Assembly: GCF_008065115.1 (NCBI RefSeq)
Contig: NZ_CP042913.1
Coordinates: 1,214,338-1,278,337, forward strand
Source: Bythopirellula goksoeyrii
GTDB lineage: Bacteria > Planctomycetota > Planctomycetia > Pirellulales > Lacipirellulaceae
Direction of reading: 5' to 3'
DNA length: 64,000 nt
Below, one piece after another: positions 1 through 64,000 of the stretch; the stretch's first letter is position 1, and each line of letters opens with the position of its first letter. Under the pieces are notes generated by a model. That model was not told the DNA's origin. It did not search any database and saw only the letters and a list, made by a program, of their open reading frames with translations. The translations under genes and the position numbers were made by a program.

Positions 1-465
1 CAGCAACTGAGCAGAAAGCGTTGCTCCAGGACTTAGAATCTGACCCAGTAGAATACTGAGCTGTTCTTCACGGCTTGGCCATTTGCTGACAGCCTTAACA
101 TCATCGGCAGTCAGTTTGGCACCATCCATCACGCCACCCTTAGGGGCAAAGGGCTTATACTTGGCATCCTCTGCCAGGCGGGTGACTTCCTTGGCAAGCG
201 AAACGACATCCTCGCCGCCCCAAATAAGCGCCAAAGTCCCCTCGGACCCTTCAAAAGCCGGAGCTAGCGCCGTCCCATCGGTTGCGCGTCGCGCCAAACT
301 ATTCTTCACGACCAGCAGATGCATGTTCTTTTGTCGCAATTGCTTGCGTAGCTCAACGTTGCTGTTCGCTTCCATACCCACAACATCTACCAACAAAGCA
401 TCCGTGACGCCGTCGAAACGGCTCTTTAATTCGTCAGTGATCAAATCTTTTACGTACTTGCTCAT
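1..465 (-). CDS. rplJ: 50S ribosomal protein L10 (3' end outside window)
   Basis: This is the N-terminal 155 residues of ribosomal protein L10, which forms the base of the L7/L12 stalk that recruits translation GTPases. The reading frame starts with MSKYVKDLITDEL and shows the L10 core, with the VVKNSLARRA segment around residue 55 and the acidic and Lys-rich middle. It runs off the left edge without a stop. It follows rplA by about 52 bases on the same strand, as in the standard rplK-rplA-rplJ-rplL order, so rplL is expected just outside the window. The start at 463-465 is the only ATG that gives the full conserved N-terminus. Confidence 0.95.
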   Translation of the reverse strand, partial: MSKYVKDLITDELKSRFDGVTDALLVDVVGMEANSNVELRKQLRQKNMHLLVVKNSLARRATDGTALAPAFEGSEGTLALIWGGEDVVSLAKEVTRLAEDAKYKPFAPKGGVMDGAKLTADDVKAVSKWPSREEQLSILLGQILSPGATLSAQLL

Positions 466-517
466 GGCACTTGCTTAATTGGATTTTAGAGGATTAATTC
501 CAGGAAGGGATTCGAGG

Positions 518-1195
518 CTAGACTGCTAACGGGACGCTGGGACTCATGGTACCACTAATGTGGGCTGACCTTACGTAAGTACCCTTTGATGACGACGGCT
601 TCAAATTCAAAATTGTGTTCACAAAGGCCTGGATGTTTTCAACCAGCTTCTCGGCCTCAAAATCCATCTTGCCCACGATCGCCTGAACGTTGCCACCCTT
701 GTCGTTACGAAATTCAACCTTCCCTGCTTTATATTCGCCAATGGTCTTGGCAACATCGGGAGTCACCGTCCCAGCGCGCGGTGAAGGCATCAAACCTCTC
801 GGACCCAGAACTCGCCCTAGCGGACCGACGACTTTCATCATGTCCGGAGTCGCAATACAGACATCGAAATCGGTCCAACCCCCAAGTATTTTCTTTGCCA
901 GATCCTCGTCACCCACTTCGTCTGCTCCCGCTTCACGAGCTGCATCCGCTGCGGGACCTTTGGCAAAGACAATCACTCGCTGCACTTTTCCAATTCCATG
1001 GGGCAGAACTATCGAACCTCGGACTATTTGATCAGCCTGCGTGTGATCGACTCCCAACCGCATGGCAATCTCTACTGATTGCACAAACTTGGTTCCGTCG
1101 AATGTTTTCAACACATCGACAGCTTCTGAAATTGGCAAAGGCGCCTGGGGACGCTTTTCGCTCAGGCTCTTCATTCGTTTTGCTAGTTTTGGCAT
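518..1195 (-). CDS. rplA: 50S ribosomal protein L1
   Basis: Ribosomal protein L1 binds 23S rRNA at the mobile L1 stalk next to the E site and in many bacteria represses its own operon by binding mRNA. The 225 residues have the normal length (about 230) and show the family signature region [18 protein letters not shown] near residues 127-144, followed by the [10 protein letters not shown] segment. It lies between rplK and rplJ with short gaps and is certainly co-transcribed with them. Nothing is unusual in the sequence. Confidence 0.97.
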
Positions 1196-1249
1196 GATAT
1201 GCTTCGCTTACTTTGTTTTGTAACTGCCCGTTGAAGCGGGCTGGGCCGG

Positions 1250-1675
1250 CTAACCTTCTATTTCGAGACCCATGCTGCGGGCTGTACCAGCTATCATTTG
1301 AACCGCGCTGTCCAAGTCGCTGGCGTTTAGGTCATTCATCTTCGTATTGGCAATTTCTTCCATTTGGGCATGCGTGATTTTTCCTACTTTGACCTTGTGA
1401 GGAACGCCCGACCCTTTAGCCAAGCCAACGGCCTTCTTCAAAAGGACGGCAGCTGGAGGACTCTTGGTGATGAAGTCAAACGAGCGATCATTGTAGACAT
1501 TGACGACTACCGGGATCATCATTCCGCCAGCTTCGCGTGTCTTGTCGTTGAACGCCTGGACAAATTGACCCAAGTTCACACCATATTTTCCCAAGGACGT
1601 ACCAACAGGAGGGGCAGGAGTGGCTTGACCACCCGGGATCTGGAACTTGGCGGTACCTACTAGTTGCTTTGCCAT
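1250..1675 (-). CDS. rplK: 50S ribosomal protein L11
   Basis: L11 forms the GTPase-associated centre with 23S rRNA. The protein is 141 residues, the usual length. It has the N-terminal [20 protein letters not shown] stretch, whose Pro-rich loop contacts factors and thiostrepton-type drugs, and the C-terminal rRNA-binding domain ending in [11 protein letters not shown]. It is encoded directly downstream of nusG (46-base gap) and upstream of rplA, the canonical arrangement. Confidence 0.97.
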
Positions 1676-1721
1676 GATTTTTGCTCGGGTTCTAATTTAC
1701 TGGCCGCTAATGCGACCAGCC

Positions 1722-2522
1722 CTATACGTTTTCTACTTGCCAGTATTCCAACTCGACGGGAGTACTGCGGCCGAAAATGTTGATCATCACATTGACGCGA
1801 CCATTTTGCTCGTCGATTGTATTGACGTCCCCTTCGAAGCTCTCGAAAGTTCCGTCTTTGATCTTCACACGATCGCCAATCTTGAAATTGATATTGAGCT
1901 TCGGCGACTCCTCAACTTCTTCCTCATCTTTTGTAATTATCCGAGCCACTTCGTGCGGCAACATGGGAGACGGCTTTCCCGCTGAGCCAGTAAAATCACC
2001 AATCCCCGAGGTCTCGCGTACTGCAAACCAGGTATCGTCATTGATGCACATATGCACAACGATGTAACCCGGGTAAAGCTTCCGCTCAACGACCTTCTTT
2101 TTCCCTGCTTTAAACTCCGTAACTTTCTCGGTGGGAACGACCACGTCGTCGAAGTAGCGATCCAATCCCTCAATAGCAATCTTGCGCTTGAGTGCTTCAG
2201 CGATTGATCTCTCTCGGTTGCTTTGCACCTTGAGAATATACCAATCCATGACAACAGGCCCTGTGTCCGGCTTCTTGGGCAACAAGGCGCGTTTTACAGG
2301 GTCCATCTCCTCTTCAGGCTCAGGCTCCTTCTTGGGCGGGCTCTTTATGACCGCGGGCTCCTTCACCTCCTCAACTTCTACCTCATCCACTTCAGGCTGA
2401 ACTGCAGAAGAATCTTCCACCACCTGCTCTTGGTCGTCAGTAGCCGTAACAGTATCCTCTGCCTCGACGGAATTTTCCTCGGCGAGTTGAGAGTCGGTGA
2501 TTTTTTCGTTTTCGTCGCTCAC
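1722..2522 (-). CDS. nusG: Transcription termination/antitermination factor NusG with acidic N-terminal extension
   Basis: NusG binds RNA polymerase and couples transcription to ribosomes or Rho. The NGN domain starts at about residue 91 (DWYILKVQSNRER) and includes the conserved LYPGYIVV segment. A KOW domain (FKIGDRVKIKDGTFESFEGDV) closes the protein. At 266 residues it is about 85 longer than E. coli NusG (181). The extra part is an N-terminal tail rich in Glu, Asp and Pro (for example KKEPEPEEEMDP) that looks disordered. The start is GTG at 2520-2522; the tail stays in frame with no stop, so a later start is possible but would still leave an extension. It is transcribed between secE and rplK. 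Confidence 0.95.
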   Translation of the reverse strand: MSDENEKITDSQLAEENSVEAEDTVTATDDQEQVVEDSSAVQPEVDEVEVEEVKEPAVIKSPPKKEPEPEEEMDPVKRALLPKKPDTGPVVMDWYILKVQSNRERSIAEALKRKIAIEGLDRYFDDVVVPTEKVTEFKAGKKKVVERKLYPGYIVVHMCINDDTWFAVRETSGIGDFTGSAGKPSPMLPHEVARIITKDEEEVEESPKLNINFKIGDRVKIKDGTFESFEGDVNTIDEQNGRVNVMINIFGRSTPVELEYWQVENV

Positions 2523-2575
2523 GAGGTTTCCCTGAAGCTATAAAGAATGACGGCTATTGAAATCGATTCGATCTG

Positions 2576-2983
2576 TTAGAAAATCTGTCGAGCGATTATT
2601 TTCAAGACTGCGTCATAGACAAACAAGAGTCCCGCCAGAAAGAAAATCACCGCAATAACCACCATCGAGGCCCGCCACAATTCACTGCGGCTCGGCCATG
2701 ACACTTTATTCATCTCCGCTTCCACGGAAATTAAAAAATCCGCGAACTTCGGCAAATTGACTATTCGAAAGCTGATCCACGAGCCTACCGCCAACATCAC
2801 CAATGGAAGCACATAGCGACCCATATCAGTGATGCTTACCGCATTGAGCTTCCAAGCCCCGGCAGCAAACGCCAGCGCAATGGCCGCGAAAGTGACCTGC
2901 CGGGCGATCCTGCCCTGACTTCGCTTATACCGCGAAGCGTTGAACATTCCTGAAATTAACTCTGCCACTTTAAGCTTTCCCAA
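2576..2983 (-). CDS. secE: Preprotein translocase subunit SecE
   Basis: SecE is the clamp subunit of the SecYEG protein-conducting channel. The decisive segment is EMNKVSWPSRSELWRAS at about residues 90-106, followed by one hydrophobic transmembrane helix, the conserved SecE core. Two earlier hydrophobic stretches (about residues 28-45 and 57-72) make this a three-helix, E. coli-like SecE rather than the minimal one-helix form. The open frame begins with TTG at 2983. An internal ATG at 2947 is an equally plausible start because no clear ribosome binding site decides it. It sits between tRNA-Trp and nusG, as usual. Confidence 0.93.
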   Translation of the reverse strand: MGKLKVAELISGMFNASRYKRSQGRIARQVTFAAIALAFAAGAWKLNAVSITDMGRYVLPLVMLAVGSWISFRIVNLPKFADFLISVEAEMNKVSWPSRSELWRASMVVIAVIFFLAGLLFVYDAVLKIIARQIF

Positions 2984-3063
2984 CGAGCCACGAGACTTGC
3001 GTTATGAGCCACTACAACACGACCCACAGTCCGCAATGACCGAAACTCACAACTTCCTGTATG

Positions 3064-3136
3064 CAGGGGCGGCGGGAATCGAACTCGCAACCCCCGGTTT
3101 TGGAGACCGGTGCTCTGCCAATTGAGCTACACCCCT
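3064..3136 (-). tRNA. tRNA-Trp (anticodon CCA)
   Basis: A 73-base cloverleaf on the minus strand has a 7-bp acceptor stem (AGGGGTG with CGCCCCT, one G-U pair), anticodon CCA in the loop CTCCAAA, and a TTCGATTC T-arm. The discriminator base is G and the terminal CCA is not encoded. It lies between tuf and secE, where tRNA-Trp is found in many bacterial tuf-secE-nusG clusters. Confidence 0.95.
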
Positions 3137-3153
3137 TTGTGTAAGAGTGATAG

Positions 3154-3234
3154 GTGAGCAGGTGAATAAGTGAGTAGGTAGCAACGCCATCCACACAATC
3201 AACACACTACTTACTCACCTACTCACCTACTCAC
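3154..3234. repeat. Imperfect inverted repeat built on the word GAGTAGGT, between tRNA-Trp and tuf
   Basis: The spacer between tuf and tRNA-Trp holds two 28-base arms (3154-3181 and 3207-3234) that are reverse complements at about 24 positions. Each arm is itself a near-tandem repeat of GTGAGTAG. The transcript could form a long hairpin. No rpmG (L33) gene, often located here in other bacteria, is present. Confidence 0.7.
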
Positions 3235-3240
3235 TTTTTC

Positions 3241-4440
3241 TTACTCTAAAATTTTCGTTACTACGCCGGAACCAACCGTCTTGCCACCTTCGCGAATGGC
3301 GAAACGCACTCCGTCGTCCATGGCAATCGGCTTACCAAGCTCAACACTAATTCGTGCGTTGTCGCCAGGCATGCACATCTCAACATCACCTACCAGATTT
3401 GCTGCACCCGTGACGTCAGTCGTCCGGAAGTAGAACTGAGGTCGGTAACCGCTAAAGAACGGCGTGTGACGCCCACCCTCTTCCTTGCTCAAGACATAGA
3501 CTTCGGCCTCGAACTTGGTGTGGGGGGTAATGCTTCCTGGCTTAGCCAGAACTTGACCACGCTGGATATCTTCACGCTTGACGCCACGCAACAAGCAACC
3601 GACGTTGTCGCCAGCCATTCCGTGATCCATCGTTTTGTTGAATGCCTCGACTCCGGTGCAGGTCGTCTTGGTGGGGGCTGAAGTCAAACCGATGATTTCG
3701 ACTTCCTCACCAACCTTGACCTGGCCACGCTCGATACGACCCGTAGCTACCGTGCCACGACCTTCGATCGAGAACACGTCTTCGATTGCCATCAGGAACG
3801 GCTTATCAGTTTCTCTAGTGGGTTCGGGAATGTAGGAATCGATGGCTTCCATCAACTCTGTGATGCACTTAGATGCCTCTGGATCCGAAGGATTGTCGTA
3901 GGCAGCCTTGGCGGCACCCTTAACAACAGGCACTTCGTCGCCAGGGAAACCATAAGTCGTCAACAATTCACGAACTTCCAATTCGACCAACTCGAGCAAT
4001 TCTTCGTCGTCGACCAAATCGCATTTATTCAGGAACACCACGATCCGAGGCACACCAACCTGGCGAGCCAAGAGGATGTGCTCACGAGTCTGAGGCATCG
4101 GGCCGTCAGCAGCTGACACAACCAGGATGGCACCATCCATCTGGGCGGCACCAGTGATCATGTTCTTGATGAAGTCGGCGTGACCAGGACAGTCGATATG
4201 TGCATAGTGACGATTCGGTGTTTCGTACTCGACGTGCGAAACAGCGATCGTTACCGTCTTAGTTTCATCGCGAACTGTACCACCCTTGGCGATATCAGCA
4301 TACGACTTTGTTTTGGCGAGCCCTTTGGCCGCCTGAACTGCCAAGATAGCTCCAGTTGTTGTTGTCTTGCCGTGATCGATGTGACCGATCGTACCAACGT
4401 TCACATGAGGCTTGGTACGTTCAAATGTATCCTTAGCCAT
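3241..4440 (-). CDS. tuf: Elongation factor Tu
   Basis: EF-Tu is the GTPase that delivers aminoacyl-tRNA to the ribosome. The 399 residues contain G1 (GHIDHGKT), G3 (DCPGH) and G4 (NKCD), plus domains 2 and 3 with the C-terminal [13 protein letters not shown] signature. The first G-box continues as TTTTGAI rather than the more usual TTLTAAI, and the G5 region reads GAAKAAY instead of the common GSALKAL; both are mild local deviations in a full-length protein. A GGGAG ribosome binding site precedes the ATG. The gene is the protein-coding centre of the tRNA-tuf transcript. Confidence 0.97.
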
Positions 4441-4528
4441 TTTTCTCCCTAACTAAAATACTAGGTCGTTTGTTTCTAGGACAAAAAGGAGCTATTTAAA
4501 CAACTCCTACAAATAAAGCTTTTAGGTA

Positions 4529-4581
4529 TTAGCTGTTAGTCGCTAGCAACACGATTGTACTTGCTAATGACTAACAGCTAA
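4529..4581. repeat. Inverted repeat built on TTAGCTGTTAG, between tuf and tRNA-Thr
   Basis: Arms 4529-4549 and 4561-4581 pair at 19 of 21 positions around an 11-base loop and would form a stable hairpin. The same word continues as TAACTGCTAACAGCC to about 4594. It is one of four different palindromic spacers in this operon. Confidence 0.75.
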
Positions 4582-4609
4582 CTGCTAACAGCCAACTACT
4601 TCCTCACAG

Positions 4610-4682
<73 letters not shown>

Positions 4683-4689
4683 ATTTTGA

Positions 4690-4798
4690 GCTATTAGCTG
4701 TTAGCCGTTAGCTATTAGCCATGTGCCGTTAGCTCATTTACACTCTTGATCTTGAACGATATTTCCTTACTAACTTCTAATCGCTAACTGCCAATAGC
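4690..4798. repeat. Distant inverted repeat of TTAGC words between tRNA-Thr and tRNA-Gly
   Basis: Two 22-base arms (4690-4711 and 4777-4798) are reverse complements at about 18 positions, with 65 bases between. They use the same GCTATTAGCTGTTAG vocabulary as the hairpin at 4529-4581. Confidence 0.55.
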
Positions 4799-4808
4799 TT
4801 TCACTCAA

Positions 4809-4879
4809 AGCGGGTGAAGGGAATCGAACCCTCGTCATCAGCTTGGAAGGCTGTTGCTCTACCATTGAGCTACACCCGC
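4809..4879 (-). tRNA. tRNA-Gly (anticodon TCC)
   Basis: A 71-base cloverleaf has a GCGGGTG/CACCCGC acceptor stem, anticodon TCC in the loop CTTCCAA, and a GTTCGATTC T-arm. Gly tRNAs of this size are normal. It is the equivalent of glyT in the tufB operon. Confidence 0.95.
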
Positions 4880-4904
4880 AAGCTGAATTCGGAGTGCAGA
4901 ATGC

Positions 4905-4944
4905 GGATTGCGGAATACATTTTTTATTCCGCATTCCGCAATCC
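4905..4944. repeat. Inverted repeat built on GGAATGCGGA, between tRNA-Gly and tRNA-Tyr
   Basis: A perfect 12-bp inverted repeat (GGATTGCGGAAT at 4905-4916, complement at 4933-4944) surrounds an AT-rich loop. It is flanked by further GCATTCCGCA words up to 4958. The word differs from those in the neighbouring spacers. Confidence 0.75.
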
Positions 4945-4962
4945 ACATTCCGCATTCAACAG

Positions 4963-5044
4963 TGGGGAGTGCAGGATTCGAACCTGCGAAGGCAGAGCCA
5001 GCAGATTTACAGTCTGCCCCGTTTGACCGCTTCGGTAACTCCCC
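4963..5044 (-). tRNA. tRNA-Tyr (anticodon GTA)
   Basis: An 82-base class II tRNA has a GGGGAGT/ACTCCCC acceptor stem, anticodon GTA in the loop CTGTAAA, a long variable arm (GCTGGCTCTGCC region) and the GTTCGAATC T-arm. It is the equivalent of tyrU. Confidence 0.95.
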
Positions 5045-5187
5045 CGATCTGCTAGCCTACTGGCTTACCATCTGCACCTGCTAAACCTACCCAAAACATG
5101 CCCGCATCGTTAGACAAAGGCATCTCAATACGGAGTCTCCACTGGGGCCCACAACCACTCCCAAACAATTACCCACACAACTGTACG

Positions 5188-5260
5188 AGCTAGCGGAGGG
5201 AATTGAACCCACAACCTGCTGATTACAAATCAGCTGCTCTGCCAATTGAGCTACGCTAGC
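5188..5260 (-). tRNA. tRNA-Thr (anticodon TGT)
   Basis: A 73-base cloverleaf has a GCTAGCG/CGCTAGC acceptor stem, anticodon TGT in the loop TTTGTAA, and a GTTCAATTC T-arm. It is the first gene of the tRNA-tuf cluster and lies about 24 bases from the predicted transcription start. Confidence 0.95.
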
Positions 5261-5290
5261 CTGGCTGCTTGAAACTTACGCGAATCAACT

Positions 5291-5318
5291 AATATAACCG
5301 TGTTGGAATGTGTGACAA
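5291..5318 (-). promoter_or_regulatory. Sigma-70-type promoter of the tRNA-tuf-secE-nusG-ribosomal protein cluster
   Basis: On the minus strand a -35 box TTGTCA (one mismatch to TTGACA) and a -10 box TATATT (one mismatch to TATAAT) are separated by 16 bases. Transcription would start near 5284, just ahead of tRNA-Thr(TGT). This is the best match in the 148-base gap before the first gene. Confidence 0.65.
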
Positions 5319-5408
5319 GCCGATCAGGGCGAATTTCGCGCCAAAAAGATACTTGTGGCGTCAGACTCCCCCTCACAGAGCCACTCACCGCAGCAGAAGA
5401 GGGTAAAG

Positions 5409-7202
5409 TCACCCTATTTTGACATTTTTTGCTGTTCTATTCTTGTATGGCACCCTGCTACTCAGGAGGCCAACTCCGCAAAAGATCCCGCAGTATAGGC
5501 CCCAAAAGATAGGTTCCGGCACGAGAACAGCTTCCACTGAGCCATTAAATCCGTAGTTTGAGTGCCAAGTGGCCAGTTCTATCGAGTCAAGCGGATTTGG
5601 TGATTCGCCACGCTGCCATTTGAGGAAATCATTCCCGTCGACATCGAGGTCCCCATCAACATCACCGAAAAACTCCGGTGTCGATGCAAGTTCGGCCTGT
5701 ATCCAGTGGGCTATGGAGGGAACTCCTTTGTCATCTACCAAGAACAGCATGTAATAGCCAGGGGGTGCTTCGTTTCCGCTCGAGGGAAGATCAATGTTGA
5801 GCCCGCCATCAGTGATGACGAAATCGAGATTATTGGCACGCTGAGTCCAATTCTGGGCGTGCGTGACGGAACCTGGAATGACCCAGAGAGCTTTAGTAAT
5901 GCTCGCGGCGTCAGGAGTCTCCACGAAAATTGAATCGCCTAGGGCGGCTGACGAGGGTGCCAAACCAACCTCTGGCCGAACCGCCGGCGATCCATCGGGA
6001 GCAAATAAATAGGCAGGTGAGTAGATTTCTGCATTCAGGTTTTGTTGGAAGCCCCCGGTATCGTGGTCTCCGCCAGTCACAAGAACCCGGCCATCGGGGA
6101 GCAGTAGCGCAGTAGAATGGTAGCCGCGATATATGGATGAATCAGCTTCGGCAACTTGCGTGACTTGCTGAGTAGTGGGGTCCCAGATTTCTGCTACTGT
6201 GACAAGCCCGTTGGGATCGTTCCATCCAGTAACGTAGGTTCCCCCGGTGAGTAGAACCGTACCGTCAGCCAGTATCGTGGCGTTATTCTGCCGACGAGGT
6301 TGAGCCATCGTGTCCGCGCCGTAAGTCCAGGAAGGAGTCGCGTCGGTCAAATCCAATAGCGATATGTTGGCCGTGGGGACGTGCCCTCCGCCGATGTAGG
6401 CGATTTTTCCGGTATCGTACATGACCGCCGGACCGTAGTTATGCAGGTTAGAGTCAAGAGTGTCCCCTAAGTATTGCCAGGATCCAGTGCCTGAAACGTC
6501 AAGGAGATCTGTATCGTCGCCATAATTAGAGAGGGACACAACTCCACCATCGGGAGTCAAGAATGTGCGCGGGTAAAGAGGCAAACTCTTGTAGGCCGTA
6601 GTCAGGCTACGCCAGGAGTTGGTCTCAAACTCATATATCTGAGGCAGTGGATTGCTGTCAGGATCGAAGTTGCCATTCATCCCCCCCGATAGCATAAGAA
6701 TATCTCCATTACCTAGAGTGGTAGCGCTCGGATACCACCGCCCACGCTGTCCAGTAGTGTAAGGAGACGGCGGAGAGGAAAGGCTAGGCATGTTTGGCAC
6801 ATTGTTGGCCCAGGTATTGGTAAAGGGATCATAAATATTAGCCCTATCCAGGCCGTTGTCGTTCGTGATATGTCCTCCTCCAACAAAGAGTCGACCGTCG
6901 GGAAGCCAAGCATGTCCCGAGCAAAAAGGGTTGAAGGAAGTCGGATTCGGATAAGCAGCGCTGGAAAACTGATCCGTGTCGGGATCCCATAAACCGATAC
7001 TTTCGCGCCATGTCTGCCAAAACATGACTTTGCCCGTAGGCAACATGTGTACATGAATCGCCTCAACTCCTCCCCCCTGACCCCATGTAAAAACGTCTGT
7101 CCACTGCCCATTTACTGATGATTGCCCATACAGAGGAGTTGCAAACACAACACAGACGAGGAGGGTAAGTTGGGCACCAAGACTGGAAACGCATACTCGC
7201 AT
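5409..7202 (-). CDS. Galactose-oxidase-like copper radical oxidase, dockerin and PEP-CTERM anchored
   Basis: This exported protein (597 aa) resembles fungal galactose and glyoxal oxidases, which oxidise alcohols or aldehydes and reduce O2 to H2O2. After a signal peptide (about 1-27) come kelch blades with repeated LPDGRVLVTGG motifs and then the DUF1929/E-set domain. All expected cofactor residues are visible: Cys94 (FCSGHAWLPDGR) and Tyr157 (RGRWYPS) for the Cys-Tyr crosslink, axial Tyr361-His362 (YRGYHST), and His448 (SVTHAQNW). A dockerin-like Asp motif (GDVDGDLDVDGNDFLKWQR) and a PEP-CTERM tail (VPEP, hydrophobic stretch, basic end) follow. The start ATG overlaps the stop of the CHRD gene (TGATG), which indicates translational coupling. 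The substrate is unknown. Confidence 0.85.
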   Translation of the reverse strand: MRVCVSSLGAQLTLLVCVVFATPLYGQSSVNGQWTDVFTWGQGGGVEAIHVHMLPTGKVMFWQTWRESIGLWDPDTDQFSSAAYPNPTSFNPFCSGHAWLPDGRLFVGGGHITNDNGLDRANIYDPFTNTWANNVPNMPSLSSPPSPYTTGQRGRWYPSATTLGNGDILMLSGGMNGNFDPDSNPLPQIYEFETNSWRSLTTAYKSLPLYPRTFLTPDGGVVSLSNYGDDTDLLDVSGTGSWQYLGDTLDSNLHNYGPAVMYDTGKIAYIGGGHVPTANISLLDLTDATPSWTYGADTMAQPRRQNNATILADGTVLLTGGTYVTGWNDPNGLVTVAEIWDPTTQQVTQVAEADSSIYRGYHSTALLLPDGRVLVTGGDHDTGGFQQNLNAEIYSPAYLFAPDGSPAVRPEVGLAPSSAALGDSIFVETPDAASITKALWVIPGSVTHAQNWTQRANNLDFVITDGGLNIDLPSSGNEAPPGYYMLFLVDDKGVPSIAHWIQAELASTPEFFGDVDGDLDVDGNDFLKWQRGESPNPLDSIELATWHSNYGFNGSVEAVLVPEPIFWGLYCGIFCGVGLLSSRVPYKNRTAKNVKIG

Positions 7203-7900
7203 CACAATACTTCTCCGCGTCGCAAGCTACTTCTTCTCCCCATCCAAAGCATGACGGCACTCGCTAGGAGACCCCATGATGACGGTTCAGGGATTGGACT
7301 GATATGACCTCGGATCGCCATGGATGGAAAACCGGACTCATTGGTATGGACAGCCACCATTAGCCTGCCCTCATTGAGCGTGTCGAGCCAATTCGTGAGT
7401 GGTTTGCTGGTCAATGGGTAGAAAGGCAAGTAGGGAAGACCAGTTGTGGGGTCTATCGTCGCGTCTCCATCGTCCCACACCCCTGTGATTGTGCGGTTCT
7501 CGTAGTCGATCACACGGTCAGCGTCCTCTTCGGCGGGCTGATTATAGGTAGCCAGTCCAAAGATGTTCAATACGTGGGGTCCAATTGTATCAGGCACATG
7601 GAGGTGCAGATGAATGCCAATAATGTCATCAGGTTCGGTACGGTCAATCGCATTGGGCTTGAGACCGAGAAGGTGATCGAGAACAATCCGGTAAGTCAAC
7701 CTCGTTTGATCGGAATTCAGAGAGAGAAAGATCTCTCCGGTAGCTTCAGTCGTGGAAGGATGAGTATGAAAATCGTCTAGAAAAGCGTAGTAGCCATGAC
7801 CGCCACTTGCGCTGCCCAGGTGGCTTTGCTCATGCGCCTGGGATTTTCCTAGAAGTCCGAGCAATGAAAGTTGAAAGAGGAAGATCCAGATTCGCTGCAT
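7202..7900 (-). CDS. CHRD-domain protein with PEP-CTERM anchor
   Basis: A 232-residue exported protein has a signal peptide (1-22), a CHRD domain (about 32-205; GIHLHLHVP, then VAVHTNE and MAIRGHI near its end) and a C-terminal PEP-CTERM segment beginning PIPEPSSWG. CHRD domains occur in chordin and many bacterial surface proteins and have no established enzymatic role. The protein is rich in His (HLHLH), so metal binding is possible but unproven. It is the first gene of a two-gene unit with the copper radical oxidase; a copper-handling or partner role is only an inference from that coupling. Confidence 0.8.
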   Translation of the reverse strand: MQRIWIFLFQLSLLGLLGKSQAHEQSHLGSASGGHGYYAFLDDFHTHPSTTEATGEIFLSLNSDQTRLTYRIVLDHLLGLKPNAIDRTEPDDIIGIHLHLHVPDTIGPHVLNIFGLATYNQPAEEDADRVIDYENRTITGVWDDGDATIDPTTGLPYLPFYPLTSKPLTNWLDTLNEGRLMVAVHTNESGFPSMAIRGHISPIPEPSSWGLLASAVMLWMGRRSSLRRGEVL

Positions 7901-8007
7901 TTGATTTACCTAAGCATTGTCTCAGCATGTGCGCCTTCTAGAAAAGCAATGAGGCGGAAAGCAGAAAGCGATTGTCCGAAAACCCTCCAGCTCCACGTGC
8001 CTCAACC

Positions 8008-9735
8008 TTAACAGCGAAAAACAGTTGAGTCAAATTTTCGATTAACTCGAGTAAAAAAGACTAGAGCGACACTCCCAAGTAGTAGGTTCGAACCGGGTTC
8101 GGGCACCCGAGAGTCTGCAAAGAAAACATTCTCTTGCAACCCGGTCACACCGGTATTGAGTTCGATAAGTCGGCTGAGCGTAATAGAATTGAAGTCAATA
8201 ATCGCGGTCACCAGGGGGTCTTGGAGGTCTGAATCACCTGTAAAGAAGAATCGATCCCCGTCACGGAGACGTTGAAATTGGCTATCGATGATTTTCTGTG
8301 CCAGCGATCCCAGACTACTTTCGGGAAGATGGTCTTCTGCAATGATGGCAACCCAGGCGTCAAGATTGTCGGGAGTGCCATAGCTAGCCAAAAGCGCGGC
8401 AGCTGTAGTAGGGTCACTGGTAAGCTGTTGGAACTGACTAAAAGGAATGAGATTGTAGGCAATTCGCAAGAGGCTGTAGCTGTTTAGTAGACCCAGATCA
8501 CGGCCGCGCTGAATATCGATGGCAGCCAAGTCTGTTCCCCCAGCGCCGATGGGGCCAAAGGAGACGTTGCGCAACTCATCCACTATGTAGGCGTCGTTCT
8601 CCTGAGCCACCTGGACTGCAAGTCCTTTAAGAAGTAGGCCCAACAGGGCGGGATCGTTCTGCAGTATCTGATTGCGAGAAGTAGCATCGACTAGTGAAAT
8701 CTCATCGATTAAGACATCGCTGCTGTCGACAAGCAACAATTTCGGCGACTGCATACTGTGCCCAAAACGAAACGCCGCAGTCGAAAAGGCGGTGGTAATG
8801 GTAGCGTCCACGGTTTCGTCATAGTAGTAGTCGTTCGCAGAAGGAGCATTTGATCCCATGAGTGCAGGCAGAAACTCTTGGTAGGTGATCGCTTGCACCT
8901 CGGCTCCGACGATTTTTCGCGCCCATTGGTAGATTTCTTCGTCATTTAGCGTTCCGTCTCGCGCCTTGAGTAGGCCGGCAAGGCGATTGTGCTCCCTCAC
9001 AAACAAGGCGTGGGTCGCACTGAGAGTCGTGTTCTCATTTGCGCGAGAGTCACCGGTGAGGAACAGTCCCTCTCCATTGACCGCTGGCAGCATCCCACCA
9101 GCACTAGTCGCCAGCTTGCCATCGACGAAGGTTCTCAGTGAAGCAGCTGTTGTGGAGTCAGATCCGTAGACATGCGACGCATCGAGATAAGAAGTGTTGA
9201 GGTTGATTTGCCAACGAGGGATCGGCACGTCTCCCTGCTGAGTGGATTGCTTGTCGCCGTTACCTGTCGACGGATCAAAAGTAGAGCGGTGAAATGAGAT
9301 GGGCCCTGGGCCCAATGGGTCGTCTAATGCAGTAACTGGGATGGAAAAATCACCTACCTCACCGGTCGACAACAAGTCCGCATCCGTACTAGCAGGGATG
9401 AGGGACATATCGTGGGTGATGAACTGGCCCCATTGGACGACCCAGTCCGAAAGGTTGCGATCGTTAAAGATAGTAGCCTGCTGGGCAATTACCAAGTTAC
9501 TCACATCGCGGGGATTGGGTTTATCATGTTCGGTAATGACATCGCCAATGTCGTCAGGGTAGTCAGCGTCATAACCGAAACGTATTACACGCGTGTTGGC
9601 CGCTCCCTGGGCAGGGAAAATTGGATTATTCTGGGTCCCATCAATCGTGCGGAACTCGACCGCTGCCGCAGAAAATCCAGCACTTAGCACAAGCACAGCG
9701 GAAGATATTGCTCGAATTTGCGTCCCGCGCTTCAC
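8008..9735 (-). CDS. Animal-type haem peroxidase (peroxidasin/myeloperoxidase superfamily), PEP-CTERM anchored
   Basis: This exported protein (575 aa) belongs to the peroxidase-cyclooxygenase superfamily, which uses H2O2 to oxidise halides or organic substrates. Catalytic features are intact: distal Gln104/His108 in WGQFITHDM, the calcium loop STFDPS near 151, Arg231 and Glu234 in GDSRANEN, and proximal His326 in FRFGHSMQ. Later IDIQRGRDLGL matches the conserved helix. Asp109 and Glu234 are the positions used for ester links to haem in mammalian homologues. A VPEPGSN PEP-CTERM tail ends the protein; no dockerin motif is seen. The start is GTG with AGAGG six bases upstream. Confidence 0.9.
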   Translation of the reverse strand: MKRGTQIRAISSAVLVLSAGFSAAAVEFRTIDGTQNNPIFPAQGAANTRVIRFGYDADYPDDIGDVITEHDKPNPRDVSNLVIAQQATIFNDRNLSDWVVQWGQFITHDMSLIPASTDADLLSTGEVGDFSIPVTALDDPLGPGPISFHRSTFDPSTGNGDKQSTQQGDVPIPRWQINLNTSYLDASHVYGSDSTTAASLRTFVDGKLATSAGGMLPAVNGEGLFLTGDSRANENTTLSATHALFVREHNRLAGLLKARDGTLNDEEIYQWARKIVGAEVQAITYQEFLPALMGSNAPSANDYYYDETVDATITTAFSTAAFRFGHSMQSPKLLLVDSSDVLIDEISLVDATSRNQILQNDPALLGLLLKGLAVQVAQENDAYIVDELRNVSFGPIGAGGTDLAAIDIQRGRDLGLLNSYSLLRIAYNLIPFSQFQQLTSDPTTAAALLASYGTPDNLDAWVAIIAEDHLPESSLGSLAQKIIDSQFQRLRDGDRFFFTGDSDLQDPLVTAIIDFNSITLSRLIELNTGVTGLQENVFFADSRVPEPGSNLLLGSVALVFFTRVNRKFDSTVFRC

Positions 9736-9795
9736 GGAAAACCTCTACCCTGGAAAAGAAGGCACACGATTCTGCCCGACTCCGTTCCAGTGTAG

Positions 9796-9811
9796 TCGGG
9801 ACTTGTCCCGA
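9796..9811. repeat. Short palindrome TCGGGAC-TT-GTCCCGA
   Basis: A perfect 7-bp inverted repeat with a 2-base loop lies about 60 bases upstream of the peroxidase start. It could be an operator or part of a dispersed intergenic repeat; related GTCCCGA words occur near 29470 and 38928. Confidence 0.5.
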
Positions 9812-9861
9812 TTGAAAGAATATGGTGAGCTTGGATGGCTTTTCGAATATGATTCTGCTTA

Positions 9862-9878
9862 GAAGTCCTAACAAAACT
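9862..9878 (+). repeat. Left terminal inverted repeat of the IS element
   Basis: GAAGTCCTAACAAAACT matches the right end perfectly in inverse orientation. TTA at 9859-9861 is the left target-site copy. Confidence 0.9.
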
Positions 9879-10013
9879 GTCTGCTAGTGCCGTTGCTCAT
9901 GCGGTACGCTAGCACGATCAAATGAATACAAGTTGCATGAAACGACACGTATTTTTTACTTTGACGGGCAGAATACATCGAGACCTAAACCTCGATGCAA
10001 AGGAGTATCTGCC

Positions 10014-10811
10014 ATGGCCAAGCCCCTCGTGCCTGACGAACTTTGGGAGCGAATTGAACCGCTTATTCCTAAACAACCGTCCAAGCCTAAGGGAGGGCGA
10101 CCTCCAATTGAAGATCGCAAAGCGCTCACTGGCATCTTGTTCATATTGAAGACAGGGATTGCCTGGGAAGACTTGCCGCAAGAGATGCAGTGCGGCTCGG
10201 GCATGACATGCTGGAGACGCTTGCGAGACTGGCAGGAAGCGGGGGTATGGGAGGCGTTGGTGCAACTGCTGCTTGATGAATTGCGAGAAGCCAATCAGAT
10301 TGATTGGTCGCGCGCTGCCGTCGACAGCGCCAAGGCTCGTGCTATGGGGGGTGGCGAAAAGACTGGACCAGACCCTACGAATCGCACGAAGCCAGGTAGC
10401 AAACATCACGTTGTGACTGATGCCAATGGGATTCCTTTGAACGTGACGCTTACCGGAGCGAATCGACATGATGTGACGCAGCTGTTGCCAGTGATTGACG
10501 GCATTCCGCCAGTGACTGGGAAGCCTGGACATCCTCGGCAGCGCCCCGACCAAGTTTACGCCGACCGTGCTTACGATTCGCAACCACATCGCAAGCAACT
10601 TCGAGAGCGTGGCATCGAACCTCACTTGGCAAAGCGGAATACAGATCATGGCAGCGGATTGGGAATCTATCGTTGGGTTTCGGAGCGTACGCTTAGTTGG
10701 CTTCATCAGTTTCGACGCCTGAAAACCAGATACGATCGCCGAGAAGATATCCACGAAGCGTTCATTAAAATCGCCCAAGCGTTGATCTGCTTCAGATCGC
10801 TAAATTGGTAG
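10014..10811 (+). CDS. IS5-family DDE transposase
   Basis: A 265-residue transposase fills the element. It has an N-terminal helix-turn-helix-like part (LVPDELWERIEPLIP), then the DDE core: first Asp in AAVDSAKARA, second Asp in YADRAYDSQ, and Glu in the C-terminal YRWVSERTLSWLHQFRRL block. KPGSKHHVVTDANG is also typical of the family. The ATG at 10014 is chosen over an upstream in-frame ATG (9933) because AGGAG ends nine bases before it and the protein then begins MAKPLVPDELW like other IS5 members. The stop overlaps the inner end of the right inverted repeat. Confidence 0.93.
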   Translation: MAKPLVPDELWERIEPLIPKQPSKPKGGRPPIEDRKALTGILFILKTGIAWEDLPQEMQCGSGMTCWRRLRDWQEAGVWEALVQLLLDELREANQIDWSRAAVDSAKARAMGGGEKTGPDPTNRTKPGSKHHVVTDANGIPLNVTLTGANRHDVTQLLPVIDGIPPVTGKPGHPRQRPDQVYADRAYDSQPHRKQLRERGIEPHLAKRNTDHGSGLGIYRWVSERTLSWLHQFRRLKTRYDRREDIHEAFIKIAQALICFRSLNW

Positions 10812-10826
10812 TTTTGTTAGGACTTC
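10810..10826 (-). repeat. Right terminal inverted repeat of the IS element
   Basis: AGTTTTGTTAGGACTTC is the exact reverse complement of the left end. TTA at 10827-10829 is the right target-site copy. Confidence 0.9.
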
Positions 10827-13205
10827 TTAGAACTTCAGATTCTTGGTCAGCCTCATCTCGACGATGGCAAAGATGGCTCCTACCAGTAGCAAATAAGTCG
10901 TGGGCTCGGGCACGACAGCTACCGGAGTCGGCAGGGGGCCCGTGTATTGCCGCTGCCAGATGAGAAAATCGCGACCATCAACATCTTGATCGTCGTCGGC
11001 ATCGCCTTGCATGTGGGTGCTGCCCGTGGAGTAATTGGCTTGCCAGCGGGTGAGGTCGTCGCCGTCGACATCGCCGTCTTCTTCGAAGTCACCTGCCAAT
11101 GGGGCGATGAATTGATAGGCGATTGTCTGCGGAGTCGAAATATCGAGCCAGTTAAATCCTGAGGGGAGAGGGGGCAGATTAATCTGGGAAAAATTCCCGG
11201 TGATCGTGCCGGCGGTGTCTACAAGTGTGAAAATATCTCCATTGGTGGGAAAGTAGCCGGGAAGGAATGAGACGTTCAATTTTGTACTACCAGGGGTGAT
11301 CATGAACACATTGGATGGATCGGTAGAAAACAATTGATCGTACTCCAGGCCGGGGGTCGTGCCCCCGAGTTCCAAATTCAATTGACCGAAAAAGCTGATC
11401 TCATAGGTCCCTTCAAGCGGAACTTGTGCGGTCCCGCCTGGATCGCCAGGGGAATGGATGTTCGTAATGTTGATATCCTTCATTGTCCCCGAGCCACCCA
11501 CAGGACCGTTAATATTCAAGCGCACACTCGCAGAGGCCCCTTCGACTCGCCCGTTGTTGATGAAGGTGCCCGGTCCATTCACGCGGGAGGAACTGACGTT
11601 GCCAGCTGCTGTGCGGCGCAGAACATGGCTCTGACCAAGCGTTGCAGTAAAGCCAGCGTTTACGGTGACATCCGCAATACCAGGAGAGTCGAGGATTATT
11701 TCGCCGGTGCCGCTGATGTCCACGTTACCGTCCACTCGAAGGCCACTTCGAACGGTGATCGTATTGTTGTTGACAAATGTTGCACCTCCCAAGTTAAGCG
11801 GATTATTACCAATCGGAATCTCGATTGGAGCGTTATTCGTAATGTCCTCAAGGCGGGCACTATTGGTGACAGTAACTTTGCCGCCGCCGACGGCATCCAA
11901 GCGACCACCATGAATGACGGAGCTTCCTTGGAGATTGATCGTACCCCCGTTGGCCAGAATGACGCCACTTACATCGTCCTGAGTGATCGTAGAGCCGAGG
12001 ATCCCAATCGTGGCACCAGCTTCGGCGCGGATCATGCTATTGTTGGTTTTCGGGTGTATATTGAACAGTAGTTCGGTGCCGCCACTACGAGGCTCGGCAA
12101 TAATGAGACCATCATTGACGATTGCGCCTTGAATTTGCCCAACGCCGCGGATCGTTTGATTCGGCCCAAAAGTGCCGACTGTATTTGCATGTGAGGTGAT
12201 TGTTGCTCCCAGCCCCGGAGAATTCATGATGACTTCGCCCGTGCCATCGAGCGTACCCGTTTCTTCGAACTTCAATTGCGAGCCACTCACATTGTCCCGG
12301 TTGATCAAAATCGTGCCATTATTCGTAAATCCACCTCCTTCGACGAGCAGATTGCCAGTCGTTCCGCCGCCAGAGACGAGAATGAATTGTCCATCTAGCT
12401 CCTCGACGCTATCGAAAGTCAGCGCATTTCCGGTCGTCTGAAAGGCACCGCCATTCACTGATTTCAGCGTGCCTCCCGTGATGATGATGTTGTTCACAAA
12501 GACGGTATTGGTATCGGCAATGAGTAGGCCGGCACTCCCCTGAGTGAGGCTAACGCCTAATCTCAGCGTAGCGGTGGGCGATGATTGAATCGTGCCATGA
12601 TTGGTCTTGGAGCCGTCTCTTATCAAAAGTTCGGCTGTCGAGTCGCCATTGGCTTCCGAAGCGGTAATCGTGCCAAAGTTGATCAGGCTCATAGGAATCT
12701 GTCCTTCGCCCCGAATGGTGTGGTCAGCCTGATGAGTGACTGGATTACTTTTGTTGATGTTATTTAGGCGGGCATCGTCGGAGATCGCACCTAATTCGAT
12801 TTCACCACTGCCATCAATCGTGCCCCCTAGGGTGCCGAAGGTGAGTGTCGCCAAATCAGTAGAGTTGTCGCTGTTGACAGTAATGAGGCCATTATTTGTT
12901 AACGTGGTCCCATGGATTGTGAGTGTGTGGCCTCCCAGGATATCAATTTCGCCGCCGGCTAAAACTTCCAAAGTCTGAGCGCTGGCCGAGACCACATCGA
13001 CGATTGTAGGGGCAGGAGTTCCCACGGTTGTTGCTGTGGAACTGTTCGGAATCCCGTTGGACCAATTCTCCGCTGCGCTCCAAAGTTCCGGATTCGTGAG
13101 ATCATCTCCCTCCCAAGTCGTTTGGCCTTGAGCTAGCGAAGATATAAGTGAGGCGAGATAAGCGAAGAGGAGCAGAATCTCAGAGCAGTGCGGGCGAGGC
13201 ATCAT
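10827..13205 (-). CDS. Large beta-repeat surface protein with dockerin and PEP-CTERM anchor
   Basis: A 792-residue exported protein has a signal peptide (1-28), then a WENWSNG-type start (about 45) and many imperfect repeats rich in Gly, Asn and Thr (GGTLKSVNGGAF, GGTINLQGSSVI) that resemble autotransporter-like beta-helix passenger repeats. Two dockerin-like Asp motifs (GDFEEDGDVDGDDLTRWQ and GDADDDQDVDGRDFLIWQR) come next, then a VVPEPTTY PEP-CTERM tail. No catalytic motif is visible; a structural or adhesion role is inferred. The TAA stop is part of the IS target duplication, so the coding sequence is intact but its native downstream DNA has been pushed about 970 bp away. Confidence 0.8.
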   Translation of the reverse strand: MMPRPHCSEILLLFAYLASLISSLAQGQTTWEGDDLTNPELWSAAENWSNGIPNSSTATTVGTPAPTIVDVVSASAQTLEVLAGGEIDILGGHTLTIHGTTLTNNGLITVNSDNSTDLATLTFGTLGGTIDGSGEIELGAISDDARLNNINKSNPVTHQADHTIRGEGQIPMSLINFGTITASEANGDSTAELLIRDGSKTNHGTIQSSPTATLRLGVSLTQGSAGLLIADTNTVFVNNIIITGGTLKSVNGGAFQTTGNALTFDSVEELDGQFILVSGGGTTGNLLVEGGGFTNNGTILINRDNVSGSQLKFEETGTLDGTGEVIMNSPGLGATITSHANTVGTFGPNQTIRGVGQIQGAIVNDGLIIAEPRSGGTELLFNIHPKTNNSMIRAEAGATIGILGSTITQDDVSGVILANGGTINLQGSSVIHGGRLDAVGGGKVTVTNSARLEDITNNAPIEIPIGNNPLNLGGATFVNNNTITVRSGLRVDGNVDISGTGEIILDSPGIADVTVNAGFTATLGQSHVLRRTAAGNVSSSRVNGPGTFINNGRVEGASASVRLNINGPVGGSGTMKDINITNIHSPGDPGGTAQVPLEGTYEISFFGQLNLELGGTTPGLEYDQLFSTDPSNVFMITPGSTKLNVSFLPGYFPTNGDIFTLVDTAGTITGNFSQINLPPLPSGFNWLDISTPQTIAYQFIAPLAGDFEEDGDVDGDDLTRWQANYSTGSTHMQGDADDDQDVDGRDFLIWQRQYTGPLPTPVAVVPEPTTYLLLVGAIFAIVEMRLTKNLKF

Positions 13206-13271
13206 TGAATCTCTCCATCAATGGGAATGCACTAGTCGCTAATGGTTACGAGACTATTGTGCGCGATGACG

Positions 13272-13454
13272 TCATACTTGGCAAGAAATAAGTGAACCAC
13301 CTATTCGTGGCGAGGAAAGTAGAATCGCCAAGCTGAGGAAAAATACTACTTTTGAAGTTGGTTCTGGCACAATTCTCGAAACCAAAAGCGACGCTATACC
13401 CAATCCAAATTGGCGCTGCCCGCGGAGAAAGTCCCTGCGATCCACGTCGCCTAG
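13272..13454 (-). pseudogene. Remnant of a dockerin/PEP-CTERM gene
   Basis: About 60 codons read GDVDRRDFLRGQRQFG and then IVPEPTSKVVFFLSL. This is a decayed dockerin motif (active relatives have GDVDGxDFLxWQR) followed directly by a PEP-CTERM anchor. No signal peptide or passenger domain is found in frame upstream, and the preceding DNA to 14085 has no convincing coding frame. It is best read as the 3' stump of a deleted surface-protein gene. Confidence 0.6.
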
Positions 13455-14085
13455 CATGTAACCTGCCCCCCCCATTGGGGTTAGGGCTTTTTCCCAGAGC
13501 AACATGGAAAGACCGTGGAGCCGAGAACGCTAGTGACCGAAGTCTCCGGTCGGTTTCTCAAAGGGATCAGAGTAGTGAAGTGAAAATTGTGTGAGGGGTT
13601 TTCCCATCTATTCAAGATTCCTTCCTCCTTTATCCCACTATTGCTGCAACCGAGGACGTCGATTTTACATAAGTCCTTTTGGAAAATCTCGGTCAGGAGA
13701 TTGCTTGTGAAATCTGTTGACCCATAGGCTTCCATAGATGGCCCAAAAATCTTAGTAGAAATCTGGCGAACGATCCTGATAATAGAGCGTGCCATCCACC
13801 AGGCAAGCTGTTTGATAATTGAGAAAAAGTCGAGAGACTAGAGCCGAAAGCTCGGCAAGGCGAGAGTGTGTTTGCAGAGAGCGAGGCTAGGGATCCGTCG
13901 GTTGTTTCCAAGCCACCAATTGCTTGATGCATCTTTCCTTCTTGCAACTTAGAGACGGGTTTTTGTTTGCAAAATTATTGGCAAAAACCTCTAAAACCCC
14001 TGAAAAACAAGAAACAATCCCCGAGTTTTGTATTTTGTTTTTTAGTTTCGACTAAAGGGCTGGGGGTATTTGGCTCTTAGCCCCC
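13455..14085. other. Intergenic region without a recognisable gene
   Basis: About 630 bases hold no convincing coding frame. An 8-bp inverted repeat GGTTTTTG/CAAAAACC (13958-13989) around an AT-rich loop lies about 100 bases past the stop of the upstream minus-strand gene and might act as its terminator, but it has no clean T-run. Confidence 0.4.
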
Positions 14086-16236
14086 CTACAAAGGTCTCCG
14101 TTTGATGACCAAAAGGGCTGCTGCAACAAGGATGGACACGATGCCTGTGGGTTCGGGTACAACCGTGGCTGAGGACAGCACGGCTCCCACACCATAGTTG
14201 CTCTGCCAATCCGCCAGGTCGCCAACACTGGGGTTTCTCTGCCATAGGAGAAAATCATGTCCATCGACATCTCCATCCGAGTCGAAGTCCCCTGAGGTCC
14301 CCAGGCCAAGCACCTTTAGCACCACACTATCAGACAGATAATCAACACCCCACTGAAACCCCGCGGGAAGCACGAGGTTGTCGAACGCGCCAGAGACACC
14401 CTCGCCAGTCGTGAGAAAGGTAAACATATTTCCAACTGCAGGAGTGAAATTCACGAGCGAGACTTCGAGTGTACCACTAAGAAAAGCGAACCGATCCACT
14501 TCGAGCAGATCAAATTGTCCCGGCGTGGTCCCGCCGAGTTGAATAGCCAGAGTACCGTTGACGAGGTTGGAATAATCACCGACGATTTCCAGCGCACCGA
14601 TACCATTGCCCGGTTCAATGCGACCGGAGAGATTTCGCACGACCCCCGTTATCGGCCCCGTGCCAACAAACACGCTGCCATTGCCGCGGAGAGTCCCTCC
14701 CTCGATATTGACAAACTGGGCATCAAGTCTCGTGCCACTATCATTGAGCGAGACTATGCCTCCATTCTCAATGCGGGTCTCACCAAAAGTAGTGAGTTTT
14801 TGAGTACCGTTGAGTTGGAGTCGCAGCGTGGAATTCTGTCCTCCGGCAACCACCAATTGATTGACTATGGAGTTACCCGTAAGATTCACGAACTGAGTGG
14901 GAATCGCTGTGTTGCGAAGTTCAGCAACCCACATCTGATTGGGCACTCCATTGGCCGTCCAATTGGTGGGGGTCTGAAAAATGGCTTGAGAAACGGTACT
15001 TGTCCAGGTGTGATTCTCTACGACAGGGTCACTGATGTAGAGACTCGGACCAGTTCCACCCTGACCTATCGAAGGATTTGCATCGATCACCAGATCGCGC
15101 CCCGTGAACAGATGCATGCCAAGAATGCCGTCAATGATGTTTCCTGGATCGTTGGGGTTTGTGACGTCCAACACGGCAATCGGCACGCGTTGCATGGTGA
15201 AGGTTCCCCCGACGGTATCTATATTCAATTCGTCAAGGTAAAACCCAGGTATGCCGGCGGAAACACCACCGGAACCTTCAACCTCTAGCACAAAATCGGG
15301 CGTGTCAAGGATGGGGTCGAAACCAAGCCGGGCGGCGGTGATTTCGCTCACTACTGTCAGATCGGCCCCGGTATCGAAAAGCAACTCTTTGTCCTGAAGC
15401 GATTTGGTGCCTCGTGCCATGTCCACATCAATGAAGAGCCCACCGTTTTCGATAATCGTTGGGGAAAGGGGGTTTTCATGGAAATTGAAGTTTCCCCCAA
15501 GGATATCGAGATTCTGAATGTACAGGGGGCCCGCGATAAAGGAAGAACCGGGACGAATTTTAAGGGGAGCACGTCTTGTAATGCTCCCTCCACCGATGCC
15601 GAGATCATCGAACTCAACCTCGGGGGTCCGTACGGTCCGGCCCCCTAGTTCAAAAATCTGCGGCTCGCTGTTCTTGATCGTGATGGAATGCTGCGCTGCC
15701 ATTGGCAAGCCCAAAATATTTGGCAGCTTCCATTCGGTCGGTGCACTCAGGGTGGCAACACTTGACTGTCCTCGCAAGTTTGCTGAGGGATTCTTGGTGA
15801 GAGTCGCACCGTTCGCCGTGAAGTTCTTAAGCCCTCCTGCATAGATGGCAAGCGGGTTGTTGATCTCCAGATTGATCAATCCCGTAGCGCCACCAATTTG
15901 TTGAATATTGTCGCCGTCGAAATTATTGCCGTGGATATCAAACCCGTTGGGTCCATCTGCTTGCGAAGTGAGAATGTGCGTCGCAGCCCCCGTATCAAGC
16001 AGCGCAATGTCGTAATACGGAGATCCTCCACCCGAGAGAGGATTGCCAACAATCGATGTCTCAGGATCCGCCAAAAAAAAGGTTCCGGAAAGATCGGTAC
16101 TCGCGTTCTTAAATTCGTCCGTAAGACCAATTCCTGCAAAGGGAATAAACCCGCCCAGGGGAGCAGTTGCTCCCTTCACTTGCGGAGCGAGCAGAGCACA
16201 AGTTACCAGTACGCACAAAAGCTTACGAATTGCCAT
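14086..16236 (-). CDS. Two-lobed aspartic-protease-like surface protein with dockerin and PEP-CTERM anchor
   Basis: A 716-residue exported protein has a signal peptide (1-22) and two retropepsin-like half-domains in one chain. The first has LLDTGAATHI (Asp81) and NILGLPM near 174. The second has LLFDTGADLTVV (Asp288) and IIDGILGMHLF near 368. Two DTG catalytic motifs, each paired with an I-L-G flap-base motif, are the hallmark of pepsin-type bilobal proteases. The C-terminal half has beta-repeat passenger-like sequence, a GDFDSDGDVDGHDFLLWQR dockerin motif and a VVPEPTG PEP-CTERM tail. ATG at 16236 is preferred over GTG at 16239 because AAGGA lies eight bases upstream. Confidence 0.75.
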   Translation of the reverse strand: MAIRKLLCVLVTCALLAPQVKGATAPLGGFIPFAGIGLTDEFKNASTDLSGTFFLADPETSIVGNPLSGGGSPYYDIALLDTGAATHILTSQADGPNGFDIHGNNFDGDNIQQIGGATGLINLEINNPLAIYAGGLKNFTANGATLTKNPSANLRGQSSVATLSAPTEWKLPNILGLPMAAQHSITIKNSEPQIFELGGRTVRTPEVEFDDLGIGGGSITRRAPLKIRPGSSFIAGPLYIQNLDILGGNFNFHENPLSPTIIENGGLFIDVDMARGTKSLQDKELLFDTGADLTVVSEITAARLGFDPILDTPDFVLEVEGSGGVSAGIPGFYLDELNIDTVGGTFTMQRVPIAVLDVTNPNDPGNIIDGILGMHLFTGRDLVIDANPSIGQGGTGPSLYISDPVVENHTWTSTVSQAIFQTPTNWTANGVPNQMWVAELRNTAIPTQFVNLTGNSIVNQLVVAGGQNSTLRLQLNGTQKLTTFGETRIENGGIVSLNDSGTRLDAQFVNIEGGTLRGNGSVFVGTGPITGVVRNLSGRIEPGNGIGALEIVGDYSNLVNGTLAIQLGGTTPGQFDLLEVDRFAFLSGTLEVSLVNFTPAVGNMFTFLTTGEGVSGAFDNLVLPAGFQWGVDYLSDSVVLKVLGLGTSGDFDSDGDVDGHDFLLWQRNPSVGDLADWQSNYGVGAVLSSATVVPEPTGIVSILVAAALLVIKRRPL

Positions 16237-16523
16237 CACTATGTTCCTTGGCCGATCCGTAGAATTCGGCAGTTAGTGTGCAGGAAGCACAGGGAAAGTT
16301 ATTTGGGGAAGCCGCGCAATAGCACAGAATGAGCCTCCCGCGCTGGCCAATAAGAAAACGTTGGCCGCTTGCCATGCGGTAAATATCGCACCAATCCGTG
16401 CGAAGAAGATCTCTGTTCCCGTCCATTTAGGTTAAACGGGCACGTGATCCAGGTCAAGCAGGCTTGTTAGACGAGATGCAGAGCCCCAGCGCAGCAGAGC
16501 GAGATTCCCAGTGCAAACGGCAC

Positions 16524-18803
16524 CTACTCCCGCACCGCCAACACCGCCAAGAAAGCAGGCACGACAATCGTCCGCACCACAAAGGTATCAAGCAAGATCC
16601 CCAGCGTGAGGGCAAAACCAAGCTCTATCATGCCATTGAGTTCACTGGTTGTCATCGACACGAAGGTGCCTGCCATGATAATACCGCAACTAGTAATGAT
16701 ACCCCCCGTTTGGACAACGGCCCTTTTTAATCCGGCGAGTAGTTGGCCGGAGCGTTGTTCTTCGAGAACGCGACTGACCAGATAAATGTTATAGTCTTGC
16801 CCCACAGCAACCAAGAGCACGAACAGAAACAAGGGCACCTTCCAGTCGAGTCCCACGTAGCTCTCACCCCGAATGAGCGAGAAGAGAAGCTCACTGATCC
16901 CGATGGTGACTAAGTAACTTAGCACAACGGTCACAATCAAGAAACAGGAGACGACTATCCGACGCAACAGCACGACCAATACTAAGAGAACTGCGAATAT
17001 GACCAACAGCTCAATGAGAAACCGATCTTGAAGTGTAATTCGTTCTAAGTCGCGGATACCAACTGTTGGACCAGCCAGTGCAAATTTTGCCTCATGCCAA
17101 GGCGAGTGAATGTCGGCTGATATCTCTGCGAGCTTTTCCTCGACTGCATTGCTAATGGCTACCGCTTCTCGCGAGAAAGGTTGTGCGTCGAGAATGAGAA
17201 AAAGCCTAGTAACCCGTCCCGCCATCCCGGGAGCTTGAGAAACGAAAACGGCTTGCGTCAGGGGACTCCCTTTGGCAGCAAGTGCTATTAGACCCTCGCT
17301 GGAAAATAGACTCACGGTGCCGGGTGGATCTCCCAGGGGCTGATACAGACTACGCACTTGCTCAACTCCCAATATTTCATTGAGTGGCTTTGCTAACTCT
17401 GCAATCGTGAGTTGACCATCCACCGAATCCAAATTCCCCGAGGGCACCTCAGCCAAGACCACCAGGGGGCCAATCTCACCCGGCGGAAAATACTGCTTAA
17501 GCATATCCGTTCCATGACGGGAAGTTCGTTCTGGAGCCAATTCACCTAACAAGTCGTAGGTAACATTTACATTCCATCCATACCATGCAAGAGGCAAAGC
17601 AGCTGCAAGACACAGTACGAGAATCTTACCTGGGCGACGGAGAATACCATCCGACAATCGCTCCCAGAAAGATTGCCAATATATATTATCAGAAGTCGAT
17701 TCATTGCCACGCTCAATGACGGCCCCTAATCGCGTAGATAACAATGCTGGAACGAATGTCAGACAAGCCAGCAAGGTAACTGCCAAACAAATCGCGATGG
17801 TCGGTCCACTGTAGGCAAACTTCCCAAACTGAGCAAAACCCATCATCGCCAAACCAACAATCGTCGTCAGGGCGCTAGCCACCAGCGCCGTGCCAACATG
17901 CTGCATTGCACCGACGAGAGAATCGCGTAGGGACAGTCCCTCTGAGCGATGTTCGCGAAAGCGGGCTGTCAGAAACAGGCAGTAGTCGGTACCCGAGCCA
18001 AAGAGGATAACGATGACGAAGATCTTGGTGGTAGTGAACACTTCGATGCGGGGCAAGGCATCCGGGTGAAGTTGACTCCACCCTGCCAGAATGGCAAGCA
18101 AGTCGATCGAGACGGTGGTCGCGACGCCAATTGCAAACATCGGCACGAGTACCAACCACGGCGAACGGTATATCAGTAGAAGCGCGACTGCCACGAGCAA
18201 TAAGGTGGTCGTATGCGTGTTCTGCACACTCTCGGCGGCCGCACTGAGCATGTCACCCCCGATTGCCGCGGAACCGGTGATTCCGATTACCAAGCCAGCT
18301 GGGGTCACATTAGATGCGTCCTTTAAAACCTGCTTCGCACGCTGTAGTAGCTCGATGTTTTGGGTCGCCATGAACTCATTGGTCAGCCGCACTACCACTC
18401 GCACGGCCTGACCGGACTTGCTGCGAAGTGAAGACCCAATTGCAGGGGTCTTCTCGTTCCATACGTCGACAATGTTTTCACTTAGCGCCTCACCGATCTT
18501 ATGTCCCAATAAAATGGCAAACTCCCGATCATCGAGCGAGAGTACGCCTTCAGGCCGGGCAACTACCAGGACCATTTGACTCTTGGAAACGTCCTCAGGA
18601 AACGCAGCCAAATTGAACTTCTGCCCCTGAGCGATGGCCGTGTCGGGTGGGAGCTGTTCCAGATCACCATCACGAGCCACTGAGGACCATGCAGGAGAAA
18701 AGATACGCAAGCAGCATGCTGCCAAGACCCAAGCCAAGATGACCCACCAGCGATGGTCGTAGATTGCTCGTCCAAGAGCTGCGAATCGCTGCTGCAAATC
18801 CAT
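16524..18803 (-). CDS. MMPL/RND-family transporter
   Basis: A 759-residue inner-membrane protein has the MmpL layout: an N-terminal helix, a large periplasmic loop (about 40-190), five helices, a second helix and loop (about 395-565), and five more helices. The two Asp-Tyr pairs used for proton relay in this family are present as GSGTDYCLFLTARF (near 270) and AVGQDYNIYLVSRV (near 665). Members export lipids or other hydrophobic substrates. No lipid-synthesis gene is adjacent, and a separate promoter or terminator was not found. The substrate is unknown; location next to the exopolysaccharide locus may be chance. Confidence 0.88.
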   Translation of the reverse strand: MDLQQRFAALGRAIYDHRWWVILAWVLAACCLRIFSPAWSSVARDGDLEQLPPDTAIAQGQKFNLAAFPEDVSKSQMVLVVARPEGVLSLDDREFAILLGHKIGEALSENIVDVWNEKTPAIGSSLRSKSGQAVRVVVRLTNEFMATQNIELLQRAKQVLKDASNVTPAGLVIGITGSAAIGGDMLSAAAESVQNTHTTTLLLVAVALLLIYRSPWLVLVPMFAIGVATTVSIDLLAILAGWSQLHPDALPRIEVFTTTKIFVIVILFGSGTDYCLFLTARFREHRSEGLSLRDSLVGAMQHVGTALVASALTTIVGLAMMGFAQFGKFAYSGPTIAICLAVTLLACLTFVPALLSTRLGAVIERGNESTSDNIYWQSFWERLSDGILRRPGKILVLCLAAALPLAWYGWNVNVTYDLLGELAPERTSRHGTDMLKQYFPPGEIGPLVVLAEVPSGNLDSVDGQLTIAELAKPLNEILGVEQVRSLYQPLGDPPGTVSLFSSEGLIALAAKGSPLTQAVFVSQAPGMAGRVTRLFLILDAQPFSREAVAISNAVEEKLAEISADIHSPWHEAKFALAGPTVGIRDLERITLQDRFLIELLVIFAVLLVLVVLLRRIVVSCFLIVTVVLSYLVTIGISELLFSLIRGESYVGLDWKVPLFLFVLLVAVGQDYNIYLVSRVLEEQRSGQLLAGLKRAVVQTGGIITSCGIIMAGTFVSMTTSELNGMIELGFALTLGILLDTFVVRTIVVPAFLAVLAVRE

Positions 18804-18982
18804 TGTGGGTGTCCAGAGGTGGTCGATTTAGACTTCTGTTGTTGGTAGCCCTTTAGTCGTTACTTCCGAAGAGCATAGCACATGCACAGGTCAGACCACA
18901 GCACACAGTCCCTGCATTCAGGCATCCTATTTTCCGTCTTTCCCGACTTCGCAGGAATAGTGGAGAGGTCAGAATGTCCATG

Positions 18983-19022
18983 AAAAAAGCGACGTCGAAC
19001 CAAATCAGAGGTTCGACGCCGC
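18983..19022 (-). terminator. Rho-independent terminator after the Wzc-like gene
   Basis: On the minus strand the hairpin GCGGCGTCGAACC ... GGTTCGACGTCGC (one mismatch bulge, loop of 8) is followed by TTTTTT. It lies 31 bases past the stop of the gene ending at 19053. Confidence 0.85.
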
Positions 19023-19052
19023 ATAGTTCTAATGGGAAATGAGTCAGAGAGT

Positions 19053-21341
19053 TCACTCTTCCTTGGCAGCAGCAATCCGCTTGGCCTTGCTCTGTCCGCT
19101 CTGAATCCGAGTGATGCGGCGATCCGCTTTGAACGGCATGCCGTTGACCACACAACCAATCAGTCGGATACCCAAGTTCTTGAGCAATTCAGAGGCCTGA
19201 TGAATACTTCGAACTCCACTGTGGTCACGCAACACGGTGAGGATTGCCCCATCAATGTACTGACCAATCGACAACGAGTCAGAAAGTCCGAGAATCGGGG
19301 CACCATCAATAATCACAAAGTCGAATTCGCCCCTCAGCTTTTCAAAGATGGGCTGCAATTGATCGGTTGCCAAAGCATGGATAGCATCCATATCACATTG
19401 ACCAGCAGTCATGAGCCAAAGACCCTCAGTACTTGTAGGGCGAACGGCGTCCGCGATCTCTATTTCGGATCGCACGAGTTCGCTCACGCCATCTTCCAAG
19501 GGCATTCCAAACAACTTGTGCAATGAGGGGTCACGGAGATCACCGTCGATTAAGAGCGTCCGTCGGCCTGCTCGTGTCAAACTCAGTGCCAGGTGGCTAG
19601 CTACAGTGGTTGATCCCTCCATCGAAGAGGGGCTGGCCACCAACACGATCTGGCGAGGTCGCGAGGTTGAGTCGTGCATCAAGGTAGCGCGGACATTGTC
19701 GATGGACTCTGCGAGCTGAGCCGCCGTGGTGCTGCCTGGCGCCATCGCTTTGCGTGAGGCGACCGACGGCAAGACACCGAGAACTCGGATACCCAGACCT
19801 TCATCAACATCCTCTGGGGAATTCAACTTCCGACGGCGAAATTCCAGCAAGGCGACTCCATAACAAGTCAGGCAGAACGCCGCCAGCCCGCCGATCGAGG
19901 CGATTGCATAACGCTGGTAGACATTGATTTTCTCCGTGGAGAACGCGTTTTGCATAACTTTAATTCTGTCAGGTGATGCTTCCTGTACTTTCCAACTCCG
20001 TAGCCTCCAGTCCATTTGACGCTCAATCTCTTGTAGCGACTCAACCTCGGCAGTGAGCATCGAAAGTTCACCATTTTCTTGGCCGAGTGCCTCGATCTCT
20101 TCTTTCTTGGTATCGAGATCATTCTGCAAATCGGTAATAGACTGATTCAGAGCGTTGCGACGCATGATGTACTCAGTCATCACCTGCTGCATCGCATCGT
20201 TGGGGGCATTTTTCAGCTGAGCTGCAAGATCTCGTTCTCGCTGAGCTCGATATTGTCTTTCCGCTTCGCGAACGCTGGCCATTCCTTGTTGCAATCGTTT
20301 GATCTCAGGAGAAGAAGGTCTTTTGGTGAGTGACTGCAATTGGCGAAGCTGCTGTGAAAGAGCATATTGCTCTTGTTGATATCCTTGAATGGTAGGATCA
20401 GCGTCCAGTTCGGCGTCAATGGCCTGTTTCATTGCCGTGGGGCTCGTGAGTGCACGCGCCTGAAGTTCCCGATTAACCTCCAGATCAACCAATTGTTCTT
20501 TCGCTTCAAAAATCCGTTGGTTCAGCGAGCCAACGTCGCGAATTAACATATTAAGCTCCGCGGAAGCATTAGGCGAACCTGCCCCTTTAAGTTCCTTTTG
20601 GAGCGTTTGCATCTTGTCGATTTTCCCACGTAATTCGACCAAAAGCTGTTTGTGCAATTTATCCATGCTGAGGTGTGTCTCAGACTTACTGATTTCTGCC
20701 GCAGCGAGCACTTCTTGCTTGTAGGCATCAACCACTGCATCGATGATCATTTTCATTTCTTTAGGGTCTTCATCCCCCTCATAGCTGATCATGAGTATCT
20801 TACTCTCACCAGGGAAGGAAACCCGCAGTTCATCCTGGAGCCACGTAAGCTCATCCGGACGATTTTTAACGACTGCGTTGAGTTCACGGATGTCGCCACG
20901 ATTGAGTGCAGCCATCAAGACAAACTGACTTTTCAGCAACGTGAGTTGCGTTTGTTGGAAAATCTCAAATTCTTTTGGGTTCATTGTTCGAGTCTTTTCA
21001 CCCAACATGTCCTCAGACTCTTGATCCTCCACCTGCAAGTAGGCCACCACTTGCGATGAGAGGGGAAAAAGCCACATCAAAAGCAAGCCTGCCAAAATCG
21101 CACCTAGGGTGCCCAGCAGCAAAGCCGAGAGCCAGCGACGCCGCAGGCAATTCATGATCCAAGTCTGATTGAGTGGGCCGGTTAGGATCTCCGGACCGCG
21201 AGGCGGGCCTCCGGGAAATCCCCCGTTGCCGGGCGTTGCGTACGGAGCATTCGCGGGCACCATTGACTGGTTCGGCCCGTGGTTGACTGCCATCGGAGGA
21301 TACATAACCTCAGAACCATTGAATCCAGAATCTTGTTTCAT
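19053..21341 (-). CDS. Wzc-like exopolysaccharide chain-length/tyrosine-kinase-like protein with altered Walker A
   Basis: This 762-residue protein combines a Wzz-type membrane region (helix near 80), a long coiled coil (about 190-480), a second helix and a cytoplasmic BY-kinase-like domain. Walker A' (LLIDGDLRDPSLH) and Walker B (FVIIDGAPI) are present, but the P-loop reads SSMEGSTTVA: the catalytic Lys of GEGKTT is Ser577 (codon TCA at 19611-19613). The C-terminus has no Tyr cluster. It may therefore regulate polymer length without kinase activity. ATG at 21341 has AGAGAGGT upstream and is preferred to GTG at 21383. It sits beside the exosortase gene. Confidence 0.85.
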   Translation of the reverse strand: MKQDSGFNGSEVMYPPMAVNHGPNQSMVPANAPYATPGNGGFPGGPPRGPEILTGPLNQTWIMNCLRRRWLSALLLGTLGAILAGLLLMWLFPLSSQVVAYLQVEDQESEDMLGEKTRTMNPKEFEIFQQTQLTLLKSQFVLMAALNRGDIRELNAVVKNRPDELTWLQDELRVSFPGESKILMISYEGDEDPKEMKMIIDAVVDAYKQEVLAAAEISKSETHLSMDKLHKQLLVELRGKIDKMQTLQKELKGAGSPNASAELNMLIRDVGSLNQRIFEAKEQLVDLEVNRELQARALTSPTAMKQAIDAELDADPTIQGYQQEQYALSQQLRQLQSLTKRPSSPEIKRLQQGMASVREAERQYRAQRERDLAAQLKNAPNDAMQQVMTEYIMRRNALNQSITDLQNDLDTKKEEIEALGQENGELSMLTAEVESLQEIERQMDWRLRSWKVQEASPDRIKVMQNAFSTEKINVYQRYAIASIGGLAAFCLTCYGVALLEFRRRKLNSPEDVDEGLGIRVLGVLPSVASRKAMAPGSTTAAQLAESIDNVRATLMHDSTSRPRQIVLVASPSSMEGSTTVASHLALSLTRAGRRTLLIDGDLRDPSLHKLFGMPLEDGVSELVRSEIEIADAVRPTSTEGLWLMTAGQCDMDAIHALATDQLQPIFEKLRGEFDFVIIDGAPILGLSDSLSIGQYIDGAILTVLRDHSGVRSIHQASELLKNLGIRLIGCVVNGMPFKADRRITRIQSGQSKAKRIAAAKEE

Positions 21342-21554
21342 CGAAAACCTCTCTGAAAAACGCTCGATTTGCGGCAATGCCACCTATGGTGACTTGTTCG
21401 CAAATCATGACAACGCAAACTAAAATGGGCCGGGGAAGGCTGGGAATGTCAGGTTCGCTGGGAAAAGTAGTTGGCAATTCAGCATCTGGCGATCCCTTGT
21501 CCGACAGCTCCCCCTGCCATGGGGAAGTCGTGGACTTCCGTTGCAACTCTTGCT

Positions 21555-21570
21555 CGCAACTCCCGGGCCA
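21555..21570 (-). promoter_or_regulatory. Sigma-54-type promoter upstream of the Wzc-like gene
   Basis: On the minus strand TGGCCCG-GGAG-TTGCG matches 10 of 12 positions of TGGCACG-N4-TTGCW with exact GG-N10-GC spacing. The predicted start is near 21544, leaving a 5' leader of about 200 bases. Sigma-54 control is known for some PEP-CTERM/exosortase systems (PrsK/PrsR). Confidence 0.6.
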
Positions 21571-21757
21571 AATCCTCTGCCCGGCTCTATCTACCTCTCA
21601 GAAACGCGAATAACGCGATTCACACCAAGCGCCATGTTTACCATTTTCACCGGCAGGTGGTCTCCGGGCAACACGTCAAAGGGCAAATGATCAGGTAACT
21701 GCTAACGTATGACTAATCAAGAATCCTGGACATTGGTCATTGTGCCTTGGTCATTCC
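21571..21757. other. Rest of the spacer between exosortase and Wzc-like genes
   Basis: The 416 bases between the two genes (21342-21757) hold the sigma-54-like site and, near 21700-21765, short repeated words (TTGGTCATTGTGCCTTGGTCATT). No coding frame is convincing. Confidence 0.4.
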
Positions 21758-22693
21758 TTATCCGTGGGCTGCTCCAAAACTCGCATAATCGTCAGATTCA
21801 ATAGGAACAGTCAACTTGGAAAGCAAAGTCAACTCGATCCACAGGAAGCCGAGCGCAATCGGCATCATCGCCAGACCGGCCCAATTGTGTATGTAATGGT
21901 GAATAGCATCATTATCAGGAAAAGCCAGGTAAAGTAGGGCAGTCAGGGTTATGCGAATAACGTTCGTCGCCAGGGCGACAGGAATCGCAAAAACGAGTAT
22001 CGTCAATCGATCCCACCATGGCCGATCGATGACCATCGCTAAAGCCACGGACATCGCGCCAAAGATAGTGCCCATTCGCAACCCGCTACAAGCATCAGCC
22101 ACCTCCAAGGGTAGCTTCTCGATGATGATGTGACTCCCTTCGCGTAGCGCGGGGATCCCCAGCAATTGCAATGTCCATGTACTCCACATCGCTGCTAGCG
22201 TTTGTAGCTTCAATAGAACCGTGTTCTCAAGCTTTGAGGGCAATGGGAACATAAACACCAAGAAGGCAACTGGAGGGCCTGCCCACTTTAACATGTCATA
22301 CCCACCTACAATCAGGCACACTCCCAAAAGTGCTCCGATGTAGCTCAGACGGTCAAGGGGATTCATATCAAGATACGACGCATACAGTCGAACGAGCAGG
22401 CACCCAAGTACTATGGCCACTCCGATCCACCGCTCGATGCTAGGAACTGCCGTAAGTCGCTTGCGACGAAACCAGAACAGTCCTGCTGCAAATACGGGGA
22501 TAATGTAACCATGCGAATACAGCCCATCCGACCAAGAATGCGCGGTGAATTCCAGCATGTTGAAGTAGCCGAGAGTAAGTAAGAGAACCAACACTCCGAA
22601 ACAAATCCAAGCCGCCTGCTCTTGGGAATGGCTTAGGTGGTCGGAGTGGTCCTCACTCTCAAAGGAGGAAAAAGCATGAGTAGGGCTGGCCAT
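21758..22693 (-). CDS. Exosortase (EpsH/Xrt family)
   Basis: Exosortase is the membrane transpeptidase-like enzyme thought to cleave PEP-CTERM proteins and attach them at the surface. The 311-residue protein has about eight hydrophobic helices and all three conserved catalytic positions: Cys202 in EVADACSGLRMG, Arg247 in NVIRIT and His269 in YIHNWAG. Its likely substrates include at least six PEP-CTERM proteins in this window. It is transcribed away from the Wza-like gene and upstream of the Wzc-like gene. A planctomycete XrtU-type assignment is plausible but was not tested. Confidence 0.9.
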   Translation of the reverse strand: MASPTHAFSSFESEDHSDHLSHSQEQAAWICFGVLVLLLTLGYFNMLEFTAHSWSDGLYSHGYIIPVFAAGLFWFRRKRLTAVPSIERWIGVAIVLGCLLVRLYASYLDMNPLDRLSYIGALLGVCLIVGGYDMLKWAGPPVAFLVFMFPLPSKLENTVLLKLQTLAAMWSTWTLQLLGIPALREGSHIIIEKLPLEVADACSGLRMGTIFGAMSVALAMVIDRPWWDRLTILVFAIPVALATNVIRITLTALLYLAFPDNDAIHHYIHNWAGLAMMPIALGFLWIELTLLSKLTVPIESDDYASFGAAHG

Positions 22694-22759
22694 AAATGGT
22701 TAATCCGCGAATGTATAATGATTTCTGAGTAATGCTATACGTCTTGCTTTTGGAGAGTC

Positions 22760-22775
22760 TGCTGTGTCCGAACCA
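22760..22775 (-). promoter_or_regulatory. Possible sigma-54-type promoter of the exosortase gene
   Basis: TGGTTCG-GACA-CAGCA on the minus strand matches 8 of 12 consensus positions with correct GG-N10-GC spacing. It would start transcription near 22749, 56 bases ahead of the exosortase start codon. Confidence 0.4.
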
Positions 22776-23334
22776 TAATCATGCACCGCAAGTTTGCGAA
22801 CAAAACGGTCGTCTAGCTTGGGGATTGCCCAGGGCACAAGAATTTCATTCTTTGTCCGCTCGATTACCTTGCGGGGGGGCTGCCTGCCCCCTCATCGCCA
22901 GCTCTTGGCAGTAGAGTCGCGCTAAGCACCTAGTACTTGAGAATAAGCGTGATCCAAAAAGCTGTCAAACGCTTAGCTCCCTTCACAGGCATCAGAACCC
23001 CTTATTCTCACTGGAGTTAGGTCGGTGATAGCAGATCTACTGATTCTAGTGGCCGGGCAAGAGGCAGATCTCATCAAGGAATCCCAATTTCAACTTTGCG
23101 TAACAGGAACTTGGAAAGGCTCCTCTAACCATCGCTTTGCTATCACGACCAATTGAGGCAGCTAGCTCTGTTTTTGAGGCTTTTCCTCGGTTTTTCGAAC
23201 TCGGATCAAAGTCAGTGTTAAACCTTACCGATTATAGGCATTGTAGCTGTCAGGAAACAGCTGCCGGTTGCAGGGTGCTTTGCATGCTGTTGACCTGCCA
23301 TTGCGAATCCCCTCGCTAGAAGTGAGAGTCTCAA
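22776..23334. other. Divergent intergenic region between exosortase and export genes
   Basis: No coding frame is convincing in this stretch. It contains a weak sigma-54-like site on the plus strand (TGGCAG-TAGAGTC-GCG, 22906-22921, 8 of 12), and a 9-bp inverted repeat GAGAATAAG/CTTATTCTC (about 22939 and 23000) separated by about 55 bases, either of which could regulate the exopolysaccharide genes. Confidence 0.4.
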
Positions 23335-24402
23335 ATGATACTCAGCAACAGTCGACAAACAGGTTTAGCCAAGACACTGGCGGTTTTTGCAGTGTTGCTG
23401 GGTAGTTCAGGATGTACTGCCTTTCTCGCCCCGCGCGATCCCTTCCCAGCCACTCCGCCAGAACCTCCTATTGAGAGTTCTGTACCGCGTGAACTGGAGA
23501 AGGTGACTTTGCCTCGCTACGTAATCGAGCCTCCCGATATTTTGCTTGTAGAAGGAGTGAAACTCGTACCAAAATCACCTCACAAAATTGAGACTTTCGA
23601 CGCTCTTCTTGTCCGAGTATCGGGCGCCTTCCCAGACAAGCCCATCGACGATGCTTACTCTGTCGACGCCGATGGTAGCATCAATCTGGGGCCGGCCTAC
23701 GGTCGGATTAAAGTGACTGGACTTACCTTGGAAGAAGCTGAGGACGAAGTTCGCCGACAACTCTCCCAAATACTGACCGATGTCGATGTTTCAATATCAC
23801 TCTTGCAGTCTGCAGGTGCCCAAGCCGTCACGGGTCAACACTTGGTTGGGCCGGATGGCAGGGTCAACTTGGGGACTTATGGTTCGGCATTTGTTGCTGG
23901 CATGACTATTGAGGAAGCCAAGGCTGCGATCGAAGAGCAATTGAGCTTGAAACTTGAGAGCCCCGAGGTGTTTGTCGACGTCTTAGCCTACAACAGCAAG
24001 CTCTACTACGTGATTACCCAAGGAGGTGGCTTCGGCGACGACGTCACGCGCCTTCCGATTACGGGCAATGAGACTGTGCTCGATGCGGTCGCGTCGATTG
24101 GTGGTATTTCTCAGGTTTCCTCGTCAAGAATGTGGATTGCCCGTCCGGCACCAAATGGTGTGGGATGTGAGCAGATTCTACCCGTCAACTGGGAAGATAT
24201 CAGCCGCGGTGCTGCGACGGCAACGAATTACCAGCTCATGCCGGGCGACCGACTATTTATCGCCCAAGATCGCTATACAGCAGGAACGGCTACCGTGGCA
24301 AAGATCCTGCGACCTTTCGAGTCGATCTTCGGATTCATGTCACTTAGCACCTCGGCACTCAACCAGATTGCTCGGTTCGGCTTAAGCAATTTCAGTAACT
24401 AA
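23335..24402 (+). CDS. Polysaccharide export lipoprotein, Wza/OtnA-like
   Basis: A 355-residue outer-membrane export protein has a signal peptide ending in a lipobox (LGSSGC, Cys27). A Poly_export domain follows (YVIEPPDILLV near 63, then YSVDADGSINLGPAYGRIKV), then SLBB-type repeats (QHLVGPDGRVNLGTYG and a second copy near 228). Wza proteins form the channel that carries capsule or exopolysaccharide across the outer membrane. It starts a plus-strand group with the unknown secreted protein and EpsI, opposite to the exosortase. Confidence 0.9.
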   Translation: MILSNSRQTGLAKTLAVFAVLLGSSGCTAFLAPRDPFPATPPEPPIESSVPRELEKVTLPRYVIEPPDILLVEGVKLVPKSPHKIETFDALLVRVSGAFPDKPIDDAYSVDADGSINLGPAYGRIKVTGLTLEEAEDEVRRQLSQILTDVDVSISLLQSAGAQAVTGQHLVGPDGRVNLGTYGSAFVAGMTIEEAKAAIEEQLSLKLESPEVFVDVLAYNSKLYYVITQGGGFGDDVTRLPITGNETVLDAVASIGGISQVSSSRMWIARPAPNGVGCEQILPVNWEDISRGAATATNYQLMPGDRLFIAQDRYTAGTATVAKILRPFESIFGFMSLSTSALNQIARFGLSNFSN

Positions 24403-24476
24403 CGATCTCGGGAACACCCTTCCAGATCACCACTTGACTTAATAAATAGCAACTCTGCATGTACAAAGGATGTAAC

Positions 24477-25277
24477 ATGGCTCGCGCGTCAAAACTCGGT
24501 ATGGGAATAGTTGGATTGGGGCTATCCATGGAGTTGCTGCTAGGAATGGCCGGGCAAAGTGATGCTCTGGCCAACGAGTGCCAGCCCCCTACGCCCTGCC
24601 CCTGTGCGGCAGACGGAACATGTCATCCCAAAAGCGACACGTGGGGTAGTTATAAAACTCGCTGGCGGCCCTGGCCTGGAGATAAGGTTGGCTTGACTCC
24701 TGATGAAGCTGAAGATACCAAAAGCAACATCAAGCAAAATTTGCCTACCTACCAACCGCCTCGCCCTGAGCAGGAAGAACTCCGTGGGCCTGCTAAGAAG
24801 TCCCCAGCATCGGGTGCCGCCACACCGGATGCCTCAGATGCAGTTCCTCAAGCCGAACCGGCCGCAGAGGGTGCTGATCCGGCTGGGCAAGAATTCGAGT
24901 TGCCAGGCCTACCAGGAATTCCAGAATTCGACCCCCAGGGTTACTTGCCTCCCGGAAGACCTCAGCTACTTCCTCAGCCTGAAGATGGACCACCTGCTTT
25001 GCCACAGAGCCTTAGCGCATCGCTCGCAGAGACACCATCCTATATAGCGCCACGAAGCCAGCCTCAATCTGGCCCAACCGTTGTAGCCAACCAGAGTCAC
25101 TCTGCTGCAATTCCCACCGTGGTGGGCCACGTTGTTCAGGCAACGGCGGAGTTTCAGCAGGCGAGTGAGATTCAACTCACCAATCCGGCTGCAGCGAATA
25201 TCTACAAGCCGACTGACGACGAACTGCATCAAGCGATCTACATCGAGTCCAGCGACATCTCAGCAAGCAACGAATAG
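24477..25277 (+). CDS. Proline-rich exported protein of unknown function
   Basis: A 266-residue protein has a signal peptide (MARASKLGMGIV..., cleaved near ALA-NE), a Cys-Pro-rich segment (CQPPTPCPCAADGTC), the motif SDTWGSYKTRWRPWPGD and then a long Pro-, Ala- and Glu-rich low-complexity tail. I recognise the TRWRPWPG-type motif as recurring in planctomycete exported proteins but know no function. ATG at 24477 is preferred over 24459 because the hydrophobic leader begins there. The position between Wza-like and EpsI genes suggests a role in the envelope polymer system. Confidence 0.7.
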   Translation: MARASKLGMGIVGLGLSMELLLGMAGQSDALANECQPPTPCPCAADGTCHPKSDTWGSYKTRWRPWPGDKVGLTPDEAEDTKSNIKQNLPTYQPPRPEQEELRGPAKKSPASGAATPDASDAVPQAEPAAEGADPAGQEFELPGLPGIPEFDPQGYLPPGRPQLLPQPEDGPPALPQSLSASLAETPSYIAPRSQPQSGPTVVANQSHSAAIPTVVGHVVQATAEFQQASEIQLTNPAAANIYKPTDDELHQAIYIESSDISASNE

Positions 25278-25493
25278 AGTCGTGGATCTAGACCACTTCG
25301 AGAATCGATTTCCAACTGCTTCATGCATGCTTGTCGTAGTGAGATAGAACGGATTGTTCCGCTGCTAGCGATTATAGGCCTGAGCAGCCCCGTACTACCG
25401 GTTCGCGCTTTGGGCAATTCTTGACAGGTGCTCGCGGGATGCCTACCGTAATAGTAGTGCTAGCCCGTCCCATCTCACTTGTTAGAGTCTTCT

Positions 25494-26255
25494 ATGGATC
25501 GCAATCTCCTGTTACCTGCCCTGATGGGTGGGATTCTCATTGTCTCTCTATGCTTTTACGAGCAAGTCTACATGAAGGACTATTGGGGCGAACCAGGCGC
25601 CGAAGCGGCTGAGATGGGGAAGCGATTTGCCCAGGTTCCGAAGGTGATTGGCGATTGGGTCGGACAGGACCTTCCCGTAGATGAAATCGTCAAGAATACC
25701 GCAGGGGCGGTCAATTATGTCTCGCGGCGTTACAAGAATAAGAAGACCGGCCGTGAAGTGACACTATGGTTAATCGTGGGCCACTCACGCGATGTTTGCC
25801 GCCACACTCCCAACATCTGTTATCCGGCTTCCGGATTCCGCCAGGATGGAATTCAGATCAAACACCACTTGGATTTGCCATCTGGTAAGACCTCCGATTT
25901 CTTTACTGCGAAGTTCATCAAAGACGATGCCTTCGGTCGACGCGTGGAACGGGTCTTTTGGGCCTGGAATCACCCAGATCGAGATCTTTGGGAAGCTCCA
26001 GATTATCCACGCGTTCACTATGGCCTATCGCGAGCACTCTACAAAGTCTATTTCACAAGCGATGTTCTTGTGGATGAGAATACCGCCGAAGCAAATGTTG
26101 CCGCCGAATTTGCCGAGTTGATGCTTCCCAAGATCAATGAGGCACTCTTCCCGGAATCCTCTGCAGATGTCGAGTCAATCTCCGAGGAAGTGAACGTGGA
26201 TGATTCCGCGGGTTCTGCTCAAGAGACTGTCGAGGAAGAAACCACTTCCCAGTGA
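25494..26255 (+). CDS. epsI: EpsI-family (DUF3485) exosortase-associated protein
   Basis: A 253-residue protein has one N-terminal membrane helix (LPALMGGILIVSLCFYEQ) and an EpsI domain: PKVIGDWVGQDLPVD, then VNYVSRRYKNKKTGREVTLW and GHSRDVCRHTPNICYPASGF. EpsI accompanies exosortase/EPS loci in many bacteria; its biochemical role is not established. The C-terminus is a Glu/Ser/Val-rich tail absent from typical members. ATG at 25494 fits the membrane segment better than TTG at 25479. A terminator follows. Confidence 0.85.
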   Translation: MDRNLLLPALMGGILIVSLCFYEQVYMKDYWGEPGAEAAEMGKRFAQVPKVIGDWVGQDLPVDEIVKNTAGAVNYVSRRYKNKKTGREVTLWLIVGHSRDVCRHTPNICYPASGFRQDGIQIKHHLDLPSGKTSDFFTAKFIKDDAFGRRVERVFWAWNHPDRDLWEAPDYPRVHYGLSRALYKVYFTSDVLVDENTAEANVAAEFAELMLPKINEALFPESSADVESISEEVNVDDSAGSAQETVEEETTSQ

Positions 26256-26271
26256 ACGCTCGACTAAGTTC

Positions 26272-26302
26272 GATTGCCTTTCTACTCAGGCAATCACTTT
26301 TT
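26272..26302 (+). terminator. Rho-independent terminator after epsI
   Basis: GATTGCCT and AGGCAATC form an 8-bp stem with an 8-base loop followed by ACTTTTT, 17 bases beyond the epsI stop. Confidence 0.85.
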
Positions 26303-26413
26303 CTACTCGCTTAGTTTTCGAGTGAATCTTGAGATATTTCCTCAAGTTATCGGCATCGAGATGTGTATCACAATTAAACACGTGTTTGATTATGATACAC
26401 TAAAAATAAAACA

Positions 26414-26452
26414 AGCGGGTCAATAAGTCCAACTGCGACTTACCGACCCGCT
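26414..26452 (-). terminator. Strong hairpin with T-rich tail on the minus strand
   Basis: AGCGGGTC/GACCCGCT plus an inner GTC-containing stem make a long hairpin. Read on the minus strand it is followed by TGTTTTATTTTTA. It would stop transcription coming from the right, where only a doubtful minus-strand frame (26440-26793) exists, or act as a stop for antisense reading from the next gene. Confidence 0.65.
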
Positions 26453-26793
26453 AAATTGATTGGACCTTGGACAACCTTATTCGACGGCCATTTGGGGAGG
26501 TTCAAGCCGGCGAAATCGTTGTCTTTTGTGGTCAAGGCCCCCAATCTTTGCCAATTCTCAACCGACCCCGGCAAGCAGTTCTCTTCTCTGTTACGGCCCC
26601 GAAAGTGTGTTCCAAGCACTACCAGGCTGCTCGCGTGGCGGTAGTGGGTGAAAAGTATCGCAACTCGCGTGCCAAAAACCAGATCTTCCCACGACACTCC
26701 GATTTCTCGATTCTCGTCCTCACGATAGAAACTGAGAGTTCCACCCCCTAGAATCAGGAATTCCAACAACAAGGATTTCGGAGCCAAACACAA
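26440..26793 (-). CDS. Doubtful hypothetical protein (117 aa)
   Basis: An open frame of 117 codons ends inside the hairpin at 26414-26452. I recognise no family; the sequence has a few aromatic and hydrophobic stretches (VLGTHFRG, LVFGTRVAILFTHYRH) and no signal peptide. Plus-strand frames overlap the same DNA and also show no family. The main support is the minus-strand terminator directly at its end. It may equally be non-coding upstream DNA of the oxidoreductase gene. Confidence 0.2.
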   Translation of the reverse strand: MCLAPKSLLLEFLILGGGTLSFYREDENREIGVSWEDLVFGTRVAILFTHYRHASSLVVLGTHFRGRNREENCLPGSVENWQRLGALTTKDNDFAGLNLPKWPSNKVVQGPINLAGR

Positions 26794-26800
26794 GACACCG

Positions 26801-28258
26801 ATGGAAGAAGCCTCTTACACCAAAGTCGCTCAACTGCGCACTGTAGCCCAACTTCGAGAGCGATTCGCTCAATTGGGAATCGAAATCCCCGTTGACGAAA
26901 CGTGCCTGACAGCCGAAGCCGGCTCTCCTTTGGCCGAGCCTATTCGAATCGGTGATTTCGAAGTGGCCAATCGCTGGTGCATCCATCCGATGGAGGGTTG
27001 GGATGCCAACCCCGACGGCAGCCCCAGCGAATACACCCTCCGGCGTTGGCGCCGATTCGGCCAGAGTGGTGCGAAACTTATCTGGGGAGGCGAGGCGGCT
27101 GCCGTGCAGCCTGATGGCCGAGCGAATCCGAATCAAACCCTGGCCACCGAGACCAATCGTGCTGGCCTGGCGGCGTTGCTTGCGGAACTTCACGAAGGAC
27201 ACCTGGAGCGAAACGGATCGCTTGAAGGATTGCTGGTCGGGCTGCAACTCACTCACTCGGGTCGCTTCTGCAAGCCGCACGACAAGCAGCGATTTGAACC
27301 ACGGATCGCCTATCACCATCCGCTCTTGGACAATAAATTTGGCACCGACTTCGAAGACGACTCGATCGTCTGGAAAGACGACGAACTCGAAAACCTCATC
27401 GACAGCTACGTGGCGGCAGCGCGACTCGCCCACGAGGTTGGCTATCAATTCGTCGACATCAAGGCGTGCCATGGTTACTTGCTCCATGAATTCCTGAGCG
27501 CTCGCCGTCGGCCTGGCAAGTTTGGCGGTGACCTGGAAGGCCGCAGCCGCATGCTTCTGGAAGTCATTCGCCGGGTGCGGAGCGAGTTGCCCGAGCTGCT
27601 GATCGGCGTGCGGCTGAGCATCTTCGATTTCGTCCCCTATCGCACAAGTCGCGAAGTAGGTCAGCCGATGGATTATTCGGAGCTCATTCCCTACGACTGT
27701 GGATTCGGCTCCGATCCTGATAATCCGCTCGCCTACGATCTGACCGAACCCATTCAACTCTTGCGGATGCTCAAAGAGGCAGGCGTGGCGACGATCAACC
27801 TCAGTTGCGGCAGCCCCTACTACAATCCCCACATCCAACGCCCCGCGATCTTCCCGCCGAGCGACGGCTACTTGCCCCCCGAAGATCCGCTGGTCGGAGT
27901 CTGGCGGCAACTCGACGTGGTGCGGCAATGCAAGGCTGCCGTCGGAGACATCCCTCTGGTCGGCTCGGGTTATTCCTATTTGCAAGACTACCTGCCCAAC
28001 GTTGCCCAAGCTGTGGTGCGTGAGGGGTGGGTCGACATCGTCGGTCTGGGCCGCATGGTGCTGAGCTATCCTGAAATGCCGCACGACGTGCTGACCCATG
28101 GGAAGCTCACGCGCAAACTCGTTTGCCGCACCTTCAGCGATTGCACCACGGCCCCTCGCCACGGCCTGATCAGCGGCTGCTATCCGCTCGATGATTTCTA
28201 CAAGCGAATCCCCGAACGCGAACGGCTCATCGCAATCAAACAAAGCTTGGATGAGTGA
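26801..28258 (+). CDS. Old Yellow Enzyme-type NADH:flavin oxidoreductase
   Basis: This is a TIM-barrel FMN enzyme of the OYE/dienoyl-CoA-reductase family that reduces activated C=C bonds with NAD(P)H. Key blocks are WCIHPMEGWDANPDG (FMN site, near 64), LQLTHSGRF (near 148), KACHGYLLHEFLS (substrate-binding His, near 222), GVRLSIFD, and GSGYSY...GLGRM (phosphate site). It has 485 residues without the C-terminal Fe-S/NAD domains of dienoyl-CoA reductases, but an N-terminal extension of about 45 residues. Its GC content looks higher than that of its neighbours. It appears monocistronic with its own terminator. Confidence 0.9.
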   Translation: MEEASYTKVAQLRTVAQLRERFAQLGIEIPVDETCLTAEAGSPLAEPIRIGDFEVANRWCIHPMEGWDANPDGSPSEYTLRRWRRFGQSGAKLIWGGEAAAVQPDGRANPNQTLATETNRAGLAALLAELHEGHLERNGSLEGLLVGLQLTHSGRFCKPHDKQRFEPRIAYHHPLLDNKFGTDFEDDSIVWKDDELENLIDSYVAAARLAHEVGYQFVDIKACHGYLLHEFLSARRRPGKFGGDLEGRSRMLLEVIRRVRSELPELLIGVRLSIFDFVPYRTSREVGQPMDYSELIPYDCGFGSDPDNPLAYDLTEPIQLLRMLKEAGVATINLSCGSPYYNPHIQRPAIFPPSDGYLPPEDPLVGVWRQLDVVRQCKAAVGDIPLVGSGYSYLQDYLPNVAQAVVREGWVDIVGLGRMVLSYPEMPHDVLTHGKLTRKLVCRTFSDCTTAPRHGLISGCYPLDDFYKRIPERERLIAIKQSLDE

Positions 28259-28296
28259 CAGGGAGCCCAATGCCCTCCCCGGCCCTGAGAGGCCGA

Positions 28297-28320
28297 CCCT
28301 CCCCAAGGGAGGGTTTTCTT
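28297..28320 (+). terminator. Rho-independent terminator after the OYE gene
   Basis: CCCTCCC and GGGAGGG pair around a short CAA loop and are followed by TTTTCTT, about 40 bases after the stop. A second CCTCCCCCCGGGAGG palindrome lies at 28326-28340. Confidence 0.8.
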
Positions 28321-28340
28321 ACTATCCTCCCCCCGGGAGG

Positions 28341-28895
28341 GTCGCGAGGTATCGAGCGGGAAGGGAGGCGAAAACGATCACTATCACAGGATTGCGCAAC
28401 GTGTTGAATTCTCACTCAATGCGGTCGTCCAATTCTCAAGCCGCCTGCAACCGCCAAAACTCCGAATCAAAAAAACACAAAAAAAATTAACTCCATTTCA
28501 GCAGGCTAAAAATGATTTAACCTGTTGACGTGATGGCGCTTACGACGATTTCCTCACGGGTGATTAGTGGGGGTTTTTAATTAAAAACTCGCCTCTCGAA
28601 CCGTCCATCTAACAAACGGAAATTGTTGAATTGCTCGTTTATCTCAGGCCGTACAACTCGCGGCCGAGATCATTCTCCTCGGGTTGCGAATCTTCAAGTT
28701 GTCAAAGAGACCGCAGTCCTTGCTGCGAACCCATTATCGCAAGGGGAGTGGCCCAATTTCTACAACCGTTTTTGGGCCAAACTGAATCCAGCCGCGCAGC
28801 GACCATTGGCAAGCCGCGAACGTTAGTGACTGGAAGTTACTAGGCGCTAGCAACTAGGCGCTGGTCAGAAAATCAGGGGCTGGGAGCTGAGGGCT
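28341..28895. other. Intergenic region without a recognisable gene
   Basis: No credible coding frame is present. It has a 23-base palindrome CAGGCTAAA...TTTAACCTG near 28502-28526 and short direct words (GGCGCTAGCAACTAGGCGCT) near 28850. Confidence 0.4.
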
Positions 28896-28960
28896 ATTGT
28901 AGCGAGACTCTCCGAGTCGCATCTGGTACGTAGTTACGACTCGGAGAGTCGTGCTACAAT
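28896..28960. repeat. Long palindromic element with 24-base arms
   Basis: Arms 28896-28919 and 28937-28960 are reverse complements at 22 of 24 positions (outer ATTGTAGC/GCTACAAT, inner 14-bp perfect GACTCTCCGAGTCG) around a 17-base loop. It resembles a dispersed palindromic repeat or MITE-like unit and lies about 50 bases ahead of the small secreted-protein gene. Confidence 0.75.
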
Positions 28961-29012
28961 ATTGGGGGATTTCGCGACATCAAGACCACTTGGCGAAACA
29001 CTGGAGGAAACG

Positions 29013-29348
29013 ATGTTTGACCGTACTGATGAATGTGTCACCTGTTGTGTGGTGCAACCCTCTGACAAGTGTGAACACGGATTGAGGTCGTCGCTTGTGG
29101 TCCTTGGTTTCTTCGCACTCTTGTGTTGTCTGCTGATGCCTGGAGAAGCCAGCGCTCAACTCTACGGCGGGTGGGGAGGAAGGTCTCCCGACAATGCCTA
29201 CTACTACCCGGCACGTAGCAACTACGATCGGTACTACAGATATCGCCGCTATCAAACTGGCTACGTAGGACGCAACGGCGAGATCTACGGCAATGGTTTC
29301 TATGGCAGGGCTCGCGGTGCAAATTACCGCTATTACCTTGGTCGTTAG
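29013..29348 (+). CDS. Small Tyr/Arg/Gly-rich exported protein
   Basis: A 111-residue protein has an internal hydrophobic signal segment (SSLVVLGFFALLCCLLMPGEASA) and a mature part rich in Tyr, Arg, Gly and Asn (DRYYRYRRYQTGYVGRNG). No family function is known to me. The start at 29013 is fixed by GGAGG seven bases upstream. Composition resembles the two tiny secreted proteins at 41.1 and 41.8 kb. Confidence 0.65.
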   Translation: MFDRTDECVTCCVVQPSDKCEHGLRSSLVVLGFFALLCCLLMPGEASAQLYGGWGGRSPDNAYYYPARSNYDRYYRYRRYQTGYVGRNGEIYGNGFYGRARGANYRYYLGR

Positions 29349-30162
29349 GTTGCGGATTGGTTGCAAGCTGCGGGTTCGGAAGTATTCTGGCTAACGGCTC
29401 ACCGCTAACGACTAATACCTAATGACCAGCTCTTGTTCTCTCGCATGAGAAAGCGGAGTTACAGCGACTTGTCCCGAATGGAGTGGTGCAGCGGCATTGT
29501 GTGCGTTCAGCGTTTACGACCGAGGCAGGTTTGGAGCACGGTTCACCATACCGGATGGATCGTATCGCATGTTGCGCAACAGAAAGGAAGATAAAGCATT
29601 TGCGGTCAGCACCATTCTGTCATCAATATGACACCCTGAGTGCTGAGGTGATCGCCACCTCTTGCAGTTTCTGCGAGCCAAAACTCGCTGGTGTTGGTCC
29701 AACCTCTGGCAGTTGGCTGGGTCGCTAAACTAGCCCAAAACGACGCCTTCTTACGCATGAACGGGCTCTGGCTCGAAGCCCCAGTACACGCGCACCCTAC
29801 GTAGCTGAGCACGGCTGCCATGGCAACTCAAGAGGATGTTTGTGATGCATTGGCGAATACCTTTCGCACCGTTAGCGTGTCATTTCTAAGCGCAGGAAAT
29901 GCTTGATGAAAGAGCGATCTGCGTGCCCTTTCAAACGAAACCCGGCACGAAGCGTTGCCCCGGTTTTCACCAAAGATCTCAACATTTCTACATAATTCTC
30001 AACGTTATAGAGACGCAGAACCTACTGCACATCGCCGGGTGCTGAGAACTGAGGCAATACGTGGCATCCCCTGGATGGAGATCGCAATCATTGATATTTT
30101 CGGAAATCGATGGTGAGTGGAAGGCATGCAAATCCGTGGACAATCGCGCTCCTCTTGAGAAT
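29349..30162. other. Intergenic region without a recognisable gene
   Basis: About 810 bases hold only short overlapping frames without homology I can recognise. TAACGGC/CGCTAACGACTAA words (29391-29425) belong to the same repeat vocabulary as the tRNA-tuf spacers. Confidence 0.4.
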
Positions 30163-30198
30163 CAAAAAAAGCCCCGACTCCATGATGGAGCCGGGGCT
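30163..30198 (-). terminator. Rho-independent terminator of the PLAT-like gene
   Basis: Read on the minus strand, AGCCCCGGCTCCAT pairs with ATGGAGTCGGGGCT and is followed by TTTTTTT. It lies 33 bases past the stop at 30231. Confidence 0.9.
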
Positions 30199-30230
30199 GA
30201 CAAAAACTATCAGAAAGTGCCTGTCGGCAG

Positions 30231-31289
30231 TTAGAACCCCAACCGCACGTCGCCTGCCGAGGTAACCTTCGCGGTCAGGTTGTAGTCGCCTGTCGAAACG
30301 CTGACCGGACGGCCACCCAAGGAGTTTTGTACTTGCGAGGTGATCATTCTCTTTAGATCCCCCTGGTTGGAGCCGCCGAGGAATCCGTTGGCGGCCAAGA
30401 TGGCCTTGTAAATCTTCGACCCAATCCGGGTCTCGAAATTCGTCACCGTCAAATCGATCGCACCGTTGCGAGACGAGACCTGAATGTCAAAGTCGAAATC
30501 CAATCCCGATTCCAGGCCTTTAACATCCAGCATAAGGTCAAGATCCACATGCAGCGTCTTCGAGTCCTTGTAACTCACTTCAACACCGCGGCCATACAGC
30601 TTGCCCCACTTAACCCGCTTGTCCGCATGAATGTGGTGACCAATGATCGACTCGATACGTTGCTCCAATTCGAGCCGCTTGATGAGCAGACTCGGGCCGG
30701 GGCTCGTGAATTCCTTCCACTTGGCATTCGCACGCAGTCCGCTGGTTCCGATCAAGAGCGTGGGACTCTTTCCTTTGGAGTTGTCGAGCCACTGCCCGCC
30801 AGGAAACGTCGTCTTGTAAATCACACGACCGTTCACAAGCAATTCTATCGTCTCGATACACCAACCATTGCTGCCGGTCTTCGAGATATTCAAGTTTCTA
30901 ATGTCGCGGATCATTACACCGCGATTTCCCACATTGAGCAAGCTAATGTCATAAAGATCCGTCTGACCTCGCTCGCGGTCATTTATCGCCAGATCGAGCC
31001 ACGTGGCTGGCAAGCTGCCAAGACGAACCTCCACCGCGTCGTCTGTACCAGCGTCTTTCACGTTCGCCGTCTTCACACGCATCTGTACCCGATACACAGG
31101 TTCGTTTTCAATACTGGTACTAGTGGCTCCTCCGCGACGCCCACCTCGCTGCGGTCCAACGGCACGAGCCGTCGCTACTCGGCTAAACGTCTGGGCCAGC
31201 GTTGTCTGAGCTTCAGCCATCTGAGCGCCGGCCAACACCGCCATGCAAGTCAGCACGGTACACACTCGGGATTTGCTTACACAGAACAT
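30231..31289 (-). CDS. Exported protein with PLAT/LH2-like domain
   Basis: A 352-residue protein has a signal peptide (1-27). Residues about 66-175 look like a PLAT domain: YRVQMRVKTANVKDAGTDDAV, then NDRERGQTDLYDISL and a WCIETIELLVNG segment match the usual V-x-TG-x-AGTDA, FERG and W-x-L-I-V pattern. The C-terminal half (about 190-352) is unknown, with a charged helix-like part and VNSLGGRP near the end. PLAT domains bind lipids or proteins. No anchor motif is seen, so the protein may be periplasmic or secreted. Confidence 0.65.
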   Translation of the reverse strand: MFCVSKSRVCTVLTCMAVLAGAQMAEAQTTLAQTFSRVATARAVGPQRGGRRGGATSTSIENEPVYRVQMRVKTANVKDAGTDDAVEVRLGSLPATWLDLAINDRERGQTDLYDISLLNVGNRGVMIRDIRNLNISKTGSNGWCIETIELLVNGRVIYKTTFPGGQWLDNSKGKSPTLLIGTSGLRANAKWKEFTSPGPSLLIKRLELEQRIESIIGHHIHADKRVKWGKLYGRGVEVSYKDSKTLHVDLDLMLDVKGLESGLDFDFDIQVSSRNGAIDLTVTNFETRIGSKIYKAILAANGFLGGSNQGDLKRMITSQVQNSLGGRPVSVSTGDYNLTAKVTSAGDVRLGF

Positions 31290-31488
31290 GATCTTTCTCC
31301 TTCAAAAAAGTGGAATAGGTTGCGGGTAGCAAAAGCGCCATCCGACTCTAACTGTCGATGCGCAATTGGACTGCGTTTGTTACACACAAAATCGATACCT
31401 ACTCGAAGAGGGGGGAGAAGCCTCCTCAGATGTTCACCAATAGAAGCCAAGCCGCACACTTGCTGAAGGCATACTCCCAGCAAGCAAT

Positions 31489-31513
31489 AAAAAACGCCGC
31501 ATTGCTGCGGCGT
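31489..31513 (-). terminator. Hairpin terminator on the minus strand
   Basis: ACGCCGC and GCGGCGT form a 7-bp stem around ATTGCT, followed on the minus strand by TTTTTT. It is about 320 bases past the stop of the beta-helix gene at 31832 and may end that transcript. The rest of 31290-31831 has no recognisable gene. Confidence 0.7.
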
Positions 31514-31733
31514 ATTGCGAGTTGCGATCAGGCTTCCACTTCCTGTACCTTGTTTCTTCAGATTCTACTTTCGGGTGGCACCGAACTCACAACGCCTTGC
31601 TAGGCATCTCTAACGAAAAGACAGAAGGTGTGACTTCTATTCAAAAAAATGAAGACGAACGCAGCTCCTCATCTGCGATAGCCCACGACTTACGGACAGC
31701 GGCGGGCACGAGCGTCTTCAGCAAACGACGCAT

Positions 31734-31765
31734 GCCGCGTTACCGAAACGGGTCGGCAACGCGGC
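31734..31765. repeat. Palindromic repeat, copy 1
   Basis: GCCGCGTT-aCCGA...TCGG-AACGCGGC forms a long stem. About 34 bases here, read on the minus strand, recur at 38031-38068, including the shared flank GGCATGCGTC. It lies about 65 bases downstream of the beta-helix gene. Confidence 0.65.
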
Positions 31766-31831
31766 AGTTGTATCTAGCATGGAGTGCCTATCGGCAATCC
31801 ATGCCACCTCACTCGAACTTCATGAATGTTC

Positions 31832-33184
31832 TTATTCGTAAAGTGTATTACCACTTGTCTCATTGGGAGAGTTGGCTGATTTGTTTTTGGTAACGATCAT
31901 GTCTTCGACCCTTGCGTCCACAAGCCCGAAGCCGCCAAGTGGTACGATCATCCTTTTGTGAAGCTTATTGTTCTTGATGATGTTATGCCGAGCGTAATCC
32001 TTGTTGGAACTGCTACTGCCATAAGGTCTGCCTGAATCATCATTGCAATGGCCAAAAGTACTTTCCTTGCGTCCATAGTCGCGAGAACCCAGGTAAATGG
32101 CTGGTTTACTTCCTTTGTATTTTTTGTAATAGAAAGTATTATTGGTAATTGTATTATTTTCGGGAGGAGTAAGCCTTATCGTGCCTCCTTCACCGCAATT
32201 GCGATACAAGTAAATCCCTCCATTGCTAAGGCTGGAAAACCGATTGTTATGAATGGTATTCCTGCTTGAGCCATCAATCGCCATTTGAGGCCAGCCTCTG
32301 CCAGTTACACCTGGGATCTTACCCCAATTGTCTTCCTTCGTTTCGACATGGATGTAATTATTTTCAAACGTATTGTATGCAGACTCTGCGTCCAAGTAGA
32401 TTCCAACCCTACTGGATTTCCCCTTCACCTCTGAATTGATCAATTTCGAATAGGTAACGCCTGGCGCAAAATAGACGGGGTTTCTTCCCACTCCGATAAT
32501 TGTAATTCGATCGAAGACAATATTTCGGGGAGCATTCGTTCTTGCTCTTTGTGTATGCTGTGAATTAGTAGCATCTCGTCGTGATGATTCTTTAACATCT
32601 GCAGCCTCGCCATTCTTTCCCATGCCCCACACCCTGATGGAACCGATAATTGTGCCCTTTCCTTGTACAAGAATGTTTTCTGGTCTTTTCCAAGCATGAC
32701 TTCTGATTCCATTTCGAGTGCGAAACACCTTTTCAGAGCGAACCTCAATCATGTCTTTGTCATAATTGACGCTACCTTTTTTCCCGCCATCCAAGGTTGC
32801 TCCATTGAGGTTAAGGGTTACGCCCGTCGATTTACTTCCTTCAAATATAAGCCGCTTAGTAATCACATCATTGGGACTTAACGTTACGTTTCGATCAATG
32901 AGCACCTGAGATGAGGTAGAAGTTGCAGGTGCTCGTATTTCCCTCAATTTTGCCGCCGCAAGCTTCTCCGCTTCAGTCCGCTTGGGAAGCTCGTTGATAT
33001 CCGGTGCCTGTCTAGGCGGAATCACGATTTTGCCAGGCACACGCCCCCGAATCGTGCCACGTTGCGCCGTGATCTTAGCGTACGGCCTTCCGCGACTGAC
33101 ATGCTGCGCCTCGGCAATCGTATTCAGCGTAACCGCAGCCACAACCGCCAACATCAACATCACACTAGATTTCTGCGTAGTCAT
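31832..33184 (-). CDS. Exported right-handed beta-helix (NosD-like) protein
   Basis: A 450-residue protein has a signal peptide (MTTQKSSVMLMLAVVAAVTL...AEA), a charged linker (about 30-85), and a beta-helix region. NVTLSPNDVITKRLIFEG is followed by many N-x-I/F-x-N-N rungs such as NTFENNYIHV, NTIHNNRFSS and NTITNNTFYY. Such proteins often bind or cleave polysaccharides, but no lyase active site could be identified. There is no PEP-CTERM tail. ATG at 33184 has AAGGAAAG upstream. The leader DNA is duplicated in front of the unrelated gene at 33422-34255. Confidence 0.75.
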   Translation of the reverse strand: MTTQKSSVMLMLAVVAAVTLNTIAEAQHVSRGRPYAKITAQRGTIRGRVPGKIVIPPRQAPDINELPKRTEAEKLAAAKLREIRAPATSTSSQVLIDRNVTLSPNDVITKRLIFEGSKSTGVTLNLNGATLDGGKKGSVNYDKDMIEVRSEKVFRTRNGIRSHAWKRPENILVQGKGTIIGSIRVWGMGKNGEAADVKESSRRDATNSQHTQRARTNAPRNIVFDRITIIGVGRNPVYFAPGVTYSKLINSEVKGKSSRVGIYLDAESAYNTFENNYIHVETKEDNWGKIPGVTGRGWPQMAIDGSSRNTIHNNRFSSLSNGGIYLYRNCGEGGTIRLTPPENNTITNNTFYYKKYKGSKPAIYLGSRDYGRKESTFGHCNDDSGRPYGSSSSNKDYARHNIIKNNKLHKRMIVPLGGFGLVDARVEDMIVTKNKSANSPNETSGNTLYE

Positions 33185-33276
33185 CGTTCTTTCCTTCACG
33201 TCAGGAGGGTTTCGTTCCAGTTGCCACCGCGGGCAACTTCTACACTCCTAAGCGAATTTCGTATTGGACTGTTACA
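33131..33276 (-). repeat. Duplicated leader module, copy A (5' UTR plus signal-peptide start)
   Basis: This segment and 34202-34347 align over about 146 bases with two 1-base indels and about four-fifths identity by eye. It covers the first 18 codons and about 90 bases upstream. Both contain the hairpin GTTGCC-N6-GGCAAC about 40 bases ahead of the start codon. Confidence 0.8.
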
Positions 33277-33421
33277 AGATTTGTTGCTCAACGGTGCGCC
33301 GTAGGACTAGTTACCACCGATAAGTTCCTCTGCGCTAGGAGGTTTGTTGTGGCGTTTTCTTTTCTAGATTAAGCACGGTTCCACTCTTGAAACCTTGCTT
33401 TTTAACGGATCCCTCTGCCAA

Positions 33422-34255
33422 TCACTTTCCCATCATAACGTCAGCTGCCTTACGAAAAGACGCGAGATAGTCTGGCGAGTGAAAGACAGATTTGGCGGAC
33501 CACCTTGTACTGTCGGGCCAGCCAATATCGCCACCTTTGGTTCGGTCGAAGCGCATTGGTGGCATCTGATGCTTGAGATTGTAGAGGATGACTACGTCTT
33601 GTCCTCGCCCGACGTTCGTTCCCGGCGTTCGCCCCAAGATCGTCCATTCAAAGACCGCATCCGACCAGTCCAAATTAATACCTACGTTCCGTTTCGCGTA
33701 TTTGAGAAACGGATTGCTTCCCTTGCTCCATCCCAGGGCAATCGGTTCCCCGTAAACCAGGGGAGCCAACTGCTCACTCGGACCGCCGGGCCGCTGAAAG
33801 ATCCATTGGGCGCGATCGATCGCCGTGCCCGCACTCGCGGTCTGAGTCCAGCCCAAGTTAATTCCGCCGAATGTTCCTTGCTTCTCATACTGAAGAAATT
33901 TCTTGTTGACCAATCCCTTCAGATTGTATTTTTTGGACGCAGGGCCGCTTGTCGTATTCGGGTAAACGAACCCTGTCGCGTTCGCTCCAATCATCCACTG
34001 CTTGTAGCTAGCCATTACTCGCGCAGCTGCGGCAAATTCCTTCTCTATTTCAGTCTGTTTCGGTCGCTCATTGGTGTTAGGTGCCGGTCTCAAGACTTTC
34101 AGCCTGCTAGGACCACTCCGAGTCGTGCCTCGCTGCAAGTTAGCTTTCGAATACTGATTTCCGAGACTGACCTGCTGCGCCATCGCAGCCCTATTCAGCA
34201 AAACCACAGCCACTACCGCCAAAATCAACATCACACATGGTTTTTTCGTAGCCAT
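33422..34255 (-). CDS. Exported protein of unknown function, paralogue A
   Basis: A 277-residue protein has a signal peptide ending near MAQQ, a linker similar to that of the neighbouring beta-helix protein (QRGTTRSG), and a globular domain with YKQWMIGANATG, FLQYEKQGTFGGINLGWT, KRNVGINLDWS and a DVVILYNLKH strand. It is clearly homologous to the plus-strand protein at 37063-37893. The regular beta pattern and conserved aromatic residues suggest a beta-trefoil or lectin-like fold, but I cannot assign one. ATG at 34255 corresponds exactly to the neighbour's start within the duplicated leader. Confidence 0.65.
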   Translation of the reverse strand: MATKKPCVMLILAVVAVVLLNRAAMAQQVSLGNQYSKANLQRGTTRSGPSRLKVLRPAPNTNERPKQTEIEKEFAAAARVMASYKQWMIGANATGFVYPNTTSGPASKKYNLKGLVNKKFLQYEKQGTFGGINLGWTQTASAGTAIDRAQWIFQRPGGPSEQLAPLVYGEPIALGWSKGSNPFLKYAKRNVGINLDWSDAVFEWTILGRTPGTNVGRGQDVVILYNLKHQMPPMRFDRTKGGDIGWPDSTRWSAKSVFHSPDYLASFRKAADVMMGK

Positions 34256-34347
34256 TGTTCTATCTTTCACGTCAGGAGGTCTGGTTCTGGTTGCCACCAC
34301 GGGCAACTTCTTAACCTCCTAAGCGAAAACCGTTCGGAATTGTTACA
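34202..34347 (-). repeat. Duplicated leader module, copy B
   Basis: This is the counterpart of 33131-33276. The identity spans the signal-peptide codons, the ribosome-binding region and the GTTGCC-N6-GGCAAC hairpin and then fades upstream near GTTACA. Confidence 0.8.
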
Positions 34348-34561
34348 TCAGTTTTTTCCCAACCATGCCACCAAACTTTGGCATTCTGCGACGAAAAAGC
34401 GCAAACCCAATATCTGCAGTAAGAATAGGCCGGTGTGTCTCAGAAACTCATTGCAAATGTCACGATGGTTTGTCAGGCGGCGTCGTGAAGAAGTTGCTGT
34501 TTTGCTCCACCGGTGTCCAGAACTCGCGAGGACAACTCCATCATTGTCGTGGTAATCAGCA

Positions 34562-35161
34562 CTAGTATTCACTCAGCGTCTTGTTGTTGGGTCCGACAAT
34601 GAGATCGAAGTTGATAGTGAAGGGGATGTTGACTGGGGAGTCCTTGTGGCTGGCGCCGAGGATGTCGTCGGTTGCCAGGTGGCGGCCGATGGTTTTGGTG
34701 GTGAGGCGAGTGATGGTGCCGGTGAACGTGCCAGTGAGTCGGCCCTCTTTGTAATCAGCGAAATTCAGCTTGAGGTTTTTCATGTTGTCAAAGCTCTTGG
34801 CGGTGTCGAGATCTCTTAAGGGGCCACGAAGTTGGGTGAAGTATTGTTTCGTGGCGGTCGCGAGTTGCGGAAAGTCAATTTGGATGTTCGAGTATTTAAA
34901 ATGGTCCTTGATGGCTTTCAGGACGTCTTTGCTCTCGAAGGGACGCTGCGTAAAGCTAAGCTGCAGCCAGACCTGTTCGTCCCAAAATCGGTAGAGCTGC
35001 GAGGAGGGACTGTAGCGAATCAGGTCGGGCAGGCCTTTTTCGCTCTTGAGGTTGATTTCTATCTTCTCGGGCAGTTTGAGATCGGCTGCGAAAGCGTCGC
35101 TGGAACAGGTGAGGCTTAAGGCGATAAACAAGAGGTTGTGTATGGGGGAGAGAATGGTCAT
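34562..35161 (-). CDS. Exported protein of unknown function (199 aa)
   Basis: The protein has a signal peptide (MTILSPIHNLLFIALSL...AFA) and a mature part with alternating beta-like strands (KIEINLKSEKG, LTGTFTGTITRLTTKTIG, NIPFTINFDLIVG). I recognise no family. The start is set at 35161 because AAAGG lies just upstream and the frame before it has no signal-like sequence. No anchor is visible. It is flanked by long spacers and appears monocistronic. Confidence 0.6.
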   Translation of the reverse strand: MTILSPIHNLLFIALSLTCSSDAFAADLKLPEKIEINLKSEKGLPDLIRYSPSSQLYRFWDEQVWLQLSFTQRPFESKDVLKAIKDHFKYSNIQIDFPQLATATKQYFTQLRGPLRDLDTAKSFDNMKNLKLNFADYKEGRLTGTFTGTITRLTTKTIGRHLATDDILGASHKDSPVNIPFTINFDLIVGPNNKTLSEY

Positions 35162-35636
35162 GGAAGAGCCTTTCAAGATATTGTGGTGGGGGTGGATTGA
35201 ATAAAAAGACAACAAGCGTGGCTTGTGGTCCGTGTTGTGTGCAGCAATTCTACTCAGATTGGTACATGAACTGGGGTTGAGCCAGTGGGGAACGCAAGCT
35301 TGCCCAATTGGACATGATTTCCTCCTGCTGCGTTCTGTCGCAGTGAGTGTGAAAACGTGTTAGAAACTTACAAAGCAAAGAGTTAGGATATCTAAAAGTC
35401 GACGGCAATCAGGGCGATTAATGTCTGTTCGACAAATCGAACGTGATGGGTATGCGTCTCCTATCCGTATGACTTTTTTTCCTCAGGAATTTACCCATGT
35501 CTTTGCCTACTAGTTAAAGCGGAATAACTGCAGGAATGTTACGAATGTAATTTCCGCTCGAATGGTCGTGAGAGTGCCAAATTTGTGATTGCAGAGACCG
35601 AGAGAGGCCCTTACCCACTTCGCAGTAGGACACCAA
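35162..35636. other. Intergenic region without a recognisable gene
   Basis: About 475 bases between two minus-strand genes hold no convincing frame. The promoter of the gene starting at 35161 should lie here, but no clear boxes were identified. Confidence 0.4.
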
Positions 35637-35682
35637 AGGAAAACGGCGAGCGCAACGACCGTTTGGTCAGTGCACTCGCCGT
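35637..35682 (-). terminator. Terminator of the fibronectin-like gene
   Basis: On the minus strand ACGGCGAG and CTCGCCGT enclose an inner GACC/GGTC stem, followed by a TTTTCCTTT tail, 21 bases past the stop at 35703. Confidence 0.75.
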
Positions 35683-35702
35683 CGGAATCACTGCGACTTT
35701 CA

Positions 35703-36683
35703 TTAGTTGGACTTGATAGAGCTAACTTCAATGGCAAACGACTTGGGCCGATTTCCTTGCGACGCCCTTACAAAGGTGACGAATTTGACGTGCCGCTTCT
35801 GTTGAACAGTACCGAAGAGCTCACTGATCTGGCTCGGCGTGCTCGTTTGGCCACTTGTCAACATTATGGTCGCTTCCGGATTCGAAGCATATTCGACCAA
35901 CTTGTAACCCGGTTTTACAAAGTTGACCTGCAACGACTGCCCATTAACCTCGGGAATCTTAATCTCCGTTATTTCACCAGGGATCAGCGAGATCGCTACG
36001 TAGGGTCGGAAAAACGGACCGATCTGCTTGGCCCTCAAGTAAACCGTTTTGGTGTTTACTGTTTCCAGATTCTGATCTGTTGGATCTGTTGGATCCGTTG
36101 GATCCGTTGGAGCAGGATCTGTGGGTGTCGGAATTTCAACTGGCTTGAGAGTAATAGTCCTGACAGCTGAAAGAAGTACCATCGGTATAGGCTCGTAGGG
36201 AATAGTTGCCCGCACACGGTATCGATATTTTCTGCCGGTACCCAAAAACATTGTGTCGTGATGAACGTATTTGGCTCCAGGTTCACGTCTGTGATCACGC
36301 ATATGAGGATCAAATGGAATGCGGTGGTCTCTAGCAGTCATTGTGTACACTGCGTGCCACGCCGATGAACCCACAGTTTGCCGTTCCAACTCAAATTTTT
36401 TACTGGACACTTTGGCCGCAAAGTCGCGGAAGCTAATCGTAATGCGATGTTTCTTCGTGCTAGTGATGCTTAAAATCTCCGGCGCGTTGGCAGGAGGAGG
36501 TTGCTTCGGTTTCTCCGCAACCGGCCCGACACCGGCTCGGGCTGTGATCAACCGCTGGGCTTGAGACTTTGCGGGGCATGCTGACAGCCACGAGATCGCA
36601 ACGATTGCAATCACGACCGTCACCTTGCCAAGATTCAGCTGAGGGCATTTTTCCATAGCCTTGCGTTCTTGAAGGTTCATCAT
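35703..36683 (-). CDS. Exported fibronectin-III-like protein with PTD-repeat linker
   Basis: A 326-residue protein has a hydrophobic signal segment (about 20-42). A domain resembling fibronectin type III follows (APEILSITSTKKHRITISFRD ... KYRYRVRATIPYEP), then a repetitive linker PTDPAPTDPTDPTDPTD encoded by 12-bp direct repeats, and a C-terminal beta-rich domain (about 215-326). Function is unknown; a binding or adhesive role is likely for this domain type. The number of repeats may vary between strains. Confidence 0.6.
   Translation of the reverse strand: MMNLQERKAMEKCPQLNLGKVTVVIAIVAISWLSACPAKSQAQRLITARAGVGPVAEKPKQPPPANAPEILSITSTKKHRITISFRDFAAKVSSKKFELERQTVGSSAWHAVYTMTARDHRIPFDPHMRDHRREPGAKYVHHDTMFLGTGRKYRYRVRATIPYEPIPMVLLSAVRTITLKPVEIPTPTDPAPTDPTDPTDPTDQNLETVNTKTVYLRAKQIGPFFRPYVAISLIPGEITEIKIPEVNGQSLQVNFVKPGYKLVEYASNPEATIMLTSGQTSTPSQISELFGTVQQKRHVKFVTFVRASQGNRPKSFAIEVSSIKSN
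36074..36120. repeat. Tandem 12-bp repeat inside a gene
   Basis: Four near-copies of GGATCYGTTGGA stand in tandem and encode the PTD linker of the gene at 35703-36683. In-frame changes in copy number would only lengthen or shorten the linker. Confidence 0.8.
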
Positions 36684-37062
36684 ATTACTTCTTGTTCAGT
36701 GTGAGAGTGGTCACTATCCACTCGATTGACTGGCCGCTTGGACAACGATGCCCAAGGGCTCCAAAGGCTTAAGCGTAAGCTGCAGCCGTTTGTTACAGCG
36801 TGGTTGATCGAGAAGATGTATCCGCCGAAATCACTGGAGAACGAGGCCCATGACAATGAATATCTTGAAGGAACCGATTTCCGAAGCGAAATATGGGCCA
36901 TTGAATCGAGGAAGCTTGGGGCCTTTCGTTACCTATCGTCCACCGAGCCAAGAAATTCTGTAACACATCTACGGCCCTATCGCTCTACCTGGTAGGAGCG
37001 AAGCGTCGGCGTGACGCACTCGCACAAATTACAGCCGAAGTTCTATTTTGAAGGAGACGACG
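36684..37062. other. Divergent intergenic region
   Basis: No convincing gene is present between the divergent genes at 36683 and 37063. A GG-N10-GC site (TGGTAGG-AGCG-AAGC, near 36990) matches the sigma-54 consensus at only 7 of 12 positions and is not called. Confidence 0.4.
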
Positions 37063-37893
37063 ATGACTACTAAGAATCTGTTTGTGATGTTTCTGCTTGC
37101 CATTCTTACTGTGGCATCCTTGAACGCTACTGTCATGGCGCAAGGAACCAGTAGTTCACGAGCCCAGTTTACTAGAATTGCCGTTCGAGGAATAACGACT
37201 CCTAAGCTGGCACGTCAGGCTGCCAAGAGCTTTACTTTTGAGGAATCCAGTCAAGCGTTGGCTCAATACAAACAATGGATGATTGGTGCCAACAACACTG
37301 GCAAGGTTACGCATGGCTTACCAAAAGGCCCACTGGCCGACGCACAATACAACCTTAAGGGGCTCGTGCCCAGGAAATTCCTTCAGTATGAGAAGCAAGG
37401 TACTTTTGGGGGAATTAACTTAGGTTGGACCGACAACGCAAGTGCTAGTACGGCTACCAAAAGCGCGAAATGGTACTTTGTGGCAACCACCGATGGTTCG
37501 GCGCCGGTGGTCGGAGGCAGCCTTCATTTCGGCGACCCGATCGCTCTCGCGTGGGGCTCAGGGAAAAAGCCATATGTCAAATACTCGAAACGAAATGTGG
37601 GTATCAACTTGAACTGGTCTTCGAAGCCATCCTTCGAATGGGCCGTCCTGGGTGGAGTGCCAGGATCGGAAGTTAGGAGAGGAGAAGACGTTGTCATCCT
37701 CTTCAATCTCAAACACCGACAGCCAATGATGTACTTTGACAGAACTGTAGGGGGCCATATTGGATGGCCTGATAGCAGAACTTGGAACCCTTTCTCTGGT
37801 AGCTTAACCAGCAAGAACCCTAAAATGCCTGCGGTTGTTCTTCCTTTGTTGCAGGGTAACTGGGAGTTCAAGTCACGGCTATCCATTCAGTGA
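37063..37893 (+). CDS. Exported protein of unknown function, paralogue B
   Basis: This 276-residue protein is homologous to the protein at 33422-34255. It shares YKQWMIGANNTG, LVPRKFLQYEKQGTFGGINL, KRNVGINLNWS, EDVVILFNLKH and GGHIGWPDS. The signal peptide (MTTKNLFVMFLLAILTV...MAQ) is also similar. AAGGAG seven to eight bases ahead supports ATG at 37063. The opposite orientation and 3 kb distance indicate an older, rearranged duplication. Confidence 0.65.
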   Translation: MTTKNLFVMFLLAILTVASLNATVMAQGTSSSRAQFTRIAVRGITTPKLARQAAKSFTFEESSQALAQYKQWMIGANNTGKVTHGLPKGPLADAQYNLKGLVPRKFLQYEKQGTFGGINLGWTDNASASTATKSAKWYFVATTDGSAPVVGGSLHFGDPIALAWGSGKKPYVKYSKRNVGINLNWSSKPSFEWAVLGGVPGSEVRRGEDVVILFNLKHRQPMMYFDRTVGGHIGWPDSRTWNPFSGSLTSKNPKMPAVVLPLLQGNWEFKSRLSIQ

Positions 37894-38030
37894 GCAATGA
37901 GAAAAAAGCAGGCGTTCAAAGCTGGCTCAAAGAAAGTCATTCAGTTTCCGAAGGCCTGCCAGATGACAGTACCTTGTAACAAAAGAAGGACTTGTGCCAG
38001 TGGTGGTCCAATCAAGACAGTGACAAATGT

Positions 38031-38060
38031 CGCGTTGCCGATTCTTTTCGGTAACGCGGC
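38031..38060. repeat. Palindromic repeat, copy 2
   Basis: CGCGTTgCCGA...TCGGtAACGCG forms a long stem and is followed by GGCATGCGTC, as in copy 1 (31734-31765, opposite strand). It lies 138 bases after the end of paralogue B. Confidence 0.65.
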
Positions 38061-38072
38061 ATGCGTCAATTC

Positions 38073-38189
38073 ATGGGTGATTTAAGTAGCCCGGTATCAG
38101 CTGCGGAGTCCACCATACCAGAACCCTCGTCTTTGGCCTTGCTGCTAGTTGGAACAATTGGCATTTATCTACGTCGAGCAACGAGATGA
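38073..38189 (+). pseudogene. Orphan PEP-CTERM anchor (38 codons)
   Basis: The frame reads MGDLSSPVSAAE, then STIPEPSSLALLLVG, a hydrophobic stretch and the basic end LRRATR before a stop. This is a complete PEP-CTERM sorting tail without a signal peptide or passenger domain. Upstream the frame is soon closed by a stop, so it is most likely the 3' end of a deleted gene. Confidence 0.6.
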
Positions 38190-39102
38190 GGTGCTTAGAA
38201 AAGAACGCTTACTAGGCGAGCTACATTTCCTGCAGAACGCGCCTGTGATGGCCATAGCAGGTACAACACTCTTAGTGTCAGGCTATGGATGAGTTCACAA
38301 ATGCCGCCTTCACGTAAGGTGGCTTGGACGCAGAGACTACATCGACGGTCTAACCGACCTTGGTCACGAATGCTAGCGCAAGGGTGTCTGAAGTGATGAA
38401 GACAGCTGCGGGTTTCGTGATCTGACTCGTGACAGCGGTTGCATCACCCGCCCGCTCGAAGCGACTCTTCCATAGTGCTGAGGTTGTTTTCACCAACCGC
38501 AGTCTGGAAATGCAGCAAGTGTAATCAACTCGATGAGTCAAAGCGGCGTTGAACAGCCAGTGTCAGTTACTCGTGTCGAATCATGTACAGTGGATAGCTT
38601 TTACGCCTAATCTGCCCAGGCCCGACACGCTGAGGAAGATTTCAAGTTAGTTTGGATAGTACCACTGCCCCAATTCCCGAACCGAATAATTGTCTTTGCT
38701 TCGCACCGAAGAACGGGTGACGACAAAAGCTCCCAATCTCTTACTGGTTCCTTTGTTTATTAGGTCCGCCCGGTTGTGGCTCTTAAGTTGACGGGGGAGG
38801 AATAGAGAGGGAACGGGGTAGGAGGAACGAGACTGCTCGGGTCGCCGACCAACGCTGATCATCGGTGCCCGTCCCCTGCGGAATGACAAATTGGGGAGCA
38901 CCGCGGAGCGGTGGGGATGGTGCGTCCCGACGCGGAGCATCGGGACGAGGGGGGGAAGGAAAGAGGTTAGAGGCTAGGGGCTGGGGGCTGGGGAAATACA
39001 CGGAGTGGGGTGCTACCATGAGGTTGAGTACGTTGTTTGACCAATTCCTTTTGATTCTTTACCGTGGGTAGCACGGGGCTAATCTTACGGGAGGGACGAG
39101 GC
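38190..39102. other. Intergenic region with G-rich repeats, no recognisable gene
   Basis: About 900 bases hold only short frames. A minus-strand frame at 38350-38541 ends DTLALAFVTKVG but no family is known to me. From 38880 to 39000 the DNA becomes G-rich with near-tandem words (GGTTAGAGGCTAGGGGCTGGGGGCTGGGG) and an inverted GTCCCGACGCGGAGCATCGGGAC. Confidence 0.4.
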
Positions 39103-40797
39103 ATGCTACGGATCGCGTGTGCGCAGATTTTCTTGTTGATGGGCGTTTTCTATGTGTCCGGCGCTGTGGCTCAGACGTTTTATGTGGCGACCGACGGAAA
39201 TGATGCCAGTGGCGATGGGTCGGCGGGGAGTCCTTGGGCTTCGATCGGGGGGGCGCTGGCTGAGCTGCATGATGCGAACATTGACGGGGCGACCGTGCTT
39301 GTGCGGCCGGGGACTTACTCGGGGCGGCAATCGTTGGTGGGTACTTTTGCTCAGGGGGTCACGGTCCGGTCGGAGGTTCCTTATCAAGCGCAGCTGCGGC
39401 ATAGCAGCCAGACGGTTGTGGCGTATGTGAATTGCCGGGGGGCGAGCGGGATTACGCTCGAAGGGTTTGATCTGGCTCACTCGGGACCAGGGGCAGCGCC
39501 CTTGGTGTTTCACATCGACGGCGGCGGAGGTAATGCGGGAGTTGGCAATATTACCGTCCGCAACAATGTGATTCATGAAAGCTACAACAACGATCTGTTG
39601 AAGGTGAACAATGGTGTGACCAACGTGATCGTCGAGCAGAACATGTTCTACAATCAGACGGGGTCCGACGAGCATATCGACGTGAACTCGGTCGAGGATG
39701 TCACGATCCGCGACAATGTGTTTTTCAATGACTTCGCTGGCTCGGGGCGGACCAATGGCAACAACACTTCCGCCTACATCGTGATCAAAGACAGCAACGA
39801 CGAGGACGATCTCTTCCTGGGGACCGACCGAGTGAATGTGCAGCGGAATGTGTTTCTCAATTGGGAGGGGAGCACCGGCTCGAACTTTGTGTTGGTTGGC
39901 GAGGATGCCAAGCCGTACATCGAGGCGCGGAATGTGATGTTTGAGAACAATCTCATGCTGGGCAATTCCAGCAACGTGATGCGGGCAGCCGTGGGAGTGA
40001 AGAGTGGGGAGCAGATAACGTTTCGCAACAACACCATCGCGGGGGATTTGCCGGCGCTCGCCTTTGCGATGCGCGTGAACGTCGAGAACTCAGCGGTGAC
40101 CAATGACCAGATCCATTTCTATAACAACCTCTGGTCCGATCCGACGGGAACGATGGGGGCATCGTTGGGAGGGGGAAACGATTTCTCGGATTCACCGCCG
40201 GGCGAGGTGACCAATTGGAGCCTCGTGAACAATCAATACTACAACGGCGGCGCACCGATACCCGCGGGCGCAGGGGAGACGATCAACTACACCGACGACG
40301 CGACTCGAATCGTGGGTGATCCAGGACTGGCATCGCAAGCGGGATTAACCGTTCCGAGGTGGGAACCTGGCAGCGGAATGTTTGCCGATGGATCGGCAAC
40401 GATTCGCGAGGCGTTTGTTTCGCTCGTGATGCAGTATGGTGTGCCAACGGCGGGCAGTGCGGGCGTCAATCAAGCATCTGCGGTCCAAGCACCGGCGGAT
40501 GACATCCTCGGCAATCTTCGTGGCGGTGCGCCGGATGTCGGTGCCGTGGAAATCGTGGCGAACCACGTCGGAGATTTTGATGGCGATGGGGATGTCGATG
40601 GGCAGGATTTTCTCGTGTGGCAGCGCGATCCGAATGGGGGACAACTGAGTGATTGGCAAGCGGACTATGGCATGGGTGCAGGACTGCAGACGCGGACTGG
40701 TTCGCCGGTGCCGGAACCTGCGGGAGGGGTGATCGTGGGTGGCTTGCTCTTGGTGGTTGGTAGATCGCGGCGCGTGAAACCTTTCGCATCGCAGTAG
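39103..40797 (+). CDS. Right-handed beta-helix surface protein with dockerin and PEP-CTERM anchor
   Basis: A 564-residue exported protein has a signal peptide ending near VAQ, then the FYVATDGNDASGDGSAGSPW start typical of pectate-lyase-like beta-helix proteins. Parallel rungs (NITVRNNVIHES, NVIVEQNMFYNQ, QITFRNNTIAGD) follow, then a dockerin motif (GDFDGDGDVDGQDFLVWQR) and a PVPEPAGG PEP-CTERM tail. Polysaccharide binding or cleavage is likely for this fold, but no catalytic residues are assigned. The gene is markedly richer in GC than its surroundings. ATG at 39103 follows GGGAGG. Confidence 0.8.
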   Translation: MLRIACAQIFLLMGVFYVSGAVAQTFYVATDGNDASGDGSAGSPWASIGGALAELHDANIDGATVLVRPGTYSGRQSLVGTFAQGVTVRSEVPYQAQLRHSSQTVVAYVNCRGASGITLEGFDLAHSGPGAAPLVFHIDGGGGNAGVGNITVRNNVIHESYNNDLLKVNNGVTNVIVEQNMFYNQTGSDEHIDVNSVEDVTIRDNVFFNDFAGSGRTNGNNTSAYIVIKDSNDEDDLFLGTDRVNVQRNVFLNWEGSTGSNFVLVGEDAKPYIEARNVMFENNLMLGNSSNVMRAAVGVKSGEQITFRNNTIAGDLPALAFAMRVNVENSAVTNDQIHFYNNLWSDPTGTMGASLGGGNDFSDSPPGEVTNWSLVNNQYYNGGAPIPAGAGETINYTDDATRIVGDPGLASQAGLTVPRWEPGSGMFADGSATIREAFVSLVMQYGVPTAGSAGVNQASAVQAPADDILGNLRGGAPDVGAVEIVANHVGDFDGDGDVDGQDFLVWQRDPNGGQLSDWQADYGMGAGLQTRTGSPVPEPAGGVIVGGLLLVVGRSRRVKPFASQ

Positions 40798-40983
40798 TGC
40801 TAGCGATTAGCGAAACTCTATCTCCTTGTGCATCAACGAGTTGCGTTCGTACTCGCGCAGTGTTTTTGACAACGCTTGTGTTCAATTCGAAGGCAACAAG
40901 TTTCGAATTGAGAGGGGTGGGATTCTAACGACAAACATCGCAACGCTTTGCCATACAACAAGATGCAGCGTGGAAGTGCGCAT

Positions 40984-40999
40984 TGGCATACCAAATGCG
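40984..40999 (+). promoter_or_regulatory. Possible sigma-54-type promoter of the Gly/Tyr-rich small protein
   Basis: TGGCATA-CCAA-ATGCG matches 8 of 12 consensus positions with correct GG-N10-GC spacing and lies about 105 bases ahead of the start codon at 41103. Confidence 0.4.
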
Positions 41000-41102
41000 A
41001 ATAGGTCTAACCAGTAATCCGAACGCGTTCTTGGAGACGCCGTTCGGAGGAGGCTGATAAAAAGAGTATGAGCGAATCCCCCAGGGCTAAGGAGTGAATA
41101 CC

Positions 41103-41372
41103 ATGTTACGAAAAGTTTTGTTGAGTACGGCGGCGTTAGCGATTTTGGCATTTGCCGGCATGTCGAGTGCCGATGCAGGCGGTTGTTACCGCGGCGGCGG
41201 TGGCTATTACGGTGGTCATCACCACTATTATGGTGGCTATCCGGCCTATCGCAGCGCACGCTACTACGGTGGCGGACCGGGCTACTATGGCGGGAGTGGG
41301 TTTTCCTACTACCGTGGTTCCGGTGGATATGGTCGAGGATACAGTGGAGTTGGGATCGCGATTGGTTTCTAG
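41103..41372 (+). CDS. Small Gly/Tyr/His-rich exported protein
   Basis: An 89-residue protein has a clear signal peptide (MLRKVLLSTAALAILAFAGMSSADA) and a mature part made almost only of Gly, Tyr, Arg, Ser and His (GGYYGGHHHYYGG). Such sequences can form flexible, stacking or metal-binding material, but no function is known. AAGGAG eight bases upstream fixes the start at 41103. A strong terminator follows, so it is monocistronic. Confidence 0.75.
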   Translation: MLRKVLLSTAALAILAFAGMSSADAGGCYRGGGGYYGGHHHYYGGYPAYRSARYYGGGPGYYGGSGFSYYRGSGGYGRGYSGVGIAIGF

Positions 41373-41422
41373 TTGACCTTCCGAGGTACCTGTGGCAGGG
41401 ATTCGCCCAGTTTGAGAGTTTT

Positions 41423-41458
41423 CAGGCCGTTGGTAAGGGTTTACCAACGGCCTGTTTT
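41423..41458 (+). terminator. Strong rho-independent terminator
   Basis: CAGGCCGTTGGTAA pairs with TTACCAACGGCCTG around a GGGT-like loop and is followed by TTTT, about 50 bases after the small-protein stop. Confidence 0.92.
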
Positions 41459-41671
41459 CGTGGAGATTCGAGTAGCTAACGCTGCTGGCTCGCCAATTGT
41501 CTCCTGGCGAATACGCTTCTGGGTCGCTGTGTGACGTCACTTTAGCGACCATTTTGAGATCAGGGTGTATTATATGTGACTACACTGCTAGCGATCTGCC
41601 GATCGTTTGCGAAACACATATGTGTCGCAAGTCTTTTTCCTGCAATAACTTAGGAAGCCTCCTGGGATGTT

Positions 41672-41687
41672 TGGCACGGCAGGTGCA
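41672..41687 (+). promoter_or_regulatory. Near-perfect sigma-54 promoter
   Basis: TGGCACG-GCAG-GTGCA matches 11 of 12 positions of TGGCACG-N4-TTGCW. Transcription would start near 41698, giving a 66-base leader before the small secreted protein at 41764. It is the best sigma-54 site found in the window. Confidence 0.8.
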
Positions 41688-41763
41688 TAATAGTCCTACC
41701 AAAGCGGCCCAATCACAAGTCCCACCTCTTAGCCGCTGGGGGAATTCGCAGGAGAGAAGCATC

Positions 41764-42003
41764 ATGTACAAGAAACTGATAATCATGTTCGCCGTCGTCG
41801 CAGGCTTGGCCCTGGCTGACGCACCCGCCGCCAATGCTTGGGTCTATCGCCGCGTTGCCCCGGTACGACGCGTGTTGGCACCGCCGTATCCAATTGCACG
41901 CCGTGCGATCGTTGGTCCACGCTACTATCGTCGCCCGGTCGCCTATGGCTTCCGCGGCCCCGTGGTTTATGGCCCTGGCGTTTTTGTTGGCGTCGGTTTC
42001 TAG
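41764..42003 (+). CDS. Small Arg/Pro/Tyr/Val-rich exported protein under a sigma-54 promoter
   Basis: A 79-residue protein has a signal peptide (MYKKLIIMFAVVAGLALADAPAANA) and a basic mature part rich in Arg, Pro, Tyr and Val (RRVAPVRRVLAPPYP, RPVAYGFRGPVVYGPG). It has no family I can name. AGGAGAG upstream fixes ATG at 41764. Its own promoter and terminator make it a single-gene unit, possibly abundant when sigma-54 is active. Confidence 0.75.
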   Translation: MYKKLIIMFAVVAGLALADAPAANAWVYRRVAPVRRVLAPPYPIARRAIVGPRYYRRPVAYGFRGPVVYGPGVFVGVGF

Positions 42004-42034
42004 AGTCGTACGAAATAAGACCCGAAGAAGATTT

Positions 42035-42067
42035 CCCGTCCTCCCCAAGTGGAGGACGGGTTTTTTT
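42035..42067 (+). terminator. Strong rho-independent terminator
   Basis: A perfect 10-bp stem CCCGTCCTCC/GGAGGACGGG with a CCAAGT loop is followed by TTTTTTT. The remaining DNA to 42361 shows no gene. Confidence 0.95.
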
Positions 42068-42361
42068 GTGTTTAGGTGAGATGAAAAAACTTCCTTGCGC
42101 AATCACACAGTTGCTAATCCAGGCATCTGTTCGCCTTGTGATTGTTCGTGAGTTTCCGCGAAACAATCGCAGTTTATCTTTTGACAACGTCGAGGTCTCT
42201 CGAACTGTTGTATCTCCCTGCTTTTCGAAAGTCACCGGCCCCTTGAACGATACCTCTTTCCATGAGGGCTGAGTACAGGTCCGCTGCAGAGCAACTTGAT
42301 TCAAGGTTTCCCTCCCCGGTACTTCGGAGCGGGATTTCATGAGTTTTGTGATAGGTTTTTA

Positions 42362-43003
42362 TCAAGGAGCCTCGTATTCTGAGATGATGCGTCGCACGTC
42401 CTCCATTTGGAAACCATATTGTCGCTTGAGTGGACCTAATCGCTCTTGTGGTGAGGTTGTTGGAGCTAGACCGAGTTGTTCAAGGATATAGTTGGCTGGA
42501 ACTTTAGTTTGTGCTTCAACTTGCTCTAAAGTCATGTCGCCTCGAATAGCACTGCCGTCCTGTTCAATGAGTGAGTCTTCTACTGTTTCGTTTAGAAAGG
42601 TCGATCTGGGTACTTGGATCGACGGAGAAAACAACGGAGCGGCAGAAAGTAAAATCACGGCGAGCAATCCGATCACGCCAAGCCCTAAACGGTAACCCGA
42701 TCCTTCAACAGGTTTTCCTCGGGTCACACAGACAATCCACTTCCAGTGGAGAAAGAGATGAAAGGCGAGTATCGCCATCAGGCCGAGTGCCAAATAGTAG
42801 TGGATATCTCCCCATTCATGACGTGTTAGTCCCCACAGTACCGAAACAGCCTTCTCTTGTGCCTGGCGCCCTCCACCCATCGAGTCTATTCGTCCACTTC
42901 CGGGGGGAAGCTGATAGCGTAATAAGATGCCGCTTGTAGTAAGACATAAGAAACCGATGAAAGCGAAAGCATCTGTCCAATAATTGAGGGTTGTGCGTTT
43001 CAT
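42362..43003 (-). CDS. DUF4405-type membrane protein, possible haem b subunit
   Basis: A 213-residue protein has about four transmembrane helices. HEWGDIHYYLALGLMAILAFHLFLHW places several His residues in helices in the manner of di-haem b561-like DUF4405 proteins, so electron transfer is plausible. The C-terminal part (about 150-213) is soluble, with a helical EQVEAQTKVPANYILEQLGL segment of unknown role. It is the last gene of a minus-strand group with BON-CBS and UspA genes (64-base gap). Confidence 0.7.
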   Translation of the reverse strand: MKRTTLNYWTDAFAFIGFLCLTTSGILLRYQLPPGSGRIDSMGGGRQAQEKAVSVLWGLTRHEWGDIHYYLALGLMAILAFHLFLHWKWIVCVTRGKPVEGSGYRLGLGVIGLLAVILLSAAPLFSPSIQVPRSTFLNETVEDSLIEQDGSAIRGDMTLEQVEAQTKVPANYILEQLGLAPTTSPQERLGPLKRQYGFQMEDVRRIISEYEAP

Positions 43004-43067
43004 CTATAGATTTTCTGGCAAATGTAGGTTGGCTGTATTGAAATACTTTTCACCAGATGTCATGAGA

Positions 43068-43505
43068 TTAATCGCGTAAGACCAGCACGGGACAGTGAGC
43101 TAAGCGGACCACACGCTCAGCTACGGAGCCAATCAAGAGGCGGGCCAGCCCTGTTCGTCCGTGCGAAGGGAGTACGATCATGTCGCAATTCTCGTTTTTC
43201 GCTACCTGAGTGATCTCTTCGGCAGGCGTGCCATAGGAGATTATAAAATGTACTTTCTTGTACTTCTCGTCAGTAAATTTCTTACGGAGCATCTCCAAGA
43301 GATACTTCGTGCGATCTTCGTCACTGATCATGTTCCATCCGACCAATGGATCCCCTTCAGAAAAGCTGCTCAGGGCGGGTGCCACATGCAACACAATTAA
43401 GTGCTCAGGGTCTTCCACCATGGCCAATCCATCGTCAACGGCTCGATTGGCTTGCTCTGAAAAATCGGTAGGAATTAAGACTCTTTTGGGATGAAGCTTT
43501 ACCAT
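43068..43505 (-). CDS. Universal stress protein, UspA family
   Basis: A 145-residue protein has the UspA alpha/beta fold, starting VLIPTDFSEQA and ending with the ATP-binding signature LPSHGRTGLARLLIGSVAERV and CPVLVLRD. This pattern marks the nucleotide-binding class that is induced by stress, hypoxia or stasis. ATG at 43505 has GGAGG eight bases upstream and is preferred over an earlier TTG. It lies 35 bases downstream of the BON-CBS gene and is probably in the same operon. Confidence 0.92.
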   Translation of the reverse strand: MVKLHPKRVLIPTDFSEQANRAVDDGLAMVEDPEHLIVLHVAPALSSFSEGDPLVGWNMISDEDRTKYLLEMLRKKFTDEKYKKVHFIISYGTPAEEITQVAKNENCDMIVLPSHGRTGLARLLIGSVAERVVRLAHCPVLVLRD

Positions 43506-43540
43506 GGTAGCGTCCTCCAAAAACGAACGGTCTAGTAGTG

Positions 43541-44347
43541 TTATTCTTCAAAAATTGCAATCAGCGTAGCCACGAGGTCGAGGCTCGTAAGCACGCCAAC
43601 CGGTTTGGAATGCTTATCAACAACCACCAAACGGTGGATATGCTCGTAGCAAAGGCAACGCGCAGCGGTCATTAGTGGAGTATTCTCATTAATCGTTTGC
43701 ACAGCAGGAGACATCCGACTGCGCACCAGATCGTGCATCACATCATCGACTCCATAGCACCCCTCGGGGTGTTGGAAGGAGGGTACGTGGCGCTTGTCGG
43801 TGTCTTCTAGTTCTTCTGCTTTGAGACGAATGAAATCTGAACCACTCAATACGCCTATGCACTTCCCATGCTCATCGACCACCGGAGCACCGGTGACATG
43901 TTGTTGGCTCAACTCATCGGCCGCCTCGGCCATTGTGCTGTTTGCAGAAACTGAGACGACGTCACGAGTCATGGCATCGGCAACTCGCAATTGGCTTAGT
44001 CGGTCACTTAAGATTATCATGGAAATGCCTCCTAAAGTATCGCTCTTCGAGGGAAAATTGCTCAAACCTTTTGAGGATGTTACCGCAATGCGATTATCAA
44101 CTCGGTCGACCCCAGTGAGGTCTCGCAATGCAGTCTGTAAAACCTGTTTTAAATAATAAGAAGGTAATTGGCCTGTCACACGCAAAGTTCCCGAATGAAA
44201 ACTTAGTTTCAAGGAATTCAGGTGATCCTTCAATGAATGGTGTCGTTCCAGCCGCCATTGCGCACTTGCAACAATTTCCTCGTCTTGTCGCTGGATTGAA
44301 CCACGCAAGTTGGAGAACGAACGATCTTTTTTGCCAGGGATAAACAC
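43541..44347 (-). CDS. BON-CBS domain protein
   Basis: A 268-residue protein has a BON-like domain (about 30-95; LKLSFHSGTLRVTGQLPSYY, VDRVDNRIAV) followed by a CBS pair (about 118-268; VADAMTRDVVSVSANSTMAEAA, VGVLTSLDLVATL). CBS pairs bind adenine nucleotides and report energy status. A strong AGGAGG lies seven bases ahead of an internal ATG at 44020, so a CBS-only product of about 159 residues may also be made. It is the first gene after a sigma-54-like promoter and precedes the UspA gene. Confidence 0.85.
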   Translation of the reverse strand: MFIPGKKDRSFSNLRGSIQRQDEEIVASAQWRLERHHSLKDHLNSLKLSFHSGTLRVTGQLPSYYLKQVLQTALRDLTGVDRVDNRIAVTSSKGLSNFPSKSDTLGGISMIILSDRLSQLRVADAMTRDVVSVSANSTMAEAADELSQQHVTGAPVVDEHGKCIGVLSGSDFIRLKAEELEDTDKRHVPSFQHPEGCYGVDDVMHDLVRSRMSPAVQTINENTPLMTAARCLCYEHIHRLVVVDKHSKPVGVLTSLDLVATLIAIFEE

Positions 44348-44401
44348 CTTGAGCCTCCCTGTTAAGCCTGCCCCATGAAAAGAAAATTCGGTATACTATG
44401 C

Positions 44402-44417
44402 TGCAAGTTCTGGACCA
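44402..44417 (-). promoter_or_regulatory. Sigma-54-type promoter of the BON-CBS/UspA/DUF4405 operon
   Basis: TGGTCCA-GAAC-TTGCA on the minus strand matches 9 of 12 consensus positions, including TGG and the full TTGCA. The predicted start is near 44391, 44 bases ahead of the first gene and in the space shared with the globin-coupled activator gene. Confidence 0.6.
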
Positions 44418-44544
44418 AATATGAAAAGTACGGCGAAACGACTATTGCAAGACAACCACGTTGCCGGGTGCAATCACGGTGGGCGATATAGCACACTCAA
44501 TACCTTAGGTGCCCAGTTCCAGCATACTGGGAGGAGATTGGCTC

Positions 44545-46008
44545 ATGCAGCCGCCTGAATCCTACGAAAAATATTTAGACCTGCAGCAGTACATTGACTT
44601 GAATGATGAGGATTTGCGACGTATAGCCGCCGTACGGGAGAGATTGCTGGCCCACTCCGCGCCGATTATTGATGATTTTTATACAGAAATTAGTCGACAT
44701 CCCCAGACTGCTCGGGTGATTACGGGGGGCAACTCACAAATCGCACAATTGAAGTTCTCTCTGCGTCAATGGCTTCGCCAGTTGCTTTCCGGGCCTTACG
44801 ACAGCGATTATCTCGCGCTTCGTACTCGGGTTGGACAACGGCATGTGGCGATCGGCTTGGATCAGGTTTATACGTGTGTCGCTCTTTCTCGAATGCGCAA
44901 TGGCCTCATACGCTTATTGAGCGATACTTGGCAAGAGGCACCTGATGAACTGTTGTTGACGATTCAAACCTTGAACAAACTTCTTGACCTCGACCAGGCC
45001 ATAATCGAAGACGCTTATCAAGCCGCGTTTCTTGCACAGAGTCAGAATCTAAGTAAGGAGAATCTCCAGTTGCGCGTCGCCCTCGAACGCGAGCAACGAA
45101 GCACACATATTGTGGGAAATTCCGAGGCGATGCTGGAGGTTTATCGACTAATCGATCGGACAGCTGCCACGGACAAACCCATTCTGATTCAAGGGGAGAG
45201 CGGTACGGGGAAAGAACTCGTCGCTAAGGCATTGCATCGGGCGAGCCGATTTTCGGGTAAGCCATTGGTCGTCATCAACTGTGCTGCGTTGCCAGAATCG
45301 CTGTTGGAAAGTGAATTGTTTGGGCACGAAAAAGGGGCCTTTACCGGAGCAATCGCCAGCAAACCAGGCCTGTTTGAAGTTGCCGACGGTGGAACTCTAT
45401 TTATCGATGAAATTGGCGAATTGGCCGGTGGATTGCAGGCCAAGCTTCTGCGAGTTTTAGAAGATGGGTCGCTTAGGCGAGTAGGTTCGGTGAAGGAGCG
45501 TCGCGTCAACGTCCGCCTGTTGGCGGCTACGAACAGGGATTTAGCTATAGAAATAGAGAAGGGTCGATTTCGCGAAGATTTGTATTATCGGATTAACGTG
45601 CTCACGATCTTGCTACCTCCATTACGGGAGCGACGGGGCGACATTCTTCAACTAGTGAGCCATTTCACTGGAAAGAGTTGGAACTGGGATAGCAGGTTTA
45701 TGGAGGTCTTGGAGAACTACAGTTGGCCAGGAAATGTGAGGCAACTGCGAAACGCTATCGAGCGAACGAAGGTGTTGGCGGAAGAAGACACGCTCCTAGC
45801 TGAGAATCTTCCCCCCGAGATCTTGCGTACTGGAAGTGAACTAGCCCCTCATAAACCCGGGTCCGAGGCAGACCTGGAAACGATCAACCGCAGTCATATC
45901 GCAGATACATTTAAGCGTTACAGTGGAAATAAGGCTCGAACTGCTCGCGCACTGGGAATTAGTCGGCGTACGCTCTATCGCTTGCTGGAAAAGCATGCCA
46001 TCGAATAA
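44545..46008 (+). CDS. Globin-coupled sigma-54-dependent transcription activator
   Basis: A 487-residue regulator combines three modules. Residues 1-165 form a globin-coupled-sensor/protoglobin domain; His100 in VGQRHVAIGLDQVY is the expected proximal haem ligand. Residues about 190-425 are an NtrC-type AAA+ domain with Walker A GESGTGKE (217-224), the sigma-54 contact loop GAFTGA (264-269), Walker B TLFIDEIG and an arginine-finger region. Residues 450-485 are a Fis-type helix-turn-helix (NKARTARALGISRRTLYRLL). There is no receiver domain. It should sense O2, NO or CO and open sigma-54 promoters. ATG at 44545 follows GGAGGAG. Confidence 0.9.
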   Translation: MQPPESYEKYLDLQQYIDLNDEDLRRIAAVRERLLAHSAPIIDDFYTEISRHPQTARVITGGNSQIAQLKFSLRQWLRQLLSGPYDSDYLALRTRVGQRHVAIGLDQVYTCVALSRMRNGLIRLLSDTWQEAPDELLLTIQTLNKLLDLDQAIIEDAYQAAFLAQSQNLSKENLQLRVALEREQRSTHIVGNSEAMLEVYRLIDRTAATDKPILIQGESGTGKELVAKALHRASRFSGKPLVVINCAALPESLLESELFGHEKGAFTGAIASKPGLFEVADGGTLFIDEIGELAGGLQAKLLRVLEDGSLRRVGSVKERRVNVRLLAATNRDLAIEIEKGRFREDLYYRINVLTILLPPLRERRGDILQLVSHFTGKSWNWDSRFMEVLENYSWPGNVRQLRNAIERTKVLAEEDTLLAENLPPEILRTGSELAPHKPGSEADLETINRSHIADTFKRYSGNKARTARALGISRRTLYRLLEKHAIE

Positions 46009-46043
46009 CTCCTGTGGCGGGCACTATAAATTTGCCCCTACGC

Positions 46044-46808
46044 TTAACCCATTGAGGCGGATCGCCACCAAGTGTGATGTTCGGCATCAAGGGTCGCGAC
46101 ATCTGGATAGGCGTAGAACTTGATTCCAGTGGAGTCTCCTAGATAGAAACCAGTTGCAATTGTGCGATAAAATGCTGCCAACGGCGGATTTCGGTCTACA
46201 GTTTTGCCAAGTTTGTTGGGGCGCTCCTCAACTTCCCGGATACAATCTTCTATGTGGCTTGGGTTGGCGTATGGGAGATAACTCGCCAAGTGACCCCCGT
46301 CGTCCAGTTCAACCTGTGTCTCGGCGAAAAAGATGCGTGGGACACAGACGGTAGTCTTGGGATCAGTGATCCGCTGAGCAAATGCCTTTGGACCTAAGTG
46401 AGAGACCACCCGCGATGTCAAAGGGCACAACTCAGCATACATAAATGGCCCCTCGGAGCTGTTTTCCTCATCGAAGTCCCGTCCATTGAGTGATAGTACA
46501 CGACCGTCTCGCGTGGTGAGGTGAAGTTTGCCATAGGCAGAAAGCGGGACACGTTCCATGACACGGTAAAGGCTCATGTACTTGCTTCGCCGTGGAGTGC
46601 CGTCGGGATGTGCTTTGCATTTTGCTTCAACCTGATCGAGATGCAATTCCTTCGAGCGGAACGTGGGATCGATCTCAAAAAAGACTACGTTGCCGAAAGT
46701 TTTTTTTTGTGTCCCCACTGCCATATACGCGCCAAATTCTTCCGCTTTCAGTTGCGAGGCTACCAGGGCTTCGGTGCGATAGCACATGAGATAGAGATGG
46801 ATATCCAT
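46044..46808 (-). CDS. Conserved-looking protein of unknown function (254 aa)
   Basis: A soluble protein begins MDIHLYLMCYRTEALVASQL and ends near HHTWWRSASMG. It has no signal peptide or membrane segment and I recognise no domain. AGGAGA six bases ahead of ATG 46808 supports that start. It follows the pyrophosphatase gene by 34 bases on the same strand and is probably the last gene of the long pyruvate:ferredoxin oxidoreductase operon; it is convergent with the globin-coupled activator gene. Confidence 0.6.
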   Translation of the reverse strand: MDIHLYLMCYRTEALVASQLKAEEFGAYMAVGTQKKTFGNVVFFEIDPTFRSKELHLDQVEAKCKAHPDGTPRRSKYMSLYRVMERVPLSAYGKLHLTTRDGRVLSLNGRDFDEENSSEGPFMYAELCPLTSRVVSHLGPKAFAQRITDPKTTVCVPRIFFAETQVELDDGGHLASYLPYANPSHIEDCIREVEERPNKLGKTVDRNPPLAAFYRTIATGFYLGDSTGIKFYAYPDVATLDAEHHTWWRSASMG

Positions 46809-46842
46809 GATGACTCTCCTTGGACGATAGTGGTTGGAAAAA

Positions 46843-49389
46843 CTACTGCCCCATGCCGAGAAAGGAAGAAATTTCGGGTGCATATTTCACAACCAGACCG
46901 GCGAACACGATACTTACCATATTCATCAGCTTGATCAGTATGTTGAGCGAAGGGCCAGTAGTATCTTTGAATGGATCGCCGACTGTATCGCCCACAACGG
47001 CACTCTTATGGGCATCGGATCCTTTGCCACCGTGTTGGCCCGTCTCGATAAGTTTCTTTGCGTTGTCCCAAGCCCCACCGGCGTTGGCCATAAAGACTGC
47101 CAATGCGAATCCTGCACATAGTCCTCCCACTAGTAGGCCCATAACTCCAGAAACGCCAAGCAACAAACCGACGAGTACTGGCGCCAACACGGCAAGTAGC
47201 GATGGGCGAATCATCTCGCGTTGGGCACCGGCAGTAGAAATGGCTACGCAGCGGGCGTAATCGGGTGTGGTTGTACCCTCCATGATGCCTGGCATTTCGC
47301 GAAATTGTCTGCGAACTTCCCTCACCATTTCCATAGCGGCACGACCTACCGCTTTCATTGTCATTGCACCAAAGACGAAGACCATCAGCACACCGGAAAA
47401 TATTCCCACGAGTACCTTGGGATTCATCAACGTGACCTCGTAGTAGTCCATGAAGTCGAACAAACCGGCGGGAGCCGCTGCAGTGAGCTCGGCAACCACT
47501 GGGTCAACGTCCGCTTCTAGAACGGAAGCCCCCTGATGATTGATGATCATGTCCACTGGATTTCCATCGACGACGACTTCCACGGCATGGTTTGCGGTGC
47601 TTTCAAACGCACTAATGGTGTAGTTCTCACGATGGCTTCCGTCGGCACCGGGCACATAAAGGCCGTACTTGCCGAACCCTAGATCGACCGCGTTGTAACC
47701 TTGGCTATCTTCAACCTGGTAGACGGCAGCTGCTTCGCGATGGATTCCCACGCGAACTTCTTCTATATAGGCGGCCAACAGAGCGAGAGAAGTCAACGCG
47801 GCCGAGCCAATGGCAAATCCTTTCCCCACTGCCGCGGTGGTATTGCCGAGCGAGTCGAGGGCGTCAGTTCGTTCGCGGACCTGCTTGGACAAGCCGGCCA
47901 TTTCGGCGTTGCCGCCGGCGTTATCAGCAATTGGGCCATAGGCGTCCGTTGCGAGCGTGATGCCCAGTGTCGATAGCATACCTACCGACGCCATTCCCAC
48001 GCCGTACAGACCCATCGCTAGATTCTCAAAACCGTGACACATACCAAAAGACAACAGCATGCCGAGGCATACTGCCGTGATCGGAATCCACGTCGACATT
48101 AATCCTGCTGCGATACCGTCGATGATTAGAGGACCGGTTCCCGAGGTGGCCTGGTCGGCGATCCCTTTGGTTGGTTTATATTCTGCACTCGTATAGTATT
48201 CAGTGCCGTAGCCGATGATGAGTCCTACTATCAGGCCGATAGTGACTGCTGCCACAACCCCCCAGGCAATACTTGCAGGCAACAGAATCGGCATCACCAC
48301 CGCCGCGACCACCACAACCATGGCACTTGATCCCCAGATGCCCTTGTTCAGTGCCCACATCAAATCCTTCATCGAGGCACCTTCCTTGGTGGTCACGAGA
48401 AAAATACCCGCCAGCGAGAGGAGAATACCAAGACTTGACAGCACCATCGGAGCACCCATAAATGCCAGTTGGGCAGACAGTGCGGTTTCAAATCCCTCGG
48501 GCACCCCGCCAAAGGTGACCGCTGCCACTCCCAAAGCCATCGTGGCAAGGATCGATCCGGCATAGGATTCATAGAGATCTGCGCCCATGCCAGCGACGTC
48601 GCCTACATTGTCGCCCACATTGTCTGCAATCGTTGCGGGGTTACGAGGATCATCTTCAGGGATACCTGCTTCTACTTTGCCAACTAAGTCTGCCCCGACG
48701 TCGGCAGCCTTCGTGTAAATGCCGCCGCCAACGCGGGCAAAGAGTGCTTGCGACGAAGCTCCCATTCCGAAACAGAGCATCACAACGGTGATCGTTTCCA
48801 GGCTCATCGGTTCCCCGCCAAAAACCTGGTGATGGAATTTGTAGAGATACAAGAACCATAAGCTAATGTCTAGCATCGCCAATCCGACAACGGTTAAGCC
48901 CATCACGGCGCCCGCGCGGAAGGCAATTTTTAAGCCTTGATCAAGCGACTGGCTCGCCCCTTGGGCAGTACGTGCTGAGGCACTCGTAGCCGTCTTCATT
49001 CCAAAAAAACCGGCAAGACCAGAGAAGAAACCACCTGTGAGAAATGCGAAGGGAACCAATTTGTGCTGGACATGCAGACCGAAGGCCATGACTGCGAGCA
49101 GAGCCGAAACAACGACAAAGAAAATTGCAACCACGCGGTACTGTCTTCGCAAGTAGGCATAGGACCCCTCGCGAACGTACCGAGCTATCTCTTGCATTCG
49201 CTCGTTTCCTTCACTTTGGGCCATGATCCAGCGATAAAAGCTGGTGGCACTTGCGAGAGCGATAAAGGCACAGATCCAAGTGAAGTGCCACCAGCCAGGC
49301 AACGCTCTTGTGAAAGAGTCGAGACGGTCGATGGTGTCTGAAGGTAAAGCAGGGCTCCCTGAATATGCAAGACAATATGCAATGTGCAT
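46843..49389 (-). CDS. hppA: Membrane-bound ion-translocating pyrophosphatase
   Basis: This integral membrane enzyme hydrolyses pyrophosphate to pump H+ or Na+. The 848 residues include the signature DVGADLVGKVEAGIPEDDPRNPA, then the Mg-PPi loop DNVGDNVGDVAGMGADLYESY, and the C-terminal DTVGDPFKDTTGPSLNILIK. GNTTAAVGKGFAIGSAAL carries Ala and Gly at the positions that are Lys and Thr in K+-independent enzymes, so a K+-dependent type is predicted. An insert of about 100 residues (EVRVGIHREAAAVY ... DFMDYYEVTLMNP) makes it longer than the usual 670-760. It lies near the end of the energy operon. Confidence 0.93.
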   Translation of the reverse strand: MHIAYCLAYSGSPALPSDTIDRLDSFTRALPGWWHFTWICAFIALASATSFYRWIMAQSEGNERMQEIARYVREGSYAYLRRQYRVVAIFFVVVSALLAVMAFGLHVQHKLVPFAFLTGGFFSGLAGFFGMKTATSASARTAQGASQSLDQGLKIAFRAGAVMGLTVVGLAMLDISLWFLYLYKFHHQVFGGEPMSLETITVVMLCFGMGASSQALFARVGGGIYTKAADVGADLVGKVEAGIPEDDPRNPATIADNVGDNVGDVAGMGADLYESYAGSILATMALGVAAVTFGGVPEGFETALSAQLAFMGAPMVLSSLGILLSLAGIFLVTTKEGASMKDLMWALNKGIWGSSAMVVVVAAVVMPILLPASIAWGVVAAVTIGLIVGLIIGYGTEYYTSAEYKPTKGIADQATSGTGPLIIDGIAAGLMSTWIPITAVCLGMLLSFGMCHGFENLAMGLYGVGMASVGMLSTLGITLATDAYGPIADNAGGNAEMAGLSKQVRERTDALDSLGNTTAAVGKGFAIGSAALTSLALLAAYIEEVRVGIHREAAAVYQVEDSQGYNAVDLGFGKYGLYVPGADGSHRENYTISAFESTANHAVEVVVDGNPVDMIINHQGASVLEADVDPVVAELTAAAPAGLFDFMDYYEVTLMNPKVLVGIFSGVLMVFVFGAMTMKAVGRAAMEMVREVRRQFREMPGIMEGTTTPDYARCVAISTAGAQREMIRPSLLAVLAPVLVGLLLGVSGVMGLLVGGLCAGFALAVFMANAGGAWDNAKKLIETGQHGGKGSDAHKSAVVGDTVGDPFKDTTGPSLNILIKLMNMVSIVFAGLVVKYAPEISSFLGMGQ

Positions 49390-49475
49390 TTTGATTTGGG
49401 TCCTTAAAAAACCAGACTCACTTTGGTCTAGTCATTCCTCGCAAAGAGTGAAATATTATCTGTCCATGTCTGCAA

Positions 49476-49973
49476 TCAGTCGCTCTCGATTTGATCACCA
49501 GAGAGAGGCAGCCGGGAGCCACACATTTCCAACAATTGCAGACGTGTTCCACTCAATCGGAGTGCCAGGGCACTAGCAGCGCGACGCATGAACTCAAAGC
49601 CAAAAGTAGGGTGATCAGTGCAGAACTTCGACAACTCGTTGCCTTCGAATACTAGCGCCTTAACAGGAGTTAAAGTGCTGGCAGTATCTGAAAGTCGAGT
49701 TCTGCCCAATAATGCCGACCAACCGACTAGCTCTCCTTCTCCCACGATGGCAATCTGTCGACAACTCTGCTTGGGCTCACAGATTGCCAGCGAGACTTGC
49801 CCACTGAGTATGATATAAACCTCTTTGGCACGATCATATTCTTCGAAAATAACAGTGCGTTGTGGGATTTCTACTTCACGGCAGATTTTGGCAACCTCTT
49901 CGAGATCTGCTGGATCCATATTACTGAAAAAGCGACCTCTTTTCAGTTTGGCAATTAAATCATTTTGACTCAT
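49476..49973 (-). CDS. Cyclic-nucleotide-binding-domain protein without DNA-binding domain
   Basis: A 165-residue protein resembles the N-terminal sensor of CRP/FNR regulators: FFSNMDPADLEEVAKICRE, then VYIILSGQVSLAI and GEGELVGWSALLG. The canonical cAMP contact motif GE(L/I)xxxxxxRxA is not complete, so the ligand is uncertain. No helix-turn-helix follows; the chain ends after a helical segment. It may be a ligand-binding or partner protein rather than a transcription factor. It is encoded between a CBS protein and the pyrophosphatase. Confidence 0.8.
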   Translation of the reverse strand: MSQNDLIAKLKRGRFFSNMDPADLEEVAKICREVEIPQRTVIFEEYDRAKEVYIILSGQVSLAICEPKQSCRQIAIVGEGELVGWSALLGRTRLSDTASTLTPVKALVFEGNELSKFCTDHPTFGFEFMRRAASALALRLSGTRLQLLEMCGSRLPLSGDQIESD

Positions 49974-50050
49974 GGAACACCTCTCTTGCTCAAACGCAAT
50001 GTTTCAGCGATTCGTTGTGGAAATTGATAGTTCTCGTCAGTATGAGTAAT

Positions 50051-50542
50051 TTAGTCGTAGGAATGTTTTCGCAAAAATGCTGTTACGCGTTGCGGGCTGA
50101 TGATCCCGAGTGCTTTATGTTTTGCATCAATGACGGGTACATGGCGAAAACCAAGCACTGCCATCACGCATAACGCAGAGGCTGAGGAGTCTGATTCGTA
50201 GACGAATGCGGGGTCTTTTGTCATGACGTCTCTCACAGGATTATTTTTTACTTGTGCATATTCTAGTGCCACCTTGTCGAGCACATCGCGATCAGAGAAG
50301 ACACCAACCAGACACCCGTCCTCTTCAACAAGAAGACTGGCAATTTGAAGGTTCGCCATCTTCTCGACTGCTTTGTGAATCGGTGTATCTGGAGTTACGA
50401 CAGCTACGGGTCGATACTGAATCTCACTGACGCTTTCTTCTGCCAGTGCTTTCTCCAACGGATCGGAATACACTTTTGGGTCGTAGTTTTGCAGCGGGTC
50501 TTGAAATTCCTCAGATTCCGCAGGGACTTGCTTCTTAGACAT
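50051..50542 (-). CDS. CBS-pair protein
   Basis: A 163-residue protein has an N-terminal tail (about 1-40) and two CBS motifs: YRPVAVVTPDTPIHKAVEKM ... LVGVFSDRDVLDKVA and VRDVMTKDPAFVYESDSSAS ... ALGIISPQRVTAFL. Stand-alone CBS pairs bind AMP, ATP or similar ligands and often regulate partners. It lies two bases after the preceding CBS gene, so the two are translationally linked. GGAAGGAG precedes its ATG. Confidence 0.88.
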   Translation of the reverse strand: MSKKQVPAESEEFQDPLQNYDPKVYSDPLEKALAEESVSEIQYRPVAVVTPDTPIHKAVEKMANLQIASLLVEEDGCLVGVFSDRDVLDKVALEYAQVKNNPVRDVMTKDPAFVYESDSSASALCVMAVLGFRHVPVIDAKHKALGIISPQRVTAFLRKHSYD

Positions 50543-50544
50543 GG

Positions 50545-51015
50545 TTATGCTCCTTCCCGTTCTACAGGGTATGGGTTTCCGCCAATTCGTTGAACGTTGA
50601 CCTGGCCGGGAAAATGTTCTGCGACATATTCCATTAGCCCCTTCTGACCGGTCAGGCCAGCTAGTTGACCATCTTCATTGACTACGATTAGAAACCGCAC
50701 ATTGTAAGATTCTAAAGCATCCAGCACCCGGGCAATGGGGTCGGTAAGCTTGACCGTAGGCCAGTCTTTCTTGAGGTGTTTAGAGATGGGTTCATCAATG
50801 ACATCTGAGTTTTTGCTGAGCAGTCGTGTCAGTTCAGATTCAGGGAACAAACCTATCGGCACTCGATTCGGACTCAGTACGATGGCACATCCAAGCTGAT
50901 GTTTCCGCATGGCCGTGACTGCTTCGCCAATCGTGCTTGTCTCTTGGACCACGACGGGTTCGCGGAGGGCAAGTCTGCTGACTGTTTCCGAGTGCATGTT
51001 TTCATGGAGTCCCAT
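50545..51015 (-). CDS. CBS-pair protein
   Basis: A 156-residue protein has two CBS motifs: REPVVVQETSTIGEAVTAMR ... VPIGLFPESELTRLL and KKDWPTVKLTDPIARVLDAL ... GQLAGLTGQKGLMEYV. It differs from its neighbour, so the pair is not a recent duplication. ATG at 51015 follows AAAGGAC and is preferred over the frame start at 51045. It may form a complex with the adjacent CBS protein. Confidence 0.85.
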   Translation of the reverse strand: MGLHENMHSETVSRLALREPVVVQETSTIGEAVTAMRKHQLGCAIVLSPNRVPIGLFPESELTRLLSKNSDVIDEPISKHLKKDWPTVKLTDPIARVLDALESYNVRFLIVVNEDGQLAGLTGQKGLMEYVAEHFPGQVNVQRIGGNPYPVEREGA

Positions 51016-51065
51016 TGCTATGTCCTTTTTTAGATTTCGTTTCACCAGGAAGCTTCAATCGCCTA

Positions 51066-52079
51066 TCAAGGATACCAATATTCTTTTGTGTAACTTGTTA
51101 ATGCTTTCATGTAGTTCGCGCGTTCCAATGCGCTGGGGTCTGGGCAATTGGCCCGGCTCATGCTCCCCTTGAGTTGTTCTACGGAAACATACTCATTTTC
51201 TGATAGCCAATTCACCAGATCCACCAAAATGGTCTCAACGTGGCGGGGGCCCTTTTTTAGAAGTGCCGTGGTCAGCATCGCAACATCTGCGCCAACCAAG
51301 AGAACCCGACTCACGTCGGCTGCATGATGAATGCCACTGGTAGCAGCTAGTGAGCATTGCAATTGATCGCGCAGAATGGCGATCCACCTCAAAGGCAACC
51401 GTACTTCATAGGGTTGACTGAGAACCAAGTCGGGAATGATCTGCAAGGTTTCGAGATCAAGATCAGGCTCCAAGAATCGATTGAAAAGCACGAGTCCGTC
51501 CGCACCGACGGTCATGAGCCGGTAGGCGATGTTAGGAATGCTTGTAAACTGAGATCCGATCTTGACCGCTAAGGGAATGTCGATCGACTGTCTAACGCTG
51601 GCAACCAGATCGACATATCTTTGTTCAACTTCTAGCGAATCCATGCCACAATCGGTCGGAACGAAGTAGATGTTTAGTTCTAGCGCATCTGCTCCCGCTT
51701 CCTCGAGCATTTGTGCATAGCGGGTCCACCCACCGGGAGTGTGTCCGTTTAGGCTAGCAATGACTGGTACAGAAAGTTCACTCTTGGCTTCTTGGAGTAA
51801 ATCGAGGTACTCTTGTGGTCCCTTGCTGTAGTGTTCTGTCTCCGGAAAATAGGAGAGCGACTCGGCGTAGGATTCAGCCTGGTATCTATACAATCGATCG
51901 ATTTCTGCTTCATCGTGTTCGATCTGCTCTTCAAACAACGATGGCATCACGACCGCTGCGATACCGCTCTCCTCCAGTTGACGGAGAGCGTCTATGTTTC
52001 CTGTAAGTGGCCCTGCAGAAGCAATCAGAGGGTTCTTCAGCTTCATGCCCAAGTATGTAGTCGAAAGTTCAGTACTCAT
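51066..52079 (-). CDS. Dihydroorotate-dehydrogenase-like FMN protein
   Basis: A 337-residue TIM-barrel protein starts MSTELSTTYLGMKLKNPLIA and shows FMN-binding features of the class 1 dihydroorotate dehydrogenase superfamily (SAGPLTGN, ADALELNIYF, AVKIGSQFT, GADGLVLFNRF, SGIHHAADVSRVLLVGADV). It lacks the usual pyrimidine-operon context and instead follows pyruvate:ferredoxin oxidoreductase by about 50 bases. A related preTA-type or ferredoxin-linked role is possible; authentic pyrimidine synthesis is less likely. ATG at 52079 matches the family start. Confidence 0.85.
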   Translation of the reverse strand: MSTELSTTYLGMKLKNPLIASAGPLTGNIDALRQLEESGIAAVVMPSLFEEQIEHDEAEIDRLYRYQAESYAESLSYFPETEHYSKGPQEYLDLLQEAKSELSVPVIASLNGHTPGGWTRYAQMLEEAGADALELNIYFVPTDCGMDSLEVEQRYVDLVASVRQSIDIPLAVKIGSQFTSIPNIAYRLMTVGADGLVLFNRFLEPDLDLETLQIIPDLVLSQPYEVRLPLRWIAILRDQLQCSLAATSGIHHAADVSRVLLVGADVAMLTTALLKKGPRHVETILVDLVNWLSENEYVSVEQLKGSMSRANCPDPSALERANYMKALTSYTKEYWYP

Positions 52080-52132
52080 CGTAAGTCCCACCAATTAGTT
52101 GTTTAAAATGCTTGTTCGCATTGCGTGTGTAA

Positions 52133-55100
52133 TTACTCCGACATTGTGCGTTGGATGCCAGCCATTTGTTCGTAGTAGTGCCATTGATCGTTGATGTCCT
52201 GTTGGGTCAGCTTAAACAGGCGGTCTGCTTCCTCGGGGTTGGACCGTGCGAGCATCCCAAAACGTGCTTCTTGCATCGCAAAGTCGCGGAATGTCATACG
52301 GGGGGCTCGGCTATCGAGATGGAATGGTTGCCCGTTCTCGCGAGCTTCTCGAGGATCATAGCGGTACAAGGGCCAAAAGGCGGATTGCACCGCGTCCTTC
52401 TGATGAGTCATCGAAGTGGCCATATTGATGCCATGGGCGATGCAATGGCTGTATGCCAAGATTAGCGAGGGGCCAGGATAAGATTCTGCCTCGGCAAAGG
52501 CACGAATCGTCTGAGCTGGATTCGCTCCCATGGCGATTTGGGCGACATATACGTTCCCATACGAAACAGCAAGCATACCGAGGTCTTTTCGGCGAGACTG
52601 CTTTCCACCTGAAGCAAATTTTGCCACTGCGGCTCGAGGGGTTGATTTGGAAGCCTGGCCTCCTGTGTTGGAGTAGACGCCCGTATCGAGTACCAGGATA
52701 TTTACATCTCGGCCAGTGGTGAGAACATGGTCGAGTCCTCCAAAACCAATGTCATAAGCCCAGCCATCGCCACCCACAATCCACACGCTGCGTGGTACGA
52801 ATACGTCAGCAATCGCTGAAAGAGCTCGTGCTGCAGATGCGTCATGATTGGCAAGCTGCTTACGCAATGTCGCGACCCGCGATCTTTGAAGTTCCAGCTC
52901 CTGCTCGCTGGTGGAACAGCATTCGCGCAAACTTTCGGCTAATTCCAGATCTAGGTATCCGGCACATGCTGCCAACAGTGATTGGGCATATTCATACTTC
53001 GCATCGATTGCCAATCGCAACCCGAGCCCAAACTCGGCGTTGTCTTCAAAGAGCGAGTTGTTCCAAGTCGGCCCCCGGCCTTGTGGATTGGTGGACCAGG
53101 GCGTTGTCGGTAGGTTGCCTCCATAGATGGACGAGCAGCCCGTCGCGTTACCAATCAACGTACGATCTCCAAACATCTGGCTCATCAGTTTGAGGTAGGG
53201 AGTCTCCCCGCAACCTGCACAGGCACCGGAGAATTCAAAAAGCGGCTCGAGCAATTGCGATCCTTTGACAGAGTCAATCTTCAGTTGCGTACGATCGGAC
53301 TGTTCGATATCAAGGAAGAAATCGAAATTTGCCCGCTCTTTCTGCAAATGATCGTCCTTGGGTTCCATATTAATGGCTTTGTGGCGGGCCACCTCTTTGC
53401 TCTTGGCAGGACAGACATCGACACAGACTCCGCACCCCGTGCAGTCGTCCGGAGCAACCTGGATCGTCATCAGATTATCAGGGTTTTCTTTATCGCGCCA
53501 CGATTTCGATAGATACCCATTCGGGGCAGAGGCAACCGCGTCCTGGGGAAAGACCTTCATGCGGATGGCAGCATGCGGGCATACTAGCGAGCAAAGACCG
53601 CAATCAATGCATATCGAGGGATCCCAGATAGGGATTTCGGCAGCGATGCTGCGTTTTTCGAGCTTAGCCGTGCCTGTGGGGAAAGTTCCATCGACCGGGA
53701 GTGCGCTCACAGGCAAGAGTTCACCTCTGCCAGCAATGAGGGCCGTCGTGATTCTCTCTACAAAAGTGGCATCAATACTGACATCTAGCGCGGGCTCAAG
53801 GGGAATATCTGTGCCCTTTATCTCGGGGACTTGCACTTCATGAAGAGCTGCTAAGGTTGCATCGACGGCGGCAAAGTTCCGCTCGAGCACTTGTTCGCCT
53901 CGCCTACCATACGTCTTGCGAATGGCTTTCTTGATCTGTTCAATGGCTTGATCACGTGGCAATATTTCTGATAAAGCAAAGAAGCACGTCTGCATGATGG
54001 TGTTGATTCGCCCTCCCATCCCAGTTTCGGAAGCAACTTTGAGGGCGTCTACGACATGCAATCTCAGTTGTTTGTCAACAATCTGTCGCCGAATGTTCTG
54101 AGGAAGTTTCTTCCACACTTCTTTTGGGCCATAAGGACTATTCAAGAGAAATACCGATTTTGGTCCAGCAACCTGGAGGACATCCATCTTTTCTAGAAAA
54201 TTGAATTGATGACAGGCAACGAAGTTCGCTTGGTCAATCAAATAGGTCGAATTGATCGGTCGAGGGCTGAAACGCAAGTGCGACACGGTGACGGAACCAG
54301 CCTTTTTCGAGTCATAGACAAAGTAACCCTGAGCATACAATGGTGTGTTTTCGCCGATGATTTTTACGGAGTTCTTGCTGGCCCCGACCGTTCCGTCGCT
54401 ACCTAAGCCATAGAACACGGCCCGCTTCACATCGTCAGCTTCTTTAGACGACTCGGGATCCCAGGGGAGGCTAAGATGGGTGACATCGTCTCGAATTCCA
54501 ACGGTGAAATGTTGTTTCGGTGAATCTTTGGTCAATTCTTCATAGATGCTTACAACCATTGCCGGAGTAAATTCCTTGGATGAAAGTCCGTAGCGACCTC
54601 CGACAATGAGAGGCAATTCAGAATTCTTTGATCCCTGGGTTTCGAAGTACGCCGTCAAGACATCCTGGTACAAGGGCTCACCCAGAGCGCCAGGTTCCTT
54701 CGTGCGATCCAGGACGGCTAGGCACTTTACCGTCTTCGGCAAGGCAGCCAGGAAGGCCTCTCTGTCGAAGGGGCGGTAGAGTCGCACTTTGAGCAAGCCG
54801 ACCTTCTCGCCTTTTTGCGACAAACTTTGCACGGCCTCTTCGACAGATCCGGCTCCGGAACCCATCATCACAATCACCCGGTCAGCATCCTCCGCTCCGA
54901 CGTAATCAAAAAGGTGATATTGACGACCCGTAAGTTGGGCGAATCGGTCCATTGTCTTCTGAACAATACCTGGAACGTCCAGATAGAAGGGATTACATGC
55001 CTCGCGAGCTTGGAAGAAGACATCAGGATTCTGGGCGGAACCTCGCAACACGGGTCGATCTGGATCCATCGCTCGATCGCGATGGGCTTGAACAGATTCT

Positions 55101-55693
55101 TCGTGTTGCATCTCTTTAATGTGCGCTTCAGAGATTCGTTCGATCTTGTTCACCTCGTGAGACGTTCGAAAACCATCAAAGAAGTGCAAGAACGGTACGC
55201 GGGATTGAAAAGTTGCTGACTGAGAGATCAGGGCAAAGTCATGGGCTTCCTGGACCGAGTTCCCCGCCAGCATCGCCCAGCCCGTGCTCCGTACCGCCAT
55301 TACATCACTGTGATCGCCAAAGATCGAGAGAGCATGAGTTGCCACAGTGCGGGCCGAGACGTGGAAGACAGTGGGAGTAAGTTCGCCAGCGATCTTGAAC
55401 ATATTGGGAATCATGAGCAGCAAACCTTGCGAGGCGGTAAAGGTAGTGCTCAATGCTCCCGCCTGCAGGGCACCATGGACTGCTCCCGCTGCACCTGCCT
55501 CGCTCTGCATCTCGATCACTTCTGGCACAGTACCGTAGATGTTGTGTCGCCCTAGAGAAGACCAGGTATCGCAATACTCACCCATCGGGGAAGCAGGTGT
55601 TATTGGATAGATGGCGATGACTTCATTCGTCGCGTGGGCAACCAAAGCAGCAGCTTCGTTTCCGTCAACGGTAGTAAATCGGTGGTTGTTCAC
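52133..55693 (-). CDS. nifJ: Pyruvate:ferredoxin (flavodoxin) oxidoreductase, homodimeric type
   Basis: This enzyme converts pyruvate and CoA to acetyl-CoA and CO2 and reduces ferredoxin or flavodoxin. The 1186 residues have all domains in order: pyrimidine-binding domain I (ITPASPMGEYCDTW near 37), domain II, the gamma domain, two 4Fe-4S motifs (CIDCGLCSLVCP and CTGCGVCVDVCP), and the thiamine-diphosphate domain (CAGCGETPYLKL; GDGWAYDIGFGGLDH). It is oxygen-sensitive in most bacteria, so low-oxygen expression is expected. It starts a seven-gene operon behind a sigma-54-type promoter. Confidence 0.97.
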   Translation of the reverse strand: MNNHRFTTVDGNEAAALVAHATNEVIAIYPITPASPMGEYCDTWSSLGRHNIYGTVPEVIEMQSEAGAAGAVHGALQAGALSTTFTASQGLLLMIPNMFKIAGELTPTVFHVSARTVATHALSIFGDHSDVMAVRSTGWAMLAGNSVQEAHDFALISQSATFQSRVPFLHFFDGFRTSHEVNKIERISEAHIKEMQHEESVQAHRDRAMDPDRPVLRGSAQNPDVFFQAREACNPFYLDVPGIVQKTMDRFAQLTGRQYHLFDYVGAEDADRVIVMMGSGAGSVEEAVQSLSQKGEKVGLLKVRLYRPFDREAFLAALPKTVKCLAVLDRTKEPGALGEPLYQDVLTAYFETQGSKNSELPLIVGGRYGLSSKEFTPAMVVSIYEELTKDSPKQHFTVGIRDDVTHLSLPWDPESSKEADDVKRAVFYGLGSDGTVGASKNSVKIIGENTPLYAQGYFVYDSKKAGSVTVSHLRFSPRPINSTYLIDQANFVACHQFNFLEKMDVLQVAGPKSVFLLNSPYGPKEVWKKLPQNIRRQIVDKQLRLHVVDALKVASETGMGGRINTIMQTCFFALSEILPRDQAIEQIKKAIRKTYGRRGEQVLERNFAAVDATLAALHEVQVPEIKGTDIPLEPALDVSIDATFVERITTALIAGRGELLPVSALPVDGTFPTGTAKLEKRSIAAEIPIWDPSICIDCGLCSLVCPHAAIRMKVFPQDAVASAPNGYLSKSWRDKENPDNLMTIQVAPDDCTGCGVCVDVCPAKSKEVARHKAINMEPKDDHLQKERANFDFFLDIEQSDRTQLKIDSVKGSQLLEPLFEFSGACAGCGETPYLKLMSQMFGDRTLIGNATGCSSIYGGNLPTTPWSTNPQGRGPTWNNSLFEDNAEFGLGLRLAIDAKYEYAQSLLAACAGYLDLELAESLRECCSTSEQELELQRSRVATLRKQLANHDASAARALSAIADVFVPRSVWIVGGDGWAYDIGFGGLDHVLTTGRDVNILVLDTGVYSNTGGQASKSTPRAAVAKFASGGKQSRRKDLGMLAVSYGNVYVAQIAMGANPAQTIRAFAEAESYPGPSLILAYSHCIAHGINMATSMTHQKDAVQSAFWPLYRYDPREARENGQPFHLDSRAPRMTFRDFAMQEARFGMLARSNPEEADRLFKLTQQDINDQWHYYEQMAGIQRTMSE

Positions 55694-55796
55694 AGGTTGT
55701 CCCTTATTTCACAGTGCCGATTGTCACCCTGGATAAGCAGTTGGGCACCGCTCGGATTTGATTGATTGGCAACATGAGTTGCTGGTGTGAGCCTAG

Positions 55797-55812
55797 GGCA
55801 AATGCCGTTCCA
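55797..55812 (-). promoter_or_regulatory. Sigma-54 promoter of the pyruvate:ferredoxin oxidoreductase operon
   Basis: TGGAACG-GCAT-TTGCC on the minus strand matches 10 of 12 consensus positions with GG-N10-GC spacing. The start would be near 55786, about 90 bases ahead of the start codon. Confidence 0.75.
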
Positions 55813-56157
55813 TCCAAATTTTTTGAGAAATGTGCTGAAGAACTTCGCCTGTTCCAGATAGTTTTCATTCAGTTCGATTTTCAGAAGCTATGTGCTGACA
55901 CCCTGTTTCTTGAGTTCACATTAGAATCCGGTTGGTAGTACGAGTCGGCTCATTTCTAAGTGACTATCGAAATCCATCTTCTTGAGGCGAGTTGTGAAGC
56001 GCACATGAAACTGTGCCAGATACGCACACTAGTGTGCCAATTCAATGAGTCAGTCTATTCCCAAAAACTCGTGAGAATCTGCAAATCCTTGTCAAATCAC
56101 TCACGACTCGCCGTTGAAAAGAGTTTTGGAACTTGAGGCTGAGATTCATCGAGAAAG
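55813..56157. other. Divergent regulatory region between the PFOR operon and aldolase
   Basis: About 345 bases hold no gene and are flanked by two outward-facing sigma-54-type promoters. This is where upstream activator sites would lie. A TGTGCCAGATACGCACACTAGTGTGCCA region (56011-56040) has partial dyad words GTGTGCC/GGCACAC-like and is a candidate activator site. Confidence 0.4.
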
Positions 56158-56173
56158 GCACGAAAAACGCTAC
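56158..56173 (+). promoter_or_regulatory. Sigma-54-type promoter of the aldolase gene
   Basis: AGGCACG-AAAA-ACGCT matches 9 of 12 consensus positions with GG-N10-GC spacing. The start would be near 56184, 53 bases ahead of the aldolase start codon. Confidence 0.6.
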
Positions 56174-56236
56174 AATCAGTTTAGAACGCAAATGGCGAGC
56201 GCCTTTAATTTCCTAAAAGTATGAGGTTCTAATTCC

Positions 56237-57286
56237 ATGAATAACTTAGTCGAACTGCTTGGCTCCGAAGCCGATGCCCTACTGAATCATCGTTGCCAAA
56301 CGATTTCCCAGGATTCGCTTCACTTACCGGGTCCCGATATCGTGGACCGCATTTACGCAGCCAGCGACAGAAACGTGCGGGCATTGGGTAATTTACAGAG
56401 ACTAATTGGTAATGGACGCCTGGGCCGAACGGGATATCTTTCGATTCTTCCAGTGGACCAAGGAATAGAACATTCCGCGGGGGCTTCGTTCGCGCCGAAT
56501 CCTATTTATTTCGACCCGGAAAACATAGTTCGTCTTGCGATAGAGGGAGGGTGTAATGCGGTGGCCTCAACCTACGGCGTTCTTGGAATCGTGGCTCGAA
56601 AATATGCACACAAGATCCCCTTTATTGTGAAGATCAACCACAACGAGTTCCTGACCTATCCCAACAAGTTTGATCAAATCATGTTTGGTACGGTAGAGGA
56701 GGCCTACGACATGGGTGCTGCTGCCGTAGGGGCCACGATTTATTTTGGTTCCGCTGAGGCAACGCGGCAAATTGTCGAGGTCGCGGCAGCCTTCCAACGG
56801 GCCCATGAACTCGGCATGGCAACCATCCTTTGGTGTTATCTACGCAACTCAGAATTCAAGAAGGACAAGGATTACCATGTGTCAGCCGATCTCACGGGTC
56901 AGGCAAACCACTTAGGTGTAACTATCCAGGCAGATATTATCAAGCAAAAGTTGCCAGAGAACAACGGCGGCTACAATGCTCTGAAGTTTGGCAAGACTTC
57001 GCCGAAGGTCTACGATGAGTTGACCACAGATAATCCGATCGACTTGTGCCGCTATCAGGTTGCCAACTGCTATATGGGAAGATGTGGCCTGATCAATTCA
57101 GGAGGTGCATCTAGCGGCAGCGGCGATTTGGCAGAAGCGGTCCGTACTGCGGTCATCAACAAGCGTGCCGGTGGCATGGGATTGATTAGCGGCCGAAAGG
57201 CGTTCCAACGTCCCATGGCTGAGGGGGTGCAGTTGCTCAACGCAATCCAAGATGTGTATCTCGATGAGCAAGTGACGATTGCATGA
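56237..57286 (+). CDS. fbaB: Class I fructose-bisphosphate aldolase, DhnA/FbaB type
   Basis: A 349-residue TIM-barrel protein resembles the archaeal-type class I aldolases (FbaB). It shows [14 protein letters not shown] (near 72), [22 protein letters not shown], a candidate Schiff-base Lys in [11 protein letters not shown] (near 240), and the phosphate site NSGGASSG. It catalyses reversible cleavage of fructose 1,6-bisphosphate in glycolysis or gluconeogenesis. It is transcribed divergently from the PFOR operon and continues toward the P-type ATPase. Confidence 0.9.
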
Positions 57287-57351
57287 TTCTGGCCTTTTCA
57301 CGTCCATGGTGGTGTAGAGAGAGTCAAATCATTGCTGTTCTGCACCGCCAT

Positions 57352-57367
57352 GGGGCGTAATTTTGCC
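57352..57367 (+). promoter_or_regulatory. Weak sigma-54-like site upstream of the P-type ATPase
   Basis: GGGGCGT-AATT-TTGCC has the GG-N10-GC spacing and TTGC but matches only 6 of 12 positions. It would start transcription about 50 bases ahead of the ATPase start. It is listed because its neighbours have better sites. Confidence 0.25.
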
Positions 57368-57426
57368 AAATCGGAGTACGTTTTTGGACAATTCACTTGA
57401 GAACGGGTGGAAAGGCCGATCCTTAA

Positions 57427-59292
57427 ATGCTCCGTCTATCACCCAGTTACCTTTGGTCTCTAAGGCAGCATCTGATTGCCCTGTTATCGATACTTGCAAT
57501 TGTCATCCATCTTTTGATGCGTTTTGGAGGGCTTGGCCCGTCAAGGTTGGTTGACATCCCATTGGTAGTCGCCTTAATCATGGGCGGAGTACCACTGGTT
57601 ATTGAACTTCTCGTCAAGTTGTTTCGCGCCGAGTTCGGCTCGGACATGTTGGCTGGGATCTCGATAGTGACTGCAGTTTTGCTCGGTGAGTATCTTGCCG
57701 GTACCCTCGTGGTGTTGATGCTATCGGGTGGTGAAGCTCTGGAGGCCTATGCCGTCCGCAGCGCTTCGTCGGTTCTGCAAGCCCTGGCCCGCCGCATGCC
57801 TTCGATTGCTCATCGAGTGCAGGACTCGACTCTCGAAGACGTAAAGTTGGATGCCATTGTTCCTGGAGACTCGCTTGTCATCCTTCCACACGAGATCTGC
57901 CCAGTCGACGGCGAGGTAATCGAGGGGCATGGTGTCATGGACGAATCCTATCTAACTGGCGAGCCCTACTTGATGTCCAAGACACCCGGCGCAGCAGTCC
58001 TCTCCGGGGCTGTAAATGGGGAATCTGCACTGACGATTCGAGCAACGAAACTCGCGGTGGACTCTCGATACGCCAAGATCATGGAGGTCATGCAGGTAAC
58101 CCAACAGAGGCGTCCGCAACTCAGGCGACTTGGCGACCAGCTAGGGGCATGGTATACGCCGCTGGCTGTGGCAATTGCAGTGGCGGCATGGGTAATCAGC
58201 CACGAGCCGATCCGCTTTCTTGCAGTACTAGTTATTGCGACTCCGTGTCCGCTATTGATTGCCATTCCTGTAGCGATCATTGGTTCAATCTCGCTCGCAG
58301 CAAAGCGAGGTATCGTCGTTAAGGATCCAGTCGTACTTGAGCGAATCGACAGTTGTCGTACGGCCATCTTTGATAAGACGGGGACATTGACTTACGGACG
58401 ACCGCATTTGACCGAGAAGCTCACGGTTGACGGCATTGACCAGAATGAGCTATTCAAATTGGTGGGCAGTGTTGAGCGATATTCCAAGCATCCACTCTCA
58501 CAAGCTATTGCCGATGAGGTTCGAAGAAAAAGCATTTCACTTCGTGAGGTCAGCGACATCAGTGAGCGGCCTGGTGAGGGTTTGCGAGGTCGGGTCGATG
58601 GACACACCGTTTGGATCACCAGCCGCAAGCAACTCTTGGCGGCCAATCCCAGTGCCGCAGAGAAACTTCCGCCTGTGGTTAGCGGAATGGAGTGTGTTGT
58701 CGAGCTTGACGGAAAATATGCGAGTACCTATCGCTTTCGAGATGAGCCTCGCAAAGAAGGGGCTGAATTCATTCATCATCTCGAGCCGAAACATCGATTT
58801 GACCGGGTGCTGCTGGTCTCGGGGGACCGTTCGTCGGAGGTGGAATATTTGGCAGAGAGAGTAGGAATCACTGAGATTCATGCTGGCCAAAGTCCAGAGG
58901 AGAAGGTCGCAATCGTTGAAAGGGAAAATGAACATACCAGCACGATGTTTGTAGGGGACGGCATCAACGACGCACCTGCGTTGATCGCAGCGACCGTTGG
59001 AGTTGCGATTGGCCAAGACAGCGACGTGACGACGGAAGCCGCCGGTGTCGTTATCTTGGACAGTTCGCTGGAAAAGGTGGACGAATTCATGCACATCAGC
59101 CGGCGGATGAGACGAATTGCACTGCAGAGTGCAGTCGGTGGGATGGCGTTGAGTATTGTGGGAATGGGTTTCGCCGCGGCGGGATATCTGTCACCCGTTG
59201 CGGGTGCTGTCCTGCAGGAGGTTATCGATGTCTTTGCCGTGCTTAACGCGTTACGTGTGTCTCTACCTCCAGAGTCCCTCACGGATTTTTGA
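57427..59292 (+). CDS. P1B-like heavy-metal-type P-type ATPase with TPCP motif
   Basis: A 621-residue ion-pumping ATPase has about six to eight helices, the A-domain TGEP (177-180), the membrane motif TPCP (272-275), the phosphorylation motif DKTGTLT (316-322), the HP motif (YSKHPLSQ) and [10 protein letters not shown]. It lacks the N-terminal metal-binding domain found in many Cu/Zn pumps. TPC instead of CPC/SPC places it among the poorly characterised P1B groups, so the substrate cannot be named. It lies downstream of the aldolase gene and convergent with the decarboxylase operon. Confidence 0.88.
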
Positions 59293-59655
59293 ATCTGTGA
59301 TTTCGAATCGAGGTTAAGGTGCTGCAATTGAATTTGACTCGATATTCGATACCTTTGTGCTGCACAGCGCGCTGATTTTGTGACATAAGACAGTCGCAGG
59401 ATTTCCACGCTATAGACGACATGACCAGACATCACACTGTCGTGCAGATTATTCGAAGAGTCTTAAGGCCGCCAACCGCTGGTTCCTGACCCCAATACAG
59501 CTACAGCAACAGTGACATTCCGCAGAAAGACTGCTTTTTCATTCGCTCTAGTCAGTGATTTTTCGATCTCATCTCAAATAGGACAATGCCGAGCTTCTTG
59601 AGGCTCATCCGCAATGTTAAATTTGTTCATGGGCCACATTTGAGCCCACGGAGAA
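59293..59655. other. Convergent intergenic region
   Basis: No gene is recognised between the convergent ATPase and decarboxylase genes. A small TGGGC-N9-GCCCA hairpin (59631-59650) close to the end of the decarboxylase operon may act as a weak terminator. Confidence 0.35.
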
Positions 59656-60804
59656 CTACATCGCCAATTGCGACCACAGCACCCCAGCCGCGATGGCCGA
59701 GCCGATTACACCGGCGACGTTTGGTGCCATGGCATGCATGAGCAGGTGATTTTGGGGATCCTCGTTCAATCCTACCATATGCACGACCCTCGCTGAATCG
59801 GGAACCGCTGATACTCCTGCTGCGCCAAGCAGGGGATTGATAGGTTCATGTAGAAACAGATTCATTAGTTTTGCGAATAGAATGCCGCCCCCCGTTGCCA
59901 CGGCGAAAGATAGGGCCCCCAGCACAAAAATCAGAATGGACGTGGGCTGCAGGAAATAACTTGCACTGGTGCTGGCACCGACGCAAAAGCCCAACAAGAT
60001 TGTCACAATGTCGATAAACACGGTGCGTGCCGTATTTGCTAGTCGTTCAGTAACCGTACATTCCTTGAGCAGATTACCAAAGAAGAGCATTCCGATTAGC
60101 ACCAATGCGCCTGGTGCCAGGAGTGTGCATATCAAGAATGCAGCGATTGGGAATATAATCCGCTCGCGCCGAGAGACGTGCCGAGGACGTTTCATCCTAA
60201 TAAGGCGTTCTTCGTGAGAGGTCAACAAGTACATGATCGGAGGTTGGATCACCGGAACAAGGGCCATGTAGGAATAGGCCGCGATTGCGATTGCACCCAA
60301 AAGCGAAGGGGCCAGTTTTGAAGACAAGAAAATTGCAGTTGGTCCATCGGCACCGCCAATGATGCCGACAGCACCCGATTCCTGAGGGGTGAATCCAAGG
60401 CAAAGGGCTCCCAGAAAAGTAAGAAACACACCGATCTGAGCTGCGGCTCCCAGCAATACGAGTTTGGGGTTTGAGAGCATCGTCGAGAAGTCCGTCATGG
60501 CGCCGATCCCCAAAAAGATCAGTGGTGGATAGACACCTTTCTCTACTCCGAAGTAGAGATACCGCAAGACACTTCCTTCATCATAAACTCCGAGGCTCAT
60601 GCCCTGGACTGCAGGGATATTTCCCACGACTATTCCAAAACCAATCGGAATAAGCAGTAGTGGTTCGTAGTGTTTGGCAATGGCTAGATAAACAAACGCA
60701 AGACCAATCGCGATCATCGCGAGATTGCCCAACTGCATATTCGGAAAGGCAGTCGTTTGGTAGAGTTGAATGGCTTTGGAGCTTAGGTAGTCAACGAACT
60801 CCAT
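59656..60804 (-). CDS. Na+-pumping decarboxylase beta subunit (OadB/MmdB/GcdB family)
   Basis: A 382-residue membrane protein with about 11 helices is the carboxybiotin decarboxylase and sodium channel of decarboxylase pumps. GIIGGADGPTAIFLSSKLAP contains the conserved Asp of the Na+ site, and a second conserved block GVSAVPDSARVVHM lies near 330. It is the last gene of a tight minus-strand operon with delta, biotin-carrier and carboxyltransferase genes. Confidence 0.93.
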   Translation of the reverse strand: MEFVDYLSSKAIQLYQTTAFPNMQLGNLAMIAIGLAFVYLAIAKHYEPLLLIPIGFGIVVGNIPAVQGMSLGVYDEGSVLRYLYFGVEKGVYPPLIFLGIGAMTDFSTMLSNPKLVLLGAAAQIGVFLTFLGALCLGFTPQESGAVGIIGGADGPTAIFLSSKLAPSLLGAIAIAAYSYMALVPVIQPPIMYLLTSHEERLIRMKRPRHVSRRERIIFPIAAFLICTLLAPGALVLIGMLFFGNLLKECTVTERLANTARTVFIDIVTILLGFCVGASTSASYFLQPTSILIFVLGALSFAVATGGGILFAKLMNLFLHEPINPLLGAAGVSAVPDSARVVHMVGLNEDPQNHLLMHAMAPNVAGVIGSAIAAGVLWSQLAM

Positions 60805-60849
60805 GGATAGTTGCTCCGATCAATACCAGATTCAAATTCTTTGAATTAG

Positions 60850-61230
60850 TCAGTTGTGCGGTTTATGAGAGGCATGGATTTCCCAGCGCCCCTGCTGTGG
60901 CCAGGCCATTTCGCGACTTGTGAGTTCACGAGTATGAATGATGCGATGAGGCTTTCCCAAGGCCTCGGAGACAGCCGCGGCAATAACGGCGATTACCTCA
61001 TCGGGAATCTCTTCTCCGCGCGGTTTAGGTGGTATCAGCAATTGTTCAGCTTGGGGTAGATACTTATCAAGCAGCGCCATGATGTGGGGAAGCTTGGAAA
61101 TAAAAGTACTGACAAGTACCAGCGCAACGAACACGATAAACATCCCCATAATTGCTAGCGGGAGACCCGTATCATGCCAGAGCGGCTCAAGGCTGAAATG
61201 GAGCGATATCGCTAGTGTTAGAGGATGCAT
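60850..61230 (-). CDS. Decarboxylase pump delta/gamma (OadG-like) subunit
   Basis: A 126-residue protein has one transmembrane helix (about 24-45; MGMFIVFVALVLVSTFI), the OadG signature of a helix followed by a charged tail, and a C-terminal region ending GRWEIHASHKPHN. This subunit holds the membrane and carboxyltransferase parts together. ATG at 61230 is used; the frame begins one codon earlier with TTG. Gaps to its neighbours are 45 and 65 bases. Confidence 0.8.
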   Translation of the reverse strand: MHPLTLAISLHFSLEPLWHDTGLPLAIMGMFIVFVALVLVSTFISKLPHIMALLDKYLPQAEQLLIPPKPRGEEIPDEVIAVIAAAVSEALGKPHRIIHTRELTSREMAWPQQGRWEIHASHKPHN

Positions 61231-61295
61231 CAACGTACCAATATTGAATATCTACCGCGTTTTTCTATGAAACTGAAAGATAGAGACCTAGTCTG

Positions 61296-61685
61296 CTATT
61301 CCAGGGCGAGTAATTCTTGCCCTTCTTGAACATTGTCACCCTCTCGAACACTGATCGAGACGACTGTCCCCGACAAGGAGGCAGTAATCTTGTTGTCCAT
61401 CTTCATAGCCTCCAAGACTAGTAACACTGTCCCAGAAGCAACTTCGTCGCCCTGCTTCACGAATATCGACTTGATTACTCCTGCCATGGGGCTTAACACG
61501 GCTCCGTCCGAGTGACTCGTAGAAGGCGCCCCAGCTGCCGGCGCTGGTGCAGAAACCTGCGCGGGAGGGATGTGCTTGCTTGTGGACTGAGAACCAGAGA
61601 GATGGGCCGTGGGAACTTCTTCTCCGAGCACTTCAACCGTTACATCGTACGACTTCTTTCCTACCGTGATTCTGAGTTTTTTCAT
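61296..61685 (-). CDS. Biotin carrier subunit of the decarboxylase pump
   Basis: A 129-residue protein begins KKLRITVGKKSYDVTVEVLG, has a Pro/Ala-rich hinge (about 45-60), and ends in a biotinyl domain with the biotinylation motif EAMKMDNKI (Lys94). It shuttles the carboxyl group from the carboxyltransferase to the beta subunit. It is encoded between the OadG-like and carboxyltransferase genes. Confidence 0.95.
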   Translation of the reverse strand: MKKLRITVGKKSYDVTVEVLGEEVPTAHLSGSQSTSKHIPPAQVSAPAPAAGAPSTSHSDGAVLSPMAGVIKSIFVKQGDEVASGTVLLVLEAMKMDNKITASLSGTVVSISVREGDNVQEGQELLALE

Positions 61686-61722
61686 GCTTGATTCTATCGG
61701 GCTCGTGTTTCAATTATGTGCG

Positions 61723-63276
61723 TTAAAGGGGTATCAAGCCATGTTTTTTGGGTGGCCGGATCGCCCGTTTTGTGACGGTATTGCGTAAAGCCAACGACAC
61801 CACTGAGCGGGTTTGAGAAGGTTCAATCACGTCGGTAATCATGCCGTGAGCTGCTGCCATATATGGGGACGCAAATTTCTCTTGGTACTCATCGATAAGT
61901 TGCTGTCTCAGTGCTGGCTTGTCTTCTGTCGCTTCGAGTTCCTTGCGGTACAGTACATTGACGGCCCCCTCGGCACCCATCACAGCGATTTCGGCAGTCG
62001 GCCAGGCGAACACAATATCTGCACGCAGATCTCGACTACACATCGCCAGGTAGGATCCCCCATAGGCCTTGCGGACAATGACTGTGATCTTAGGGACGGT
62101 TGCCGAGGCATAGGCGAAGAGCATCTTTGCTCCATGGCGGATAATGCCCCCACGTTCTTGACCCACGCCGGGCAAGAAACCTGGAATATCTACCAAGGTG
62201 AGCAGTGGAACATTGAATGCATTGCAGAACCTAATGAAGCGAGCTCCCTTATCCGAGGCGTCGATGTCGAGGGATCCCGCTTTGACGTTTGGCTGATTGG
62301 CAATGATGCCGACTACCATGCCATCGATCCGACCGAATCCAACGATCAGGTTGGTGGCAAAATCCCGATGGACTTCGAGAAACTGACTGCCATCTACCAG
62401 TCGATCAATAATCGCCTGCATATCGAGTGGTGCTTTGGCATCCTCGGGAACTAATTCGTTCAAAACTTCATCCGGGTCGAGGGATATATCTGTTGTCGGA
62501 CGATGAGGAGGGTCCTGCATATTGTTGGGAGGTAAGTAGGATAGCAAATCCTTAGCAAGCTGGATCGCGTGCTCATCGTTGTCGGCAATAAAATGCACAT
62601 TCCCGCTGATACTCGCGTTTGCTACCGCACCACCGATCTCTTCCATCGTGGCATCGACCCCCGTGACCGCTTTGATCACTTGGGGACCGCAAATGAACAT
62701 GTTTGCATTCTCGCGCGTCATGATCAGGAAGTCCATGAGAGCGGGAGAGTAGGCTGCCCCACCTGCGCAATTGCCCGCAATGATTGCAATCTGGGGAATG
62801 GAACCCGAGAGCATCACATTGCGATAAAAAACTTGCCCGTAACCGGAAAGCGATTCCACGGCCTCTTGGATTCGAGCTCCACCCGAATCATTGATCGCGA
62901 CGAATGGCATGCCACATTCCAGGGCATAATCCATGACGTCACAAATCTTCTTGGCATGCCGTTGCCCCAGAGCACCGCCACCAACAGTGAAGTCTTGGCT
63001 AAACGAAGCAACTGGCAGACCGTCGACATGTCCAACGCCAGTGATTACCCCATCACAGGGGAGCTTCGTCTTCTCCATGCCAAAATCATGACAAGCATGT
63101 TCGACGTGCATTCCCCATTCCTGAAATGTTTCAGCATCAAAGAGACATTCGAGTCGCTCGCGAGCTGAAAGTTGGCCTCGGGCATGCTGTTTATCGCGTC
63201 TGCCCTGTCCCCCACCAAGCAGGGCAGTCTGTCGGTGCTCAGAAAGAGAGTCCAATAATTCCTTGCGGATACTCAT
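61723..63276 (-). CDS. mmdA: Acyl-CoA carboxyltransferase, methylmalonyl-CoA decarboxylase alpha type
   Basis: A 517-residue protein has the two crotonase-like lobes of PccB/MmdA proteins: GVGHVDGLPVASFSQDFTV..GG, GGARIQEAVESLSGYGQ (N-lobe), and VDIPGFLPGVGQERGGIIRHGAKMLFAY-type motif near 375, then GAEGAVNVLYRKE. With the OadB, OadG and biotin subunits beside it and no biotin carboxylase gene, it is most likely the transferase of a Na+-pumping methylmalonyl-CoA decarboxylase. A malonyl- or glutaconyl-CoA substrate cannot be excluded. Confidence 0.9.
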   Translation of the reverse strand: MSIRKELLDSLSEHRQTALLGGGQGRRDKQHARGQLSARERLECLFDAETFQEWGMHVEHACHDFGMEKTKLPCDGVITGVGHVDGLPVASFSQDFTVGGGALGQRHAKKICDVMDYALECGMPFVAINDSGGARIQEAVESLSGYGQVFYRNVMLSGSIPQIAIIAGNCAGGAAYSPALMDFLIMTRENANMFICGPQVIKAVTGVDATMEEIGGAVANASISGNVHFIADNDEHAIQLAKDLLSYLPPNNMQDPPHRPTTDISLDPDEVLNELVPEDAKAPLDMQAIIDRLVDGSQFLEVHRDFATNLIVGFGRIDGMVVGIIANQPNVKAGSLDIDASDKGARFIRFCNAFNVPLLTLVDIPGFLPGVGQERGGIIRHGAKMLFAYASATVPKITVIVRKAYGGSYLAMCSRDLRADIVFAWPTAEIAVMGAEGAVNVLYRKELEATEDKPALRQQLIDEYQEKFASPYMAAAHGMITDVIEPSQTRSVVSLALRNTVTKRAIRPPKKHGLIPL

Positions 63277-63313
63277 AGGGTATTTTCACACTTGATGCGG
63301 CCGGCAAGGCACA

Positions 63314-63526
63314 TCATCCTTCATCAATGTACTTGAAAGACAAACTGAGCCTCGTGCGGTACAGGATTTTCCCATCTTCGAGCTTGAGATCCATTTTGGT
63401 CACCTCAGCGATGCGCAAATCCCGCAGCGTTCGGCGTGCGATCTCTATTCCATTCTTGGCGGCATCGTCCCAGGAGACCTCACTGGTTCCGACAATCTCG
63501 ATTACCTTGTAAAGACTCATAAACAT
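63314..63526 (-). CDS. Dodecin, small flavin-binding protein
   Basis: A 70-residue protein (68 from the second Met) has the dodecin pattern SLYKVIEIVGTSEVSWDDAA and a three-stranded sheet ending YRTRLSLSFKY. Dodecins form 12-mers that store FMN/riboflavin or CoA and protect from photoreactive flavins. The Trp in VSWDD is the flavin-stacking residue. GGAG lies upstream of both possible starts. It is 37 bases ahead of the carboxyltransferase gene and likely co-transcribed. Confidence 0.9.
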   Translation of the reverse strand: MFMSLYKVIEIVGTSEVSWDDAAKNGIEIARRTLRDLRIAEVTKMDLKLEDGKILYRTRLSLSFKYIDEG

Positions 63527-63618
63527 AGTACTCCATAGCTGAATGAGAGTTCATGAAAGCGACTGAGTACGGATACTCTAGCACCTCACCGGAACCTCAT
63601 TCAAGGGACGCATAGCGA

Positions 63619-64000
63619 TCAGATATCCAAATTCTCTCTGGATTCCAATTGCTTGATACGATCTTCAAGTTCTTCAATCCTTTGAGCCAGTTGTGCTTTC
63701 TCATCAAGAGATTTCTTGGGGGACCCGTTGGCAGGCTTAAACCCATCCATCCAGGCCTTAGCCCAATGCATTGGATTCACCAAGTCTTTCGCACTTGCAG
63801 TATGCCGCTGGAGATAGTCGAGGTAAGTCAAGGAATGCTGGAAATAATCTCTTAGGAAGTCGGTTACCATTTCGTTCGAGCGGACGATGCTGTGCAACAT
63901 ATCCACTGGAAACAATGAGATATTTTCAGGTTGGCGGTCGAGAATTATCTGCGCGAGCACACTCCGTGTAAGAGATTCTCCTGATTGACTATCGCTTATT
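63619..64000 (-). CDS. Helical protein of unknown function, N-terminus outside window
   Basis: The frame stays open to the right edge, so the real start is probably outside. The visible 127 residues are mostly helical and end in a coiled coil (EKAQLAQRIEELEDRIKQLES). The middle has LVNPMHWAKAWMDGF. The composition recalls phasins or PhaE-type polyhydroxyalkanoate synthase partners, but no signature was found. It is 92 bases upstream of dodecin on the same strand. Confidence 0.5.
   Translation of the reverse strand, partial: ISDSQSGESLTRSVLAQIILDRQPENISLFPVDMLHSIVRSNEMVTDFLRDYFQHSLTYLDYLQRHTASAKDLVNPMHWAKAWMDGFKPANGSPKKSLDEKAQLAQRIEELEDRIKQLESRENLDI

Follow-up and report, generated by a model that had tools for sequence, protein, structure and literature searches.

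A copper radical oxidase, a CHRD-domain protein and an animal-type haem peroxidase encoded together in Bythopirellula goksoeyrii: a possible bacterial analogue of the fungal peroxidase–oxidase pair

Three neighbouring genes in the planctomycete Bythopirellula goksoeyrii encode putatively exported proteins, namely an animal-type haem peroxidase, a CHRD-domain protein and a copper radical oxidase. The pairing of a copper oxidase with a haem peroxidase is best known from plant-attacking fungi, and copper radical oxidases require a one-electron oxidant for full activity. By analogy with the tandem Perox-AlcOx system of Colletotrichum and Magnaporthe, which combines an AA5_2 oxidase with a class II peroxidase (PMC9770985, in excerpt), we suggest that the exported trio may work in a similar way on a glycan of the cell's own matrix, a reading to which we give a probability of about 0.45. 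All coordinates below refer to the window, that is, the whole stretch of 64,000 nucleotides that was analysed.

The cassette is read from the minus strand in the order peroxidase (8008..9735, 575 aa), CHRD-domain protein (7202..7900, 232 aa) and AA5-type oxidase (5409..7202), the last having 597 aa from the ATG at 7202 or 598 aa from the GTG at 7205. An earlier note on this DNA had described the oxidase and the peroxidase as same-strand neighbours; the common strand holds, while immediate adjacency does not, as the CHRD gene, which was absent from that account and also encodes a PEP-CTERM-like protein, lies between them. The TGA stop of the CHRD gene overlaps the oxidase ATG, and 107 bp separate the peroxidase and CHRD genes. 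An IS5-family insertion sequence (9858..10830, plus strand; transposase 9933-10811; 21-bp inverted repeats), the sole match of its kind within the genome, is located 122 bp upstream of the peroxidase gene. On the other side, synteny with the closest relative (G300) places a tRNA-Thr(UGU) gene (5187..5260, minus strand) at the left border of a variable slot holding the cassette. Promoter and terminator scans gave counts of 7 and 7, where shuffled sequences gave 4.8 and 5.4; these counts are at shuffle level and were dropped as operon support. Given the position 122 bp below the insertion sequence, the 107-bp gap and the shuffle-level scans, co-transcription of the cassette is no more than possible. 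An origin as a genomic island was likewise dropped, since the G+C content of the cassette (0.51-0.53) resembles that of its surroundings.

By its signature and its predicted fold, the third gene product is a copper radical oxidase that should produce H2O2. Pfam detected a GO-like_E_set domain (1.7e-17) and Kelch repeats, with Glyoxal_oxid_N under its cut-off, and a PDB sequence search found GlxA (4unm) at 6.8e-37; the score of 194.8 bits with the GlxA equivalog model NF052501 does not reach the cut-off of 800. The five cofactor residues claimed in the earlier note are all in place in alignments with GlxA and GalOx: the cross-linking Cys94 and Tyr157, the axial Tyr and the two His ligands (Tyr361, His362 and His448), in the contexts Trp156-Tyr157 and Tyr361-His362. 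Its Cys94/Tyr157 numbering is correct when counted from the ATG at 7202, the listed GTG start adding one. Among 55 aligned oxidase sequences, Y361, H362 and H448 are invariant, and C94 and Y157 are kept in at least 90%. The AF2 model (pLDDT 92.5) has the Kelch propeller and E-set of the galactose-oxidase fold. It superposes on galactose oxidases and GlxA with Z 46-50 over ∼440 residues (rmsd 1.8-2.1), and on the wider set of GalOx, GlxA, AlcOx and glyoxal oxidase with Z 40-50, against 22.5 for the next fold; at the level of the predicted fold, the Cys94-Tyr157 site thus came through the proposed modelling check. Z values were 48-50 with GlxA and the bacterial galactose oxidase versus 40.4 with fungal glyoxal oxidase, and the top structural match was the galactose oxidase of Pseudoarthrobacter siccitolerans (PDB 9g43/9g8h; Z 49.8, 33% identity, 439 residues). 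The cross-link Tyr stands in GRGYQS in that enzyme, whereas the window oxidase has RGRWYPS, like the RWYP of GlxA. We know of no peroxidase paired with the P. siccitolerans oxidase. Between the oxidase core and its C-terminal tail lies a dockerin-like linker (GDVDGDLDVDGNDFLKWQRG...; 5502..5675, minus strand), which by sequence reading is common to other proteins of the same genome and family. Same-family matches covering only query residues ∼450-590, the dockerin-like/PEP-CTERM tail, were excluded from the oxidase counts, as were short kelch-only matches in G172, G215, G259 and G294.

The peroxidase belongs to An_peroxidase (PF03098; 413.6 bits against a gathering cut-off of 25, 1.6e-123). 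Its distal and proximal histidines, reported as intact in the earlier note, are indeed kept as His108 and His326, together with Gln104, Arg231, Glu234 and the Ca-site residues; we take the roles of these residues (distal Gln-His, Arg, proximal His, Ca site) from MPO/LPO. The best PDB sequence match, over the full length, is 8s6c (1.2e-113), labelled Lactoperoxidase. Both proteins carry a terminal PEP motif, and from this PEP-type tail we infer that 8s6c is probably of bacterial origin. The window protein differs from it by having Thr107 in place of the ester Asp, at the position of MPO Asp94, and by a one-residue insertion, Ser419, after RGRD in the RGRDHGLPDYN stretch, which also has altered residues. 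With Glu234 kept and Thr107 replacing the Asp, the residues for both ester links of MPO/LPO are not present together. Thr was also found at this position in four and Ser in one of 26 compared rows, which derive from the 26 of 29 loci that passed a motif filter and include one protein twice.

The CHRD domain is recognized by PF07452 (44.4 bits against a cut-off of 24.1, 3.6e-11). By profile, bacterial CHRD is homologous to the CHRD domains of human chordin (9rd6, 9igm, 9qvv), at 6.7e-11 summed over the repeats and 0.085 for the best single stretch, whereas the single window sequence did not match human chordin. His97, His99 and His185 are conserved in the bacterial alignments, while the human repeats mostly lack these HxH and HT histidines. 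Two sequences, L041 and L044, were left out of the CHRD alignment as tail-only matches (query residues 168-229, no HxH); alignment A5, which omits L151, L154, L155 and L161, was partly gathered with patterns demanding HT or HxH, and there only the non-pattern histidines count as independent. No Sod_Cu match was obtained for the protein at E 0.01, and, three conserved His apart, the full Cu and Zn ligand set of Cu,Zn superoxide dismutase is absent. Comparison with a SodC profile gave a probability of 2.8 (E 0.016) with HxH on HxH, and a second CHRD alignment gave 0.7 in a different register; being weak and inconsistent, these comparisons were set aside as proof of homology. A structure model (pLDDT 52.8; best Z 7.1 in a fold search, in which the rows shown were antibody-type domains) was discarded. 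No convincing CHRD was found next to the other oxidases scanned, a weak profile match in L066 (E 0.0016) being judged a shared tail, and a literature search on CHRD combined with PEP-CTERM retrieved no account.

N-terminal hydrophobic stretches are found in all three proteins, in agreement with the export proposed from the sequence earlier. The PEP-CTERM anchoring proposed alongside is at most putative: VPEP or IPEP followed by a hydrophobic stretch and a basic tail occurs in each protein, and none of the three reaches an HMM cut-off. The peroxidase tail (VPEP..., 8011..8106, minus strand) scores 12.8 bits with TIGR02595 (cut-off 16), and the CHRD tail (IPEP..., 7205..7294, minus strand) 17 with PF07589 (cut-off 20.7) and 15.4 with TIGR02595 (16). 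The oxidase tail (VPEP..., 5412..5522, minus strand) is defined by the motif and hydrophobic stretch, with no HMM match. Because the motif occurs in all three and the genome encodes an exosortase, we retain the label PEP-CTERM-like. This exosortase (21758..22693, minus strand; PF09721, 9.5e-57), a candidate processor of such tails, lies in a polysaccharide locus at 19-26 kb of the window, 9-16 kb from the cassette, with a polysaccharide-biosynthesis-type tyrosine autokinase (19053..21383, minus strand; TIGR01007, 109.4 bits, cut-off 108.05; 84.6 bits and under the cut-off with the XrtA-associated kinase model TIGR03018), a polysaccharide export protein (23335..24402, plus strand; PF02563, 5.6e-24) and a DUF3485 protein (25479..26255, plus strand; PF11984, 1.5e-13), which we take to be EpsI-like. 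The exosortase/polysaccharide context slightly favours the cell's own matrix as the target. A Pfam search of 18 ORFs of the window detected no glycosyltransferase, a difference from the CslA-associated GlxA of Streptomyces.

The pairing seems rare in bacteria and, judging from sequence comparisons, assembled there more than once with non-sister peroxidases. An An_peroxidase gene lies within 2 kb in 3 of 19 planctomycete oxidase loci (the window, G171 and G392), against 0.013 expected, and in none of the other 16; without the window the count is 2 against 0.011 (P = 6e-5; 4e-4 at 5 kb), an estimate that presumes random placement and a distance limit picked after the pairs were seen. In G171, a genome listed at 9% contamination, the two genes are adjacent with a 22-bp gap and in the opposite order; in G392 they are adjacent, and the ORFs as called overlap by ∼10 bp. 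Two further pairs, L131 and L116 (one acidobacterial and one actinobacterial locus), were found among 79 species-genome loci drawn from the best 80 of 518 confirmed stretches, the other 77 having no An_peroxidase in the available flanks, which contig ends limit. An_peroxidases accounted for 2 of the 112 immediate oxidase neighbours scanned, out of 132 called (over-long and some others were omitted, and five loci had no oxidase gene call). The flanks were searched with HMMs of our own for An_peroxidase and with a single DyP seed; in G187, a DyP peroxidase lies two genes upstream of the oxidase, with a GH31 gene in between. The window and G171 are separated in the oxidase tree and again in the peroxidase tree. 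The L116, L131 and G392 peroxidases form one clade and their oxidases fall within one clade of six, pointing to an older pair; the oxidase tree (95 rows, quick method) omits L132 (the G187 locus), G001 (cut by a contig end) and G135 (partial).

When co-occurrence in planctomycetes was examined, as the earlier note had proposed, adjacency thus recurred above random placement, while strict conservation and genome-level enrichment were not seen. The cassette is absent from the nearest relatives: in the family, with all candidates scored for the genome count and the planctomycete position search, the oxidase occurs in 2 of 43 genomes and the pair in the window alone, and the pair is missing from the remaining 13 genomes of the genus, several of which are incomplete. 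In G300 the same tRNA-flanked slot holds a different PEP-CTERM protein of 1467 aa, and the nearest oxidase homologue (G305) is unpaired, among PEP-CTERM and repeat-rich proteins. An_peroxidases are common, occurring in 116 of 297 class genomes and in three copies in this one. Copy numbers from the own and same-family oxidase searches, the class An_peroxidase search and one planctomycete oxidase search are lower bounds, as these considered at most four candidates per genome. Genome-level co-occurrence (5/11 versus 111/286, p = 0.76) is not above background and was dropped as support for the pair.

Like the fungal Perox-AlcOx genes, the cassette places a secreted oxidase gene by a secreted haem peroxidase gene, here with the CHRD gene intervening. 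The fungal genes are head-to-head, encode a class II peroxidase and are conserved across the genus, whereas those of the cassette are co-directional on either side of the CHRD gene, encode an animal-type peroxidase and are not so conserved. In the excerpted text of PMC9770985, CorPerox activates CorAlcOx, a demonstration in fungi of a cognate natural activator of a copper radical oxidase. The Streptomyces GlxA-DtpA/CslA system is likewise built on a bacterial GlxA-fold oxidase (4unm, Z 48.7) with a peroxidase partner in a glycan context; however, DtpA is a DyP and the window peroxidase is animal-type. GlxA produces H2O2 that is consumed by DtpA, and DtpA gave GlxA no gain of activity over HRP (PMC4736821), so activation of the oxidase by the peroxidase is not universal. 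GlxA maturation uses Sco (PMC4736821, in excerpt), and CslA-GlxA takes part in glucan synthesis (PMC11022532, in excerpt). Among the matches listed in literature searches, none described a bacterial copper radical oxidase with an animal-type peroxidase as its partner.

In the proposed mechanism, the oxidase would oxidise a primary alcohol, a sugar C6-OH or an aldehyde, with O2 being reduced to H2O2. This H2O2 would charge the peroxidase, which would then withdraw a single electron from the oxidase in its resting Cu(II) form and so switch it on; phenols or further low-potential donors may be oxidised by the peroxidase as well. The CHRD protein might retain the set in the matrix or carry copper. 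The likeliest substrate would be a glycan that the cell itself exports, given the nearby exosortase/polysaccharide-export locus and the action of GlxA together with a glycan synthase. The H2O2 relay proposed in the earlier note keeps its copper-radical and haem-peroxidase signatures, its strand and its export signals, and appears incomplete in that the precedent peroxidase activates the oxidase (PMC9770985, in excerpt).

The two enzymes may instead be accidental neighbours, functionally unrelated proteins that landed together in a slot, between the tRNA-Thr gene and the next PEP-CTERM gene, that gathers exported PEP-CTERM proteins. The other occupant of this slot in G300, the unpaired oxidase of G305, the abundance of An_peroxidases and the lack of genome-level co-occurrence all speak for this, and the adjacency above random placement, even without the window, and the overlap of the CHRD stop with the oxidase start speak against it; we regard it as rather unlikely. 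Less likely still is that a GlxA-like oxidase modifies exopolysaccharide while the peroxidase independently removes H2O2 or oxidises Mn(II), a halide or phenols. This would suit the higher Z values with GlxA and the bacterial galactose oxidase than with fungal glyoxal oxidase, and the exosortase and polysaccharide genes close by, but leaves the repeated pairing with non-sister peroxidases unexplained. Moreover, the large, repeat-rich architecture of MopA is absent from the window peroxidase. MopA itself is a haem peroxidase that oxidises Mn(II) (PMC6247904, in excerpt), as this alternative would have it.

A broader proposal is that bacterial copper radical oxidases repeatedly and independently recruited unrelated haem peroxidases (an animal-type enzyme roughly three times and a DyP at least once) as redox switches, and that here the CHRD protein, with a SOD-like set of copper ligands, delivers copper or tunes superoxide, giving a self-activating surface copper-haem module; we consider this distinctly improbable. 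That the CHRD protein is a SOD-like copper protein, a chaperone or dismutase serving the oxidase in a copper-haem redox trio, appears very improbable. The three conserved histidines would agree with it, as would the SOD-like barrel of the human chordin CHRD domains (PMC13382577, in excerpt), which the bacterial profile matches. Against it stand the lack of a Sod_Cu match and the weak SodC comparison, the unusable model, the gathering of part of A5 by patterns requiring these very histidines, the lack of a convincing CHRD beside the other scanned oxidases and the maturation of GlxA via Sco (PMC4736821, in excerpt).

If the reading by analogy with fungal Perox-AlcOx is true, the cassette would be the bacterial equivalent, with a peroxidase of another family and assembled more than once, which would suggest that dependence on a haem partner is frequent among such oxidases. 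The cassette would also supply a candidate oxidase activator and point to a way in which planctomycetes may oxidise or cross-link their surface glycans.

The oxidase and peroxidase, described in the earlier note as neighbours on one strand, belong to a cassette of three genes that follow one another in the same direction on the minus strand. By open reading frames and Pfam matches, 8008-9735 encodes an animal-type haem peroxidase, 7202-7900 a CHRD-domain protein and 5409-7202 a copper radical oxidase. The two enzyme genes and their common strand stand as described, but they are not in direct contact, the CHRD gene between them having been missed. The peroxidase and CHRD genes are spaced by 107 bp, and the CHRD stop and oxidase start codons overlap (TGATG), an arrangement that commonly signals coupled translation. 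All three proteins start with a hydrophobic export-type segment and close with a VPEP or IPEP motif followed by a hydrophobic run and a basic tail. However, PEP-CTERM HMMs gave scores under the curated cut-offs or no match on the three tails, so that 'PEP-CTERM', as proposed for both exported enzymes, is a motif-level call. The genome encodes three exosortase homologues, one of them inside the window (21758-22693). This last gene lies farther from the cassette, in an exopolysaccharide/exosortase locus that also encodes a tyrosine autokinase, a DUF3485 protein and a polysaccharide export protein.

The oxidase consists of kelch repeats and a galactose-oxidase E-set domain (Pfam), and its top match in a PDB sequence search is Streptomyces GlxA. 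A model built from 55 sequences (mean pLDDT 92.5, weakest in the loop preceding Tyr157) matched bacterial galactose oxidase, GlxA, fungal GalOx and AlcOx with Z scores of 46-50 and a glyoxal oxidase with 40.4, the next fold reaching 22.5. The five expected cofactor residues are indeed retained (Cys94, Tyr157, Tyr361, His362 and His448, numbered from the ATG); across the 55-sequence alignment, Tyr361, His362 and His448 never vary, and Cys94 and Tyr157 do so rarely. The cofactor Tyr lies in RWYP, as in GlxA, whereas the corresponding Tyr of the Pseudoarthrobacter enzyme lies in GYQS. The predicted copper site, including the Cys94-Tyr157 pair that had been suggested for modelling, is supported by the galactose-oxidase/GlxA fold and the aligned residues rather than by interatomic distances.

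The peroxidase matches the full-length An_peroxidase model (Pfam) and keeps both the distal and the proximal His, as claimed (Gln104-His108 and His326), together with Arg231, Glu234 and the calcium-site residues. Thr107 occupies the position of the Asp that forms one haem ester in MPO/LPO; Thr is also present there in 4 of the 26 compared rows, and Ser in one more. All 26 lack the one-residue insertion (Ser419), with altered surrounding residues, that marks the window's enzyme. Two further An_peroxidases are encoded elsewhere in the genome.

A bacterial CHRD profile matches human chordin (6.7e-11 over the repeats, 0.085 for the best single stretch); the single CHRD sequence of the window found no match in the PDB. 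Human CHRD domains are described in PMC13382577 as SOD-like barrels without metal that bind sulphated glycosaminoglycans. Three His, placed in HxH and HT motifs, are kept by the bacterial members: they do not vary among 8 aligned proteins (two tail-only matches left out) or in a second alignment of 10, whose collection already required part of the motif. These conserved residues suggest a possible SOD-type copper site. Compared directly with SodC, bacterial CHRD gave a weak match, and a structure model was too poor to use.

Judged by EF-Tu (98% identical), the closest relative is G300, which shares the tRNA cluster on one flank and the two PEP-CTERM genes on the opposite flank. In place of the cassette it carries a single large gene, whose 1467-aa PEP-CTERM product has just the dockerin-like/PEP-CTERM tail in common with the oxidase. 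Past the first 86 bp, the DNA (5261-10830 against 2599-7767 of L197, the G300 stretch) gave only short, weak matches. The slot, which runs from tRNA-Thr(UGU) to a conserved PEP-CTERM gene, is therefore variable, with other exported PEP-CTERM cargo and little DNA likeness in G300, and its occupation by the cassette is specific to this lineage, through gain here or loss in G300. Just upstream of the cassette lies an IS5 element, whose ends are 21 bp long and which is the sole match in its genome. One end (10810-10830) provides the stop codon for the PEP-CTERM gene next to it (10827-13205), whose C-terminus was probably clipped by the insertion, since the tail of the G300 homologue differs and is longer. 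The product of 14086-16239, a retropepsin-like aspartyl protease (PF13650), looks exported and has both a dockerin-like segment and a PEP-CTERM-like tail.

Of the family's 43 genomes, two encode the oxidase. That of G305, a close relative, is the nearest homologue, 55% identical and PEP-CTERM-tailed; the 20 kb read around it held no peroxidase or CHRD gene, and two peroxidases are encoded elsewhere in that genome. In the stretch 1593-16087 of L149, this oxidase sits among PEP-CTERM and repeat-rich proteins that by eye seem polysaccharide-related. The class has 19 oxidase loci in 18 of 397 genomes, and 10 of these 18 have an An_peroxidase. The co-occurrence looked for in other planctomycetes is at background at the genome level (5/11 versus 111/286, p = 0.76) but appears as adjacency, an An_peroxidase lying within 2 kb at 3 of the 19 loci: the window, G171 (oxidase first, 22-bp gap) and G392 (peroxidase first, slight ORF overlap). 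Copy numbers and random placement predict 0.013 such loci and, with the window left out, 0.011 against 2 observed (P = 6e-5; 4e-4 at 5 kb), values that serve as guides, the 2-kb limit having been picked after the pairs were seen and real gene placement being non-random. A scan of species genomes found An_peroxidase in the examined flanks of 2 of the 79 best loci (L131, Actinomycetospora; L116, Acidobacteriaceae). Since only 2 of the 112 genes scanned immediately beside such oxidases are An_peroxidases, the pairing is an exception; no convincing CHRD gene was seen beside the other oxidases scanned.

Commoner among these neighbours are DUF3466 (12/112) and 3-keto-disaccharide hydrolase (3/112) matches. 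Three AA5 oxidases from a single clade, all planctomycete (L047, L048 and L179, in G187, G060 and G392), have a GH31-like gene beside them, two of these loci also having a DyP or animal-type haem peroxidase near by; in G187 the GH31 gene separates the oxidase from the DyP gene, located two genes upstream. By eye, the AA5 domain seems fused behind a multicopper-oxidase-like part in G097 (L055, 10081-13260) and a cupredoxin-like part in G104 (L053, 8496-10733).

In the oxidase tree (quick method), the window groups with G305, G171 with G123, and L116, L131, G392, G187, G060 and L130 form one clade, each with 100% SH-aLRT. In the peroxidase tree, G171 belongs to a supported four-member group that excludes the window's enzyme, and L116, L131 and G392 form a clade. 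Most simply, the pairing arose about three times, one form now being present in three phyla; alternatively, an older pair may have undergone replacement or loss.

Precedents for a joint function come from two studies. In Streptomyces, the DyP peroxidase DtpA consumes the H2O2 of GlxA (PMC4736821), and in the fungal CorPerox-CorAlcOx tandem the peroxidase activates its partner by oxidising the copper centre from the resting to the radical state (PMC9770985). By analogy, activation plus H2O2 use is most likely: the peroxidase would oxidise the resting copper centre of the oxidase to its active radical form and would also use its H2O2, the likeliest target being the cell's own exported glycan. 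That DtpA stimulates GlxA no better than HRP (PMC4736821) counts against activation. The surface H2O2 relay of the earlier note is supported in part: observation extends to genes that are intact, exported-type and recurrently paired, and everything further, including the relay roles, is inference. The cassette is best read as a bacterial variant of the known oxidase-peroxidase tandem, with a CHRD protein as candidate partner.
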